From Aerophototrophica crusticola (lineage in GTDB: Bacteria > Pseudomonadota > Alphaproteobacteria > Azospirillales > Azospirillaceae), in NCBI GenBank assembly GCA_001939945.1, contig MOEB01000029.1:1-54638 (forward strand): DNA of 54,638 bases, given 5' to 3'. Below are positions 1-54,638 of the stretch, piece by piece. The number at the start of each line of letters is the position of its first letter. Position 1 is the stretch's first letter. A program made the translations under genes and the position numbers. Below the pieces are notes generated by a model. The model ran no database searches. It was given only the letters and a program-made list of their open reading frames with translations, and was not told the origin of the DNA.

Positions 1-465
1 AGGGTCCGCGACCTGTTGCACAAGCCCTTGTACAACGACAGCGCCGACCGGGTGGTGGTGGAGCAGGTGCGCCATGCGCTGGGGCGCGTGAACCTGACCG
101 ACGCGACCCTGGGGACGTCAATCTCGTCGCCGGCGGTCGTCGCCGACCATGGCGGCAAGGCGGCCCTGGATGCCCTGTTGGCGCTGCCCGTCATGCGGGA
201 GAACTGGGTCCGGAGCGTCGAGGAGTGTTCCTGGCGGGCACCCCTGTTCGGCGGGGAGGTGGTGAGCGTCACGGGTGTCCATGCCCGACTGCGGCTGGGG
301 GACGCCGGGCCGGAGGTCGCCGCCTATGTCCGGTACCAGATTGTTCCGGTCCGCCTGTCCACGGGCTGCCTCGTGGTCCGGGCGGAGCGGGTGGACATTC
401 CCTGGGAGGAGGGGCGGGCGCTGTCCGGCGCGCGGCCCACGGTGGTCACCCTGGACGACCTCTGA
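1..465 (+). CDS. 3' end of an unrecognised gene (partial)
   Basis: The frame is open from the first base of the window to a TGA at 463-465, so the gene starts upstream of the left edge. The 154 visible residues read as a soluble protein without obvious membrane segments. A TTG at position 16 could act as a start, but the open frame runs straight through it. The segment has alternating hydrophobic residues (for example AAYVRYQIVPVRLSTG near residues 105-120) that suggest a beta-rich fold. I do not recognise the family. It converges on the metallophosphoesterase gene, with a strong hairpin between the two stop codons. Codon use looks like that of its neighbours. Confidence 0.55.
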   Translation, partial: RVRDLLHKPLYNDSADRVVVEQVRHALGRVNLTDATLGTSISSPAVVADHGGKAALDALLALPVMRENWVRSVEECSWRAPLFGGEVVSVTGVHARLRLGDAGPEVAAYVRYQIVPVRLSTGCLVVRAERVDIPWEEGRALSGARPTVVTLDDL

Positions 466-526
466 CCCCGTCTCATACCAGCCGCCGTTGATCGTGACCG
501 ATCAGCGGCCCCTCGGGCGCCGGCCT

Positions 527-559
527 CCAAGCGCATGAGTTGGGAACTCATGTGCTTGG
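527..559. terminator. Hairpin between convergent genes
   Basis: Bases 527-541 and 545-559 form 15-base arms, with one G/T wobble position, around a GGG loop. The hairpin sits between the stop codons of two convergent genes (465 and 562). A second imperfect stem lies at about 481-509. There is no long T tract, so a bidirectional terminator role is inferred from position and stem strength. Confidence 0.55.
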
Positions 560-561
560 TA

Positions 562-1377
562 TCAGAGCACCCGCCGCAGATAGTCCGCCGGGGGCCGGCC
601 GCGGGCGGTCCATTGCTTGGCGTACCCCAGGGAAACTTCATGGAACGGCACGCCGTCCCGCACCAGGGTGCGGGGGATGTGCAGGTGGCCGTGGACGCAG
701 GCGGCGGCCCGGAAGCGGATGTGCCAGTCCTCCGTCGCGGTGGTGCCGCACCAGGGGCTGAAGCGGGGGATGCGGGGCAGGTGGACCAGGTCCCGCCGCA
801 GGGGGAAATGGTTGACCAGGATCGTGGGCAGGCCCGGCGGCAGCTCCGCCTCCAGCCGCGCCCGGGTATGGGCCACCCGCGCGGCGCACCAGGCCTGGCG
901 GCTGGGCCAGGGATCGGGGGACAGCAACAGCTCGTCCGCGCTGCGCACCCGGTGCTCCGCCGCCCAGTCCAGCACCTGCCCGAAGGCCACCTCGGGCGGG
1001 CGGAAGCTGTAGTCGTACAGCAGGAACAGGGGCACCACCACCACGGGGCCCCGCTCCCCCTCGAAGACGGGATACGGGTCCTCCGGCGTCAGCACGCCGT
1101 AGCGGCGGCAGGCCGCCAGCATGGCCGCGTACTTGGCTTCCCCGCGCAGGGGGCCGTCCGGGCCGGGGCGGGTCCACAGCTCATGGTTCCCGGGCACCCA
1201 GACCAGCCTGGCGTAGCGGGGCGACAACCAAGCGAAGGCCTCCTCCAACTGCTCCGGCCGCTCGCCCAGGTCACCGGCCAGGACGAGCCAGTCGCCGGGG
1301 TAGGCGGGCAGGGTGCGGAGGGCATCCCGGTTCTCGGCGGAGCCCAGGTGCAGGTCCGAGATCGCCCAGAGTTTCAT
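562..1377 (-). CDS. Metallophosphoesterase (calcineurin-like)
   Basis: A 271-residue predicted metal-dependent phosphoesterase. The classic motifs occur in order: SDLHLG near residue 7, LAGDLGE near 33, VPGNHELW near 61, LVNHFPLR in the C-terminal half, and CVHGHLH close to the end. Together these supply the Asp, His and Asn ligands of a dinuclear metal site. No signal peptide is visible, so it is probably cytosolic. The frame stays open further upstream, but that extension is low-complexity Pro/Arg sequence; the ATG at 1377 starts directly with MKLWAISDLH, as usual in the family. Substrate unknown: family members act on nucleotides, phosphoproteins or nucleic acids. It lies downstream of the glucoamylase on the same strand, separated by about 160 bp containing a strong hairpin. 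Confidence 0.85.
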   Translation of the reverse strand: MKLWAISDLHLGSAENRDALRTLPAYPGDWLVLAGDLGERPEQLEEAFAWLSPRYARLVWVPGNHELWTRPGPDGPLRGEAKYAAMLAACRRYGVLTPEDPYPVFEGERGPVVVVPLFLLYDYSFRPPEVAFGQVLDWAAEHRVRSADELLLSPDPWPSRQAWCAARVAHTRARLEAELPPGLPTILVNHFPLRRDLVHLPRIPRFSPWCGTTATEDWHIRFRAAACVHGHLHIPRTLVRDGVPFHEVSLGYAKQWTARGRPPADYLRRVL

Positions 1378-1383
1378 TCGCGC

Positions 1384-1420
1384 GACACCCGTGCCGTCCC
1401 TCCGGTCCGGCACGGGTGTC
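1384..1420. terminator. 13-bp-arm hairpin between glucoamylase and phosphoesterase genes
   Basis: Bases 1384-1396 and 1408-1420 are perfect 13-base inverted repeats around an 11-base loop. The stem lies downstream of the glucoamylase stop and 6 bp upstream of the phosphoesterase start on the same minus strand. No T run follows it. It could be a terminator, a processing or stability stem, or a structure that hides the phosphoesterase ribosome-binding site. Confidence 0.5.
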
Positions 1421-1540
1421 CCCTCAAGCGCCCCCGGCTCGGGGGCCGGGGCAGGCTCGCGCCCGCTCCGCGGGCTTGGCTCACGCGGCCACGGGCCGGC
1501 GGTCGCCGGCCAGCGGGGGCAGTGTACCACCGCTTCCGCC

Positions 1541-3697
1541 TCAGCGCTTCCTGCCGTAGCGGTCGGCCACGATGGAGGGCAGGTCCACCGGGGCGCCCTT
1601 GTCGATGGACAGGGCCAGCCGGACGAACTGGGCCATGCTCCAGGCCAGCGGCGTGGCGGAGCCGGTGCCCTGGCCGTAGCGGTAGGGGCCGTCGTCCCGG
1701 TCCCAGACCTGTTCCGGCAGCATCAGCCCGTCATTGGCCGTGGCGGCCATGGCCAGCAGGTAGGGCATGGCGTCCCGGCCGCGTTGCAACTCGTACTGCC
1801 CGCGCTCCCCGCTCAGCAGCGGCCAGAGGCGCCCCACCCCCTGGCCGGTATAGGGCTCCCCGTCCGCCGTCTCCCCATAGCCGTCATGGTTGTAGCGGTA
1901 GAACAGCCGCGGCGGGCCGCCCTTGTCGCCGGGGGCCGGGCGGCCGATGACCTTGTCGGTGACGGCCAGGGACTTCTCCACCATGGGATGGTCCGGGGCC
2001 AGCACGCCCAGCCGGGTCAGCTCCAGGAAGCTCTGGTCCACGATGGCGCGCTGGTCGTGGCTGCCGCCGCCGTTGGTGATGGTGATCCGCTCCGCCTTGT
2101 CCGGGTTGCCGGTCCTGGCGATGCGCAGGAAATAGCTGCCATCCGTGCCGGGGATGGTACCCGTCCTGGTCGCCGTCCATTCCACCACCTTGGACTGCCA
2201 GAGGTCGGCGGTCTCCAGATAGCGCGCGGCGCTGCCATTGTCGCCGTTGGCCCGGGCGATCTCCGCCGCCGCGACCAGGCCCGCGACCTGTGCCGCGATG
2301 GTGGAAGGGGAAGCGCCGCTGTTCTCCTCCCACCGCTCCTGCGGGGTGTCGGGGCCGTTGTCCAGGATGAAGTCGGCGGACTTCTTGACCTTGGCCCAGG
2401 TGGCCGCGTCGGTGCGGCCGAGCTGCCAGGCCATCAGCAGGGGGAATGCCACCTCATCCATCTGCAGGCTGCCCCAGATGGGGGTGCCGTCCAGGCGGGT
2501 GTTCTGGGGGAAGCTCCCGTCCGGCTTCTGCTGGACGGTGAACAGGTAGTCCAGCGACCGTTCCGCCGCCGCCCTGTCGCCCAGGGCGAGCTGGGCCGTG
2601 GAGACGTGGTAGAGGTCGCGGGCCCAGACGGCGTGGTAGCCATGCTTGCAGCACTGGTCGGCGTCCATCGCCTCCCCCCAGGGATGGCTGAGGGAGGCCA
2701 CGTTGGCGCCGGGGAAGGTCTTGTCCTCATGCGCCTTCAGGCCCATGACGGAGACGTTGTAGAGGGCGGCCAGCCCCTTGTCGGCCAGGAACCGGGGCGG
2801 CTTCGCCAGCCCGTCCAGGTAGGCGCGCCAGCCCCGCTGGTAGTCGGCCAGCACGGCGTCGAAGGGGCGGGACAGGCTGGCGCGAGCCGCTTCGGCCGCG
2901 GTCCCGGTGTCGGGGCCGAAGGACAGGGCGAGGGTGGCCTGCCCGTCGGGGCCGAGGGGGACCTCGGCCAGCTGCACCAGGTTGCCGCCGCCCGCCGTGG
3001 CGGCCTGGGGCCTGTCCAGCCTGCCGTCGGCCAGCAGGTCGGCGACGCCGTCGGCGGCGCTGCCCGCGTGGAAGCTGGCCGGGTCCCGGAGCCCGGCGGA
3101 AGCGGCGAGGGCGGAGGCGACGGTGGTGCCCTTCAGGATGTTCGTGGCGTCGCACTGGCCGTCGTCCCGGGCCAGCAGCATCGCGTCGGCGGCGCTGCCC
3201 GTGTCGCACTGGCCGCTGCCCGCCAGGGAGGGGTCGTAACGTACGAACAGCCGGTAGGGGCCGGGCTTCAGCGCCTCCAGCCTCAGCCCCACCAGCAGGG
3301 TGGCGCGGGCAGGGTCGGCGGCGTAGGTACGGGACAGCCGCCAGGAAGCGACCTTGTCCGTGCTTTCCTGGCGGTAGGTGAGGGACCGTTCATCCGCCAG
3401 GCTGGTCCTGTGCAGGGCCTGGGACGCCGTGACCGGCTTCCCGTCGGGGCCGACGACGATGAACTCCAGCCCTTGGACGTTGGCCACGTCGATGGTGGGG
3501 TAGAATACCTCCTGCACCTGGCCGCGGGCCAGGGTGAACCAGAGCTTGCTGTCAACCGTGGCGCTGGTGCCGATCCCTTCCTTGCCGCCGACGCCCCAGG
3601 CGGCGGGTGCCCCCTGGGCGGAGGCGGCCGGCGCCGACCCCAGGAGAAGGGCGAGGGCCAGGGCCGGGGCGCGGTGGCGGGACGGGAACGGGGGCAT
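1541..3697 (-). CDS. Secreted glucoamylase (glucan 1,4-alpha-glucosidase, GH15)
   Basis: A 718-residue protein expected to release glucose from the non-reducing ends of starch, dextrin or glycogen. The N-terminus is a signal peptide (hydrophobic ALALALLLGS, then ASAQG as a likely cleavage site), so it probably acts in the periplasm or outside the cell. A beta-sandwich N-terminal domain (about 30-290) precedes an (alpha/alpha)6 barrel. GH15 signatures are visible: WARDLYH near 365, WGSLQMDE near 415, the catalytic-acid region ERWEENSGASPST near 455, and GEPYTGQGVGRLWPL near 610 with the second acid. It is divergent from the polysaccharide exporter genes. It may feed maltodextrin-derived glucose into the same metabolism as the trehalose operon at 43.5-52 kb, but that link is inference. 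Confidence 0.92.
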   Translation of the reverse strand: MPPFPSRHRAPALALALLLGSAPAASAQGAPAAWGVGGKEGIGTSATVDSKLWFTLARGQVQEVFYPTIDVANVQGLEFIVVGPDGKPVTASQALHRTSLADERSLTYRQESTDKVASWRLSRTYAADPARATLLVGLRLEALKPGPYRLFVRYDPSLAGSGQCDTGSAADAMLLARDDGQCDATNILKGTTVASALAASAGLRDPASFHAGSAADGVADLLADGRLDRPQAATAGGGNLVQLAEVPLGPDGQATLALSFGPDTGTAAEAARASLSRPFDAVLADYQRGWRAYLDGLAKPPRFLADKGLAALYNVSVMGLKAHEDKTFPGANVASLSHPWGEAMDADQCCKHGYHAVWARDLYHVSTAQLALGDRAAAERSLDYLFTVQQKPDGSFPQNTRLDGTPIWGSLQMDEVAFPLLMAWQLGRTDAATWAKVKKSADFILDNGPDTPQERWEENSGASPSTIAAQVAGLVAAAEIARANGDNGSAARYLETADLWQSKVVEWTATRTGTIPGTDGSYFLRIARTGNPDKAERITITNGGGSHDQRAIVDQSFLELTRLGVLAPDHPMVEKSLAVTDKVIGRPAPGDKGGPPRLFYRYNHDGYGETADGEPYTGQGVGRLWPLLSGERGQYELQRGRDAMPYLLAMAATANDGLMLPEQVWDRDDGPYRYGQGTGSATPLAWSMAQFVRLALSIDKGAPVDLPSIVADRYGRKR

Positions 3698-3996
3698 GGC
3701 TCACCGGTCGGATGGTTCGATCTCCGCACCAATCTAGCCCGTCGGCGCCCCACGGGGGAACCCGGCGCTGCCGGGGCCGGCGAGCCATCAGGCCGTTAGC
3801 CACACCGGGCTAAACCCTCTGCGCACGGTCACGCGCCGGTCGCCCCGGTGTACCACGGAATCGTTCCCCAAGCCCGCCCGCTGGGCGGTCTGGCCGGGTT
3901 GCGGCGCGAGGGTACAGTCAGGTATCACGCCGCGTCCCGCCGGGGTGGCCCCCATTCCCCGGCCGGGCTTGCCGGTCGTTGCCGAAGGTTGTGCGG

Positions 3997-4833
3997 ATGC
4001 CTGTCGCCGGGGCCCTGGCCCGCCCGTCCCCCTCGCCACACGCCATGGTCACCTCTGCCTGGATCCACCGTCGCCTGATCCTGCGGCTGGCCCGGCGGGA
4101 GGTGGCCGGCCGTTATCGTGGTACCGTGGCCGGCGCGCTGTGGAGCGTGCTGACCCCGCTGCTGACCGTGGCGACCTACAGCTTCGTCTTCACCCAGGTG
4201 TTCCAGCCCCGCTGGCAACTGCCAGAGGGCGCCCAGGTCAGCATCCCGCTGCTGCTGTTCTCCGGCGTGCTGCTGTTCGGCCTGTTCGCCGAGGTGGTCA
4301 GCCGCGCGCCGGGCCTGGTGTTGGAGAATGTCAGCTACGTGAAGAAGGTGGTGTTCCCGCTGGAGATCCTGCCCTGGGTCTCGCTGCTGTCCGCCCTGTT
4401 CAATTTGGGCGTGGGACTGTCGCTGATGCTGGCCGTCTATGCCGTCCAGTTCGGCCCACCGCCGGCATCGGTGGTGCTGCTGCCGCTGGTGTTGCTGCCG
4501 CTGGTGCTGCTGTCGCTGGGCCTGGGCTGGCTGCTGGCCGCCCTGGGCGTCTATCTGCGCGACCTGAAGCTGGCGGTGGGCATCCTCACCGGCCTGCTGA
4601 TGTTCCTCAGCCCGATCTTCTACCCGGTGTCCGCCCTGGGCGAGAAGGCGCGACCCTTCATCATGGCCAACCCGCTGACCCCGGTGCTGGAAGCCTCCAA
4701 GGACGTGCTGTTCTGGGGCCGCTTCCCCGATGGCACCCTGCTGGCGGTGGGCCTGGCGGTATCGCTGGCGGTGGCCTGGCTCGGCTGGGCGTGCTTCCAG
4801 AAGCTGCGCGGGGGGTTCGCGGATGTCGTCTGA
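3997..4833 (+). CDS. wzm: ABC-2 polysaccharide export permease (Wzm-like)
   Basis: Inner-membrane permease of an ABC exporter for O-antigen or capsule-type polysaccharide. After a short N-terminus with the family sequence LARREVAGRYRGT, hydrophobic segments give about six transmembrane helices. The region NVSYVKKVVFPLEILP near residue 105 is characteristic of Wzm/TagG-type permeases. The ATG at 3997 has a GAAGG element about 9 bp upstream; an ATG at 4045 (MVTSAWIHRR) is the main alternative and gives a more typical family start. The stop overlaps the start of the ATPase gene, so the two are translationally coupled. The partner ATPase has a C-terminal carbohydrate-binding domain, implying that a completed, end-modified glycan is recognised and exported. 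Confidence 0.88.
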   Translation: MPVAGALARPSPSPHAMVTSAWIHRRLILRLARREVAGRYRGTVAGALWSVLTPLLTVATYSFVFTQVFQPRWQLPEGAQVSIPLLLFSGVLLFGLFAEVVSRAPGLVLENVSYVKKVVFPLEILPWVSLLSALFNLGVGLSLMLAVYAVQFGPPPASVVLLPLVLLPLVLLSLGLGWLLAALGVYLRDLKLAVGILTGLLMFLSPIFYPVSALGEKARPFIMANPLTPVLEASKDVLFWGRFPDGTLLAVGLAVSLAVAWLGWACFQKLRGGFADVV

Positions 4834-6181
4834 GGCAGCGATCGTCGCCCAAGGCGCCAGCAAGTGCTACCGCATCTTCAAGAGGCCGGAGGACCGGCTG
4901 AAGCAGTATCTGAGCTTCGGTCGCCGCCGCTATTATGAGGAATACTGGGCCCTGCGCGACGTCTCCTTCACTGTGCGGCGGGGGGAGGCGGTGGCCATCA
5001 TCGGCCGCAACGGCGCGGGCAAGTCCACCCTGCTGCAGATCCTGTCGGGCACGCTCCAGCCTTCCTCCGGCACCGTCGAGGTGCATGGCCGGGTGGCGGC
5101 GCTGCTGGAGCTGGGTGCCGGCTTCAACCCGGAGTTCACGGGGCGGGAAAACGTCCACCTGGCCGCCACCATCCTGGGGCTGACCCCGGAACAGGTGACC
5201 GAGCGCTACCAGTCCATCGCCGACTTCGCCGGCATCGGCGACTTCATCGACCAGCCCGTGAAGTTCTATTCCAGCGGCATGTACGCCCGCCTGGCCTTCG
5301 CCGTGGCGGCCCATGTGGACGCAGACGTTTTGATCGTGGACGAGATCCTGGCGGTGGGCGACGCGGCCTTCACACAGAAGTGCATGCGATTCATCCACGA
5401 GTTCAGGAAGCGGGGTACTTTGCTGCTGGTGTCGCACGACCCCGGCTCCGTCACCAGCCTGTGCGAGCGCGCCATATGGCTGGACCGGGGCGAGGTACGG
5501 GAGGAGGGGCCGGCACGGGAAGTGTCCCATTCCTACCTGGCCGCCCTCTATGGCGAGCGGGAGGACGCCGGCGCCTTCCACATCGGCGGCTCGCGCCGGG
5601 CCCCGGTGGCGGAGGGCGCGCGGGTGGACGACCCGCGGCGGGAGCTGCTGGCCGCCTCCACCCACCGCAACGACATGGAGATATTCGCCTTCGACCCCGA
5701 CAGCCCCTGGTTCGGCAAGCGGGGCGGCACCATCGAGGCGGTGCGCCTGCTGAGCCCGGACGGGAGGCCGCTGGTCGTCCTGACGGGCGGGGAGGAGGTG
5801 GTGCTGGCCGTCACCGCCACGGCGCACGAGCCGCTGGACCGGCCCATCGTCGGCTTCTACGTGAAGGACCGGCGGGGGCAGACCCTGTTCGGGGACAACA
5901 CCTACCTGGCCTATCGCCAGGCTCCGGCCCCGGTTGCGCCGGGCCGGTCGGTGACCGCCCGCTTCCATTTCCAGATGCCCTTCCTGCCAAGCGGGGACTT
6001 CGCTGTCGTGGTCGCCTTGGCGGAGGGGACGCAGGCCAACCACGTCCAGCACCACTGGATCGACGACGCCCTGTTCTTCCGCGTGCAGTCCTCCCACGTG
6101 GCCAAGGGCCTCGTGGGCATCCCCATGATCGACATCCGGCTGGACGTCGCCGACCGCGACCCGTCCGAGGCCGCAGCCTGA
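4823..6181 (+). CDS. wzt: Polysaccharide ABC exporter ATPase with C-terminal glycan-binding domain (Wzt-like)
   Basis: A 452-residue ATPase that energises the Wzm-like permease. Walker A GRNGAGKST is at about 61-69, the ABC signature region YSSGMYARLAFAVA near 151 and Walker B ADVLIVDEIL near 170. The N-terminal extension ahead of Walker A (RPEDRLKQYLSFGRRRYYEE) is typical of Wzt/TagH proteins. Residues about 290-450 form a separate beta-rich domain (IEAVRLLSPDGRPL, ARFHFQMPFLPSGDFAV) matching Wzt C-terminal domains, which in E. coli O8/O9a bind the modified non-reducing end of the chain. The ATG at 4823 overlaps the permease stop. The next gene encodes a methyltransferase-containing protein that could supply such an end modification. 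Confidence 0.92.
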   Translation: MSSEAAIVAQGASKCYRIFKRPEDRLKQYLSFGRRRYYEEYWALRDVSFTVRRGEAVAIIGRNGAGKSTLLQILSGTLQPSSGTVEVHGRVAALLELGAGFNPEFTGRENVHLAATILGLTPEQVTERYQSIADFAGIGDFIDQPVKFYSSGMYARLAFAVAAHVDADVLIVDEILAVGDAAFTQKCMRFIHEFRKRGTLLLVSHDPGSVTSLCERAIWLDRGEVREEGPAREVSHSYLAALYGEREDAGAFHIGGSRRAPVAEGARVDDPRRELLAASTHRNDMEIFAFDPDSPWFGKRGGTIEAVRLLSPDGRPLVVLTGGEEVVLAVTATAHEPLDRPIVGFYVKDRRGQTLFGDNTYLAYRQAPAPVAPGRSVTARFHFQMPFLPSGDFAVVVALAEGTQANHVQHHWIDDALFFRVQSSHVAKGLVGIPMIDIRLDVADRDPSEAAA

Positions 6182-6231
6182 CCCAATCCTCACCACCGTC
6201 CCACCGACGACCGACCAGGACCGACGCCGCC

Positions 6232-9200
6232 ATGAACGCGATCCAGAGCATCCGGGACTTCCAGGCAGAGCCCGAGGGCATGGGCCTCGGCCTGGCGCTG
6301 TCGATGCTCGCCCAACACCCGGTCATGTTGCGGACCCCTGAGCGGCTGACCGACGTGCCGAGTTGGCACCCCCACATCCCCTTCGCCTTCTGGTGCATCG
6401 ACGCGCTGCGCCCGCGGCTGTTCGTGGAGCTTGGGACCCATAAGGGCGACAGCTATTCCGCCTTCTGCCAGGCCGTCGCCCTGGTGGGGGCGGACACGCT
6501 CTGCTACGCCGTTGACACCTGGCAGGGCGACCCCCAGGCCGGGCTCTATGGCGACGAGGTGTTCAAGGAGCTGGCCGCCTACCATGGCCCCCGCTTCGAC
6601 CGCTTCTCCAACCTGGTCCGCTCCACCTTCGACGACGCGCTGCCCTATTTCGCCGACGGGTCCGTCGACCTGCTGCACATCGACGGGCTCCACACCTACG
6701 AGGCGGTGCGTCACGACTTCGAGACCTGGCTGCCCAAGCTCAGCCCGCGAGGCGTCATCCTGTTCCACGACACCAACGTGCGGGAGCGGGAGTTCGGCGT
6801 GTGGAGGCTGTGGGAGGAGCTGTCGGGGCGGTACCCGTCCTTCCACTTCCCCCACGGCCACGGGCTGGGTGTGCTGGCAGTGGGACCGGAGGCGCCGGCC
6901 GCCATCCGGCGCCTGACCGACGCGCCGGCCGCGGAGCAGGCCGGGGTGGTCAAGCTGTTCCACCGGCTGGGGCGCGGATTGCTGGCGGAGGGGCGATTCG
7001 CCCTGCTGGCGCGCGGAATCGACGAAGCCGAGGCGCGGCGGCTGGCCGAGGTGGGTGCCCGCGACGCCGCCATCGCGCAGCTGCACGGGGAGGCCGCCCA
7101 CCTGCACGGGGAGATCGCCCGGCGCGACGCGGAGCTGGCCGGGCGCGACGACGCACTGGCCCAGTTGCGGGCGGAACGGGATTCAGCCCTGCGGCAGGCC
7201 CAGGCCGAGGCCGACGCCCTGCGGGCCCAGGTGGCCGAGCGGGACGGGGCACTGGCCAAGGCGGCGCTGGAGGTGCAGACCTACCGGGCGGAGGCCGAGG
7301 GCCTGCGCGCCAGCCTGGCCGGCGGCCAGCCGGGGGCGGACTTGGCGCAGGCGGCGGAGGACCTGCGGCGGGAGCTGTCCCAGGCCCAGCGGCGGGCCGA
7401 GGACCTGCAGCGACGGCTGGACCAGTTGACCTCCGTCCATTTCGAGGCGGTGCGCCGGCTGCACGAGATCGAGGGCAGCACCACCTGGCGGGCGACGGGC
7501 GCGCTGCGCGGGGCCCTGTCGCGCCTTCCGCCCTCACTTCGCCAGAATGCCCGGCGGGGGATGAAGGCGGTCTGGTGGGCGGCCACGCCCCATAAGATCC
7601 CCGAGCGCCTGCGCTTCATGCGGGACCGCGCCCGGGCCGCCGGCCCCCAGCCCGCCGCCCCGGGCGTGCCGGCGCCCCAGCCGACCCACCTGTCCTTTAC
7701 CCCGGCCCCGGAAGCCCGGGACGCGGATGGGCGGGCCCTGCCGGCCCACCGGTCGGGCAGCTACGCCCTGGTGCCAGACCCATGCGGCTATGTCTATGTC
7801 CCGCCGCGCCGCCCCGACGACCTGGATGCCCGCCTGGCGGCGCTGCCCGTGCGGCCCCGCTTCTCCATCGTCGTGCCGGTCTACGACACGCCCGCCGACC
7901 TGCTGGGCAAGCTGCTGGCTTCCGTGCAGGCCCAGTGGTACCCGGACTGGGAGCTGATCCTGGTGGACGATTGCAGCCCCCGGGAAGCCACACGCGACGA
8001 GATGCGCGCGATCGGTGACGTTCGCGTGAAATGCCACTTCCTCACGGAGAACAAGGGTATATCCGGCGCCACCAATGAAGCCTTGGCGCGGGCGACGGGG
8101 GACTTCATCGTCTTCCTCGACCATGACGACGAGCTGACGGAGGACTGCCTGTATGAGCTGGCCGTCTGCATCGGGCGGGAAGACCCGGACTTCATCTACA
8201 GCGACGAGGACAAGATTGCCCCGGACGGCCGCTTCACCGAGCCCTTCTTCAAGCCGGACTGGTCGCCCGACACCATGATGAGCACCATGTACACCTGCCA
8301 CGTGTCATGCGTGCGCCGGAGCCTGGCGGAGGAGGTGGGCGGCCTGCGCAGCAAGTTCGACGGGGCGCAGGATTATGATTTCATCCTGCGCGTGGTGGAG
8401 AAGACCGACCGGATCGCCCACGTGCCGAAGGTGCTGTACCACTGGCGCGTGATCCCGGCCTCCGTGGCCGCCGACCTGGCCGCCAAGCCCTATGCCGTCG
8501 AGGCCGCGCGCCTCGCCCGCGTCACGGCGCTGGAGCGGCGCGGGCTTGAGGGCACGCTGGAGCCGGTGCCCCAGATCCCCGGCCATTACAGGGTCAACTA
8601 CAAGCCGCGGGGCAACCCGCTGGTCTCCATCATCATCCCGTCCAAGAACAACGGCAAGGTGCTGCGCCAGTGCGTCGACAGCATCAACGCCAAGTCGAGC
8701 CACGCCAACCGCGAGCTGGTGATCCTGGACAACGGCTCCACCGAGCGTGAGACGGTGGCCTACCTGGAGGGGCTGAAGGGACGGCCCGGGGTCACGGTCA
8801 TCCGGCATGACGCGCCATTCAACTTCTCGGAGATCAACAACATCGGCGCCCGCCATTCGAAGGGCGACATCCTGCTGTTCCTGAACGACGACACCGAAGT
8901 GCTGACGCCCGATTGGCTTGAGCGCATGGCCGGCTATGCCCAGCTCCCCCATGTGGGCGCCGTGGGCGCCAAGCTGGTCTACCCGAACACCCGGTCCATC
9001 CAGCATGCGGGCATCCTGAACCTTGCCGCCGGGCCGGGCCATGCCTTCCTGCAGGGGCACGCGGACGCCCCCGGCTATTTCGCCCGGGCGCTGCTGGAGT
9101 ATGACTGGATCGCCGTCACCGGCGCCTGCCTGATGATGGAACGCGCGAAGTTCGAGGCCGTCGGCGGCTTCGACGAGAGTTTCCCCGTGGCCTACAACGA

Positions 9201-9441
9201 TGTGGAGCTGTGCTTCCGCCTGGTGCGGAAGGGCCTGTACAACGTCGTGGTCCAGGCGGCGGAGCTGGTGCACCACGAATCCCTCAGCCGCGGCCGGGAC
9301 GAGTTGTCGCCGGAGAAGCGGGCGCGGCTGGAGACGGAGCGGCGGCGGCTCTATGAGACGCACCCCGGCTTCTTCATGCGCGACCCGTTCCACAGCCCGA
9401 ACCTGCACCCAGACAACGTCCATTTCGGCCTGCCGTGCTGA
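6232..9441 (+). CDS. Fused methyltransferase / coiled coil / tandem GT2 glycosyltransferases
   Basis: A 1069-residue multidomain protein. Residues about 40-215 are a class I SAM methyltransferase of the Methyltransf_24 type (FVELGTHKGDSY near 64-75, DLLHIDGLHTYEAV near 146). Residues about 273-413 are a long, charged Ala/Glu/Arg-rich coiled coil with repeated LHGE and AERD units. A linker STTWRATGALRGAL follows, as in other multidomain surface-glycan transferases. The first GT2 domain starts near 543 (RFSIVVPVYD, with FLDHDDE near 630), the second near 795 (SIIIPSKNNG, FLNDDTE near 885, EYDWIAVTGACLM). The start is the ATG at 6232, 50 bp after the exporter ATPase. This order suggests one polypeptide that both extends and methyl-caps an exported glycan, with the coiled coil as spacer. 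The roles are inferred; the domains are clear. Confidence 0.85.
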   Translation: MNAIQSIRDFQAEPEGMGLGLALSMLAQHPVMLRTPERLTDVPSWHPHIPFAFWCIDALRPRLFVELGTHKGDSYSAFCQAVALVGADTLCYAVDTWQGDPQAGLYGDEVFKELAAYHGPRFDRFSNLVRSTFDDALPYFADGSVDLLHIDGLHTYEAVRHDFETWLPKLSPRGVILFHDTNVREREFGVWRLWEELSGRYPSFHFPHGHGLGVLAVGPEAPAAIRRLTDAPAAEQAGVVKLFHRLGRGLLAEGRFALLARGIDEAEARRLAEVGARDAAIAQLHGEAAHLHGEIARRDAELAGRDDALAQLRAERDSALRQAQAEADALRAQVAERDGALAKAALEVQTYRAEAEGLRASLAGGQPGADLAQAAEDLRRELSQAQRRAEDLQRRLDQLTSVHFEAVRRLHEIEGSTTWRATGALRGALSRLPPSLRQNARRGMKAVWWAATPHKIPERLRFMRDRARAAGPQPAAPGVPAPQPTHLSFTPAPEARDADGRALPAHRSGSYALVPDPCGYVYVPPRRPDDLDARLAALPVRPRFSIVVPVYDTPADLLGKLLASVQAQWYPDWELILVDDCSPREATRDEMRAIGDVRVKCHFLTENKGISGATNEALARATGDFIVFLDHDDELTEDCLYELAVCIGREDPDFIYSDEDKIAPDGRFTEPFFKPDWSPDTMMSTMYTCHVSCVRRSLAEEVGGLRSKFDGAQDYDFILRVVEKTDRIAHVPKVLYHWRVIPASVAADLAAKPYAVEAARLARVTALERRGLEGTLEPVPQIPGHYRVNYKPRGNPLVSIIIPSKNNGKVLRQCVDSINAKSSHANRELVILDNGSTERETVAYLEGLKGRPGVTVIRHDAPFNFSEINNIGARHSKGDILLFLNDDTEVLTPDWLERMAGYAQLPHVGAVGAKLVYPNTRSIQHAGILNLAAGPGHAFLQGHADAPGYFARALLEYDWIAVTGACLMMERAKFEAVGGFDESFPVAYNDVELCFRLVRKGLYNVVVQAAELVHHESLSRGRDELSPEKRARLETERRRLYETHPGFFMRDPFHSPNLHPDNVHFGLPC

Positions 9442-9557
9442 GCCGGCAGGAAGCCTTCCGCGGCCCGAAGCCCGGCATCCCGACCCTGCGGCAGGCCCCC
9501 GTGGCCCCGCGGCCGGCGCTGCCCGGCAGGGTCCCCCCGGAACCAGGAACCGGCCCC

Positions 9558-11333
9558 ATGTTGCGCGACCTGCACGCCGCCATCGACCGTGCCGACGCCG
9601 TTTCGTTCGACGTGTTCGACACCCTGTTCGTCCGGCCGCTCTGTGACCCGGAGGACCTGTTCGACCTGGTGGGGGCCCGTTTCGGGCTGAAGGATTTCCG
9701 CCGGATCCGCCAGGAAGCCCAGGCCGAGGCCTTCCGCGAGATGCACCGGGCCGGGCGGAACGAGATCACCCTGGACGGCATCTATGCCTGCTTCCCCGAC
9801 CTGCCGGTGCCGACGGAGGTGCTGAAGCAGGCGGAGCTGGAGATGGAACTGGCCCTGACCCGGCCGAACCCGGAACTGGCGGAGCTGTTCGCCACCCTGG
9901 TCGCCTCCGGGCGCAAGCCGGTCGTCCTGACCTCCGACATGTACCTGCCGGCGAGCTTCTTCACGGCCCTGCTGGAGCGGCACCGCCTGCCCGCGGTACC
10001 GGCCTACATCTCCGCAGACCGGGACGCCACCAAGCGCGACCGCGGGGAGCTGTTCGAGATCGTGGCCCGGGGCCTGGGGCTGGCCCCCGGCCGCATCCTG
10101 CATGTGGGCGACAACGCCTTCAGCGACATCCAGCAGGGGCGGGCCAAGGGTTTCGACACCTGGCATTACCGGGCCCGGCGGCAACCGGCACAGTCCAAGC
10201 GCCCGTCCCTCTCCGCCTCCATGGCGGCGGGGCTGGTGCGGACCTATGGGGAGCCGACATCGGCCCAGGGCTTCTATGACCTGGGCTTCCGCCGGGGCGG
10301 GCCCGCGGCGGCGGCGCTGCTGGGCTGGGTCGGGCACCAGGCGGCGGCAGACCGGGTGGACATGCTGCTGTTCATCAGCCGGGACGGCTATGTGCTGGAG
10401 CGTATGGCGCGCGCCGGGAAGGTGCAGGGCCTGCCGCCCTATCACTACTTCAAGGGCTCCCGGGTGGCCTTCACCCTTGCGGCCACGGACGAGGGCAACT
10501 ATGCCGCCCAGGTGCCGGCCCTGCTGGCGGGTGCCGACGGTTTGGCGCCGCTGGAGGTGCTGGAGCGGATCGGCGTCACGCCCCCGGACGACGGGGTGAT
10601 GGAGGCGTTGGGCCTGGGGCCGACGGAGGTGCTGCGACCCGGCGGCCTGGACCGGATGGCCGCCTTCATGGCGGCATACCGGGCGGAGGTGCTGAAGGTC
10701 TGCCGCCGCACCCGGGCCTGCCTGTTCCAGTACCTGCTGGACCTGGGGGTCCGGCCCGGGATGCGGCTGGGCCTGGTGGACGTGGGCTGGAACGGGACCA
10801 CCCAGGACACGCTGGCCCAGGCCCTGCCCAAGCTGATGTCGGTTGAGCTTGTCGGCTATTATCTGTGCCTGGCGGAGACGCCGGAGTGCCGGGAGCGGCG
10901 CAGGCGTTTGGACATGCGGGCGCTGCTGTCCGCCGGAACGGTGCCGGCCGGGATGCTGGATAAGGTCTATGCCAACCGGGTCGTGGCAGAGATCCTGTTC
11001 TCCGCCCCCCATGGCAGCGTGATCGGCTATGAGCGCGCGCCTGGCGGGGGCGTCCGCCCCCTGGAGGACCCCGGGAGGCGCCGGGGGGAGGACTGGCGGA
11101 AAGTTTCCGACGAGATCGTGCGCGGGGTGGAGGATTTCTGGGACGGGTTCCGGGAGACCTGCGCCGCGGCCCGCTTCACCCCCGACCCGTTGGACCTGTG
11201 CACCCCCTTGCTGGACCTGCTCACCGGCATGGACGACCAGATGGCGGGCCTGCTGGCAACCGTGAAGAACTTCGACACCTGGGCTCAGTCCCGGCACCGC
11301 GACCGTAGCCTGCGGGAATATCTGACGATCTGA
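9558..11333 (+). CDS. HAD-superfamily hydrolase-like protein of polysaccharide loci (COG5610 type)
   Basis: A 591-residue protein. The N-terminal third is a HAD-like fold: motif I SFDVFDTLFVRP at about 17-28, motif II VVLTSDMY near 122, and motif III/IV ILHVGDNAFSDIQQG near 182. The residue two after the presumed nucleophile Asp18 is Phe, not Asp as in typical HAD phosphatases, so phosphatase activity is uncertain. The C-terminal part (about 215-591) has no family I can name, but this architecture recurs among proteins encoded beside O-antigen and capsule glycosyltransferases. I chose the ATG at 9558, preceded by AGGAA; a GTG at 9435 overlapping the previous stop would add a Pro-rich 41-residue leader. 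It is transcribed with the exporter genes, so a role in glycan modification is likely. Confidence 0.72.
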   Translation: MLRDLHAAIDRADAVSFDVFDTLFVRPLCDPEDLFDLVGARFGLKDFRRIRQEAQAEAFREMHRAGRNEITLDGIYACFPDLPVPTEVLKQAELEMELALTRPNPELAELFATLVASGRKPVVLTSDMYLPASFFTALLERHRLPAVPAYISADRDATKRDRGELFEIVARGLGLAPGRILHVGDNAFSDIQQGRAKGFDTWHYRARRQPAQSKRPSLSASMAAGLVRTYGEPTSAQGFYDLGFRRGGPAAAALLGWVGHQAAADRVDMLLFISRDGYVLERMARAGKVQGLPPYHYFKGSRVAFTLAATDEGNYAAQVPALLAGADGLAPLEVLERIGVTPPDDGVMEALGLGPTEVLRPGGLDRMAAFMAAYRAEVLKVCRRTRACLFQYLLDLGVRPGMRLGLVDVGWNGTTQDTLAQALPKLMSVELVGYYLCLAETPECRERRRRLDMRALLSAGTVPAGMLDKVYANRVVAEILFSAPHGSVIGYERAPGGGVRPLEDPGRRRGEDWRKVSDEIVRGVEDFWDGFRETCAAARFTPDPLDLCTPLLDLLTGMDDQMAGLLATVKNFDTWAQSRHRDRSLREYLTI

Positions 11334-11593
11334 GGGCGGGGTATGCCGAGCCGGTGCCCCCGTGGGATGATGCCCGACATTCGTGAGCCGGTCATGATCA
11401 ATGCCATATCCCGAATGGCTAGACGCAAGTCGCCATGTACATTACTTCAGTGGCAATGCCTGGGTATGATTTACGAGTTACCTCTTAATGGGTGCCCGGG
11501 CGGTCGCTTGTCTTGGGGATGACAATTGGATAGTGGTTGCGGGCCGTGTCAATGCTGCATGGCAACCTTGGTGCCCGCATCAGCAGAGCCGAG

Positions 11594-12451
11594 ATGAGCA
11601 ACTATTCCGAAGGCGTCGGCCCGGCCGGCCCGGACCGGCAGGGGGCTTGGCGGTCCCCGGTGTTCCTGGCGGGGACCCGTGGCGGGCCCGCCATCACTCC
11701 CGCGGCGCCCCAGGCCCTGGAAGCGGCAGCCGTGGACAAGGCGGACCGGCTTCTGATCATCGTCCCTTGCCTGAACGAGGCGGAGTCCATCGGCCGGCTG
11801 TTGGGCGAACTGGCGGAGCAGGCCCCGTTCGCCGACGTGCTGGTGGTGGATGACGGGTCCACTGACGACACGCACCTGATGGTGACGGCCCCGGCCCGCG
11901 CCGTGCGGTTGCCGGTGAACCTGGGCATCGGCGGGGCCGTGCAGACCGGGATCAAATATGCGGAGCGGAACGGCTATGGCCGCTGCCTGCAGGTGGACGG
12001 CGATGGACAGCACCCGCCCGGGGAGGTCCGCCGCCTGATGGCCGCCATGGACAAGGGGGGCGCCCAGCTCGTGATCGGGTCGCGCTACTTGACGGGGGAG
12101 GGGTTCCAGTCCTCGGCCATGCGCCGCCTGGGCGGCCGGGTGATCGGGCTGGCGCTGCGTTCCTGCTTCGGCGGGCGGCGGCGGGTCAGCGACCCCACCA
12201 GCGGCTTCCGCCTGATGGACCGGCGGGCCATCGAGTTCTTCGCCCGCCATTACCCCACGGACTTCCCCGAACCCATCTCCATCGCCTGGGCCCTGGCCCG
12301 CGGGATGCGGGTGGAGGAGGTTCCGGTGCAGATGCGGGAGCGGCAGGGCGGCGTGTCCTCCATCCGGATGATGAAGACCATCTCCTACATGGTGCGGGTG
12401 GTGTCCTACGTGCTGCTTGCCCGGGCGACCATCCTGCCGGGGAGGGCGTGA
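11594..12451 (+). CDS. GT2 glycosyltransferase, polyprenyl-phosphate sugar synthase type
   Basis: A family 2 glycosyltransferase resembling dolichyl-phosphate mannose or glucose synthases, which charge a polyprenyl phosphate with a sugar on the cytoplasmic face. Motifs: LLIIVPCLNEAESIGRLL at the domain start, VLVVDDGSTDDT, the metal-binding CLQVDGDGQHPP, and DPTSGFRLMDR in the acceptor region. There are no C-terminal membrane helices, unlike GtrB-type enzymes. The start is uncertain: ATG 11552, ATG 11594 and GTG 11732 are in frame, and the fold itself begins just after 11732. It is followed, with overlapping stop and start, by a DUF2304 membrane protein, a recurrent partner of such GTs. An AT-richer 260-bp gap upstream (11334-11593) probably carries its promoter. 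Confidence 0.85.
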   Translation: MSNYSEGVGPAGPDRQGAWRSPVFLAGTRGGPAITPAAPQALEAAAVDKADRLLIIVPCLNEAESIGRLLGELAEQAPFADVLVVDDGSTDDTHLMVTAPARAVRLPVNLGIGGAVQTGIKYAERNGYGRCLQVDGDGQHPPGEVRRLMAAMDKGGAQLVIGSRYLTGEGFQSSAMRRLGGRVIGLALRSCFGGRRRVSDPTSGFRLMDRRAIEFFARHYPTDFPEPISIAWALARGMRVEEVPVQMRERQGGVSSIRMMKTISYMVRVVSYVLLARATILPGRA

Positions 12452-12879
12452 GCGTGGCCGAGTACACTTCCGCCCCACAGCTGGTCGCCATCGTCTCGGT
12501 GTTCGCGGCGGCCTACGCCTACTATGTCGTGCAGAAGCTGCGGCGCCGGACCGTGGACCTTTACGATTTCCTGCTGCTGCTGTCCTTGGCCGGGTTGCCG
12601 CTGCTGTTCGTGGCCTGGCCCGGCTTCGCCACCTGGGTGGGGCGGTTCTTCGGCGTGGCGTTGCCACTGACGGTCATGTTCGGCCTGCTGTTCGTGGCCG
12701 TCTTCATCATCCTGCACCGGAGCATCTCCCGCATCCACAAGCTGGAGGTCCGGCTGACCCAGCTCGTCCAGGAGATCGGCCTGATCTCCGGCGAGGACCC
12801 GGCTGGCGGTGCCGTCCCGCCCCGGCCCGGTGCCAAGGCACCCGGAGAGCAGCGGCGGAACGAGTACGAGAAGGTGTGA
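12448..12879 (+). CDS. DUF2304-type small membrane protein
   Basis: A 143-residue protein with three predicted membrane segments (about 10-30, 41-60 and 66-90), then an amphipathic stretch LEVRLTQLVQEIGLI near 100-114 and a charged tail. This layout, with a conserved R-L-QE pattern after the last helix, is what I know as DUF2304. The GTG start overlaps the stop of the preceding polyprenyl-phosphate-sugar-synthase-like GT, so the two are translationally coupled. The family commonly occurs beside DPM1-like GTs and may anchor or regulate them; no biochemical role is assigned here. Confidence 0.75.
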   Translation: MSVAEYTSAPQLVAIVSVFAAAYAYYVVQKLRRRTVDLYDFLLLLSLAGLPLLFVAWPGFATWVGRFFGVALPLTVMFGLLFVAVFIILHRSISRIHKLEVRLTQLVQEIGLISGEDPAGGAVPPRPGAKAPGEQRRNEYEKV

Positions 12880-12886
12880 CCCGGCC

Positions 12887-13243
12887 CTATTGCGCGACCA
12901 TCAGGTAGATGCCGACAGCGATGGCCGCGGAGCCGGCGAACTGTCGGATGCCCAACTCCTCGCCGAAGATCAAGTGGCCCGCCAGGGGCACCAGGGCGAA
13001 GCTCAGCGCCATCAAGGGGTAGACACGGCCCAGCGGCAGGTATTGAAGGATCCAGATCCAGGCCAGTGTCGCCCCGCCATAGATCACGCCGGCCAGCAAC
13101 CCATAAGTCGCCGGCAGGGTCGCGAAGGGCGTGCCGGCCGTCCGCACCGCCTCCGCCGTCAGCTTGAACAGGACCTGGCCCGCCGCGATGGCCACCACGC
13201 AGGCGATGGCGATGGCGTAGTGGCCCATCGAGGCGGATTTCAT
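12887..13243 (-). CDS. Small four-helix SMR/EamA-like transporter (ArnE/ArnF-like)
   Basis: A 118-residue protein with four hydrophobic helices, the size and pattern of half-size drug/metabolite transporters such as SMR proteins and the ArnE/ArnF undecaprenyl-phosphate-aminoarabinose flippase subunits. Recognisable elements are GQVLFKLTAEA in helix 1, ILQYLPLGRVYPLMALSFALV around helix 3 and IFGEELGIRQFAGSAAIAVGI before the last helix. The second in-frame ATG (13243) overlaps the stop of the upstream methyltransferase gene as ATGA, so the pair is coupled; an ATG at 13249 is an alternative. Given the neighbouring polyprenyl-phosphate-sugar enzymes, a lipid-linked sugar flippase is a reasonable hypothesis. 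A drug exporter cannot be excluded. Confidence 0.72.
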   Translation of the reverse strand: MKSASMGHYAIAIACVVAIAAGQVLFKLTAEAVRTAGTPFATLPATYGLLAGVIYGGATLAWIWILQYLPLGRVYPLMALSFALVPLAGHLIFGEELGIRQFAGSAAIAVGIYLMVAQ

Positions 13244-13920
13244 CGGCATCGGATCTGGCAGACATAGAACAGGTTGAAGTCCGGCAGGGGGACCCCCAGG
13301 GGGGACCAGGCCTCTGACACGTCGTCAAAGTAGTAGCGGACAAGGGAGACCAGGTTCCACACGGAATTGATGTGTTCCCGGGCCATCACGTAGTCGTAGT
13401 TCATGCCAAGCCGTTGCGCCCGGCGGCGGGGGCCAAGGTGGCGGCCGGTGCGCCACATCAGGCCGGGGTCGCAGGGAAGCACCAGGGTCATGATCCCGCC
13501 CGGCTTCAATACCCGGTGCCATTCCCGCAGGACGTTGTGGGGATGGGGCAGGTGCTCCAGCACGTGGGTGGCGATCAGCCTGTCCACGCTGTTGTCCGGC
13601 ACGTCCAGTCGCGTCGCGTCCTGCTTCTCGATGGTGACCCGCCCGCGGTGGCCGCCGGAATCGATCTGGCCGAGCATGGTCGGGTTGAAGTCGGTCATGA
13701 CATAGTCGTCGAAGCCGTGGCGGACGAATTTCAGGTGCTCGCCCGTGCCGGCACCCACCTCCAGCACCCGGGAGAAGTGCCTGTCGGGGCCGTAGGGCCG
13801 CTCGGCCAGGGTATGGCTGTGCCGCATCATCGTCCCGACCAGGGACTTGTCATAGTTCAGCTTGCCATAGTTCTCCGCGAAGACGCGGCTGTGCTCTTCA
13901 ATGTCGATGTCCGGGTTCAT
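13240..13920 (-). CDS. Class I SAM-dependent methyltransferase
   Basis: A 226-residue methyltransferase of the Methyltransf_11/25 type. The SAM-binding motif VLEVGAGTGEHLKFV is at about 50-63, VMTDFNPTML follows as the acidic loop that binds the ribose, and LIATHVLEHLPHPHNVLREWHRVLKPGG is the usual post-motif region (about 108-136). No signal peptide or membrane helix is visible. It heads a two-gene minus-strand unit with the small transporter gene, overlapping by an ATGA. Its place among glycan genes suggests methylation of a sugar or lipid-linked intermediate, but the substrate cannot be read from sequence. The 524-bp gap upstream is shared with the divergent membrane-protein gene. Confidence 0.85.
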   Translation of the reverse strand: MNPDIDIEEHSRVFAENYGKLNYDKSLVGTMMRHSHTLAERPYGPDRHFSRVLEVGAGTGEHLKFVRHGFDDYVMTDFNPTMLGQIDSGGHRGRVTIEKQDATRLDVPDNSVDRLIATHVLEHLPHPHNVLREWHRVLKPGGIMTLVLPCDPGLMWRTGRHLGPRRRAQRLGMNYDYVMAREHINSVWNLVSLVRYYFDDVSEAWSPLGVPLPDFNLFYVCQIRCR

Positions 13921-14444
13921 CGCGCTTCCCTTGTGGACCGCCGGCCGGGGGCGGGACGGGCCCTATCCCCGGCCGCGGGGCAATCTGAGGCGTTGGGGTG
14001 GGCCTGGCTGGACGACGGGCCTGCTGCATGCGCGGGGGCTGGGGGCTGCCGGGCAGGTCGGCCCGTAGGCCGGACATCAGGCGGCATGGCGTTCGGCATC
14101 CGGCAGGCCAGGGTCGACCGATCCGGGCGGGCGTCACCGTCCCACCCATGAAGCGGCGGATAGTAACGGCTGGGAAGCGTCACGGGATCGGCAAACATCG
14201 GTTAATCCAGAAGTGGTATTCGATTGCGACATCTGGCCGGCCGGATAGTCTCCAACCACGCCTGTGTAGGGCCGGCGCCCGTTTCCCGAAAGGCACAGGC
14301 AGGTTTGGGTGCCGCCGATGGGCGACACCGGCCATCCTGGGGGCTGCCATGTCGGGACCGGGGTGGGATTGATCTTGGCCGGCTACTTGCCGTATCGCTA
14401 CGCAACCCGGTGGACCCGGGGACCGGTTGCTGGTGGGAAGCTGA
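13921..14444. other. Divergent intergenic region without a recognisable gene
   Basis: This 524-bp gap separates divergent genes. I see no coding segment with a recognisable protein, no tRNA and no strong terminator. A pocket with more A and T occurs around 14160-14230 and is the most likely promoter area; TTGCGA near 14225 followed by a TAGTCT-like element is a weak plus-strand candidate. Confidence 0.4.
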
Positions 14445-16586
14445 ATGAGGCGCGTCGATCCATTCGTCACGGCCGTCACCATGGTGACGGTCCTCTATGT
14501 GGCGCTTGCCCTGTCGCCTTCTTCCTATTCCGTGGTCCTGCACCTGCTTGACGTGCCGGACAAGGGCACCTGGCTGTTCGACCCCCAGCCGATCCGGTCG
14601 GACGAATGGGCGCTGTGGACGCCCCACCTGCAGATCGTGCTGAACAACGGGTTCGAGCGCTTCAATGCCACCTCGCCCTATGGCGAGGACCTGAGGAACC
14701 TGAACGGGCTCCCCCTGTGGGACTGGGCCCTGCTGTTCAAGCCGCAGTTCTGGCCGTTCTTCGTGGTGGACCCGGCCTATGCCTATTCCTTTTCCCACGC
14801 CGCCATCATGGCGGCCTTCGTCATCGGCTACCACCTGCTGTTCCAGGCGCTGGGCTTCGCCCGGCTGTGGGCCGCGGCCCTGTCGCTGCTGCTGTACTTC
14901 ACCTCCGCCTCGCAGTTCTGGTGGACCACCATCGGGCCAGTGATCGGCATCTTCCCCTGGCTGCTGCTGGTGGCGCTGTGGCGGTTCAACCCGGTGCTGA
15001 AGGCCCTGGCCATGGCCTGGGTCGCGACGGCTTGGTTCATGGCCATGCTCTACCCGCCGATCATGGTTTCCCTCGCCTTCGTGGGCGTGGTGCTGCTGGC
15101 GGCGTTCCGGCGCGACGCCCTGCGGCTGGGCAACCTTCTGGCCTGCGGCATCGGCGCGGCCGTGGCGGTGGGCCTGACCTACCTCTACCTGGCCGAGGCG
15201 TTCGCGGCCATGCTCCAGACCATCTACCCGGGCCAGCGGATATCCGCCGGGGGCGACGTCGGCATGGCCCAATGGCTCAGCCACTTCTTCCCCTTCCTGG
15301 TGGTGTGGCTGGACGAGTCCCTGCTGGCGGGCGTCAATGTCTGCGAGGTCTCCACGGGCGGGAGCTGGCTGCCCCTGCTGGCGCTGGTCTTCGTGAACCA
15401 CCGCGCCCTGGCGGAGCGGCTCCGCGCGCCCGGCACGGCAGGCCAGGAGGCGCGGCTGACCGTCTTCGTCCCCCTGGGGGCGGCGCTGCTGGTCAGCGCC
15501 TGGATGATCCTGCCGCTGCCGTCCTGGGCCGGGATGCCGCTGCTGTGGGACCGGGTCCCGCCCGTGCGCATGACCTTCGCCCTGGGGCTGTTGCTGACGG
15601 TGTGCGCGGCTGCGGTGCTGCGGGCGGCCCCCGCGTGCCTGTCCTGGCCGCGCCTGCTGGCGGCGGCCGTCCTTTGCGTGGTGGCGTGGGCGGCTTCGGA
15701 GGCGCTTGTGGCCGGGCGGGAGCAGCCGCGCTGGTCCTTCGCGCTGGTGCTGCTGCCCCTGCTGGGGCTCCTGGCCTGGGCCGCGCCCCGGCTGCACGGC
15801 CAGTTGGCCGCGGCGGGCGTCCTCTGCGTGGCGGCCTCGGCGAACCTGCTGGGGTTTGGCTGGTTCAATCCGGTCCAGTCGGCCAAGCCCATCTTCCACC
15901 GCCCGCCCACCGCCCTGACCGCCACGCTGGACAAGCATCAGGCGGAGCATCCGCAGGGCTGGCTGGTGACCACTGCCCTGCCAGGGGCCGTGCAGAACGG
16001 GCTGGGCTACCGCTCCATCAGCCATATCCTGGTGAGGCCGCAGCTCGACTTCTTCCGCCCGCGCTTCCCCGGCATGGATGACGCGGCCTTCAACCAGGTA
16101 TTCAACCGATTCGCCCACATCCATGCCACCGATGAGGTGGAGGTGCCCATTACCACGCAGGCCGACGTGATCAAGGTGCCGGCCTTCGCCTTCGGCGCGC
16201 CGAGACTGCGGGCGCCGGCCCTGTCGCTGGTGCCGGCCCTGGAGGGGGCGCCGCAGACGGGTGGGGTGGTGGATGCCGTCGTGCCCGGCAACCCGGTGGT
16301 GATCCGGGGCTGGGGCCTGTTCGCCGGGGATGCGGACGGGCGCCGGCTGTCCCTGAGCACCTCCGCCGCCGTCGCCTCAGCCACGGTACATCCAGTCCGG
16401 CGGCCGGACGTGGCCGCTGCCCTGGGCGACCACCGCCTGGGGGAAAGCGGCTTCGAGATCCGGCTGACCCTCAAGGAGGCCGGGGCCCTGCCGGACCTGT
16501 GCCTCGCCTCCGACGACCCGGCCTACGGTTCCCGCCTGCTCGCCCTACCTGCCGGCGGCCCCGCCTGCACGGCGGCGGGGCCCTGA
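14445..16586 (+). CDS. Large polytopic membrane protein, GT-C/YfhO-like, with C-terminal soluble domain
   Basis: A 713-residue integral membrane protein with about ten to twelve hydrophobic segments between residues 8 and 480. A long first loop after helix 1 contains PIRSDEWALWTPHLQIVL; acidic residues in the first periplasmic loop are typical of GT-C enzymes that use polyprenyl-phosphate sugars. Residues about 595-713 form a soluble domain (VVIRGWGLFAGDADGRRL, RRPDVAAALGDHRLGESGF) of a type seen as a C-terminal module in surface-glycan proteins. The ATG at 14445 follows GGGAAG. It lies opposite the DprE2-like gene with no gap: the two stop codons make the hexamer TGATCA at 16584-16589. A sugar transfer or glycolipid assembly role is inferred from fold class and context. 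Confidence 0.65.
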   Translation: MRRVDPFVTAVTMVTVLYVALALSPSSYSVVLHLLDVPDKGTWLFDPQPIRSDEWALWTPHLQIVLNNGFERFNATSPYGEDLRNLNGLPLWDWALLFKPQFWPFFVVDPAYAYSFSHAAIMAAFVIGYHLLFQALGFARLWAAALSLLLYFTSASQFWWTTIGPVIGIFPWLLLVALWRFNPVLKALAMAWVATAWFMAMLYPPIMVSLAFVGVVLLAAFRRDALRLGNLLACGIGAAVAVGLTYLYLAEAFAAMLQTIYPGQRISAGGDVGMAQWLSHFFPFLVVWLDESLLAGVNVCEVSTGGSWLPLLALVFVNHRALAERLRAPGTAGQEARLTVFVPLGAALLVSAWMILPLPSWAGMPLLWDRVPPVRMTFALGLLLTVCAAAVLRAAPACLSWPRLLAAAVLCVVAWAASEALVAGREQPRWSFALVLLPLLGLLAWAAPRLHGQLAAAGVLCVAASANLLGFGWFNPVQSAKPIFHRPPTALTATLDKHQAEHPQGWLVTTALPGAVQNGLGYRSISHILVRPQLDFFRPRFPGMDDAAFNQVFNRFAHIHATDEVEVPITTQADVIKVPAFAFGAPRLRAPALSLVPALEGAPQTGGVVDAVVPGNPVVIRGWGLFAGDADGRRLSLSTSAAVASATVHPVRRPDVAAALGDHRLGESGFEIRLTLKEAGALPDLCLASDDPAYGSRLLALPAGGPACTAAGP

Positions 16587-17366
16587 TCAGATGTTGGTCT
16601 TCTTGAACAGCGCCTCCGGCACCGACCGGATGATGGTCATGATCCAGCGCCAGGGCCAGGGGACATAGACCACCTCCGCCTTGCCGCGGACGGCCTTCAT
16701 CACGGCCTTGGCAAAGGCGTCCGGTGCCATGGCCATGGGCAGGGGGCCGGCGGACCAGGTCATGCCCGTGTCCAGGAATCCGGGTTTCACCGTCAGCACC
16801 TTCACGCCCTTGCGGAACATGCGGGCCCGGTAGCCCTGCAGGTAGGCGTGCAGCCCCGCCTTGGCCGAGCCGTAGACATAGTTCTTCAGCCGCCCCCGGT
16901 CGCCGGCGACGGAGCCCAGGGCCACCACCGTGCCCGTGCCGTGCCGCTCCAGGATCGGGGCGAGGTGCTGGAGGATGGAGACGGCGCCGCCATAGTTGGC
17001 CTGGATGGTCTTCACCGCCAGGGCGGGGTCCGCGTCCATCTCCGCCTGCTCGGGCATGGAGCCGAAGGCGAGGAAGACGCTCAGCGGTGCGGGCATGGCC
17101 TCCAGGTGGGCCGCCAGGGCCTTGTGGGAGGCCTCGTCCAGCGCGTCGAAGGGGACCACGTCCACACGGCGGCCGCGGCGCACCCGCAGGTCCGCGGCCG
17201 TGCGCCCAAGGTCATCCAGGTCGCGGCCGCACAGCACCAGGTCGGCGCCGCAGCCCGCCTCCCGCGCGAAGGCCCGCGCCACGGGGGAGGAGGCGCCCAG
17301 GATCACCCAGGTGCCCTCGGTGGCGGCCCGCATCGCCTCACGCGCGCCCGGTGCCCGGCCCATCAC
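16587..17366 (-). CDS. SDR oxidoreductase, DprE2-like decaprenylphosphoryl-2-keto-ribose reductase
   Basis: A 259-residue short-chain dehydrogenase/reductase. The nucleotide-binding motif is WVILGASSPVARAFAREA near residues 19-36, with LVLCGRDLDDL after beta-2. The catalytic Tyr and Lys occur in YVYGSAKAGLHAYL near 164. The C-terminal ending with hydrophobic and basic residues (WPWRWIMTIIRSVPEALF) resembles membrane-associated DprE2 proteins. In mycobacteria DprE2 reduces the 2-keto intermediate to decaprenyl-phosphoryl-D-arabinose. The start overlaps the end of the DprE1-like gene by 4 bp (ATGA), and the HAD-UbiA gene lies upstream, so the three genes form one operon for an epimerised polyprenyl-phosphate pentose. 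Function is inferred from homology plus operon; another keto-sugar substrate is possible. Confidence 0.8.
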   Translation of the reverse strand: MMGRAPGAREAMRAATEGTWVILGASSPVARAFAREAGCGADLVLCGRDLDDLGRTAADLRVRRGRRVDVVPFDALDEASHKALAAHLEAMPAPLSVFLAFGSMPEQAEMDADPALAVKTIQANYGGAVSILQHLAPILERHGTGTVVALGSVAGDRGRLKNYVYGSAKAGLHAYLQGYRARMFRKGVKVLTVKPGFLDTGMTWSAGPLPMAMAPDAFAKAVMKAVRGKAEVVYVPWPWRWIMTIIRSVPEALFKKTNI

Positions 17367-18697
17367 GCGCCCTCCCGGATGCGTAGCCGGCGGGCCAGGT
17401 CCGTCTCGAACCTGCCCTCGGGGTCCCAGCGCCGCAGGGTCTCGCGGAAGCGGGGCAGGTCGGGGTACATGGCCCGGAAGGCATCCGGCGTCAGGGCGCT
17501 GTCCTTGGCAAGGTAGACGCGGCCGCCCGCGTCCAGGGTGATGTGCTCCAGCTCGCGCAACAGCTCCTCCACCCCCGGCCGGTTGGGGATGTCCACCGCC
17601 AGGGTCAGGCCCGGCATGGCGAAGGACAGGTCACCCGGGCCCGGCCGGCCCATGGCCTTCAGCACCGCCAGGAAGGACCCGCGGCCGGCCCGGCCGAAGG
17701 CTTCCAGCAGCCGGCGGATCGCGTAGGGCCCGCCCGCGTGGGGGACGACGCATTGGAACTGGTGGAAGCCCTGGCGGCCATACATGCGGTTCCAGTGCAG
17801 GATGGCGTCCAGGGGGTAGAGGAACTTGCGCCAGGGCACCCGTGCCTCCGACCCCGCCGCGGAGACGCGGCGCCAGTACAGCGCGTTGAAGGCGCGCACC
17901 CCCGCCTTGCCCAGCACGAAGCCCGGCAGGTCCAGGGGCATGGCCAGGCTCTTCGCCTGCTTCTCCGGCACGAAGCCGTCCGCCGGGCCCGCCGCCTCCA
18001 GGATGCCGCGGCCAAGCTCCCGCCCGCCGGCCAGGGCGTCCACCCAGGCCACGGTGTAGGGCTGGCCCGGGCGGGGCTCCATCAGGGCGGCGAGGGTGGA
18101 ATCCAGGTCCGGAAGGCGGCGGGAATGGACCAACGCCGTGTTGCCCGGCACCCGCGCCATGGTGAGGGAGATGCCGGTGACGATGCCGGTCAGGCCGATG
18201 CCGCCCACCGTGGCCCGGAACATGTCGGCGTTCTGGTCGCGGGAGGCGCGCACCACCTCCCCCGACGCGGTCAGGATGTCCAGCCAGTTCACGTGGTCGC
18301 CCAGGGAACCTGCGGTTTCCTGGTTCTTGCCGTGCACGTCGTTGGCCACGCCGCCGCCCAGCGTGGCGAAGGCGGTGCCGGGGGTGACCGGGGCGAGGTA
18401 GCCGCGGGGCAGGAAGGTGTCCAGCAGGTCCCGCCAGGTGACGCCGGGCTCCGCCACCAGCTCGCCCGTCGCCTCGTCGAAGGACAGGAACCGGTCCAGG
18501 CGGGTGGTCAGCAGGGCGCTGCCCCCGCCGTTCAGCCCCACGTCGCCATAGCTGCGGCCCGCGCCGACGCCGGCGACCGTACCCTCCGCCCCCTTGAGGG
18601 CGCGCTGCAGTTCCGACAGCCGCTCGGGCCGGGCGGCGCGGCTTCGCGCCTGGTGCACCCGGCCCCAGCCCGTCAAGGTCATCTCACGCCAAGCCAT
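17363..18697 (-). CDS. FAD-linked oxidoreductase, DprE1-like decaprenylphosphoryl-ribose 2-oxidase
   Basis: A 444-residue FAD-dependent oxidase of the vanillyl-alcohol-oxidase fold. The FAD-binding half shows VAGVGAGRSYGDVGLNGGG near 41-59 and GTAFATLGGGVANDVHGKN near 106-124, with the HGKN element of DprE1. The C-terminal half includes the substrate-site Lys in VYLAKDSAL near 404, matching mycobacterial Lys418. The stretch LTLAVDIPNRPG aligns with the mycobacterial segment holding Cys387, the residue modified by benzothiazinones; here that position is Ala. Expected reaction: oxidation of the ribose C2 hydroxyl of decaprenyl-phosphoryl-ribose, followed by reduction by the DprE2-like enzyme encoded next. 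The gene sits 34 bp after the HAD-UbiA gene. Confidence 0.85.
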   Translation of the reverse strand: MAWREMTLTGWGRVHQARSRAARPERLSELQRALKGAEGTVAGVGAGRSYGDVGLNGGGSALLTTRLDRFLSFDEATGELVAEPGVTWRDLLDTFLPRGYLAPVTPGTAFATLGGGVANDVHGKNQETAGSLGDHVNWLDILTASGEVVRASRDQNADMFRATVGGIGLTGIVTGISLTMARVPGNTALVHSRRLPDLDSTLAALMEPRPGQPYTVAWVDALAGGRELGRGILEAAGPADGFVPEKQAKSLAMPLDLPGFVLGKAGVRAFNALYWRRVSAAGSEARVPWRKFLYPLDAILHWNRMYGRQGFHQFQCVVPHAGGPYAIRRLLEAFGRAGRGSFLAVLKAMGRPGPGDLSFAMPGLTLAVDIPNRPGVEELLRELEHITLDAGGRVYLAKDSALTPDAFRAMYPDLPRFRETLRRWDPEGRFETDLARRLRIREGA

Positions 18698-18731
18698 CTG
18701 TCCCGCCCTTGCCCCCGGCCGTCGCCGCGCC

Positions 18732-20267
18732 TCAGAGGCGCAGCATGGTGCCGGCGAGTTTGGCCAGGCCGTCGCCCTTTGCCGCCACCACCACCAACAA
18801 CGCCGTGGCGGCCCCCATGGCCAACGAGGCCCTGTCTTTCAGGGCGAAGACGACGGGATCGTCATGCATTTCCCCCCGCCCGGCCAGCAGCCAGGCGCGG
18901 CCCAGCCAGTAGGCCAGGATCACGCAGATCACCCACAGGAACTCCGGATGGGCGTAGTTCCGCACCGCGGACGTCATGTCCACCAGGTAGCTGAAGAACA
19001 CCAGCGGCGCGCAGAACCCCGCCGCCATGCCCATGCCCAGCAGCACCGGCGCGTCGCCGGCGTTGTAGCCGCGGCCCCGCGCCTTCTCCTTGCCCTCGCG
19101 CGCCAGCAGGCGGCACTCGCTGTAGCGCTTCATCACGGCCAGGCTGGTGAAAAAGAACATGGAGAAGGTCAGCAGCCAGGGCGACCAGGGGCCGTCCTGG
19201 GCGACGATGCCCGCCAGGATGCGCAGGGTGAACAGGATGGCCAGCACCACCACGTCCAGCATGGGCCGGCGCTTCAGTCCGAAGGAATAGGCCAGCGTCA
19301 GCACCAGGTAGGTGGCCGTCACCGCCACGAAGGCGGGCGTGGTCAGGGCCAGCAGCCCGACCACCGCCAGGCCCAGCACGGGGATGGCCAGCAGGGCCGA
19401 CCTGATGGGCAGTGCGCCGGAGGCAAGCGGCCGGTTGCGCTTGCTGCGGTGCCGCCGGTCGGCTGACAGGTCGAACAGGTCGTTGAGCAGGTAGGTGAGG
19501 GAGGCCAGCAGGCTGAAGGCCAGGAACCCGGGCACAAGCACGGCCACGGATTCCATCGTCGGCAGCTCCCCCGCCAGCAGGAAGGGGACCAGCAGCAGCA
19601 GGTTCTTGGCCCATTGGTGGACGCGCAGGGCCTTGGCCCAGGTGCGCAGCTTCACGCCCGGGTGCTCGAAGGCGTGGACCACCTCCACGGATTCCGCCAA
19701 CCGCGCGCGCAACGCGCTGGCCCGCGGGCCGGCCAGCACGGCGGAGCGGCAGCCCTCCCAGATCGCGATGTCCTGGCCGCCATCGCCCACATAGGTGAAG
19801 TCGTCGCCGAACCGCTCGCGGATCGCGGCCAGCTTGTTCGCGCCGGCAAGGTTCACGGTGCCGTCGCTGCCCTGCACCTCGCTGAAGATGGCGAAACGGG
19901 CGGCGACGCGCTGGACCAGGCTGTTGTCGCTTGCGGAGAACAGCCCCAGCCGCACCCCCTCGGCCTGGCGATCCTCCAGCCATTCCAGGAGGGGTTCGTT
20001 GACGGGCAGGGTGTCGATGTCCAGGTCCACCCGGCGCGCGATCTCACGCTTCAACCGGGCCTTGCCGCCCAGCAGCCAGAAAGGGAGCAGGAAAAGGCAC
20101 CATGGCTTCTCGCGGAGCAGCAGGGCCAGGCACTCGTACAGCAGGTCTGTGCGGAGCAGCGAGCCATCGATGTCCACCGCGATCGCCTGTCCCGGGTCCG
20201 GCGCGAGCGCCATGCCGGGCCTTCCCGGAGCGGACACGATGGCAGCGGACTGCCGCATATGCATCAT
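18732..20267 (-). CDS. HAD phosphatase-UbiA prenyltransferase fusion, DPPR-synthase-like
   Basis: A 511-residue bifunctional-looking membrane protein. The N-terminal part (about 20-210) is a HAD hydrolase: AVDIDGSLLRTDLLYE, LGLFSASDN and FTYVGDGGQDIAIW. The C-terminal part (about 220-511) is a polytopic UbiA prenyltransferase with NDLFDLSADRRHRSKRNRPL as the prenyl-diphosphate/Mg motif and MKRYSECRLLAREGKEKARG as the second conserved loop, as in decaprenyl-phosphate 5-phosphoribosyltransferases. One chain could thus attach phosphoribose from PRPP to a polyprenyl phosphate and remove the 5-phosphate, steps done by separate proteins (Rv3806c and Rv3807c) in mycobacteria. The start is the ATG at 20267, with GAGGAA about 8 bp upstream; an open extension to 20333 is less likely. 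First gene of the DprE1/DprE2 operon. Confidence 0.85.
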   Translation of the reverse strand: MMHMRQSAAIVSAPGRPGMALAPDPGQAIAVDIDGSLLRTDLLYECLALLLREKPWCLFLLPFWLLGGKARLKREIARRVDLDIDTLPVNEPLLEWLEDRQAEGVRLGLFSASDNSLVQRVAARFAIFSEVQGSDGTVNLAGANKLAAIRERFGDDFTYVGDGGQDIAIWEGCRSAVLAGPRASALRARLAESVEVVHAFEHPGVKLRTWAKALRVHQWAKNLLLLVPFLLAGELPTMESVAVLVPGFLAFSLLASLTYLLNDLFDLSADRRHRSKRNRPLASGALPIRSALLAIPVLGLAVVGLLALTTPAFVAVTATYLVLTLAYSFGLKRRPMLDVVVLAILFTLRILAGIVAQDGPWSPWLLTFSMFFFTSLAVMKRYSECRLLAREGKEKARGRGYNAGDAPVLLGMGMAAGFCAPLVFFSYLVDMTSAVRNYAHPEFLWVICVILAYWLGRAWLLAGRGEMHDDPVVFALKDRASLAMGAATALLVVVAAKGDGLAKLAGTMLRL

Positions 20268-20539
20268 GGCAGGGTTCCTCACGGCAGCCTGTACGGATCG
20301 GTGTCCAGAACAGGCGCCCTGCCAAAGCATCACGCGGCTGCGAAAGGTTTGTTGCGGTTACCCAGGTGGCGGTGCGGCAACCTCGCCAGCCAGCCTAGGC
20401 CTAGGTCCCGCGGGGTAACGCGGAGGGCGGAATTGGCACGTCCACCAGGCCTGTGCATCCCCGCGCCGCTGGTTCCCGGTGCGGCGCACAGCCGTTTGCG
20501 CCCGTGGGCGGGGGCTCCCCCGTCCCGCGGGCGCTTTGG

Positions 20540-20698
20540 TCAGAGCATCAGGTTCAGGATGCCGGTCATGGTCGCGGCGACGGCCAGCATGCACAGGGTC
20601 TCCACGAAATCGGTGGCGCGGGGCAGCTTGGCGGCGATGCGGGCGGCCAGGGAAACGGGGTCGGCAGGCTTGTTGGCGCTGCGGCTCAGGGTGGTCAT
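20540..20698 (-). CDS. 52-residue single-helix membrane protein
   Basis: A small predicted protein with a soluble basic N-terminus (SLAARIAAKLPRATDF) and one C-terminal hydrophobic helix at about residues 32-52 that runs to the last residue. I chose the ATG at 20698 because GGAG lies 6 bp upstream of it; an ATG at 20704 would abut that element. I do not recognise the family. The C-terminal helix suggests a tail-anchored inner-membrane peptide. It stands alone between the arabinose-donor operon (minus strand) and the divergent cyanophycinase gene. Its reality rests on the ribosome-binding site and the clean helix, so it remains a prediction. Confidence 0.5.
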   Translation of the reverse strand: MTTLSRSANKPADPVSLAARIAAKLPRATDFVETLCMLAVAATMTGILNLML

Positions 20699-21014
20699 CG
20701 TCATCTCCGTCGGGTTCGTTTTCGCTGTCGTCTTCTGCCCAGGGATGAGAGCAACCACCGTGCCAAGTCCGGTGCGGCTTGATTTTGGAAAGTAGGGGGC
20801 GCGGGGGTTGGCGGGGGTGGCCACTTGGTCGCGGATTGCGGCGAAAAATGGGCGGCCGGCCCAAGGGGTTTGTGTTCCGCCTGTCCGTTTCCGGACAGTC
20901 CGGCACGGCGGAGGACCCGACCGGACACCTCATAGGGCTGACCTGCGCCCTACCTTCACAAGACATGCAAGGGCTGCATAGAATGCGGCCGGGACAGACG
21001 GAAGGGGTAGGGCC
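20699..21014. promoter_or_regulatory. Divergent intergenic region upstream of the cyanophycinase gene
   Basis: This 316-bp gap separates the small membrane protein gene from the cyanophycinase gene. A plausible sigma-70-like plus-strand promoter is TTCACA at 20955-20960 and TAGAAT at 20979-20984 with an 18-bp spacer, about 30 bp ahead of the TTG start. The rest shows no recognisable gene or RNA. Confidence 0.35.
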
Positions 21015-23162
21015 TTGGGCAAGACGCCGAAGCTCGCCATCATCGGCGGACGGCTAGAGACGGACAATGCGGCCGTCTTCGCGGAGCTGCGCCGCCTGTC
21101 GGGCGGGCGCATCGCCATCCTGGCCACCGCCTCGGGCGAGCCGGATGAGGTGGCGGCGGAGACGGCGGAGCTGTTCGCCAGCCACGGCATGCTGCCGGCC
21201 ATCATTCCCATCCACGGGCCGGGCGCCCCCGCCGCGGCGCAGGACGCGCGCGTGGCCGCGGCGCTCGAGGCATGCGGCAGCGCCTATTTCACCGGTGGCG
21301 ACCAGGCGCTGATCACGGGCGCCTTCCTGCCGGGCGGGCAGAAGTCACCGGCCTTCTGGGCGCTGGAGCGGATGGTGACGGCGGGTGGCCTGCTGGCCGG
21401 GTCCAGCGCCGGGGCCGCCTGCCTGTCCGGGCCGATGATCCTGGGCGGCAGCTCCGTCCAGGCGCTGGTGCACGGGGTGACGGACGACCCGGAGCAGCCG
21501 GGCATGATGATGGGCACCGGCCTGGGCTTCTTCCCCCACGGGCTGATCGACCAGCACTTCATTAAGCGCGGGCGCCTGGGCCGGCTGCTGGTGGGCATGG
21601 CCGCCAGCGGCACACGCTGGGGCTTCGGCGTGGACGAGAACACGGCCCTGGTCGTGGAGGGCACCGACGCCCGGGTGGTGGGCGAGTACGGGGTGATGCT
21701 TCTGGACCGGGGCGAGGGCGCGCCGGGCGGGCCGCCCTGGGAAGGGCTGCGCCTGTCCTACCTGGACAATGGCGACGGGCTGGACCTGGCGACCATGCAG
21801 CCGCGGCCCGCCAAGGCCAAGCGGCGCCTGCGGGCCGGCGCCCACAGTTGGCGCGCGCCCGCCGCCAGCCGGCGCAACGCCTTTGGCCCCTATGCCCTGT
21901 ATGAGCTGATGGTGCGCCTGGCCGAGGGGGACCGGTCCGTCTATGACCGGGAGGTGGCGCTGGCCTATGACCCGTCGGCCGCCACCGCCGCGCGGCTGAC
22001 CCTGGTGCGGGAGCGGAAGCGAACCCTGGCCCTGGCGGCCCGGAGGCGGGATGGCAGCCGCCGCCACACCATCCTGGACATGCGGCTGGACGTGGCGCTG
22101 GAAAAGGCCAGCCGGGCGGAATGGCTGCGCCACAGGACGGCGGAACCGCGGGGGCTTTCCGGCGGGCAGGTGGCGCCGGGGGCGCGGCTCGTGGTGACGG
22201 GGTCCTCGCCGCTCACGGGGCATCCGGCCCTGCTGGACGGCATCCTGGCCAACATCCGGGGACCCGTGGGGGTCATCGCCGCGGCCAGCGCCGACCCGGC
22301 GGACGCGGCGCGGGACTATGTGGAGACCCTGCGCCGCCGCGGGGTGGAGGCGGAGGATTTGGGCATCCACGCCGCCGCCATGCCCCAGCTCATGGCCGAC
22401 GCGGGCCTGCTGGAACGGGTGGCGTCCAAGCGGGCCATCCTGTTCACCGGCGGCGACCAGACCCGGCTGGTGGAGACGCTGCTGCACCGGGGGGCGGAGA
22501 CTCCGGTGCTGGGCGCCGTCATGCATGTCTACCAGGCCGGCGGCGCCCTGGTGGCGGTGTCGGGTGCAGCGTCGGCCCTGTCGGGCATCATGATCGCCGG
22601 GGGTGGGAGCTGGCAGGCGATCCGTTACGGTGTCGCGGCGGACGCGGGCCATGCCGGCCTGCTGCTGGAGGAAGGCTTCGGCCTGTTCGACCTGGGCATC
22701 GTGGACCAGAACATCATCGACCGGAACCGGCTGGGCCGGCTGGTGGTGGCCTGCGCGGAGGAGAACGCCCGCTTCGGCTTCGGCGTCTGTGAGGACAGCG
22801 CCATGGTGGTGCATGGCGGCGGCACGGAGATCGAGGCCATCGGCCGGACCGGCATCGTCCTGGCGGAACTGGAGCCGGAGAAGCTTACCCTGCAGGGCGA
22901 CAGCTTCGCCGCCAAGGGCGTGGTGCTGAGCCTGGTCCGCCCCGGGAGCCGCTTCGACCTGCTGGGCAGCGGCCCGCCCGCCACGGCGGAGGACTGCACC
23001 CGGCGGCTGGAGGACCTGGTCGCCGCCCTGGAGCGGGAATGCTGGCAGGCCGCCCGCGAACGCGGCTTGGCCCACACCACCCACATCCACGTGGCCATGC
23101 GCCGCGCCGCCGAGGGGCGGGTGGTGCTGGACATCGAGAGCGACCGGGCTGGGGCGGATTGA
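21015..23162 (+). CDS. Tandem-duplicated cyanophycinase (two S51 peptidase domains)
   Basis: A 715-residue protein with two cyanophycinase-like domains; ordinary cyanophycinases have about 270-300 residues and one. Domain 1 (about 1-255) has TGGDQ at 93-97, the nucleophile motif GSSAGA with Ser131, and LIDQHF with His181. Domain 2 (about 395-640) keeps TGGDQ at 478-482 and a Ser at 516 in the altered context VSGAAS, but has DQN at 564-566, with Asn replacing the catalytic His. An unassigned linker with KRTLALAARRRDGSRR lies between them (about 265-390). Domain 1 should hydrolyse cyanophycin to beta-Asp-Arg; domain 2 is probably inactive and may bind polymer. The TTG start at 21015 follows a GGGGTAGGG stretch. 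The cyanophycin synthetase gene lies 1 kb downstream on the same strand. Confidence 0.88.
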   Translation: MGKTPKLAIIGGRLETDNAAVFAELRRLSGGRIAILATASGEPDEVAAETAELFASHGMLPAIIPIHGPGAPAAAQDARVAAALEACGSAYFTGGDQALITGAFLPGGQKSPAFWALERMVTAGGLLAGSSAGAACLSGPMILGGSSVQALVHGVTDDPEQPGMMMGTGLGFFPHGLIDQHFIKRGRLGRLLVGMAASGTRWGFGVDENTALVVEGTDARVVGEYGVMLLDRGEGAPGGPPWEGLRLSYLDNGDGLDLATMQPRPAKAKRRLRAGAHSWRAPAASRRNAFGPYALYELMVRLAEGDRSVYDREVALAYDPSAATAARLTLVRERKRTLALAARRRDGSRRHTILDMRLDVALEKASRAEWLRHRTAEPRGLSGGQVAPGARLVVTGSSPLTGHPALLDGILANIRGPVGVIAAASADPADAARDYVETLRRRGVEAEDLGIHAAAMPQLMADAGLLERVASKRAILFTGGDQTRLVETLLHRGAETPVLGAVMHVYQAGGALVAVSGAASALSGIMIAGGGSWQAIRYGVAADAGHAGLLLEEGFGLFDLGIVDQNIIDRNRLGRLVVACAEENARFGFGVCEDSAMVVHGGGTEIEAIGRTGIVLAELEPEKLTLQGDSFAAKGVVLSLVRPGSRFDLLGSGPPATAEDCTRRLEDLVAALERECWQAARERGLAHTTHIHVAMRRAAEGRVVLDIESDRAGAD

Positions 23163-23284
23163 GGGCGAAATTACCAGTAGATGTAGTCGTGTTTTGGATT
23201 CCCTGCCAAAGCAGTGAAATGGATTTCCAACTCTGCGCTTGTTTCAATTTTATTGAAAGACGCAAAATTTTGCTTTGTCACACC

Positions 23285-23560
23285 CTACATGGGCGTTGGA
23301 TAAAATGGGACGATAATAAAATAGACTATATTCGTCAGCATCAATGCGGACGATGCGTAGTTTATCGATCTCTCCCCATTAATGAACGAAACTACCATTA
23401 ACACTGCACAAACCGGCAAAAGGTATATAGGAAATACAAGCTGCAAATAAACCCAATGGAATCCTATGTTGATCGTGGGTTGTATCGCCGAAAACCACAA
23501 ACATGCGGATGAAATTGCTAAAGATAGCAAAGACAGAATTCTGTTGATTCCGAATTTCAC
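23285..23560 (-). CDS. Small three-helix membrane protein in the AT-rich island
   Basis: A 91-residue predicted membrane protein with about three hydrophobic helices (ILSLLSLAISSACLWFSAI, LVFPIYLLPVCAVLMVVSFI, and SSALMLTNIVYFIIVPF). I chose the GTG at 23560 because GAGGAG sits 7 bp upstream; an ATG at 23566 is too close to it. The family is not recognised. Codon use is AT-rich and unlike all neighbours, which supports foreign origin. It is antisense to both cyanophycin genes and has no partner gene on its strand, so a cargo or orphan role cannot be told apart. Confidence 0.5.
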   Translation of the reverse strand: MKFGINRILSLLSLAISSACLWFSAIQPTINIGFHWVYLQLVFPIYLLPVCAVLMVVSFINGERSINYASSALMLTNIVYFIIVPFYPTPM

Positions 23561-23742
23561 AAGCATTCTCCTCGTCAGTTTCTAAACATCATGAAAATCT
23601 ATCTTCCCGACCAAACACTGATGAGAACGGCTAGCCAGACATAGCCAAGTCAAATAATTCAGAACCATACACATAGTGAGACTTGCGATGCAATGCTGTA
23701 TGGTATCGGTTACGAAGGCTTGCATTCTTTGGGGCTGATGCC

Positions 23743-23940
23743 ATGGCGATGGAGCACAAGGGCTACGTTGCTGACCCCATCGAACTCGACCCGGGCGACG
23801 GCACCTTCTCCGGCGTCGTCGCCGGCCTGTCGGACGTGATCCATTTCGAAGGCACGAATGCGTCCGAGCTTTGGGACAGCTTTCGGGGCAGCATCGACGA
23901 GTACCTGAAGCTTTGCAATGAGCTGGGCCATCGTTCCTAG
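23743..23940 (+). pseudogene. Truncated HicB-family antitoxin-like gene
   Basis: The 65 residues match the N-terminal, partially RNase-H-like domain of HicB antitoxins: HKGYVADPIELDPGDGTFSG, then VVAGLSDVIHFEGTNASEL and SFRGSIDEYLKLCNELG. Full-length HicB proteins usually continue for 40 or more residues into a ribbon-helix-helix or helix-turn-helix DNA-binding domain, which is absent. The stop codon TAG at 23938-23940 lies at the left edge of a REP-like palindrome, so the 3' part was probably lost when that repeat arrived. No HicA toxin frame is visible nearby. ATG 23743 and ATG 23749 are both possible starts. A small functional solitary HicB domain cannot be excluded. Confidence 0.6.
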
Positions 23941-24045
23941 GTCGGATTAGCGCTGCGTAATCCGACAGTGAAAGGAATGGCCTGACCGCCTTTTCCCCGC
24001 GCTGATCCGGGGGCGTCGGATTACGCTTCGCTAATCCAGCCTACG
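23936..24045. repeat. Inverted pair of REP-like palindromes (REPIN-like)
   Basis: Bases 23941-23966 form a palindrome, with GTCGGATTA and TAATCCGAC arms around an 8-base centre. Bases 24015-24045 hold a second, imperfect copy in the opposite orientation, differing mainly at the loop and one arm. The two copies are separated by 48 bp and could pair into one long hairpin, the arrangement known as a REPIN. No RAYT transposase gene lies in the window. Confidence 0.7.
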
Positions 24046-24152
24046 AGCTCTCCCGTTGAAAATCCGGGTTCCCCGTTCGCGTTGGCTGCGCTCTAATCGC
24101 AGGCGCGGCCGGAATGGGCCGCCAACGACCGGGGCTACAGGGGGCGGGCACC

Positions 24153-26876
24153 ATGGAGTTCGTGAAGACCAGCGTCTATGTCGGGCCGAACGTGCACGCC
24201 ACGCTGCCGCTGGTCCGCCTGGTGCTGGATCCGGGCGACCGGGCGGGGGCCACGGTGGATGCGGCTACGGCGGACGACCTGCTGTCCCAGGTTCCCGGCC
24301 TCGCCACCCAGGCCGGCGGCATCGGGGCGAAGTTGCGTGAGGGCGCGGCCGGACTGGCTGAGGCGCTGGCGCACATGGCCCTGGCGCTCCAGCGGCTTGC
24401 CGGCGCCACGGTGGAGTTCGTGGCCGTGAAGCCGGCGAAGGGCGGCGCGCAGCAGGAGCTGCTGTTCGCCTATGAGAATGACGACACGGCGCTGGCCGCG
24501 GCCGACCTGGCCTTGGACTATTTCCTCGACCGGTTGAAGCACCCCAAGGCGCCGGAGGACTTCGTCTTCGCGGAGGAGCTGGACCGCTTCCTGGACCGGG
24601 CCCAGCGCCGCAGCCTTGGCCCCAGCACCCTGTCCCTGATCCAGGCGGCGGAGGCGCGGGACATCCCCTGGCTGCGCCTGAACGACCAGAGCCTGATCCA
24701 GCTGGGCCATGGCCGCTACCAGCAGCGGATCGAGGCGACCACCACCAGCCGCACCTCCGTCATCGCCACGGAGATCGCCAGCGACAAGAACCTGACCAAC
24801 CGCATCCTGTCCGACCTGGGCCTGCCGGTGCCGGAGCAGCGCATCGCCTATAGCCTGCGGGAATGCCTGCGCGCCGCCGACCGGATCGGCGTGCCCGTGG
24901 TGGTCAAGCCGGTGGACGGCAACCATGGCCGCGGCGTCTCCGTCAACCTGACCACGGACGCGGAGATCGAGGACGCCTTCGCGAGGGCCAGCGAGGTCAG
25001 CGACGGGGTGGTGGTGGAAAGCTACATCACCGGCCTGGACCACCGGCTGCTGGTGGTGGACGGGGAGCTGGTGGCCGCCGCCCGGCGCATGCCCGGCCAT
25101 GTGGTGGGGGACGGCACCTCCACCGTGGCGCAGCTGGTGGACATGGTGAACCAGGACCCCCGCCGCGGCGTGGGCCATGAGAACGTGCTGACCCGGCTGG
25201 AGCTGGACGACCAGGCCCTGAAGCTGCTGAAGGAGAAGGGCTACACGGTGGAGACGGTGCCGGCGGAGGGGGAGGTGGTCTATCTCCGCCGCACGGCCAA
25301 CCTGTCCACCGGCGGCACGGCCATCGACGTGACCGACGTGATCCACCCGGACGTCAGGGAAATGGCGGTGCGCGCCATCAAGGCGGTGGGGCTGGACGTG
25401 GGCGGGGTGGACTTCCTGACCACGGACATCACCAAGTCCTACCGCGACACGGGCGGGGCCATCTGTGAGATCAACGCCGGCCCCGGCTTCCGCATGCATG
25501 TGGCCCCGTCGGAGGGCACGCCGCGGGACGTGGCGGGCAAGGTGATGGACATGCTGTTCCCGCCGGGCAGCCACGCCCGCATCCCCATCGCCGCCATCAC
25601 CGGCACCAACGGCAAGACCACCACCAGCCGCATGCTGGCCCACATCCTGAAGACCGCCGGCCATTGCGTGGGGCTGACGACGACGGACGCCGTCTACATC
25701 AACGGCAACCTGACGGTCCGCGGCGACTTCACCGGCCCCACCGCCCACCGGATGGTGCTGCGCGACCCCAGCGTGGACGTGGCGGTGCTGGAGACGGCGC
25801 GGGGCGGCATCCTGCGCGCCGGGCTGGGCTTCGACCGGGCCGACGTGTCGGCCGTGCTGAACGTGGCCAGCGACCACCTCGGCCTCGGCGGGGTGGACAC
25901 GCTGGAGGAGTTGGCGCGGGTGAAGTCCGTGCTGGTGGAGGTGGCCCGGGACACGGTGGTGCTGAACGCGGACAACGAGTTCACCATCCGCATGGCCGAC
26001 CAGAGCCCGGCCAAGAACATCCTCTGGGTCACCATGCACCCCACCCACGCCCTGGTTGGTGCCCACATCCGGGCCGGCGGCAGGGCCTGTGTGCTGGAGA
26101 GTGGGGCGAACGGCGACATGATCGCCCTTTATGACAAGGGCGCCCAGATCCCGCTGATCTGGACCCACCTGATCCCGGCGACGCTGGAGGGCAAGGCCAG
26201 GCACAACGTGCAGAACGCCATGTTCGCCGCCGCCATCGCCTATGCCCTGGGCAAGGGCCTGGACGAGATCCGGCACGGGCTTCGGACCTTCGACAACACC
26301 TTCTACCAGACCCCCGGCCGCATGAACATTTTCACGGAACACCCCTTCAAGGTGATCCTGGACTATGGCCACAACCCCCACGCCATCCAGGCCATGGTGG
26401 AGCTGGTGGAAAACCTGAAGCCGCGTGGGCGGCGCATCGTGGTGCTGACCGCCCCCGGCGACCGGCGGGACCAGGACATCCGCGAGGTGGCGCGCACCGT
26501 GGCGGGCAAGTTCGACATTTACATCTGCAAGCGGGACGACAGCCTGCGGGGCCGCGGGCCGACGGAGGTGCCGGACATCCTGCGCGCCGGGCTGCTGGCC
26601 GCGGGCGTGAAGGACGAGGCCATCCAGATCGTGCCGGAGGAGGAGAAGGCCGTGCAGGCAGCGCTGGAGCAGGCGAGGCCGGACGACCTGGTCCTGGTCT
26701 TCGGCGCCGACATCACCCGCTGCTGGAAGCAGATCATCTATTTCCAGCGCGACCCCGCGACGCCCGGGGAGAAGGCGGTGCCGCGGGCGACGGAAGCCGT
26801 GGCCAGCTTCGCCCCGCCCCCGGGGTACCGGGTGGTGCAGGACGGGCGCGGGGTTTACCTGCTCCGGGACGGGTGA
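24153..26876 (+). CDS. cphA: Cyanophycin synthetase
   Basis: A 907-residue enzyme that builds cyanophycin, a polyaspartate backbone with arginine side chains, using ATP, Asp and Arg. The N-terminal domain (about 1-160) starts MEFVKTSVYVGPNVHA. The ATP-grasp region (about 200-475) contains PVVVKPVDGNHGRGVSV and ICEINAGPGFRMHVAPSEG. The Mur-ligase-like region (about 485-880) has the P-loop GTNGKTTTSRML near 487, LDYGHNPHAIQAM and LTAPGDRRDQDI. Length and order fit the CphA family. ATG 24153 has AGGGGG 8 bp upstream; an ATG at 24114 is in frame but has no such site. It lies downstream of the tandem cyanophycinase gene, so synthesis and breakdown of this nitrogen reserve are linked, though the island between them suggests separate transcription. 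Confidence 0.95.
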   Translation: MEFVKTSVYVGPNVHATLPLVRLVLDPGDRAGATVDAATADDLLSQVPGLATQAGGIGAKLREGAAGLAEALAHMALALQRLAGATVEFVAVKPAKGGAQQELLFAYENDDTALAAADLALDYFLDRLKHPKAPEDFVFAEELDRFLDRAQRRSLGPSTLSLIQAAEARDIPWLRLNDQSLIQLGHGRYQQRIEATTTSRTSVIATEIASDKNLTNRILSDLGLPVPEQRIAYSLRECLRAADRIGVPVVVKPVDGNHGRGVSVNLTTDAEIEDAFARASEVSDGVVVESYITGLDHRLLVVDGELVAAARRMPGHVVGDGTSTVAQLVDMVNQDPRRGVGHENVLTRLELDDQALKLLKEKGYTVETVPAEGEVVYLRRTANLSTGGTAIDVTDVIHPDVREMAVRAIKAVGLDVGGVDFLTTDITKSYRDTGGAICEINAGPGFRMHVAPSEGTPRDVAGKVMDMLFPPGSHARIPIAAITGTNGKTTTSRMLAHILKTAGHCVGLTTTDAVYINGNLTVRGDFTGPTAHRMVLRDPSVDVAVLETARGGILRAGLGFDRADVSAVLNVASDHLGLGGVDTLEELARVKSVLVEVARDTVVLNADNEFTIRMADQSPAKNILWVTMHPTHALVGAHIRAGGRACVLESGANGDMIALYDKGAQIPLIWTHLIPATLEGKARHNVQNAMFAAAIAYALGKGLDEIRHGLRTFDNTFYQTPGRMNIFTEHPFKVILDYGHNPHAIQAMVELVENLKPRGRRIVVLTAPGDRRDQDIREVARTVAGKFDIYICKRDDSLRGRGPTEVPDILRAGLLAAGVKDEAIQIVPEEEKAVQAALEQARPDDLVLVFGADITRCWKQIIYFQRDPATPGEKAVPRATEAVASFAPPPGYRVVQDGRGVYLLRDG

Positions 26877-27117
26877 GCCTTTCCGGCCTTGTGAATTCCC
26901 GCGGGCGGAATGGGTAGGCGGTATTTTCCTTCCCCATGCGCGACGGAGGCTGCCCGGAACGGCCATTCCTGGTCGTGTATTCCAAGCTTATCATAGTGGT
27001 CGGCCTACGACGGGCGTGGGCATCTGCTTGCGTGCCCAGTCGGTGGGGCGCATACGCGTCCGCCGAACGGGGGGTAGACCTCTCCTTCATGATTGCGCTT
27101 AAGTAAAATTACGGACA

Positions 27118-27987
27118 ATGCAGATGCTGTATTTCATGCATGTTCCGAAGACGGCCGGCACCTCATTGCGCATGCTGGTGCATAACCGGCTTTTCCCGGG
27201 GCGTGTCCGCGAGGTCTATGATGATTTCGGGTATTGGAACCGCCCGGCCCTGAGGGACCGCGTGGGCGACGGGGACGTGCTGTACGGCCATTTCTGCCAC
27301 GGGTTCCACGCCTTGCTGGGGGATCGCGACCCGCGGTACGTGACGGTGCTGCGCGACCCGGTGGAGCGGGTCGTCTCCCTCTACTGGCACCAGCGCAACG
27401 TGCCCGGGGCGCCGTTCCACGGCCTGATCAACGGCCAGAACCTCGGCATCGCCGACTTCGTGGAAGCTCGGCTGACGGAGGAGTCGGACAACCATCAGGT
27501 CCGCATGCTGGCGGCGCATTACGGCCGCGTCCGCCGCTGGCGGGAGATCGCCGGCAACCGCCTGTACCGGGCCCTTACCGGCAATCCCACGCGGCCCCTG
27601 TGGACAAGGGCGCTGCTGCGGCGGGCCAAGGCCAACATCCGGCGCAACTTCCTGCATGTGGGCCGGACGGAGGACATGGGCGCCACCCTGGACGTGCTGG
27701 CCGAGCTGGCCGGTGTGGGACGCGAGACGCTGGTGCTGGGCCGGGAGAACGTGTTGCGCCCCGACGGCTACCGGCTCTCCCCCGGCGACCGCCGGGTAAT
27801 CGAGAACGCCAACGAGCTGGACCTGGAACTGTATGAGGGCCTGTTTGGCGCCGCCAGGGCCTATGGCGGGCTGTCCAGCCCGAACAGCAGCAGGAAGCTG
27901 CCGGCCTCGGCCCCTTCCGGCAGCTCCAGGTCACGGCACTCCGGCCGCATGGGGGCGGCCAGCGCGCTTTCCACGAAGACGCGGTAG
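27118..27987 (+). CDS. Sulfotransferase family protein
   Basis: A 289-residue protein with the two PAPS-binding motifs of sulfotransferases: FMHVPKTAGTSLR near residues 6-18 (5'-phosphosulfate loop) and VTVLRDPVERVVSLYWH near 77-93 (3'-phosphate loop). This resembles the heparan-sulfate 2-O-sulfotransferase type (Sulfotransfer_2). Expected role: transfer of sulfate to a sugar hydroxyl, perhaps on a surface glycan or glycolipid. The last 42 residues (from about 248) are Ser/Arg-rich and encoded antisense to the 3' end of the convergent lipoprotein gene; they probably do not belong to the catalytic fold. The ATG at 27118 or 27124 is used. The 240-bp gap upstream includes an AT-richer stretch just before the start that could be a promoter. 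Confidence 0.85.
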   Translation: MQMLYFMHVPKTAGTSLRMLVHNRLFPGRVREVYDDFGYWNRPALRDRVGDGDVLYGHFCHGFHALLGDRDPRYVTVLRDPVERVVSLYWHQRNVPGAPFHGLINGQNLGIADFVEARLTEESDNHQVRMLAAHYGRVRRWREIAGNRLYRALTGNPTRPLWTRALLRRAKANIRRNFLHVGRTEDMGATLDVLAELAGVGRETLVLGRENVLRPDGYRLSPGDRRVIENANELDLELYEGLFGAARAYGGLSSPNSSRKLPASAPSGSSRSRHSGRMGAASALSTKTR

Positions 27988-28553
27988 GCGGGGTCGGCCA
28001 AGTCGCCGTTGCCGCCGGAATAGGCCGCGCCGATCACCCGGCCGTTGGCGTCGTAATAGATGCGGATTTCGGTGCGCAGGGTGCCGGTGCCCTGGGGCAG
28101 GGCCGGTGGGGTCCAGCACTCCATCACCTTGCTGCGCTGGCGCAGGCCGATGCCGGACAGGTCCTCCACCTTGGCCCAGGCGGCGGCCGGGGCAGGTGCC
28201 TCGTTGATCACCGCCTCCCCCTGCTTCTCTGCCGGCGGGGGCTTCGGCGCGGGCGCGGGTGGGGCGGCCGGCTTCGGGGCCGGCTTGGGTTCCGGCTTCT
28301 TCGGGGCCGTGGGGGGCGGCTTGGGCGGGGACAGGGCCGCCACCCGCAGCCGGGCCAGGCTGGCGAAGCGGCCCTGCGGATAGGCGTCCAGGTAGGCCTG
28401 GAACTCCGCGGCGCTGCGGCTGTCCCGGACCGATTCCCAGAAGACCAGCTCCGGGTCGGGCGGCGGCGCCGGCCGCGGCGCGGCGCAGGCGGTCAGTGCC
28501 AGCAGCAGGGCCAGGGGCAGCAGCCGTGGGGCGAGGCGACGGGTGGGGGACAA
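27861..28553 (-). CDS. Proline-rich lipoprotein with TonB/TolA-like C-terminal domain
   Basis: A predicted 230-residue lipoprotein. After a basic N-terminus, PRLLPLALLLALTAC ends in a lipobox with Cys as the lipidation site. Residues about 25-75 (VFWESVRDSRSAAEFQAYLD, PQGRFASLARLR) match a short helical repeat common in secreted alphaproteobacterial proteins. A Pro/Lys/Ala-rich spacer follows (about 80-125), as in TonB and TolA, then a compact domain (RSKVMECWTPPALPQG, IRIYYDANGRVIGA) like TonB/TolA C-termini. I chose the TTG at 28553 because AAGGAAGG precedes it; a GTG at 28568 is possible. It lies downstream of the histidine kinase on the same strand. It probably spans the periplasm, but the partner is unknown. 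Confidence 0.65.
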   Translation of the reverse strand: MSPTRRLAPRLLPLALLLALTACAAPRPAPPPDPELVFWESVRDSRSAAEFQAYLDAYPQGRFASLARLRVAALSPPKPPPTAPKKPEPKPAPKPAAPPAPAPKPPPAEKQGEAVINEAPAPAAAWAKVEDLSGIGLRQRSKVMECWTPPALPQGTGTLRTEIRIYYDANGRVIGAAYSGGNGDLADPAYRVFVESALAAPMRPECRDLELPEGAEAGSFLLLFGLDSPP

Positions 28554-28672
28554 GGAGCCTTCCTTCACTCGGGCCCGGCCCGCCGGGCCGGGATGCCGCC
28601 AAGATAAGCCCTCGGCGGCGGGACGCAACCAATGGCGTCGCATCCCCGCTTCCTGGGGAGGGAACCGCGGAT

Positions 28673-31000
28673 TCATACCTTCAGCGGCAGCAGCACGTGC
28701 ACGCTGGTGCCGCGGCCCGGCTCGCTGTCGATGGAAAGCTGGCCGCCATGCATCTCCGCCAGCGCCTTGCACAGGGCGAGGCCCAGGCCGCTGCCCTGGT
28801 GGCGGCGGTTGAGGGCGCTGTCCACCTGCTCGAACGGGCGGCACAGGCGGGGCAAATGGTCCGGGGGGATGCCGATCCCGGTGTCCTCCACCGTCAGCTC
28901 CAGCCGGCCCGCCGCGGCGACGGCGCGGATCGTCACCCGGCCGCCCCGGTGGGTGAACTTGATGGCGTTGGACAGCAGGTTCAGCAGCACCTGCCGCACC
29001 GCCCGCCCATCCACCCGCACCCGCTCCGGCAGGTCCGGGGCCAGTTCCTCCACCAGCGCCAGGCCGGCGTCGGCGGCGTGCTTGCGCATCAGCCGCACCG
29101 TGTCCCCGATCAGGCGGTAGGTCGCCACGGGGGCGACGCGCAGCTCATACTTGCCGGCCTCGATCTTGGACATGTCCAGGATGTCGTTGATCAGCTCCAG
29201 CAGGTAGGCGCCCGCCCGGTGGATGTCCTCCGCATAGCCCAGCAGGGTAGGGTCGGAGGGGCCCGTCTCCGGGTCGCGCAGCATGTCGGAAAAGCCGAGG
29301 ATACTGTTCAGCGGCGTGCGCAGCTCATGGCTCATGGACGACAGGAACCGGGCTTTGGTCAGGGCCGACTCCTCCGCCCGCAGCTTTTCCTGCTCATAGC
29401 GGGCCGCCAGTTCCTGCAACTGGCGGCGGGATTCCTCCAGCTCCTCCACATGGCGGGCCAGGGCCAGCTCCGCCTCCCGCCTGTGGGTCAGGTCGACCAC
29501 CATGGCCAGGGAACCGGCATAGTGGCCAGCCGCGTCCGTGGTGGGCGTGCTGGAGACCAGGGCCCAGACGCCGGTGCCGTCCTTGCGGCGGAAGCACAGG
29601 TCGTACTGCTCGCTCTGCCCCCGGCGGCGGTTGCGCTGCTTCTCCACCACCCGGGCGTGTTCCTCGGGGAACAGGATCAGGTTGACGTGCTTGCCGGCCA
29701 GCTCCTCCGGCGCGTAGCCCATCATGTCGGCCATGCGCTGGTTCACCAGGGTGATGACATTGTCCTGGTCGCCGGCCAGGATGCCTTCCTGGGCCGTCTC
29801 GATGATCTTGCGATAGCGCCGCTCGCTGGCCTGGAGGGCCGCTTCCGCCTCCCGCCGGGCGTGGATGTCCGTGGCGGTGCCGATGAAGCCCACGGGCCGG
29901 CCGGCCACGTCCCGGTGGGGCGCCGCCAGCACGCTTACCCACCGCCCGGCCACCCGCGCCTGGAAGGCGAAGCCGGTGCCCTGCACCGCCGCCCGACGCA
30001 TGGTGTCCGTGACCATGCGCAAATCCTCCGGGTGGATGCCGGAGCGCCAGCCCCGGGCCATGAGGGTGGCCGGGTCCATCTGCGTCAGCCGTGCCAGGGC
30101 CGGGTTCGCATATTGCAGCTGGCCGGAAAGGTCGGTCTGGAAGATGCCGGCGGGGGACGCCTCCGCCAGGGTGCGGAAACGCAGCTCCCCCTCCCGCAGT
30201 CGGCGTTCCGCCTCCTTCTCCCCGGTGATGTCGCTGCGCAGGCTGACGGTCCAGCCGTCGGCGGTGCGGGTCTCGCTGATCCGGACCCAGCGGCCGCCGG
30301 CCATCTCATGCTCCAGGCTGCCGCTGGGCGCGCGCAGGTGGCGCAGGCGCTCGGCGATGAACGCCTCCTCCCGCCCCTTGGCGGCGGGGAAGATGCCCCG
30401 TTCCACCGACAGGAGCGTCAGCGCCTCCATGGTCATGCCGGTCAGGGGGACGCCTTGCAGGGCCGGGTAGATCTCCAGGAAGCGGCGATTGTGCAGCACC
30501 ACGCGGCGGCTGGGGTCCAGCAGCAGGAAGCCGTCGTTCAGCGCCTCCACCGCGTCGCGCAGGTGCCCTTCCCCCGCATGCAACGCCACTTGCCGCAGGG
30601 CCAGGCCGAACAGTCGGCAGCCCCCGGCGGGCGGGGCCAGGGGCCAGCCCTCCACCTCCACCAGGTGGCTGCCGCCGGTACGGCCGGCCAGCCACAAGGC
30701 CAGCTTGAAGCGTCGCCCGCCGGCCATGGCCTCCGCCACCGGGCGCAACGGGTCGGGCCCCGGGGCGCTGTCCAGCAGCAGGCGGGGCGATTGGCCCAAC
30801 AGGGCGGCCGGGGTCCGGCCCGCGGATTCCGCCAGCAGGGCGTTCACATAGCGGAACCGGGCGCCGCGGCCGGTGGCGGCGTCCACCTCCACGATGCCGG
30901 CCGCCACCCCCAGCCCGTCCAGCAACGCGCCGAGCAGGGCCGGGTCGCTGACCGGACCCGGCGGGGCGGGGGAAAGGGGGCGGGACAGGGTCTCCGACAT
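28673..31000 (-). CDS. Cytoplasmic multi-PAS sensor histidine kinase
   Basis: A 775-residue histidine kinase without membrane helices. Four PAS-like segments can be followed: about 20-135 (degenerate), 150-260 (VEALNDGFLLLDPSRRVVLH), 275-390 (LAEASPAGIFQTDLSGQLQY) and 395-515 (IETAQEGILAGDQDNVITLV). A coiled-coil linker leads to the HisKA domain with the phospho-acceptor His near 558 in SSMSHELRTPLNSILGFSDM. The ATPase domain follows, with NLLSNAIKFTHRGG (N box), EDTGIGIPPDHLPR (G1) and GSGLGLALCKALAEMHGG (G2). No receiver domain or adjacent response regulator is present, so it is an orphan kinase. It lies between the HTH citrate-synthase-like gene and the lipoprotein gene on the minus strand with short gaps. 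The input signal is unknown. Confidence 0.9.
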   Translation of the reverse strand: MSETLSRPLSPAPPGPVSDPALLGALLDGLGVAAGIVEVDAATGRGARFRYVNALLAESAGRTPAALLGQSPRLLLDSAPGPDPLRPVAEAMAGGRRFKLALWLAGRTGGSHLVEVEGWPLAPPAGGCRLFGLALRQVALHAGEGHLRDAVEALNDGFLLLDPSRRVVLHNRRFLEIYPALQGVPLTGMTMEALTLLSVERGIFPAAKGREEAFIAERLRHLRAPSGSLEHEMAGGRWVRISETRTADGWTVSLRSDITGEKEAERRLREGELRFRTLAEASPAGIFQTDLSGQLQYANPALARLTQMDPATLMARGWRSGIHPEDLRMVTDTMRRAAVQGTGFAFQARVAGRWVSVLAAPHRDVAGRPVGFIGTATDIHARREAEAALQASERRYRKIIETAQEGILAGDQDNVITLVNQRMADMMGYAPEELAGKHVNLILFPEEHARVVEKQRNRRRGQSEQYDLCFRRKDGTGVWALVSSTPTTDAAGHYAGSLAMVVDLTHRREAELALARHVEELEESRRQLQELAARYEQEKLRAEESALTKARFLSSMSHELRTPLNSILGFSDMLRDPETGPSDPTLLGYAEDIHRAGAYLLELINDILDMSKIEAGKYELRVAPVATYRLIGDTVRLMRKHAADAGLALVEELAPDLPERVRVDGRAVRQVLLNLLSNAIKFTHRGGRVTIRAVAAAGRLELTVEDTGIGIPPDHLPRLCRPFEQVDSALNRRHQGSGLGLALCKALAEMHGGQLSIDSEPGRGTSVHVLLPLKV

Positions 31001-31069
31001 GGGGGCAGAGTATGCGCCCCTCCAGGGTTACCCCGCAAGGAAGCGGTAGGGATAGGCGGATGGTGAGAC

Positions 31070-32257
31070 TCAGGGCCGCAAGCCCACATACCGGGCGCGG
31101 GGACGGATCAGGGCGGGTGACCGGGCCTGCTCCAGCAGGTGCGCCACCCAGCCCGCGGTGCGTCCCAGGGTGAACAGGCCCAGCGGGGCCGATGGCGGCA
31201 GGCCCAGCCGGTTGGCCAGCAGGGCCAGGGCGAAGTCGATGGTGGGCGGCTGGCCCGCGATCTCCGCCGCCGCCGCGGCCAGGGCCTGCGCCTTGCGCAC
31301 CATGGGGTCCTTCGGGCGGGCGGCGGCCAGCAGCCTCAGCAGCGCCTTGGCCCGCACGTCGCCTGCGGGGTAGAGCGGGTGGCCGAAACCGGGCAGTTCC
31401 TCCCCCCGCGCCAGAAGGGCGGCGAAGGCGGCGGCCGGGTCCGGGGCGGCCAGCAGGCCGGGCAGCAGGGCGGCAACCCGGGCGGTCATCCCACCATGGC
31501 GTGGTCCGCGCAGCGCGGCGATGCCCGCCAGCACGCAGGCATAGGGGCTGGCCCCGGTGGAGGCGACGCAGCGAACGGTGAAGGTGCTGGCGTTCAGCTC
31601 ATGGTCCGCGCACAGCACCAGGGCGGCGCGCAGCAGCCCCGCGTCGCCATCCGGCAGGCCCCAGGCCCGGGCCAGGACCTGATGCAGGGGCAAGGCGGAC
31701 GGGTCGGCGTCGGCCAGGATCGCCACCACCCAGCGCAGGATGCGGGCCCCGGTGCGGGCCAGGCCGTCCGCTGTCCGGTTCATGGCACGGAGGTCCGCCG
31801 CGGCGGCGAGTGGCAGCAGCACCTGTAGCCGGTCCACCGGCTCCAGCGGGCCCAGCGCGCCCCGCACGGCCGCGAAGCCCCCCGGGATGTCCGGCGGCGG
31901 CTCGGCGAAGGGGTCCCCCTGGCTGTCCCACAGCAGGGCGGACACGGTTTCCAGACTTGCGCTGGCCGCCAAACGGGTGGCGTCACGCCCGCGGTAGTAT
32001 AAGCCGTCGCCGGGCACCAGGGTGATGGCCGATTCCAGCACCGGCGCGCCCCAGTCCAGCGGCTTGGCTTCCCCGTCCGGCTTGTCGCGCCGGGCCAGCA
32101 GGGTTCGCACATCCTCCGCCCGGTACAGCCGGGTACGGCCACCGGCCCGCGGCTCCGACCTTATCAGGCCGCGGCTGACATAGGCGTAGAGGGTGGGAAG
32201 GCTGACGCCCAGCTCGGCGGCGGCCTCCTTGGCGGTCAGGGTCAGGGGCGTCTCCAT
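31070..32257 (-). CDS. Citrate-synthase-family protein with N-terminal helix-turn-helix
   Basis: A 395-residue protein. Residues about 6-60 form a MerR/excisionase-type helix-turn-helix (LTAKEAAAELGVSLPTLYAY, then RLYRAEDVRTLLAR). The rest is a citrate synthase fold that keeps the active-site elements: DHELNASTFTVR (His), GFGHPLYPAGDVRAK (His) and TIDFALALLANRLGLP (Asp). Such DNA-binding citrate-synthase homologues are known in proteobacteria, but their function is little studied; a regulator that senses acetyl-CoA, oxaloacetate or a related acyl-CoA is plausible. The ATG at 32257 is directly followed by the HTH. It is divergent from a second citrate synthase gene 93 bp away, suggesting control of that gene and of itself. 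Confidence 0.85.
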   Translation of the reverse strand: METPLTLTAKEAAAELGVSLPTLYAYVSRGLIRSEPRAGGRTRLYRAEDVRTLLARRDKPDGEAKPLDWGAPVLESAITLVPGDGLYYRGRDATRLAASASLETVSALLWDSQGDPFAEPPPDIPGGFAAVRGALGPLEPVDRLQVLLPLAAAADLRAMNRTADGLARTGARILRWVVAILADADPSALPLHQVLARAWGLPDGDAGLLRAALVLCADHELNASTFTVRCVASTGASPYACVLAGIAALRGPRHGGMTARVAALLPGLLAAPDPAAAFAALLARGEELPGFGHPLYPAGDVRAKALLRLLAAARPKDPMVRKAQALAAAAAEIAGQPPTIDFALALLANRLGLPPSAPLGLFTLGRTAGWVAHLLEQARSPALIRPRARYVGLRP

Positions 32258-32350
32258 GGCTGATATATTGATAGAATTAATCAACATTGACAAGCATAGA
32301 CCCCGCCCTGACGCTTCCCCCGTGGACAAGAGATCGGTTCGGAGGGAACC
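32258..32350. promoter_or_regulatory. Divergent promoter/operator between two citrate-synthase-family genes
   Basis: The 93-bp gap is AT-rich at its left half, unlike its surroundings. An imperfect palindrome with TTGAT and ATCAA arms lies at 32268-32284, and TTGACA at 32287-32292 is a possible -35 element. On the minus strand, TTGTCA (32294-32289) with a 17-bp spacer to CAATAT would overlap the palindrome. This fits autoregulation by the HTH citrate-synthase-like protein, but is inference. Confidence 0.4.
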
Positions 32351-33424
32351 ATGAGCAGCGGATTGGACGGCGTCGTCGCCGCGGAGACGGTGATGAGCCA
32401 TGTGGACGGGCAGGCGGGGCGGCTGGTGCTGCGTGGCTTGCCGGTGGAGCTGGCGGCGGAAAGCCTGGAGTTCGAGGGGGCGCTGGCCCTGCTGTGGCGC
32501 GGGTTCGAGCCCCTGGCCGATGACGCCGCAAGCCTTCGGCAGGCGTTGGGGCAGGCGCGCGCGCGGGCCTTCGCGCTGGTGCCGAAGCTGCTGCCGGCAG
32601 CGGCGGGCCTGCCGCCCATCGAGGGGCTGCGGCTGATGCTGGCCGGCCTGGGCGACGGGGAGGAGGGGTCCCAGCCCCTGCTGGCCGTGGCGGCCGTGCC
32701 GGTGTTCCTGGCCGCCCTGGACCGGCAGCGGCGGGGCTTGGCGCCCGTGGCCCCGACCCCGGGCCTGGGGCACGCCGCGGACTTCCTGGCCATGCGGGCG
32801 GGGGAGGTGCCGGAGCCCCTGCGGGCCAAGGCGTTGGACGCCTATCTGGTGACGGTCAGCGACCATGGGCTGAATGCCAGCACCTTCGCGGCGCGGGTGG
32901 TGGCGTCGACGCGGGCGGGGGTGTTCTCATCGATCGTCGCGGCGCTGTGCGCGCTGAAGGGGCCGCTGCATGGCGGTGCGCCGGGGCCGGTGCTGGACAT
33001 GCTGGACGCCATCGGCAGCGCCGACCGGGCCGCTGCCTGGATCGACGGGGAGCTGGCGGCGGGGCGGCGGCTGATGGGCTTCGGCCACCGCATCTACACG
33101 GTGCGCGACCCGCGGGCGGAGGTGCTGAAGGGGGTCGTGAGGGGGCTCGACAACGGCCGGATCCGGCTGGCGGAGCAGGTGGAGGCCGCGGCCCTGGCGG
33201 CGCTGGCGCGCCACAAGCCGGGACGCAAGCTGGAGACGAACGTGGAGTTCTATACCGCCCTGCTGCTGGACGCGGTGGGCCTGCCGCGCGACCTGTTCAC
33301 GCCGGTCTTTGCCGTGGGCCGGGTGGCGGGCTGGACGGCCCATGTGCTGGAGCAGGAGGCGACCGGCCGGTTGCTGCGCCCGCAGTCCCGCTATGTGGGG
33401 CCGCCCGTGCCGGACGCTGCCTGA
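32351..33424 (+). CDS. Citrate synthase family protein (citrate/2-methylcitrate synthase-like)
   Basis: A 357-residue citrate synthase homologue of the short type I form. Active-site regions are visible: VSDHGLNASTFAARVVAST near 174-192 (first His), MGFGHRIYTVRDPRAEVLKG near 238 (second His and substrate Arg) and ETNVEFYTALLLDAVGLPRD near 295, where the acidic residue is Glu rather than the common Asp. The end, FTPVFAVGRVAGWTAHVLEQ and RLLRPQSRYVGP, is typical. Expected reaction: condensation of acetyl-CoA or propionyl-CoA with oxaloacetate. The ATG at 32351 has GGAGG 5 bp upstream. The divergent HTH paralogue is a likely regulator. Whether this is the main citrate synthase or an accessory enzyme cannot be decided here; the type II hexameric enzyme usually serves the TCA cycle in these bacteria. 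Confidence 0.85.
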   Translation: MSSGLDGVVAAETVMSHVDGQAGRLVLRGLPVELAAESLEFEGALALLWRGFEPLADDAASLRQALGQARARAFALVPKLLPAAAGLPPIEGLRLMLAGLGDGEEGSQPLLAVAAVPVFLAALDRQRRGLAPVAPTPGLGHAADFLAMRAGEVPEPLRAKALDAYLVTVSDHGLNASTFAARVVASTRAGVFSSIVAALCALKGPLHGGAPGPVLDMLDAIGSADRAAAWIDGELAAGRRLMGFGHRIYTVRDPRAEVLKGVVRGLDNGRIRLAEQVEAAALAALARHKPGRKLETNVEFYTALLLDAVGLPRDLFTPVFAVGRVAGWTAHVLEQEATGRLLRPQSRYVGPPVPDAA

Positions 33425-33518
33425 GCCTGGGGTGGGGGGAAGGGCCTAGGCCGGCCTCTCCCATCCGGTTCACCAGCAAATCACTTGCTTCCCAAAAGTC
33501 GTAGCCGTTAGCCTCCCT

Positions 33519-33538
33519 GTCCTATTCACGCATAGGAC
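33519..33538. promoter_or_regulatory. Inverted repeat just upstream of the di-haem cytochrome gene
   Basis: GTCCTAT at 33519-33525 and ATAGGAC at 33532-33538 form a 7-bp inverted repeat around a 6-base centre, ending 11 bp before the ATG. It could be an operator or a small 5'-UTR stem covering the approach to the ribosome-binding site. Confidence 0.35.
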
Positions 33539-33549
33539 CGGGGGGTAGC

Positions 33550-35358
33550 ATGCGTCGCGAGGCGGGGTTGGTGGGGGCGGTGGCCCTGGTGGCGTTGCTG
33601 GTCGGGTGCGGGGGCGATCTGCCGGAGCGCCCGCCCATTGAGAGCGTGGAGTGGGCCGAGCAGGGCTGGACCGCGGAACAGCGCAGCCTGTACCACAACA
33701 CCGGGCAGGGCACGGTCATCGCCCCGGTGGACTTCTTCTTCGCGCTGGAGCGGCCCTTCAGCAAGGACAAGGTGTCCGACCCCGCCTACCTTTCCGCCCT
33801 GGGCTTCCTGACCGGGCCGGACACGGCCAAGGACCCTGGCAACCCCCACGGGCTGCCCGTCGGCTTCGCCGTGCTGGATGACAAGGGGCCGCCGGCCGGC
33901 AAGGGGCTCGGCCCCGTGGTGGGGTTGACCTGCGCCGCCTGCCATACCGGCCAGCTCACCTACCAGGGCAAGGCCTTCCGCATTGACGGCGGGGCCGCCG
34001 GCCACGACCTGACCGGCTTCTCCGAGAGCTTCGGCCTGACCCTGATCGAGACCTGGTACAACCCCTTCAAGTGGCGCCGATTCGCCAAGGAAGTGCTGAA
34101 GGAGAAGTATGAGGACGGGCAGGCGTACAAGACGCTGAAGGCCCGCTTCTACCCGCTGGTGGTCGCCGCCCGGCGGGTGGCCTGGTACAGCTTCACGACA
34201 GGCGCCTACCCGACCCATGAGGGCTTCACCCGCCTGGACGCGCTGGGCCGCATCGGCAACACCGTGTTCGGCGACGATCTGGTGGAGAAGGCCAACTACC
34301 GCGTGGCCGACGCGCCCGTGTCGTACCCGTACCTCTGGGACATCTGGCGGTTCGACTGGGTGCAGTACAACGGCAGCGTCCACCAGCCCATGGCCCGCAA
34401 CGTGGGCGAGGCGCTGGGCGTGCGTGCCCGCACCAACTTCATCGACGCGGAGGGCAAGCCGGTCGACCCCACGCCGGAGAAGCCGGGGTGGACCTACGGC
34501 CCGAACTTCGACACCTCCATCCCCGTGGAGAACCTGCACCGGATCGAGACGACCCTGTGGGACCTGACCGCGCCCAAGTGGCCGGCCCACATCTTCGGCG
34601 CGGTGGACCAGGCCAAGGCCGACAAGGGCAGGGAACTGTTCAAGGAGAATTGCGCCAAGTGCCACGGCGTCCGCCCCATCGAACAGGGGCCCGACGTGAA
34701 GGCGCAGTGGGCCGTGACCATGGTGCCGCTGAAGGTCATCGGCACCGACCCCACGGTGGCCACCAACTTCGCCAAGGAGAAGCTGGACCCCGTCAAGATG
34801 ACCGGCACCAAGGACCCCATCTCCCCGGCCGAGGGGCTGAAGGTGGTGACGGACGCGGTGAAGGGCCGGGCCTACGAGCTGGCCGGCCTTGACCCGGAGA
34901 AGCGGGCGGAGATGGACGGCTTCGGCCGGCCCAACCTGGTCCGAGCGCCCTGCGCCTACAAGGCCCGTCCCCTGGCCGGCGTCTGGGCCACGCCGCCCTA
35001 CCTGCACAACGGCGCCGTCGCCAACGTGTTCGAGCTGCTGGGCCCGGAGGGGGAGCGGCAGCCCTTCTGGCTGGGCAGCTTCGAGTATGACCCGAAGACC
35101 CTGGGCTATGTGAAGACCCCCATCAAGGGCGGCTTCAAGATGGATTTCAAGGAGGCCGGCAACGCCAACACCGGCCACCACTTCTCCGACACGCCCGGCC
35201 CAGGCGTCATCGGCCGCGCCCTGTCCCCGGACGAGCGCTACGCCATCATCGAGTACCTGAAGGCCCTGACCCCCGAGACCCAGGAGGTGCTGGAGCCCGT
35301 GAAGGCCGACTGGGGCGACAAGTACGCCTGCGAGGGGCAGGACGGTTGGTGGAAGTGA
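33550..35358 (+). CDS. Di-haem cytochrome c lipoprotein (RoxA / cytochrome c peroxidase-like)
   Basis: A 602-residue predicted periplasmic lipoprotein with two c-type haem sites, CAACH at 128-132 and CAKCH at 368-372. The N-terminus VALVALLVGCGG is a lipoprotein signal with Cys lipidation. The region RPLAGVWATPPYLHNGAVAN near 475-495 is typical of di-haem peroxidase-like proteins and RoxA-type rubber oxygenases; length and haem spacing fit the latter group better than the classical 330-residue CcpA. Expected role: periplasmic electron transfer, peroxide reduction or oxidative cleavage. The substrate is not readable. The ATG at 33550 follows a GGGGGG stretch. It stands alone, convergent with the carbonic anhydrase gene. 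Confidence 0.72.
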   Translation: MRREAGLVGAVALVALLVGCGGDLPERPPIESVEWAEQGWTAEQRSLYHNTGQGTVIAPVDFFFALERPFSKDKVSDPAYLSALGFLTGPDTAKDPGNPHGLPVGFAVLDDKGPPAGKGLGPVVGLTCAACHTGQLTYQGKAFRIDGGAAGHDLTGFSESFGLTLIETWYNPFKWRRFAKEVLKEKYEDGQAYKTLKARFYPLVVAARRVAWYSFTTGAYPTHEGFTRLDALGRIGNTVFGDDLVEKANYRVADAPVSYPYLWDIWRFDWVQYNGSVHQPMARNVGEALGVRARTNFIDAEGKPVDPTPEKPGWTYGPNFDTSIPVENLHRIETTLWDLTAPKWPAHIFGAVDQAKADKGRELFKENCAKCHGVRPIEQGPDVKAQWAVTMVPLKVIGTDPTVATNFAKEKLDPVKMTGTKDPISPAEGLKVVTDAVKGRAYELAGLDPEKRAEMDGFGRPNLVRAPCAYKARPLAGVWATPPYLHNGAVANVFELLGPEGERQPFWLGSFEYDPKTLGYVKTPIKGGFKMDFKEAGNANTGHHFSDTPGPGVIGRALSPDERYAIIEYLKALTPETQEVLEPVKADWGDKYACEGQDGWWK

Positions 35359-35367
35359 GGAACAGTG

Positions 35368-35532
35368 CCCTCTCCCTGGGGAGAGGGTGGCGCGATAAGC
35401 GCCGGGTGAGGGAGATGGGCGTGGGGAACCATGCAATCGGGACCGCCGGCCTGCTACCGTCTCCCTCACCCGCCCGCTGGCGTGGGCATCCCCGGATCAG
35501 GTCCGGGACAGTCTGTCTCCCCAAGGAGAGGG
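35368..35532. repeat. 165-bp composite inverted repeat between convergent genes
   Basis: The outer arms at 35368-35383 and 35517-35532 match as inverted copies with one mismatch; inner 12-base arms at 35404-35415 and 35460-35471 match perfectly. The left outer arm also forms its own 8-bp-arm hairpin (35368-35387). A third imperfect palindrome with CCCGGATC/GGTCCGGG lies near 35490-35507. The layout is that of a mobile REP/MITE-like intergenic element and may also end transcription on both strands. Confidence 0.65.
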
Positions 35533-35540
35533 ATCGGAGG

Positions 35541-36149
35541 TCACGCCACCGGCACGAACTTCTCCCCCTCAAGCCGGGCGAGCACGCCGCTGGCGATGCC
35601 GAAGTAGAAGCCCTCCAGGGCCAGTTGGCCGGACCCTACCGCGTCCTTGATCCAGGGGAAGGTCATCAGGTTGCGCAAGGACAGGCGCACCACCTGTTCC
35701 TCGCAGTGGGGCAGCAGGTCGCCGGGCTCCAGCCCCTCCGGAACGGCCTCCAGAACGGGCTTGGCCATCTCCATCCAGGGCTCGACGAAGTCCCGCGCCT
35801 CCCGCGGGGCGCCTTCCACCATGGCGCGGATGCCGCCGCACTGGGCGTGGCCCAGCACCACCAGCCGCGACACCTTCAGCACCCGCACGCCATATTCCAG
35901 GGCGGCGGAGGTGCCGTGGTAGCCATGGTCGGGGGAATAGGGGGGCACCAGCCCCGCCACGTTGCGCACGACGAACAGTTCCCCCGGCCCGGCGCCGAAC
36001 ACGGTGGCCGGGTCCACGCGGCTGTCGGAGCAGGCGATGACCATCGTTGACGGGTTCTGACCGCGCTCCGCCAGCTTCTGGTAGCGGCGGCGTTCCGCGG
36101 GCCAGGTCTCTTCACGGAAGCGGCGGTGGCCTTCCAGCAGCGGGTCCAT
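35541..36149 (-). CDS. Beta-class carbonic anhydrase
   Basis: A 202-residue beta-carbonic anhydrase, a zinc enzyme interconverting CO2 and bicarbonate. The zinc ligands and catalytic dyad are visible: VIACSDSRVDPATVF near 38-52 (Cys, Asp, Arg) and VLGHAQCGGIRAM near 98-110 (His, Cys). VVRNVAGLVPPY and GTSAALEYGVRVL lie between them, as in the family. No signal peptide is present, so it is cytosolic. The ATG at 36149 has AGGAG 6 bp upstream; the longer open frame reaching into the neighbouring gene is not needed. It lies downstream of the tetR-like gene on the same strand, separated by a hairpin terminator, so it is probably transcribed on its own. Confidence 0.93.
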   Translation of the reverse strand: MDPLLEGHRRFREETWPAERRRYQKLAERGQNPSTMVIACSDSRVDPATVFGAGPGELFVVRNVAGLVPPYSPDHGYHGTSAALEYGVRVLKVSRLVVLGHAQCGGIRAMVEGAPREARDFVEPWMEMAKPVLEAVPEGLEPGDLLPHCEEQVVRLSLRNLMTFPWIKDAVGSGQLALEGFYFGIASGVLARLEGEKFVPVA

Positions 36150-36210
36150 GGGCGTCTCCTGCCGACGGGTGGGGGCGTCCCCGGGATCGTTCCGTGGCAG
36201 GATTACGGAG

Positions 36211-36236
36211 AAAACCCTGTCACCCTCAAGGGTTTT
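36211..36236. terminator. Hairpin terminator downstream of the tetR-like gene
   Basis: AAAACCCT at 36211-36218 and AGGGTTTT at 36229-36236 form an 8-bp-arm stem with T runs on both strands. On the minus strand it lies after the tetR-like stop and ahead of the carbonic anhydrase gene, so it should limit read-through. Confidence 0.6.
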
Positions 36237-36289
36237 TGGCGTCGTGACCGAAGCTTGGCAGGGATGCTTTCGGGGATGTGGGGGTGCCC

Positions 36290-36973
36290 TCACCCCGCCT
36301 TGCGCAGCACGCCGTTCAGCTGCGCGTCGATCATGGCGGGGATCAGCTGGTCCACCGGACTCCAGTGGAAGGTGGGCATGGTGATCAGCAGGCTGACCAG
36401 GCCGTGGCCACTGGCCCAGATCACCTCCGCCATCAGATTGGGGTCCTCGCCCTTCAGGGTGCCGTCCTGGATCAGGGCCGATACCAGGTCGCGCAGGCCG
36501 GCGAAGGCCTTGGCCCCGTTCGCCCCCGGCGTGCCCTGCGGCATGTCCGCCCCGGTGCGGTGGTCGAAGGGCATGGGGATGGCCTGCTTCGTCATGAAGA
36601 TCAGCCGGTACTCGTCCGGGTGGGCCAGGCCGAAGCGCAGGTAGGCCTCCATCAGCCGCCGCAGCCGCTCCACCAGGGTGCCGCCGTCGTTGCGGATGGC
36701 CTCGAACCGCGCCACCAGCTTGCCGAAGGCCTTGTCGCAGATCTCCAGCAGGATGGCATCCTTGTCCGGAAAGTACAGGTAGAGCGCCGTGCTGGACACG
36801 CCGGCCTTGGCCGCGATCTTGCGGATGGTCGCGTGCTCGTACCCCTCCGCCACGAAGACGGAGCGGGCGGCGGCCAGGATCTCCTCCCGCCGCTCATGCC
36901 CCTCGCCCTTGCGCTTGCGGTAGGGCTTGGAGGCACCCGCCGCTTCCGCCGCCACCGGTCCATGACCGTCCAT
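36290..36973 (-). CDS. TetR/AcrR-family repressor of the adjacent RND pump
   Basis: A 227-residue transcription regulator. The N-terminal helix-turn-helix (about 27-75) shows RREEILAAARSVFVAEGYEH followed by TIRKIAAKAGVSSTALYLYF and PDKDAIL. The C-terminal part is helical, as in TetR ligand-binding domains with a TetR_C_33-like layout (EAYLRFGLAHPDEYRLIF). The ATG at 36973 has AAGGA about 6 bp upstream and is preferred to the ATG at 36991. It is divergent from the RND adaptor and pump genes; the 183-bp gap contains a palindrome overlapping a probable promoter. The usual arrangement is a local repressor released by a pump substrate. Confidence 0.88.
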   Translation of the reverse strand: MDGHGPVAAEAAGASKPYRKRKGEGHERREEILAAARSVFVAEGYEHATIRKIAAKAGVSSTALYLYFPDKDAILLEICDKAFGKLVARFEAIRNDGGTLVERLRRLMEAYLRFGLAHPDEYRLIFMTKQAIPMPFDHRTGADMPQGTPGANGAKAFAGLRDLVSALIQDGTLKGEDPNLMAEVIWASGHGLVSLLITMPTFHWSPVDQLIPAMIDAQLNGVLRKAG

Positions 36974-37063
36974 CGTGTTCCTTCTTCCCACCCGAACTTC
37001 CGCCCCCGCCGACCCGCGGCAAAAAGGCCGCTCCTGTGACGCCCGTCACAGCCGACAGTCGGC

Positions 37064-37107
37064 TTGACGCTAACCTGATCAATGATAACTTAAACGCTGA
37101 TAAGTTA
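37064..37107 (+). promoter_or_regulatory. RND-operon promoter with probable TetR operator
   Basis: TTGACG at 37064-37069 is a candidate -35 element; TAACTT at 37086-37091, 16 bp further on, is a candidate -10. TAACTTA (37086-37092) and TAAGTTA (37101-37107) are perfect 7-bp inverted arms around an 8-base centre, so the palindrome covers the -10 region. A repressor bound there would block the pump promoter. Confidence 0.5.
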
Positions 37108-37156
37108 CCAGCGCTCAGGCCCGCCGCGCCGCCGCGGCCCTTTCCAGGAGGATACC

Positions 37157-38299
37157 ATGACGGGTCCCCGCCCCCTGTCCAACGCTTTTCCGGCAATCCC
37201 GGCCCGGCCCCGCAACGGAACCCTAGCGCCCTGGCTGGCCCTGGGCCTGTCCGCCCTGGTGCTGGCGGGGTGCGATGCCTCTGCCGGGTCGCAGGCGGCC
37301 TCCGCGCCCCGGCCGGTGCAGGTTGTGAAGGTGGACCCTGCCGCGTCGGTGCTGGAGCGGTCCTATGTGGGCACGCTGCGGGCGCGGTTCGAGTCGCCGC
37401 TGGCCTTCCGGGTGGACGGCAAGCTGGCGACGCGGCAGGTGGACACGGGCGCGCGGGTGGCGAAGGGGCAGGTGCTGGCCACGCTGGACGACACGGACTA
37501 CCGCTTGGCGCTGGCCGCGGCGCAAGCCGAGGTGGCGGCCAACGCCGCCCGGCTGAAACAGGCCGCGGCGGATGAGGCGCGCAGCCGCGACTTGGCAGCC
37601 AAGGGCCATGTCAGCGCCGCGTCCTACGACCAGAAGCGCGCCGCGGCGGACGGCGCGCGGGAGGCGTTGCGGGCGGCGGAGCGGCAGCGGGACCTGGCGG
37701 CGAACCGGTTGGACTACACGGTGCTGCGGGCGGATGCGGACGGGGTGGTGACATCGGTGCTGGCCGACGCGGGCCGGGTGATGGAGGCGGGCACCCCCGT
37801 CGTCGCCTTGGCCCGGGCGGGGGAGGTGGAGGCGGTGGTGGCCATCCCCGAGGCGCGGCTGGGTGACCTGCGCGCCGCCACGGCCGAGGTCAGCCTGTGG
37901 GCCGACGGCGGCAAGCGCTTCCCCGTGACCCTGAGGGAGGTTTCGCCCGACGCGGACCCGGTCACCCGCAGCTACGCCGCCCGCTTCACCCTGCCGGCGG
38001 AGGCCTTGGCGCAGGCGGCCCTGGGCATGACGGCCACGGTGCACCTGGACCTGCCGGCCACGACGCGGGCGATCCGGCTGCCGCGCACGGCGGTGGTGGA
38101 TTTCGGCCAGGGCCCGCAGGTCTGGCGCGTGCCGGCGGCCGGCGGCAAGCCGGAGCCGGTGAAGGTCGCGGTGCGCGGCCATGTGGATGAGGCGGTGTTG
38201 GTGGAGGGGGCGCTGAACCCCGGCGACCTCATCGTCTCCCTCGGCGCGCACCGGCTGGACGCGGGTGAGGCGGTGCGGGTGCAGGAGGTGCGGTCATGA
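37157..38299 (+). CDS. RND efflux periplasmic adaptor (membrane fusion protein)
   Basis: A 380-residue adaptor linking the inner-membrane RND pump to an outer-membrane channel. The N-terminus LGLSALVLAGCDAS has a lipobox, so the protein is probably anchored by lipidated Cys. The domain order is the usual one: a lipoyl half-motif (FRVDGKLATRQVDTGARVAK), an alpha-helical hairpin (about 110-190, rich in Ala/Arg/Glu), the second lipoyl half (YTVLRADADGVVTSVLADAG), then a beta-barrel domain. The ATG at 37157 has AGGAGG 6 bp upstream. Its stop overlaps the pump gene as ATGA. No outer-membrane factor gene is adjacent, so a TolC-type channel encoded elsewhere must be used. Confidence 0.92.
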   Translation: MTGPRPLSNAFPAIPARPRNGTLAPWLALGLSALVLAGCDASAGSQAASAPRPVQVVKVDPAASVLERSYVGTLRARFESPLAFRVDGKLATRQVDTGARVAKGQVLATLDDTDYRLALAAAQAEVAANAARLKQAAADEARSRDLAAKGHVSAASYDQKRAAADGAREALRAAERQRDLAANRLDYTVLRADADGVVTSVLADAGRVMEAGTPVVALARAGEVEAVVAIPEARLGDLRAATAEVSLWADGGKRFPVTLREVSPDADPVTRSYAARFTLPAEALAQAALGMTATVHLDLPATTRAIRLPRTAVVDFGQGPQVWRVPAAGGKPEPVKVAVRGHVDEAVLVEGALNPGDLIVSLGAHRLDAGEAVRVQEVRS

Positions 38300-41200
38300 A
38301 CGGCACCGCCCCCCATGACGAGCCGAGCCGGTTCAACCTGTCCGCCTGGGCGGTCAGGCACCCGGCGCTGGTCCTGTTCCTGATCATCGCCCTGGCGGCG
38401 GGGGGGACCTGGTCCTACCTGCGCATGGGCCGGGCGGAGGACCCCAGCTTCACCATCAAGGCCCTGACCGTCACCGCCATCTGGCCCGGCGCCACGGCGC
38501 GGGAGATGCAGGAGCAGGTGGCCGACCGGCTGGAGGTCAAGCTGCTGGAGGTCCCCCACCAGGACAAGGTGGAGACCTATACCCGGCCCGGCTTCGTTGC
38601 CATCACCATGCAGCTGGAGGACAAGACCCCACCCAAGGAGGTGAAGGACCTGTTCTACCAGGTGCGCAAGAAGCTGGGCGACATCCGCCACACCCTGCCG
38701 GACGGCGTGCGTGGCCCCTTCGTGAATGATGAGTTCGGCGACGTCTATGCGGCCGTCTATGCCGTGACCGGCGACGGTATCCCCAACGCGGAGCTGGTGC
38801 GCCAGGCGGAATCCGTCCGCGGCCGGCTGCTGTCTGTGCCCAACGTGGACAAGGTGGATCTGCTGGGGGAGGAGCCGCAGCGGATCACCGTGGAGTTCAG
38901 CCACGCCAAGCTGGCCACCCTGGGCATCCCGCCCCAGGCCCTGTTCGACAGCCTGGGCAAGCAGAACGCCGTCACCCCCACCGGCAGCATCGACACCGCG
39001 TCGGAGAGAGTGGCTGTACGCGTAGACGGGTCGTTGGATGGGGCCGCGGCGGTGGAGGCCGTGCCCGTGGCTGCGAACGGGAAAGTCTTCAGGCTGGGGG
39101 ACATCGCCTCGGTCACCCGCGGCTATGCCGACCCGCCATCCTACCGCATCCGCCAGGACGGCCAGCCCGCCGTGATGCTGGCCGTGTCCATGACCAAGCG
39201 CGCCAACGGCCTGGCCCTGGGCGCCGACCTGGACAAGGCGGAGGCGGACATCGCCCGGCTGCTGCCCGTGGGCGTGGACCTCAAGCAGATCAGCGATCAG
39301 CCGGCCGTGATCGCGGAGGCGGTGGACAGCTTCCTGCTGAAGTTCGTGGCGGCCCTGGCTATCGTGCTGCTGGTCAGTTTCGCCAGCCTGGGCTGGCGCA
39401 CCGGCATCGTCGTCGCCCTGTCCGTGCCGCTGACCCTGGCCGCCACCTTCCTGGTGATGGACGCGGCGGGGATGGAGTTCGACCGCATCAGCTTAGGAGC
39501 CCTGATCCTGGCGCTGGGGCTTCTGGTGGACGACGCCATCATCGCCATCGAGATGATGGTGGTGAAGCTGGAGCAGGGCTGGGACAAGTTCCGCGCCGCC
39601 ACCTTCGCCTGGACCAGCACCGCCTTCCCCATGCTGACCGGCACGCTGCTGACCGTGGTGGGCTTCCTGCCCGTGGGTTTCGCCAACTCCACGGCCGGGG
39701 AGTATGCGGGCGGCATCTTCTGGGTCGTCGGCATCGCCCTGATGCTGTCCTGGGTGGTGGCGGTGGTCTTCACCCCGTACCTGGGCACCAAGCTGCTGCC
39801 CGACAGCATGGCCAAGCATGGCGCCGGCCACGGGCATGACGCCCTGTACGACACCCCCATGTACCGCAAGCTGCGCGCGGCCGTGGCCTGGTGCGTGGAG
39901 CACCGGAAGAAGGTGGTCATCGCCACGGCCCTGCTGTTCATCGTCTCCGTCGCCGGCATGGGCTTCGTCTCCAAGCAGTTCTTCCCCCAGTCCTCCCGCC
40001 CCGAGCTGCTGGTGGAGCTGAACCTGCGCGGCGGCGCCAGCTTCCAGGCCGCGGAGGAGGCGAGCCGCAAGGTGGAGAAGCTGCTGGAGGGCGATCCGGA
40101 CGTGCGCTGGCACACCACCTACATGGGCGCCGGCGGGCCCCGCTTCTTCCTGTCCCTGAACCCGGCCCTGCCCAACGACAGCTTCGCCATCACGGTGGTG
40201 ATGACCCAAGGGGCTGAGGCGCGGGAGCGGCTGCGCGCCCGGCTGGTGAAGGCCTTCGAGGAAGAGGCGATCCCCGAGGCCCGCGTGCGGGTGAAGCGGC
40301 TGGATTTCGGCCCGCCCGTGGCCTTCCCCGTGAGCTTCCGCATCATCGGCCCCGACGCGGCGGAGGCGCGGCGCGTGGCCGAGCAGGTGCGCGACGTGGT
40401 GCGGGCCAACCCCAACACCCATGGCGTCCACCTGAACTGGGGGGAGAAGGCGCCCACCGTGCGGCTGGTCGTGGACCAGGACCGGGCCCGGCTGCTGGGC
40501 CTCGCCCCCGCCGACATCGCCCAGGCCATGCAGACCCTGCTGTCCGGCGCCCCCATCACCCAGATCCGCGACGGGATCGAGTTGGTGGAGGTGGTGGCCC
40601 GGGCCGTCCCGGCGGAGCGGCTGAACCTCGCGGCCCTGGAGGATCTGACCATCCCCACCGCCTCCGGCCGCGCCATCCCCCTGTCCCAGGTGGCCACCCT
40701 GAAGTACGAGCAGGAGGAGCCCATCACCTGGCGCCGCAACCGCGAGCCGGTGGTGAGCGTCAATGCCGACATCGTGGACGGGGTGCAGGCCCCGGACGTG
40801 ACCAAGCAGATCCTACCCCTGCTGAAGCCCGTCATGGACAGCCTGCCCGCCGGCTACCGCATCGAGACGGCGGGGGCGGTGGAGGAGAGCGGCAAGGCCA
40901 ACGGCGCCCTCTATGCCGTGTTCCCCGTGATGATCTTGGTGATGCTGACCCTGCTGATGGTTCAGTTGCAGAGCTTCGGCAAGACCGCGCTGGTGTTCCT
41001 GACAGCCCCCCTGGGGCTGGTGGGGGCGGTGGCGGCGCTGCTGCTGACCAACAGCCCGTTCGGCTTCGTGGCCCTGCTGGGGCTGATTGCCCTGGCCGGC
41101 ATGATCATGCGCAACACCCTGATCCTGGTGGACCAGATCGACGTGGACCTGGCCGCCGGCGCCAGCCTGCGGGAGGCCATCGTGGAGTCCACCGTGCGCC

Positions 41201-41439
41201 GGGCCCGGCCGGTGGTGCTGACGGCACTGGCGGCGATCCTGGCCTTCGTGCCGCTGAGCTTCAACGTGTTCTGGGGCCCCATGGCCATCACCATGATGGG
41301 CGGCCTGACCATCGCCACCATCCTGACCCTGCTGTTCCTTCCGGCCCTCTATGCCCTGTGGTTCCGGGTGGGCCGGGCCGAGACCGCCACGTCAGCCCCG
41401 GCCGCCCCCGCGCCGGGCCTGAAGGTGGCGGCGGAGTAG
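38296..41439 (+). CDS. RND efflux pump inner-membrane subunit (AcrB family)
   Basis: A 1047-residue proton-driven transporter of the hydrophobe/amphiphile RND family. Helix 1 starts at ALVLFLIIALAAGG and is followed by a large periplasmic loop, five helices, and the same again in the second half. The proton-relay acidic pair is in GLLVDDAIIAIEMM in helix 4, near 413-414. Other family signs are MQEQVADRLEVKLLEVP near 75, SFASLGWRTGIVVALSVPLT and AGMIMRNTLILVDQI near 935. Length matches AcrB-type pumps. It is translationally coupled to the adaptor gene, and a strong intrinsic terminator follows at 41476-41507. Export of drugs, detergents or metabolites is expected; the substrate is unknown. Confidence 0.93.
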   Translation: MNGTAPHDEPSRFNLSAWAVRHPALVLFLIIALAAGGTWSYLRMGRAEDPSFTIKALTVTAIWPGATAREMQEQVADRLEVKLLEVPHQDKVETYTRPGFVAITMQLEDKTPPKEVKDLFYQVRKKLGDIRHTLPDGVRGPFVNDEFGDVYAAVYAVTGDGIPNAELVRQAESVRGRLLSVPNVDKVDLLGEEPQRITVEFSHAKLATLGIPPQALFDSLGKQNAVTPTGSIDTASERVAVRVDGSLDGAAAVEAVPVAANGKVFRLGDIASVTRGYADPPSYRIRQDGQPAVMLAVSMTKRANGLALGADLDKAEADIARLLPVGVDLKQISDQPAVIAEAVDSFLLKFVAALAIVLLVSFASLGWRTGIVVALSVPLTLAATFLVMDAAGMEFDRISLGALILALGLLVDDAIIAIEMMVVKLEQGWDKFRAATFAWTSTAFPMLTGTLLTVVGFLPVGFANSTAGEYAGGIFWVVGIALMLSWVVAVVFTPYLGTKLLPDSMAKHGAGHGHDALYDTPMYRKLRAAVAWCVEHRKKVVIATALLFIVSVAGMGFVSKQFFPQSSRPELLVELNLRGGASFQAAEEASRKVEKLLEGDPDVRWHTTYMGAGGPRFFLSLNPALPNDSFAITVVMTQGAEARERLRARLVKAFEEEAIPEARVRVKRLDFGPPVAFPVSFRIIGPDAAEARRVAEQVRDVVRANPNTHGVHLNWGEKAPTVRLVVDQDRARLLGLAPADIAQAMQTLLSGAPITQIRDGIELVEVVARAVPAERLNLAALEDLTIPTASGRAIPLSQVATLKYEQEEPITWRRNREPVVSVNADIVDGVQAPDVTKQILPLLKPVMDSLPAGYRIETAGAVEESGKANGALYAVFPVMILVMLTLLMVQLQSFGKTALVFLTAPLGLVGAVAALLLTNSPFGFVALLGLIALAGMIMRNTLILVDQIDVDLAAGASLREAIVESTVRRARPVVLTALAAILAFVPLSFNVFWGPMAITMMGGLTIATILTLLFLPALYALWFRVGRAETATSAPAAPAPGLKVAAE

Positions 41440-41475
41440 GGGGGACCTCCCCGCCTTCCCTGCTCCGGGTCTGAG

Positions 41476-41507
41476 ACCGGGCGGCGCCCCCCGCGCCGCC
41501 CGGTTTT
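41476..41507 (+). terminator. Intrinsic terminator of the RND efflux operon
   Basis: Perfect 12-bp arms at 41476-41487 and 41493-41504 surround a CCCCC loop and run into TTTT, 37 bp after the pump stop codon. This is a textbook rho-independent terminator on the plus strand. Confidence 0.88.
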
Positions 41508-41667
41508 CGCTTTCCCCATGTGGTCCTGGATGGCCGGCCTCCCGCAAGGGCACGTATGGCTGGGGCCTGGGAGGAACGTTAGGCCCCCTACGCTGTGCTC
41601 GCCTATCCGTCCTTGCCGGTGGTATCACCCTGCGGCATCAGACAAGCTGTGGAGCCGCAGACGCACC

Positions 41668-43473
41668 ATGTCCCAGGGACCGTTCCCGCAAGACCCCTTG
41701 TATGGCGAGCTGTCAGGGGCCCTGGCGGCGCAGCAGGGGGGCGACCTGGCCGGGGCGGTGGCGTGGCTGCGGGACATCCTTCGGCGGCACCCTGGGGAGC
41801 CGCGGGCCTTGGGCCTGCTGGGCAACTTCCTGCTGCTGGCGGGCAACGCGGCGGAGGCGGTGCCGGCGTTGCAGGGGGCGGCGGGGCGGATGCCGATCCC
41901 CATGCACCTGCACGATCTGGGCATCGCCCTGTTCCAGACCGGCCGGCTGGCGGAGGCGGAGCAGGCCTTGCAGCAGGCCATCCTCATGGGCCTGCGGGAG
42001 CCCGGGGCCTGGGTGGCCCTTGGCTATGTGCGGGACTGCCTGGGCGACCTGGCCGGCGCGGTGGACTGCCTGCAACAGGCGGCGCGGGTGCCGGGCCCGC
42101 ACCAGACATCCGCGACCGTCAGCCTGGCCCATGTGCTGGGGCGGCTCGCGGACTGGCCGGGGCAGGCGGCACGGCTCGGCGAGCTGGCCCGGCTGGTCCG
42201 GGAAGGGCAGGGGCACGGGGAGCCCTTCCCGTTGCTGGCCTTGGACGTGCCGGCTGAGGTCCGGCGCCTTGCCGCCCGCCGGATGACCGCCTGGAACCGG
42301 GAGACGGTGCCGCAGGGGGCGGGCTTCACCCACCGGGCAGAGGCGCCGGAGCGGCTGCGGGTCGGTTACCTGTCATCGGATTTCCACCGCCACCCCACCG
42401 CCTTCCTGTTGGCGGAGGTGCTGGAGCGCCATGACCGCGGGGCGGTGGAGGTCATCGCCTTCAGCCACGGGCCGGACGACGGCTCACCCATGCGGGCGCG
42501 CCTGGAGGCCGGGGTGGACGCCTTCCACGACTTGTCGTCATTGACGGACGGGGAGGCGGCCGATCTGATCCACCGGTCCGGCGTCCATGTGCTGGTGGAC
42601 CTCAAGGGCTTCACCCAGGGCGTGCGGCCCGGCATCCTGTTGCGGCGGCCGGCGCCGGTGCTGGTGCACTGGCTGGGCTACCCGGGCACCCTGGGCGGGC
42701 TGGTGGATGCCATCATCGGCGATGCCGTGGTCACGCCGCCGGGGTGCGAGGGGCTGTATGACGAGGCGGTGGTGCGGCTGCCCGTCTGCTACCAGCCCAA
42801 CGACGCGCGGCGGCCCGTCGGCCCCTGCCCGGACCGGGCCGCCCTGGGCCTGCCGAAAGGGGCCGTGGTCTTCTGCGGCTTCAACGCCATCTACAAGCTG
42901 AACGAAGCGGTCTGGCGCTGCTGGATGCGGGTCCTGAGGGGGGTGGAGGGGAGTGTCCTCTGGCTGCTGGAACCCCACCCAATGGCAAGGCAAGCCCTGA
43001 TCGGCCAGGCGGCCGCGGCGGGGATCGGGCCGGAGCGGCTGGTCTTCGCGCCCGTGCTGCCCAACAGCGACCTGGGCGCCCATATCGGCCGGCATGCCGC
43101 CGCCGACCTGTTCCTGGATACCTGGCCCTATGGCGCCCACACCACGGCCAGCGACGCGCTGTGGGCCGGCCTGCCCGTGCTGACCTGGGCGGGGGAGGGG
43201 TTCGCCGCCCGGGTGGCCGCCAGCCTGCTGCACCACCTTGGCCTGGACGGGCTGGTGATGCCGGACGCGGACGCCTATGTCGCCCGGGCCATCGCCCTGG
43301 GCAACGACCCGGCCGCCCGCCGGGACCTGCGGGAGAGGCTGGCCGCCGCGCGCACCCGGCCCGGCGGCCCCTTCGACGCGAGCGCCACGGCCCGGGCGCT
43401 GGAGGCGGCGTACCGGTCCTTGTATGAAGGCTGGACGCGGTCAATGGCAGCAACGGCCCCCTCTCCCCGGTAG
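41668..43473 (+). CDS. TPR protein with GT41 O-GlcNAc-transferase-like (SPINDLY) domain
   Basis: A 601-residue protein. Residues about 5-180 are tetratricopeptide-like helices (AVAWLRDILRRHPGEPRALG, LAEAEQALQQAI). The C-terminal part is a GT41 domain: LRVGYLSSDFHRHPTAFLL near 231-249 with the conserved His, VLVHWLGYPGTLGG near 328, PKGAVVFCGFNAIYKLNEAV near 394, and DLFLDTWPYGAHTTASDALW near 474, which contacts the nucleotide sugar in OGT. Likely reaction: transfer of a sugar, possibly GlcNAc or fucose, to protein Ser/Thr; bacterial members also act on other acceptors. The ATG at 41668 has a weak ribosome-binding site; an upstream extension to 41518 would cross the terminator area. It converges on treY across a 26-bp perfect palindrome. 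Confidence 0.85.
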   Translation: MSQGPFPQDPLYGELSGALAAQQGGDLAGAVAWLRDILRRHPGEPRALGLLGNFLLLAGNAAEAVPALQGAAGRMPIPMHLHDLGIALFQTGRLAEAEQALQQAILMGLREPGAWVALGYVRDCLGDLAGAVDCLQQAARVPGPHQTSATVSLAHVLGRLADWPGQAARLGELARLVREGQGHGEPFPLLALDVPAEVRRLAARRMTAWNRETVPQGAGFTHRAEAPERLRVGYLSSDFHRHPTAFLLAEVLERHDRGAVEVIAFSHGPDDGSPMRARLEAGVDAFHDLSSLTDGEAADLIHRSGVHVLVDLKGFTQGVRPGILLRRPAPVLVHWLGYPGTLGGLVDAIIGDAVVTPPGCEGLYDEAVVRLPVCYQPNDARRPVGPCPDRAALGLPKGAVVFCGFNAIYKLNEAVWRCWMRVLRGVEGSVLWLLEPHPMARQALIGQAAAAGIGPERLVFAPVLPNSDLGAHIGRHAAADLFLDTWPYGAHTTASDALWAGLPVLTWAGEGFAARVAASLLHHLGLDGLVMPDADAYVARAIALGNDPAARRDLRERLAAARTRPGGPFDASATARALEAAYRSLYEGWTRSMAATAPSPR

Positions 43474-43519
43474 GGAAAGAGGGGATTCCCGTGGTGCCCC
43501 CATGCCGGTCTTCTGGAAT

Positions 43520-43545
43520 GTCGAGTTTCGAATTCGAAACTCGAC
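43520..43545. repeat. 26-bp perfect palindrome between convergent genes
   Basis: Bases 43520-43545 read identically on both strands, with GAATTC at the centre, and lie 1 bp beyond the treY stop codon. There is no loop and no T tract. It may be a REP-like element, a protein-binding site or a cruciform-type terminator. Confidence 0.8.
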
Positions 43546-43546
43546 C

Positions 43547-46324
43547 TCACGCCGGGACGAGCACCGCCACGGGGAGGTGGCGGAACAGGGTCGCGGCGGC
43601 GCCGTCCGCCACCGGCTGCCCGGTCAGGGCGTCCACCCAGTTCCCCCCCGGCAGCGTCAGTTGCGTCTGCCCCCAGCCACCGGCCGACTCCAACCTGGCG
43701 GGCAGGCGGGTGACGGCGACCAGGGCCGCCTGCCCCTCATGCCGCCGGGTGAAGGCGATGACGTGGTCCGCGCGGTCGCCCTCCGCTTGGAGCGCCTCAT
43801 ATCCGCCATGGCTGAACAGGGCGGGGAAGCGCTGGCGGGCGGCCAGCACCTGCCGGGTGACGGCCAGCTTGATGCCGCCGTCGTGCCAGTCCTGGCGCAG
43901 GCTGCGGAACAGGGCGGGGGCGTCCGTCTCCAGCCCCTGCTCGATCCTGTCCAGCAGCTGCACCCGGGCGGCGTAGTCCACGGGGCGCCGGTTGTCCGGG
44001 TCCACCAGGCTCAGCTCCCACAGATCCGCACCCTGGTAGATGTCGGGCACCCCCGGCACCGTCAGCTTCAACACGGCCTGGGCGAGGGAGTTGGAGACGC
44101 CATGCTCCGCTACCTGGGCCTGGAAGGGCAGGAACGCTTCCAGGAAGGCCGGCCGCGACAGGTCCAGCGCGTCCCGGGCGAAGCCCAGCATGGCGTCCTC
44201 ATAGGCCTGGTCGGGGGCTGCCCAGGTGGAGCGCACCTTGGCCTCCCGCATGGACTTGACCAGGGCGCCCTCGATCCGGCCGGTGAAGTCGCCCAGCGCC
44301 TCCGCGTCGGGCAGGGCGGTGCCCGTCAGCTCCGCCGGCCAGGCGCCGAGGAGGAGCTGGTAGAACAGGTACTCGTCGTTCTTGTCCGGCGGGGCCGTGC
44401 CCTCCAGGTCGCCCCGGCGGGCGCGCAGGATGCGGCTCCAGGCCTGGACGTTGCGCGCCCATTCCTCCGGCAGCTCCGACAGGACGGCGAGGCGGGCGCG
44501 GACGTCCTCGCCCCGCTTGGTGTCGTGGGTGCTGGTGCCCAGCATGGTGTGGGGCCAGCGGCGGGCCCGGTCGGCGTTGGTCTTGTGGAAGGCGGAGGGG
44601 GGAACGCCGAAATGGTCGGGATGGCCGCCCACCTCGTTCAGGGCCACGAACCGGTTGTAACGGTAGAAGGCCGTGTCCTCCAACCCCTTGGCCATGACCG
44701 GCCCGCTGTACTGCTGCATCCGCATGGCGAGGCGCAGCGCCGTCTCCCGGCTGTAGCCGCTGCGCGGGTCCTTCACCAAGTCGGTGGTCAGCAGCTTGTG
44801 GGCGAAGTCGAAGACGCTGGAATCCACGTCCGGCTCCAGCCGCCGTGCCTGGGCCACGGCCCAGTCGATGTCGCGCCGGTCGGAGTCCGTCGGCGCCTCA
44901 CCGTCCACATAGGTGCGGTAGACCGGGAAGCAGGCCACCACCTGCTTCAGGGCCCGTTGCAGGATATTGCGGGTGAAGTCGGCGGTGCGCGGGTTCTGCC
45001 GGGCGAGGCGCGCCGCGTCGCGGGCGAGCACGTTCAGCTCCCCCGCCATCTCGTTCTCCATGATCCGGATCTTGCAGGCCCGGACGATGTCGCCGAACGG
45101 CTCGCGCAGGCCGGTGAAATCCTGGTAGGTGCGGGTGAAGTCCCCCTCCGCCGCCCCGTCCACCAGGGCGCCCAGCACCAGGTTGGTGAACTCGTACCCG
45201 GTGGTCCCCTCCACCGGCCAGTCCTCCCGCAGGGATTCGTGCCGGGCCAGGATCTTCTCCAGCACCAGGTAGAAGGGCCGTGGCGCCTTCTCCCGCAGGC
45301 GCCGGCAATAGCCCTTGGGGTCCAGCAGCCCGTCCACGTGGTCGATGCGCAGCCCGTCCAGGGTGCCGTCCGCCAGCAGTTGGAACACCAGCCCGTGGGC
45401 ATGGTCGAACAGCTCCGGCAGCTCCATGCGCAGGCCGGCCAGCTCGTTGATGTTGAAGAAGCGGCGGTAGTTGATGTCGTCCGCCGCCACACGGAAATGG
45501 GCGGCGCGCCAATGCTGCTGCTGCACCAGCGCGTCCAGGGAGCGCCAGCTTTCCAGGTCGCCTGGTGTGCCGTTGATACGGGCCACCGCGGCCTGGATGG
45601 CGGCGGCGACCCCGTCGTCCTGGCAGGCGGCGAGGGCCAGCTCGGCCTGCAGCTCCCGCGCCCGCCGGGCCACGTGGGGGCGCCAGGTCATCAGGTTGGC
45701 GAAGGCGTCGCCGATCCGTTCCAGCACCGGGTGGTCATGGCCCAGGATGGCCTCGTAATGCAGCGGGTTGACCGGCAGCTTGTGGCTGCCATAGGCCCAG
45801 ACGGCGAAGGCGCCGCTTTCCCCGTCGAAGCGCAGCTCCAGCTGCCCGGATTCCAGCACGGCCCCGTACTGGTCGCCCAGGAAGGGGATCAGCAGCTTGC
45901 CTTGCAGGTAGCGCTTGTCCGGGTCCCAGTCGATGTCGAACCAGCCGGCATAGGCGCTGTCCGGCCCCCATTCCAGCACGTCCAGCCACCACCGGTTGTC
46001 GGCCCCGCCCACGCCCATGTGGTTGGGCACGAAGTCCAGCACCTGGCGCAGCCCGTTCTCCTTCAGGGCCCTGACCATGGCCAGGAAGTCCTTCTCGTCC
46101 CCCAGTTCCGGGTTCAGGCGGCGGTGGTCCACGATGTCGTAGCCGTGGGTGCTGCCCGGCCGCGCCAGCAGGTAGGGGGAGGCGTAGAGGTGGCTCACCC
46201 CCAGCCGCTTCAGGTAGGGCAGGATCGCCGTCGCGTCCTGGAACCCGAACTCCTTGCGGAACTGCACGCGGTAGGTGGCCAGCGGCACGGGCACCGCGGC
46301 GGGGGAGGGGGTCTCGTCAGCCAT
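43547..46324 (-). CDS. treY: Malto-oligosyltrehalose synthase
   Basis: A 925-residue GH13 enzyme that converts the reducing end of a malto-oligosaccharide to an alpha,alpha-1,1 linkage, giving maltooligosyl-trehalose. The N-terminus PLATYRVQFRKEFGFQDA with YLKRLGVSHLYASPYLLARP is characteristic of TreY. The barrel motifs follow: FVPNHMGVG near 100, GLRIDHVDGLLDP near 324 with the nucleophile Asp, and VLEKILARHESLREDWPVEG near 353 with the acid Glu. The start overlaps the end of the Mak-TreZ-MalQ gene by 8 bp, so translation is coupled. The product is the substrate of the TreZ domain encoded upstream. Length and motif order fit full-length TreY. Confidence 0.95.
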   Translation of the reverse strand: MADETPSPAAVPVPLATYRVQFRKEFGFQDATAILPYLKRLGVSHLYASPYLLARPGSTHGYDIVDHRRLNPELGDEKDFLAMVRALKENGLRQVLDFVPNHMGVGGADNRWWLDVLEWGPDSAYAGWFDIDWDPDKRYLQGKLLIPFLGDQYGAVLESGQLELRFDGESGAFAVWAYGSHKLPVNPLHYEAILGHDHPVLERIGDAFANLMTWRPHVARRARELQAELALAACQDDGVAAAIQAAVARINGTPGDLESWRSLDALVQQQHWRAAHFRVAADDINYRRFFNINELAGLRMELPELFDHAHGLVFQLLADGTLDGLRIDHVDGLLDPKGYCRRLREKAPRPFYLVLEKILARHESLREDWPVEGTTGYEFTNLVLGALVDGAAEGDFTRTYQDFTGLREPFGDIVRACKIRIMENEMAGELNVLARDAARLARQNPRTADFTRNILQRALKQVVACFPVYRTYVDGEAPTDSDRRDIDWAVAQARRLEPDVDSSVFDFAHKLLTTDLVKDPRSGYSRETALRLAMRMQQYSGPVMAKGLEDTAFYRYNRFVALNEVGGHPDHFGVPPSAFHKTNADRARRWPHTMLGTSTHDTKRGEDVRARLAVLSELPEEWARNVQAWSRILRARRGDLEGTAPPDKNDEYLFYQLLLGAWPAELTGTALPDAEALGDFTGRIEGALVKSMREAKVRSTWAAPDQAYEDAMLGFARDALDLSRPAFLEAFLPFQAQVAEHGVSNSLAQAVLKLTVPGVPDIYQGADLWELSLVDPDNRRPVDYAARVQLLDRIEQGLETDAPALFRSLRQDWHDGGIKLAVTRQVLAARQRFPALFSHGGYEALQAEGDRADHVIAFTRRHEGQAALVAVTRLPARLESAGGWGQTQLTLPGGNWVDALTGQPVADGAAATLFRHLPVAVLVPA

Positions 46325-49300
46325 GGGGGGTTTCCTCTCGGGCCGCGGCGACGGCGCGGCACAGGGCGGCGAAACGGGGGTGGGCCGCCATCTGTTCCAG
46401 GGTCAGGGACTGGCGGCGCCGCCAGTTCGGGTGCTCGGTGGAGGTGCCGGGCACGTTCACCGGGTCCGCCTCGTCCGTCAGGTCGTCCACCTGCACCACC
46501 AGCAGGCCCGCGCTGCTGCGGGCCAGGAAGGTATGGGCGGCGAGGGACACGGCCTCCTCGTCCGGCTCCCCATCCGCGGGCAGCAGGCCTTCCGCGCGCA
46601 GGGCGGCCAGCAGGCAGGCGCGGTCCCGGTCCCGCAGGGCCTTCTGCTTCTCCACCTCCCCCTCGCCGGGGAGCTGGTCCAGGGAGGCCTTCAGGTCGAC
46701 GTCGCTGCCGGCCCACCAGCCGCGCAGCGTCGCCATGTCGTGGCTGCCGATGGTGGCCAGGGACAGGGCGGGGTACTCGCCCGGCGCCTTGTAGGGGCCC
46801 TTCTCCGCGTCCTGCTCGAAATACAGCACGCGGTAGGACAGGACATTGGCGTCCGCCATCTTCTCCCGGAAGCCGGGGGGCACGGTGCCCAGATCCTCCC
46901 CCACCACCAGGCAGCGGTTACGCTGGCTCTCCAGGGCCAGGATGCCCACCATGTCGTCCAGGGGATAGGCGACATAGGCCCCGTCTTTCGGGCTGGCTCC
47001 CTGGGGCACCCAGTAGAGGTGCTGGAGCGCCATGACATGGTCGATGCGCAGGCCGCCCGCATGGCGCATGTTGGCCCGCAGCAGCTCGATGAAGCTGCGG
47101 TAGCCTTCCTCGCGCAGGGCCTCCGGGTTGAAGGGCGGCAGGCCCCAATCCTGGCCGGCGGGGTTGAAGATGTCCGGCGGCGCCCCGACGCTTGCCCCCG
47201 CCACCACCGCCTTGGGGTTGGCCCAGGTCTCGGCGCCTGCGCTGTCTGCGCCCACGGCCAGGTCGCGGTAGAGACCGACCTCCATGCCCTGGTCCCTGGC
47301 CGCTTGCGCCGCGGCGGCGAGCTGCCCGTCCGCCAGCCACTGCAGCCAGGCCATGAACTCCACCTTCCGGCCGTGGTCCCGCAGGAAGGCCCGGGTGTCG
47401 GGCCCGTCCGGGTCGCGGTAGCCCTCCGGCCATTGGCGCCAGTCCGGCTTGCCCTGGTCGGCGAAGGATTGGCGCAGCGCCAGGAACAGGCAGGCTCGCT
47501 CCAGCGGTTCCCCGCGCTCCTGCCGGAACGCCTGGAAGGCCTGCCAGCGGGCAGGGTCGGCCGAGGACTGGCAGGCATGGAACAGCACGCCCAGCGCCTG
47601 CATCTTCAGGTCGGCCACGGCGGTATAGTCCACCAGACCGGCCTCCCTTGCCTGGGCTAGGCGCTGCTTGAACTCCGCGTCCCGGGCCAGCATCTGCGCC
47701 TCATCGCAGGCGGCGAACTCGGGCAGGGCGGTCACGTCGATGTTCAGCACGTTCAGCAGCAGCCGGCTGGCCGGGGAATAGGGGCTGGCATGCTCCGGGT
47801 TGTCCGGGAACAGGGCATGCAGCGGGTTGAGGCCGATGACGTCCGCCCCTTGGCTGCCGGTGATCTCCGCCAGCCGGGCGAGGTCGGAGAAGTCGCCGAT
47901 GCCCCAGTCATTTTCCGACCGCAGCAGGTAGAGTTGCGCCGAGACGCCCCAGAGGCGCTTGCCGTGCTCCAGGGACGGCGGGAGCCAGCACCGGCCGGGG
48001 GAGACGATGAGGGGCATGGTGGCGACGGACTTTCCTTGTCTCTGCCCTTCATCCTCATGGCTTTGTTGTGCTTCCCCCGCGAAGGCGGGGGTCCACTGTT
48101 TTTGACCCGATCCCTGCTGCTGCCCTGCAAAAGAACCGTGGACCCCCGCCTTCGCGGGGGAGGCAGGGGGGGAGGGGTTCGGCGCCTCTCCACCCCTAGC
48201 GGCCGCTCCGCCCGCCGTATCTCCAGTGCTGATGCCCAGGATCACCAACCGGTGGTAACCGTCCGGCAAGTCGCCCGGCAGGGGAAGCTTGCGGCGTTCC
48301 AGGGACTGGCCGTCCAGGTCCCACGCCTCGTCCAGGGCCAGGGTGGGGAAGGGGGCGGTGCCGGAACGTTCGCCGCCGTCCTCCAGCTCCACCCGCCAGG
48401 ACACCTCCCCGCTGGCCGCGGGCAGGGTCAGGGCCACTGTCGGTTCCACCCCCCGCCGGATCACCGCGACGGGGGGGAGGGGTCGCCCCCAGTCCCGCCT
48501 TTCCAAAGCCTCCAGCGCCGCGGCGGCGGCCCCCTCGTCCGCCACGTCATGGCCCATGGCCGCCAGCAACGCCCGCTGCGTCTCGGGGGAGGTCTGGACC
48601 GGCTCACCCCGGGCGTTGTCGTAGGACGCCTCGATCCCGGCCCGCGCCGCAAGCCGGTCCAGCGCCGTCTCCTGCGCCTTCTTCGTCCCGCCGCCGGGGC
48701 CGCCATCCCCCAGGGTCCAGCGCACGGCCCAGGGACCAAGGCGCCCGTCCGCCCCGGCCTCCCCCTCGGCCCACAGCACCTCGCCGGCCGCTTCCGGGAA
48801 GCCTGCCGCCGGCTCGGCGGACAGGTTGGCGGCTACCGCCAGGGTCTTGCCGCCTCCCAAGTCCCAGCGGACGACGATGCCCGACGTGCCGACCACCTCA
48901 TGGGACCCGGCCCCGCCGCCGATCCCGGCCAGCAGCGGCACCAGCCGCTCCCGCCGGACCGCCAGGGCCCGCCGGTACCAGTCCAGCCATCCGGCATGGG
49001 GTTCCCGCTCCCGCTCATCCCACCTCAGCTTGGCGGAGGCGAAGGTGCTGTCCGCCGTCGGATCGGGGATGCGCTCCCGCGCGGCAGGGTCCTGGAACTC
49101 GGGGAAGCGGGCAAACTCCTTCCGCCGCCCCTCCCGCACCGCGTCCGCCAAGTCCGGCCCGAAGTCGGCGAAGAAGGGGAAGGGGGTGCTCGCCCCCCAC
49201 TCCTCCCCCATGAACAGCATGGGCACCTGCGGCGACAGCAGGTACAGGCTGGCCACCGCCCGCACCGCCTCGGCCGGGTTCTTCTCGGTGATCCGGTCGC

Positions 49301-52049
49301 CGAACGCCCGGTTGCCCACCTGGTCATGGTTCTGCAGGAAGGCCACAAAGGCGCCGGGGGGCAGGTGGGCGCTCGGCTCCCCCCGGGCGTGGCCCCGGTA
49401 CTCCATCACCTCGCCCTGGAAGGCGAAGCCCTCCGCCAGGGCGCGGGCCAGCATGCCCACCTTGCCGGCATACTCCCCATAGTACCCGGCGGACTCCCCC
49501 GACGCCGCCACGTGCAGCCCGTGGTGCACGTCATCGTTCCACTGGGCGGTGTAGTGCACCGGCTTGCCGTGGCCGTCGCGCCCCAGCCGGGCGGCCTGGT
49601 TCTCCTCGTTCTCCAGCACCAGGTGCACCGGCCGGTCACCGGCCAGGGCGCGGGCCCGTTCCGCCAACTCGTCCAGCAAATGCTTGGCGCTGTCGTCCTG
49701 GATGGCGTGGACGGCGTCCAGCCGCAGGCCGTCCAGGTTGAACTCCTCGATCCAGTACACGGCGTTGTGGATGATGAACTCCCGCACCACCTCCCCGCCC
49801 TTGTCGTCGAAGTTCACGGCGGCGCCCCAGGGGGTCTTGTGCTTGTCCGTGAAGATCTGCGGGGCATAGAGGGGCAGGTAGTTCCCCTCCGGCCCGAAGT
49901 GGTTGTAGACCACGTCCAGCATGACCATCAGGCCGCGGGCATGGGCCGCGTCCACGAAGGCCTTGAAATCCTCCGGCCTTCCATAGGCGCTGTCGGGGGC
50001 ATAGGGCATCACCCCGTCATAGCCCCAGTTGCGGGTGCCTGGGAAATCCGCCACCGGCATCACCTGGACCACCGTGACGCCCAGCGACTTCAAATGGTCC
50101 AGCTTTGAGATGGCCGCGCGGAAGGTACCCTCCGGCGTGAAGGCGCCCACATGCAGCTCATACACCACCGCCTCTTCCCAGGGGCGGCCCTTCCAGCCCA
50201 CGGTCTTCCAGCGGTAGGCGCCGGGGTCCACCACCTCGCTGGGCCCGTGCACGTCCTGCGGCTGGTGGCGGGAGGCCGGGTCCGGCACCTTCATCCCGTC
50301 CGGCAGCACGAACCGGTAGCGGGAGCCGGCGCCCGCCTCTGACGTGACCAGCTCATGCCAGCCGCCCTCGCCGGCTTGCATCTCCAGCGGCTCCGGCCTT
50401 CCCTCCAGCTCCAGCTTTATGGCGCCGTGTGCCGGGGCCCAGAGGCGGAAGCGCACCTGGCCGTCGGCCTGGAGCTCCGCCCCGAAAGGCATGGCGTGGG
50501 CGCGGGCGTCCGCCGGTGGGGCCTGCGGCTTGGCGGCGATGCCCGGCTCCTGCTCGTCCAGGATGGCCAGCACCCCTGCCAGGGGGATGTCCACCCAGTC
50601 CGGCCGGTTGGCCAGCTCGTAGGCCACCTCGTACAGCGCCTTCTCCAGCATGAAGAAGCGCACCAGCCGCACCGTGTCGGCTGCGTCGGCAGCGCAGCCC
50701 GGGCAGCCCTCCGACGCCTTCAGGTAGGCTTGCAGGAAGGCCTGCGACGCCTCCCCCGCCCACTGGCCCAGGCGGGACTCCAGGGCCGGGTCGCCCTTGC
50801 CCCGGGCGGCCACCGCCGCCGCATAGGCGAAACTGCGCAGCATGCCCGCCACGTCGCGCAGGGGGCTGTGCTTGGCCCGGCGGGCGGAGAGGGGGCGCAG
50901 CGGCTCCCCCTCGAAGTCCACGATCACGGCGTCGTCGCCGCTGACCAGAACCTGGCCTAGGTGGTAGTCGCCATGGTGCCGCGTCTTGGCCACGCTGGCC
51001 GCCGCAGGCAGTAGGCTGTCCAGCCGCGCCATCAGCTCCGCCTGGCGGGATTGCAGCCGCTCCGCCAGGGCGCGCCCTTGGCCGGACAGGTCCTTGGCCC
51101 CCCATTCCAGCCCTTCCAGCGCCTGCCGCGCCATGGCTCGGGCGGCCTCCGCCCAGCCCTCCATGTCCTCCGCGTCCACCGCCTCCGGGAAGAAGTCCGG
51201 GTCCTCCGTGTCCTTGGCAAGGGCCCGGTGCATCTCCGCCGTCCGCGTGCCCAGGGTGGACAGCCAGGCCAGCGTGTCCTCACCCTTTTCCAACCGGCCC
51301 AGCACCCAGGACCAGCCGTCGCCCTGGTTGGGGACGAAGCCCTGGAGCACGCCCAGGGTGGCCGCCCTGCCACCGGCATCGGCTTCCGGGGCCAGGTCGA
51401 GCCAGCCCAGCAGGGGCGGGATGTTGGGGAAACGCGCCTCCTCCGTCAGGAAGCGGCCCATCTCCAGCTCCGGGTGGGTGCCTTGTTCCAGCTTGCGGAA
51501 GACCTTCAGGATGGCGCCCTCGCCGATGCGCAGCGACGTGTTGGACTGCTCCGCCGTGCCGCGGCGGACATGGGAGGCGGGGCCGATGCCCGCGTCAGCC
51601 ATGGCCTGGGTGTGGCCGGGGCGCAGGCCCTCGGCGGTCGCCTCCCCGGCCCCGGCCATCAGCCGCACCAGGGCCTGGACCACGGCGTCGGAGGCAAAGC
51701 CGTCCACCAGCAGCCCGTCAGCCGGGTGGGACTTGGACAGGATGGCCGGATGGTCGTCCGGCAGGGTGCCCTTGGGCAGCAGCGCCAGCGGCACCAGCAC
51801 CCGCATGGGCGCCCGGCCGGGTGGTTCCACGGTCCAGACGGCCAGGGTGGCGGGGTGCGGCACGCCCGGCAGCGGCACCAGCCGCTCCAGGCCCACGGAA
51901 GGTGTGCCGGCGTCCTTGGCGCCGTACCAGCGCTGTTCCAGCAGGAAGCGGGGCAAAGCCATCTCCACCAGCCGCTCCAGCCCGGCCTCCGTGGGCCAGC
52001 GTGCGGGGTCGGAAGACGGCTGCGAGGCCGACGGGGTCGGAAGGGCCAT
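46317..52049 (-). CDS. Fused maltokinase / malto-oligosyltrehalose trehalohydrolase (TreZ) / 4-alpha-glucanotransferase (MalQ)
   Basis: One uninterrupted 1910-residue frame. Residues 1 to about 505 are maltokinase-like (PRFLLEQRWYGAKD, AEQSNTSLRIGEGAILKVFR, HHGDYHLGQVLV, VIVDFEGEP), which makes maltose-1-phosphate. Residues about 520-1105 are TreZ (VVYELHVGAFTPEG, NLDGLRLDAVHAI with nucleophile Asp, LVLENEEN, FLQNHDQVGNRAFGD), which releases trehalose. Residues about 1128-1910 are MalQ (LWGVSAQLYLLRSENDWGIG, GLRIDHVMALQHLYWVP, VVGEDLGTVPPGF, GSHDMATLRGWW), which rearranges maltodextrins. All catalytic motifs are intact. An 87-bp palindromic repeat is translated in frame near 1297-1326 in the MalQ part. 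These activities are normally separate proteins. treY follows with an 8-bp overlap. Confidence 0.9.
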   Translation of the reverse strand: MALPTPSASQPSSDPARWPTEAGLERLVEMALPRFLLEQRWYGAKDAGTPSVGLERLVPLPGVPHPATLAVWTVEPPGRAPMRVLVPLALLPKGTLPDDHPAILSKSHPADGLLVDGFASDAVVQALVRLMAGAGEATAEGLRPGHTQAMADAGIGPASHVRRGTAEQSNTSLRIGEGAILKVFRKLEQGTHPELEMGRFLTEEARFPNIPPLLGWLDLAPEADAGGRAATLGVLQGFVPNQGDGWSWVLGRLEKGEDTLAWLSTLGTRTAEMHRALAKDTEDPDFFPEAVDAEDMEGWAEAARAMARQALEGLEWGAKDLSGQGRALAERLQSRQAELMARLDSLLPAAASVAKTRHHGDYHLGQVLVSGDDAVIVDFEGEPLRPLSARRAKHSPLRDVAGMLRSFAYAAAVAARGKGDPALESRLGQWAGEASQAFLQAYLKASEGCPGCAADAADTVRLVRFFMLEKALYEVAYELANRPDWVDIPLAGVLAILDEQEPGIAAKPQAPPADARAHAMPFGAELQADGQVRFRLWAPAHGAIKLELEGRPEPLEMQAGEGGWHELVTSEAGAGSRYRFVLPDGMKVPDPASRHQPQDVHGPSEVVDPGAYRWKTVGWKGRPWEEAVVYELHVGAFTPEGTFRAAISKLDHLKSLGVTVVQVMPVADFPGTRNWGYDGVMPYAPDSAYGRPEDFKAFVDAAHARGLMVMLDVVYNHFGPEGNYLPLYAPQIFTDKHKTPWGAAVNFDDKGGEVVREFIIHNAVYWIEEFNLDGLRLDAVHAIQDDSAKHLLDELAERARALAGDRPVHLVLENEENQAARLGRDGHGKPVHYTAQWNDDVHHGLHVAASGESAGYYGEYAGKVGMLARALAEGFAFQGEVMEYRGHARGEPSAHLPPGAFVAFLQNHDQVGNRAFGDRITEKNPAEAVRAVASLYLLSPQVPMLFMGEEWGASTPFPFFADFGPDLADAVREGRRKEFARFPEFQDPAARERIPDPTADSTFASAKLRWDEREREPHAGWLDWYRRALAVRRERLVPLLAGIGGGAGSHEVVGTSGIVVRWDLGGGKTLAVAANLSAEPAAGFPEAAGEVLWAEGEAGADGRLGPWAVRWTLGDGGPGGGTKKAQETALDRLAARAGIEASYDNARGEPVQTSPETQRALLAAMGHDVADEGAAAAALEALERRDWGRPLPPVAVIRRGVEPTVALTLPAASGEVSWRVELEDGGERSGTAPFPTLALDEAWDLDGQSLERRKLPLPGDLPDGYHRLVILGISTGDTAGGAAARGGEAPNPSPPASPAKAGVHGSFAGQQQGSGQKQWTPAFAGEAQQSHEDEGQRQGKSVATMPLIVSPGRCWLPPSLEHGKRLWGVSAQLYLLRSENDWGIGDFSDLARLAEITGSQGADVIGLNPLHALFPDNPEHASPYSPASRLLLNVLNIDVTALPEFAACDEAQMLARDAEFKQRLAQAREAGLVDYTAVADLKMQALGVLFHACQSSADPARWQAFQAFRQERGEPLERACLFLALRQSFADQGKPDWRQWPEGYRDPDGPDTRAFLRDHGRKVEFMAWLQWLADGQLAAAAQAARDQGMEVGLYRDLAVGADSAGAETWANPKAVVAGASVGAPPDIFNPAGQDWGLPPFNPEALREEGYRSFIELLRANMRHAGGLRIDHVMALQHLYWVPQGASPKDGAYVAYPLDDMVGILALESQRNRCLVVGEDLGTVPPGFREKMADANVLSYRVLYFEQDAEKGPYKAPGEYPALSLATIGSHDMATLRGWWAGSDVDLKASLDQLPGEGEVEKQKALRDRDRACLLAALRAEGLLPADGEPDEEAVSLAAHTFLARSSAGLLVVQVDDLTDEADPVNVPGTSTEHPNWRRRQSLTLEQMAAHPRFAALCRAVAAAREETPHG
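48074..48160. repeat. Palindromic element inserted in frame in the MalQ coding region
   Basis: Bases 48074-48096 and 48138-48160 are perfect 23-base inverted repeats separated by 41 bp. The core with GCGAAGGCGGGGGTCC is of a REP type common in the intergenic DNA of many alphaproteobacteria. The element is 87 bp, exactly 29 codons, and contributes no stop. It encodes Pro/Ala/Gly-rich peptide just before the conserved MalQ barrel. Confidence 0.85.
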
Positions 52050-52174
52050 GGGGATAGGTCCGGGCTAGGGGACAGCCAGCAGCCAACAGCCCAGGGAACA
52101 TGCCTGTTCCGGCGGATATCAGGGGAAACTGGTGGAAGTTGTGCGCCGCGATAAAGGGCGGGGAGGACAGAGGG

Positions 52175-52199
52175 CGTGTTTACGCTTCTCGTAAACACG
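52175..52199. promoter_or_regulatory. Inverted repeat upstream of the trehalose/maltodextrin operon
   Basis: CGTGTTTACG at 52175-52184 and CGTAAACACG at 52190-52199 are perfect 10-bp arms around a 5-base centre, 126 bp upstream of the Mak-TreZ-MalQ start. Its AT-rich arms stand out in the 270-bp gap. It could be an operator for a sugar-responsive regulator or a stem. A further hairpin, with AGGCCTG/CAGGCCT arms at 52289-52320, overlaps the helicase stop and may be its terminator. Confidence 0.45.
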
Positions 52200-52318
52200 A
52201 TCCGGCGGCGACCGCCGCCGTGCGGGCTCGTGGCCACGTAAGCCAAGCCGCGGATGGGGCGCCCGCGCCCTGAGGAGAACGAACGATCAGGCCTGGTCCC
52301 TGTCTGCTGGAAACAGGC

Positions 52319-54544
<2,226 letters not shown>

Positions 54545-54572
54545 GGGATGTCCAACAGGGCAGGGAAGGGGA

Positions 54573-54588
54573 TGGAACCATGGTTCCA
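54573..54588. promoter_or_regulatory. 16-bp perfect palindrome upstream of the helicase gene
   Basis: Bases 54573-54588 are a perfect palindrome centred on CCATGG, 29 bp before the helicase ATG. Its place within the likely promoter or 5' leader suggests a protein-binding site or a small stem. Nothing further can be read from it. Confidence 0.35.
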
Positions 54589-54598
54589 GGCAAAAGCG

Positions 54599-54638
54599 AA
54601 AGGCCGCCGGTGCGGTATCCCGCGACCGGCGGCCTTTT
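54599..54638. terminator. Strong intrinsic terminator at the right edge
   Basis: AAAGGCCGCCGGT near 54599-54611 pairs with ACCGGCGGCCTTT near 54625-54637, with an inner GCGG/CCGC stem, and ends in TTTT on the plus strand with a broken T run on the minus strand. It lies upstream of the helicase gene, so it probably ends a gene beyond the window. Confidence 0.85.

Follow-up and report, generated by a model that had tools for sequence, protein, structure and literature searches.

A protein with methyltransferase, coiled-coil and two GT2 domains encoded beside Wzm/Wzt in Aerophototrophica crusticola: a likely terminator, ruler and polymerase in one chain

Results

The window (the whole stretch of Aerophototrophica crusticola DNA that was analysed, 54,638 nucleotides) contained a polysaccharide ABC exporter followed closely by the gene of a large fused protein. 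The permease Wzm, of the ABC-2 type, was located at 3979..4833 (+; Pfam ABC2_membrane, 1.3e-20; start codon uncertain). Adjoining it, Wzt at 4823..6181 (+) consisted of an ABC ATPase (ABC_tran, 1.2e-22) and a C-terminal glycan-binding domain (Wzt_C, 1.4e-34), and its start was set at the ATG overlapping the Wzm stop. The stop codon of Wzt at 6181 was separated by 50 bp from the ATG at 6232 of the fused gene (6232..9441, +), the frame of which was open and encoded 1069 amino acids. A gene for a HAD-family protein followed at 9435..11333 (+; Pfam Hydrolase, 1.8e-07; start codon uncertain). Among the 23 loci found, the nearest full-length relative belonged to Oleisolibacter albus (Azospirillaceae; L009), where Wzm, Wzt, the fused protein and the HAD protein (57% identical to that of the window) were arranged in the same order; the methyltransferase was 73% identical, and the two GT2 domains 73% and 66%. 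The DNA of this Oleisolibacter albus stretch was identical to that in genome G066, whose listing places it in the genus of the window. The source genome of the window measured 6.06 Mb.

In the fused protein, Pfam assigned Methyltransf_24 to residues 65-181 (1.7e-27) and GT2 to residues 545-665 and 798-1016. The AlphaFold2 model, calculated from an alignment of 19 sequences (mean pLDDT 79.8), showed a methyltransferase fold to about residue 222 (block pLDDT 56-89), main helices at 233-363 and 369-430, two short helices up to residue 469, a low-confidence linker at residues 470-521 and two C-terminal GT-A folds with pLDDT mostly >83. The pTM was 0.56, at which the placement of the domains relative to each other is unreliable. 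Translation, Pfam and model thus agreed on a terminator-type domain, a coil and polymerase-type GT domains in a single chain. The Pfam list of the fused protein contained no kinase domain, and the model ran from the methyltransferase directly into the helix, an arrangement of methyltransferase and coiled coil without kinase like that of O8 WbdD and unlike WbdD of O9a and O7 ORF6, which have a kinase between the two. The first-pass annotation had read the 1069 residues, the N-terminal methyltransferase, the two GT2 domains, the position 50 bp behind an exporter ATPase with a glycan-binding domain and the lack of a WbdD-like kinase from the letters, and all of these points were borne out.

The methyltransferase domain (residues 1-222; 6232..6897, +) was assigned on the basis of Pfam Methyltransf_24, motifs and conservation in 41 aligned rows, and the fold class in Foldseek. 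Its motifs were VELGTHKGDS at 65, HIDGLHTYE at 149 and HD at 179-180. E66, G68, G72, S74, W97, H149 and Y156 were kept in all 41 relatives, and D151, H154, D162, H179 and D180 in 40/41. A separate model of the domain (6 sequences, mean pLDDT 69.8) matched class I methyltransferases in Foldseek, with TrmR first (1.3e-07), MeT1 next (3.1e-07) and many O-methyltransferases further down, several of which name Mg in their titles; by query, the TM-scores reached only 0.38-0.48. TrmR is a tRNA methyltransferase, and MeT1 is described as the 1-O-methyltransferase of methylmannose polysaccharide (PMC9883506). When the methyltransferase profile of the window was compared with PDB sequences, the best match, 6g7d, was weak (E 0.02) and was accompanied by four MarR regulators only; WbdD was not listed at E up to 1.

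The long predicted helix behind this domain (residues 233-430; 6928..7521, +), the proposed ruler, had block pLDDT values of 65-83 to residue 410 and of 57 for residues 411-430. Our coiled-coil scan, an own script with a Lupas matrix, scored runs at residues 306-349 and 368-415. In the spacer 92 residues reached P of at least 0.5, compared with a shuffle mean of 2.1 and with 0/40 shuffles as high; with the scan confined to residues 265-415, the shuffles averaged 20.2 and 1/200 was as high. No coil score was obtained for residues 265-305 in the same scan. A coil had previously been placed at residues 273-413, and this held for the two scored runs and failed for the segment before them, the predicted helix being longer than that placement. 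Disorder of the coil, the outcome that would have spoken against the earlier proposal, was rejected, since AlphaFold2 modelled helix over both main segments.

Coil of at least 28 residues at P of at least 0.5 was found in the spacers of 38 of the 41 relatives. The scan gave no coil residues in L076, L085 and L103, and the coil score of L078 was matched or beaten by 4/40 shuffles; both observations weigh against a fused terminator and ruler. Spacer length across the 24 relatives with a GT2-GT2 tail ranged between 172 and 455 residues. Where the coil ends, a scripted pattern search identified the conserved motif GSTTWRATGALRG (residues 415-427; 7474..7512, +), whose STSWR..AP.R form occurred after the coil in 33/41 relatives (35 pattern matches minus L018 and L086, judged false). 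Our guess is that this motif docks the protein at the membrane. A hydrophobic-moment scan of the window protein (Eisenberg scale) singled out no membrane helix because the coil segments scored equally high.

The polymerase half was composed of a first GT2 (GT-A) domain at 7819..8571 (+), with FLDHDDEL at 628 and its DHDD motif at residues 630-633, and a second at 8587..9438 (+), with FLNDDTEV at 883 and its NDD motif at residues 885-887; both were supported by Pfam and by the model. Ranked by E-value, the whole model came closest in the PDB to the polymerases of chondroitin and heparosan, which have two domains; the TM-scores by target, 0.3-0.36, are low because two domains cannot superpose as one. 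Single GT-A chains fitted well, such as 6p61 at 0.87-0.89. The pair of DXDD in the first and NXD in the second domain is common to the window protein and K. pneumoniae O7 ORF6 as described (PMC11231755).

The C-terminal carbohydrate-binding domain of Wzt (5708..6118, +; Pfam Wzt_C) matched 8dky from Aquifex best among PDB sequences (4.1e-10), followed by 2r5o (0.066), which we take to be the Wzt domain of E. coli O9a, and 5hno (0.25). By sequence it is akin to a domain that reads a methyl cap. According to the published account of the Aquifex aeolicus domain, it binds 3-O-methyl-mannose, Trp362 stacks on the 3-O-methyl group, Asn313 is the ligand of the ring oxygen, and the mutation W362L essentially abolishes LPS binding (PMC9445017). 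Compared with that account, the window kept the equivalents of Asn313, Ala348 and Trp362 in this closest solved relative, and the full pocket was not conserved: in our reading of the alignment Leu300 was replaced by Tyr, Thr346 by Val and His350 by Ala, which weighs against the fused reading. The three kept positions were N, A and W in 32/32 head-linked Wzts (28 from the family and L080, L081, L082 and L084 from elsewhere in the class; the other 9 of the 41 heads had no two-domain Wzt within the fetched stretch), against a background of 28 invariant columns among the 151 of the domain. The His350 position was Ala in all 32, and the Leu300 and Thr346 positions varied. Among 20 other Wzts, one of them cut short, N was present in 9, A in 13 and W in 12, and the HHW motif was whole in 8, so that neither the Trp nor the motif marks the head-linked Wzts.

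The distribution of the head was surveyed with residues 1-230 as the query. At a cut-off of 1e-10 it was present in 30 of the 82 family genomes (32 matched; G077 and G081 gave weak matches to short proteins and were excluded). In the class sample 9/385 genomes matched at 1e-20, and in the phylum sample 12/398 matched, the own genome being counted in both. The inspected loci contained 45 head-bearing ORFs, 44 at E<1e-40 and the distant L086. For the architecture count L088 was dropped as a duplicate of L009, L083 as truncated where its contig stops, and both L021 (301 aa) and L030 (269 aa) because they end soon after the methyltransferase, leaving 41. The latter two are head-like methyltransferases without a coil and weigh against the fused reading. 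Tail classes came from Pfam rows for the window and 8 relatives, and for the others from BLAST to those together with family counts. The tail was GT2-GT2 in 24 of the 41 relatives, RgpF-GT2 in 6, GT2-GT2-GT4 in 3 and GT2-GT4 in 2; two had no GT, and GT4, GT2-GT9, GT4-RgpF and an undefined segment plus GT2 occurred once each. One kind of head was thus followed by seven defined tail kinds, one undefined, or none.

The head was linked to one type of Wzt. Wzts were searched in the same 82 genomes at 1e-35, with matches in 75 and the 20 best candidates per genome scored, and a match over ATPase and C-terminal domain at no less than 58% identity was counted as window-type. Among these best candidates, the window-type Wzt was found at no fewer than 35 places in 32 genomes, namely in 30/30 genomes with the head versus 2/52 others (G037 and G065). 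The Fisher p was 2e-20, which is no count of independent events because the genomes are related and the genes share one cluster. Five genomes without the head (G002, G005, G009, G020 and G039) had a Wzt at 51-52% identity over both domains. The window-type Wzt lay within 5 kb at 28 of the 34 head places, at 8.5 to 21.5 kb in four and on another contig in two. In G037 the window-type Wzt was followed by a 495-aa coil protein without Pfam domain and with a weak O-methyltransferase match (E 0.011), and G065 had this Wzt type with no head found; both cases weigh against the fused reading. For comparison we took from the Wzt search 20 loci whose Wzt has no head next to it, 19 from head-less genomes and one from G013, a head genome with a further Wzt. 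A stand-alone protein of FkbM methyltransferase and coil stood beside Wzt in 2/20 (L123 and L124), and no head-like protein was identified at the remaining comparison loci, nine ORFs in all being checked by Pfam. In pairwise identities the Wzt domain followed its own ATPase (0.90) more than the methyltransferase (0.49), the value for the last 400 polymerase residues being 0.02, and co-evolution of cap enzyme and cap reader is therefore not singled out.

Discussion

We propose, with a probability of about 0.72, that the fused protein unites terminator, ruler and polymerase in a single chain for the polysaccharide exported by the adjacent Wzm/Wzt, and that this polysaccharide, probably an O antigen, receives a direct methyl cap that is read by Wzt. 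At the membrane, the two C-terminal GT2 domains would lengthen the lipid-linked chain; the coiled coil would keep the N-terminal methyltransferase apart from them, and only a chain of sufficient length would reach the methyltransferase. The enzyme would attach the methyl group to a hydroxyl of the terminal sugar itself, without an intervening phosphate, whereupon growth would stop; the C-terminal domain of Wzt would then recognise the methylated end, leading to export. We infer the activity of the enzyme, direct methylation of a sugar hydroxyl, the terminal position of the methyl group and the identity of the sugar, and the direct methyl cap is our best guess.

By analogy with known systems and from the predicted helix, the coil may well serve as the ruler. 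According to Kelly et al. 2024, the coil has been established as a molecular ruler both for E. coli serogroup O9 and for K. pneumoniae O12 (PMC11231755), and this argues against a capping methyltransferase whose coil serves oligomer assembly only, with the length of the chain coming from the ratio of enzyme activities. That explanation is unlikely, even though the O9a coil is reported to be needed for trimer formation as well (PMC3482155) and the spacers of the GT2-GT2 relatives span a wide range of lengths.

Whether the methyl group ends the chain is a separate point. In Azospirillum halopraeferens, about 45% of an internal L-rhamnose of the O antigen is 2-O-methylated, with no cap shown (PMC4902059), so a methyl group in this family is not necessarily a cap. 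On this reading, the enzyme of the window could decorate internal residues during synthesis without ending the chain, the coil merely joining it to the polymerase. This appears improbable to us, because the enzyme sits beyond a long predicted helix and the Wzt domain, with Trp in every head-linked case, has the kinship of a methyl-cap reader; moreover, the FkbM methyltransferase-coil proteins at two of the comparison loci are what a general use of methyl terminators would lead one to expect. The capping proposed in the first-pass annotation gains from the linkage to one Wzt type and from this kinship, and loses the Trp as a specific sign, which the majority of the other Wzts share. It is very improbable that the methyltransferase is inactive or acts on another substrate, with only the GT2 half mattering for the glycan: among solved methyltransferases the sequence finds only a weak match, and its fold comes closest to a tRNA methyltransferase, but the candidates for SAM-binding and catalytic-site residues are near invariant over the relatives while the kinds of tail differ.

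The plan of the protein is less novel than first thought. K. pneumoniae O7 ORF6 and O12 WbbB share it and are experimental precedents by their description (PMC11231755), so an architecture without precedent was rejected; a fused terminator, ruler and polymerase is still the best reading, and its central idea has been published before, for Klebsiella. As described, O7 ORF6 consists of methyltransferase, kinase, carbohydrate-binding module, coil and two GT2 modules with DXDD and NXD, and its terminator and polymerase activities were demonstrated in vitro (PMC11231755). Like the window protein, it combines an N-terminal methyltransferase, a coil and two C-terminal GT2 domains in one chain encoded in a cluster with wzm and wzt; unlike it, by the same description, its coil is preceded by the kinase and the carbohydrate-binding module, and the cap that it makes is a methyl phosphate (PMC11231755). 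O12 WbbB likewise carries terminator, coiled-coil ruler and two polymerase modules on a single polypeptide, whereas its terminator adds Kdo and its modules are GT99, GT102 and GT103 according to that account (PMC11231755).

E. coli WbdD resembles the front half of the window protein. The O9a enzyme is described with an N-terminal methyltransferase and a C-terminal coiled coil, and in contrast to the window protein, WbdD is not fused to its polymerase, WbdA, but recruits it (PMC3482155). O8 WbdD is by the same description a simple methyltransferase, like the head of the window (PMC3482155); the absent kinase is therefore no defect, and it was rejected as an argument against a terminator. What is new is the kinase-free head, probably of another methyltransferase family, patchy in Azospirillaceae and rarer beyond, which is attached to several tail kinds and accompanied by the Wzt domain related to a methyl-cap reader. 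Among the literature matches listed (titles and abstract openings of open full-text papers, with few subscription journals), this family was not described as a terminator.

The cap-and-rod end of the protein looks like an exchangeable part on several different polymerases. Modularity of this kind has already been noted for the O7 head, orthologs of which are described both with and without GT modules (PMC11231755). More tentatively, at somewhat less than even odds, the head and the matching Wzt domain would form a transferable cassette for capping, measuring and export that was repeatedly joined to different polymerases or left without a GT tail; one cap code and one exporter would then serve many glycans, with the length of the coil tuning each. 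If so, the identity of the glycan, set by the polymerase tail, would be separable from its length and export, set by head, coil and Wzt domain, and evolution would swap the parts. The relatives, in which a single kind of head comes with coils of many lengths, would also be a series of natural hybrids in which polymer measurement by a coil could be tested, and they would supply parts for export systems that handle designed polysaccharides. In the methyltransferase tree (206 columns), in which 10/38 inner branches were open and L086 formed a very long branch, the nine tail states, 'none' and 'undefined' included, needed 8 changes, the minimum possible, and GT2-GT2-GT4 taken alone needed two gains or losses.

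Genes downstream of the fused gene

Downstream of the coil in the fused methyltransferase-coiled coil-GT2-GT2 protein, a motif of the form STSWR..AP.R was observed (window 7474-7512), and it was also present in 33 of the 41 relatives with a similar methyltransferase head. The fused gene was followed by a gene for a 632-aa protein (window 9435-11333), which consisted of a HAD domain and a large C-terminal part without assignment, and this position after the fused gene was conserved in Oleisolibacter albus.

The gene set at window 11537-20333, adjoining the export genes, looks like a pathway for polyprenyl-phosphate pentofuranose, with the sugar added outside the membrane. It contained a DprE1-like oxidase (17363-18697, minus strand) and a DprE2-like reductase (16587-17366, minus strand), both matched by NCBIfam with scores under the cut-off, as well as a UbiA-family prenyltransferase (18732-20333, minus strand) with a score over its cut-off. 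A GT2 protein akin to polyprenyl-phosphate sugar synthases (11537-12451, plus strand), an EamA half transporter (12887-13249, minus strand), and a DUF7657 protein (14445-16586, plus strand) were also encoded. The set is similar to the three-component systems described in PMC11127046.

Further along, window 21015-26876 encoded a Peptidase_S51 protein and, after it, a protein resembling cyanophycin synthetase in which ATP-grasp and Mur ligase domains were present. The former, of 715 aa and a putative cyanophycinase, gave a single Peptidase_S51 match and looks, by eye, like two such units in tandem.

Coiled-coil proteins at related loci

Beside Wzt in related genomes, stand-alone proteins with an FkbM methyltransferase and a coiled coil were found at loci L123 (6964-8496) and L124 (9756-11477). 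The adjoining Wzt carried a C-terminal domain different from that of the window, and these proteins are possibly a second kind of methyl terminator. At locus L108, a 495-aa coiled-coil protein (10205-11689), in which no domain was found by Pfam, immediately followed a window-type Wzt and is a candidate for a terminator not yet described. Locus L110 contained two adjacent large ORFs (10458-14432 and 14540-19000; 1325 and 1487 aa), for which Pfam found no known domain at the N-terminal end, and their GT2 and GT4 domains were preceded by coil stretches.
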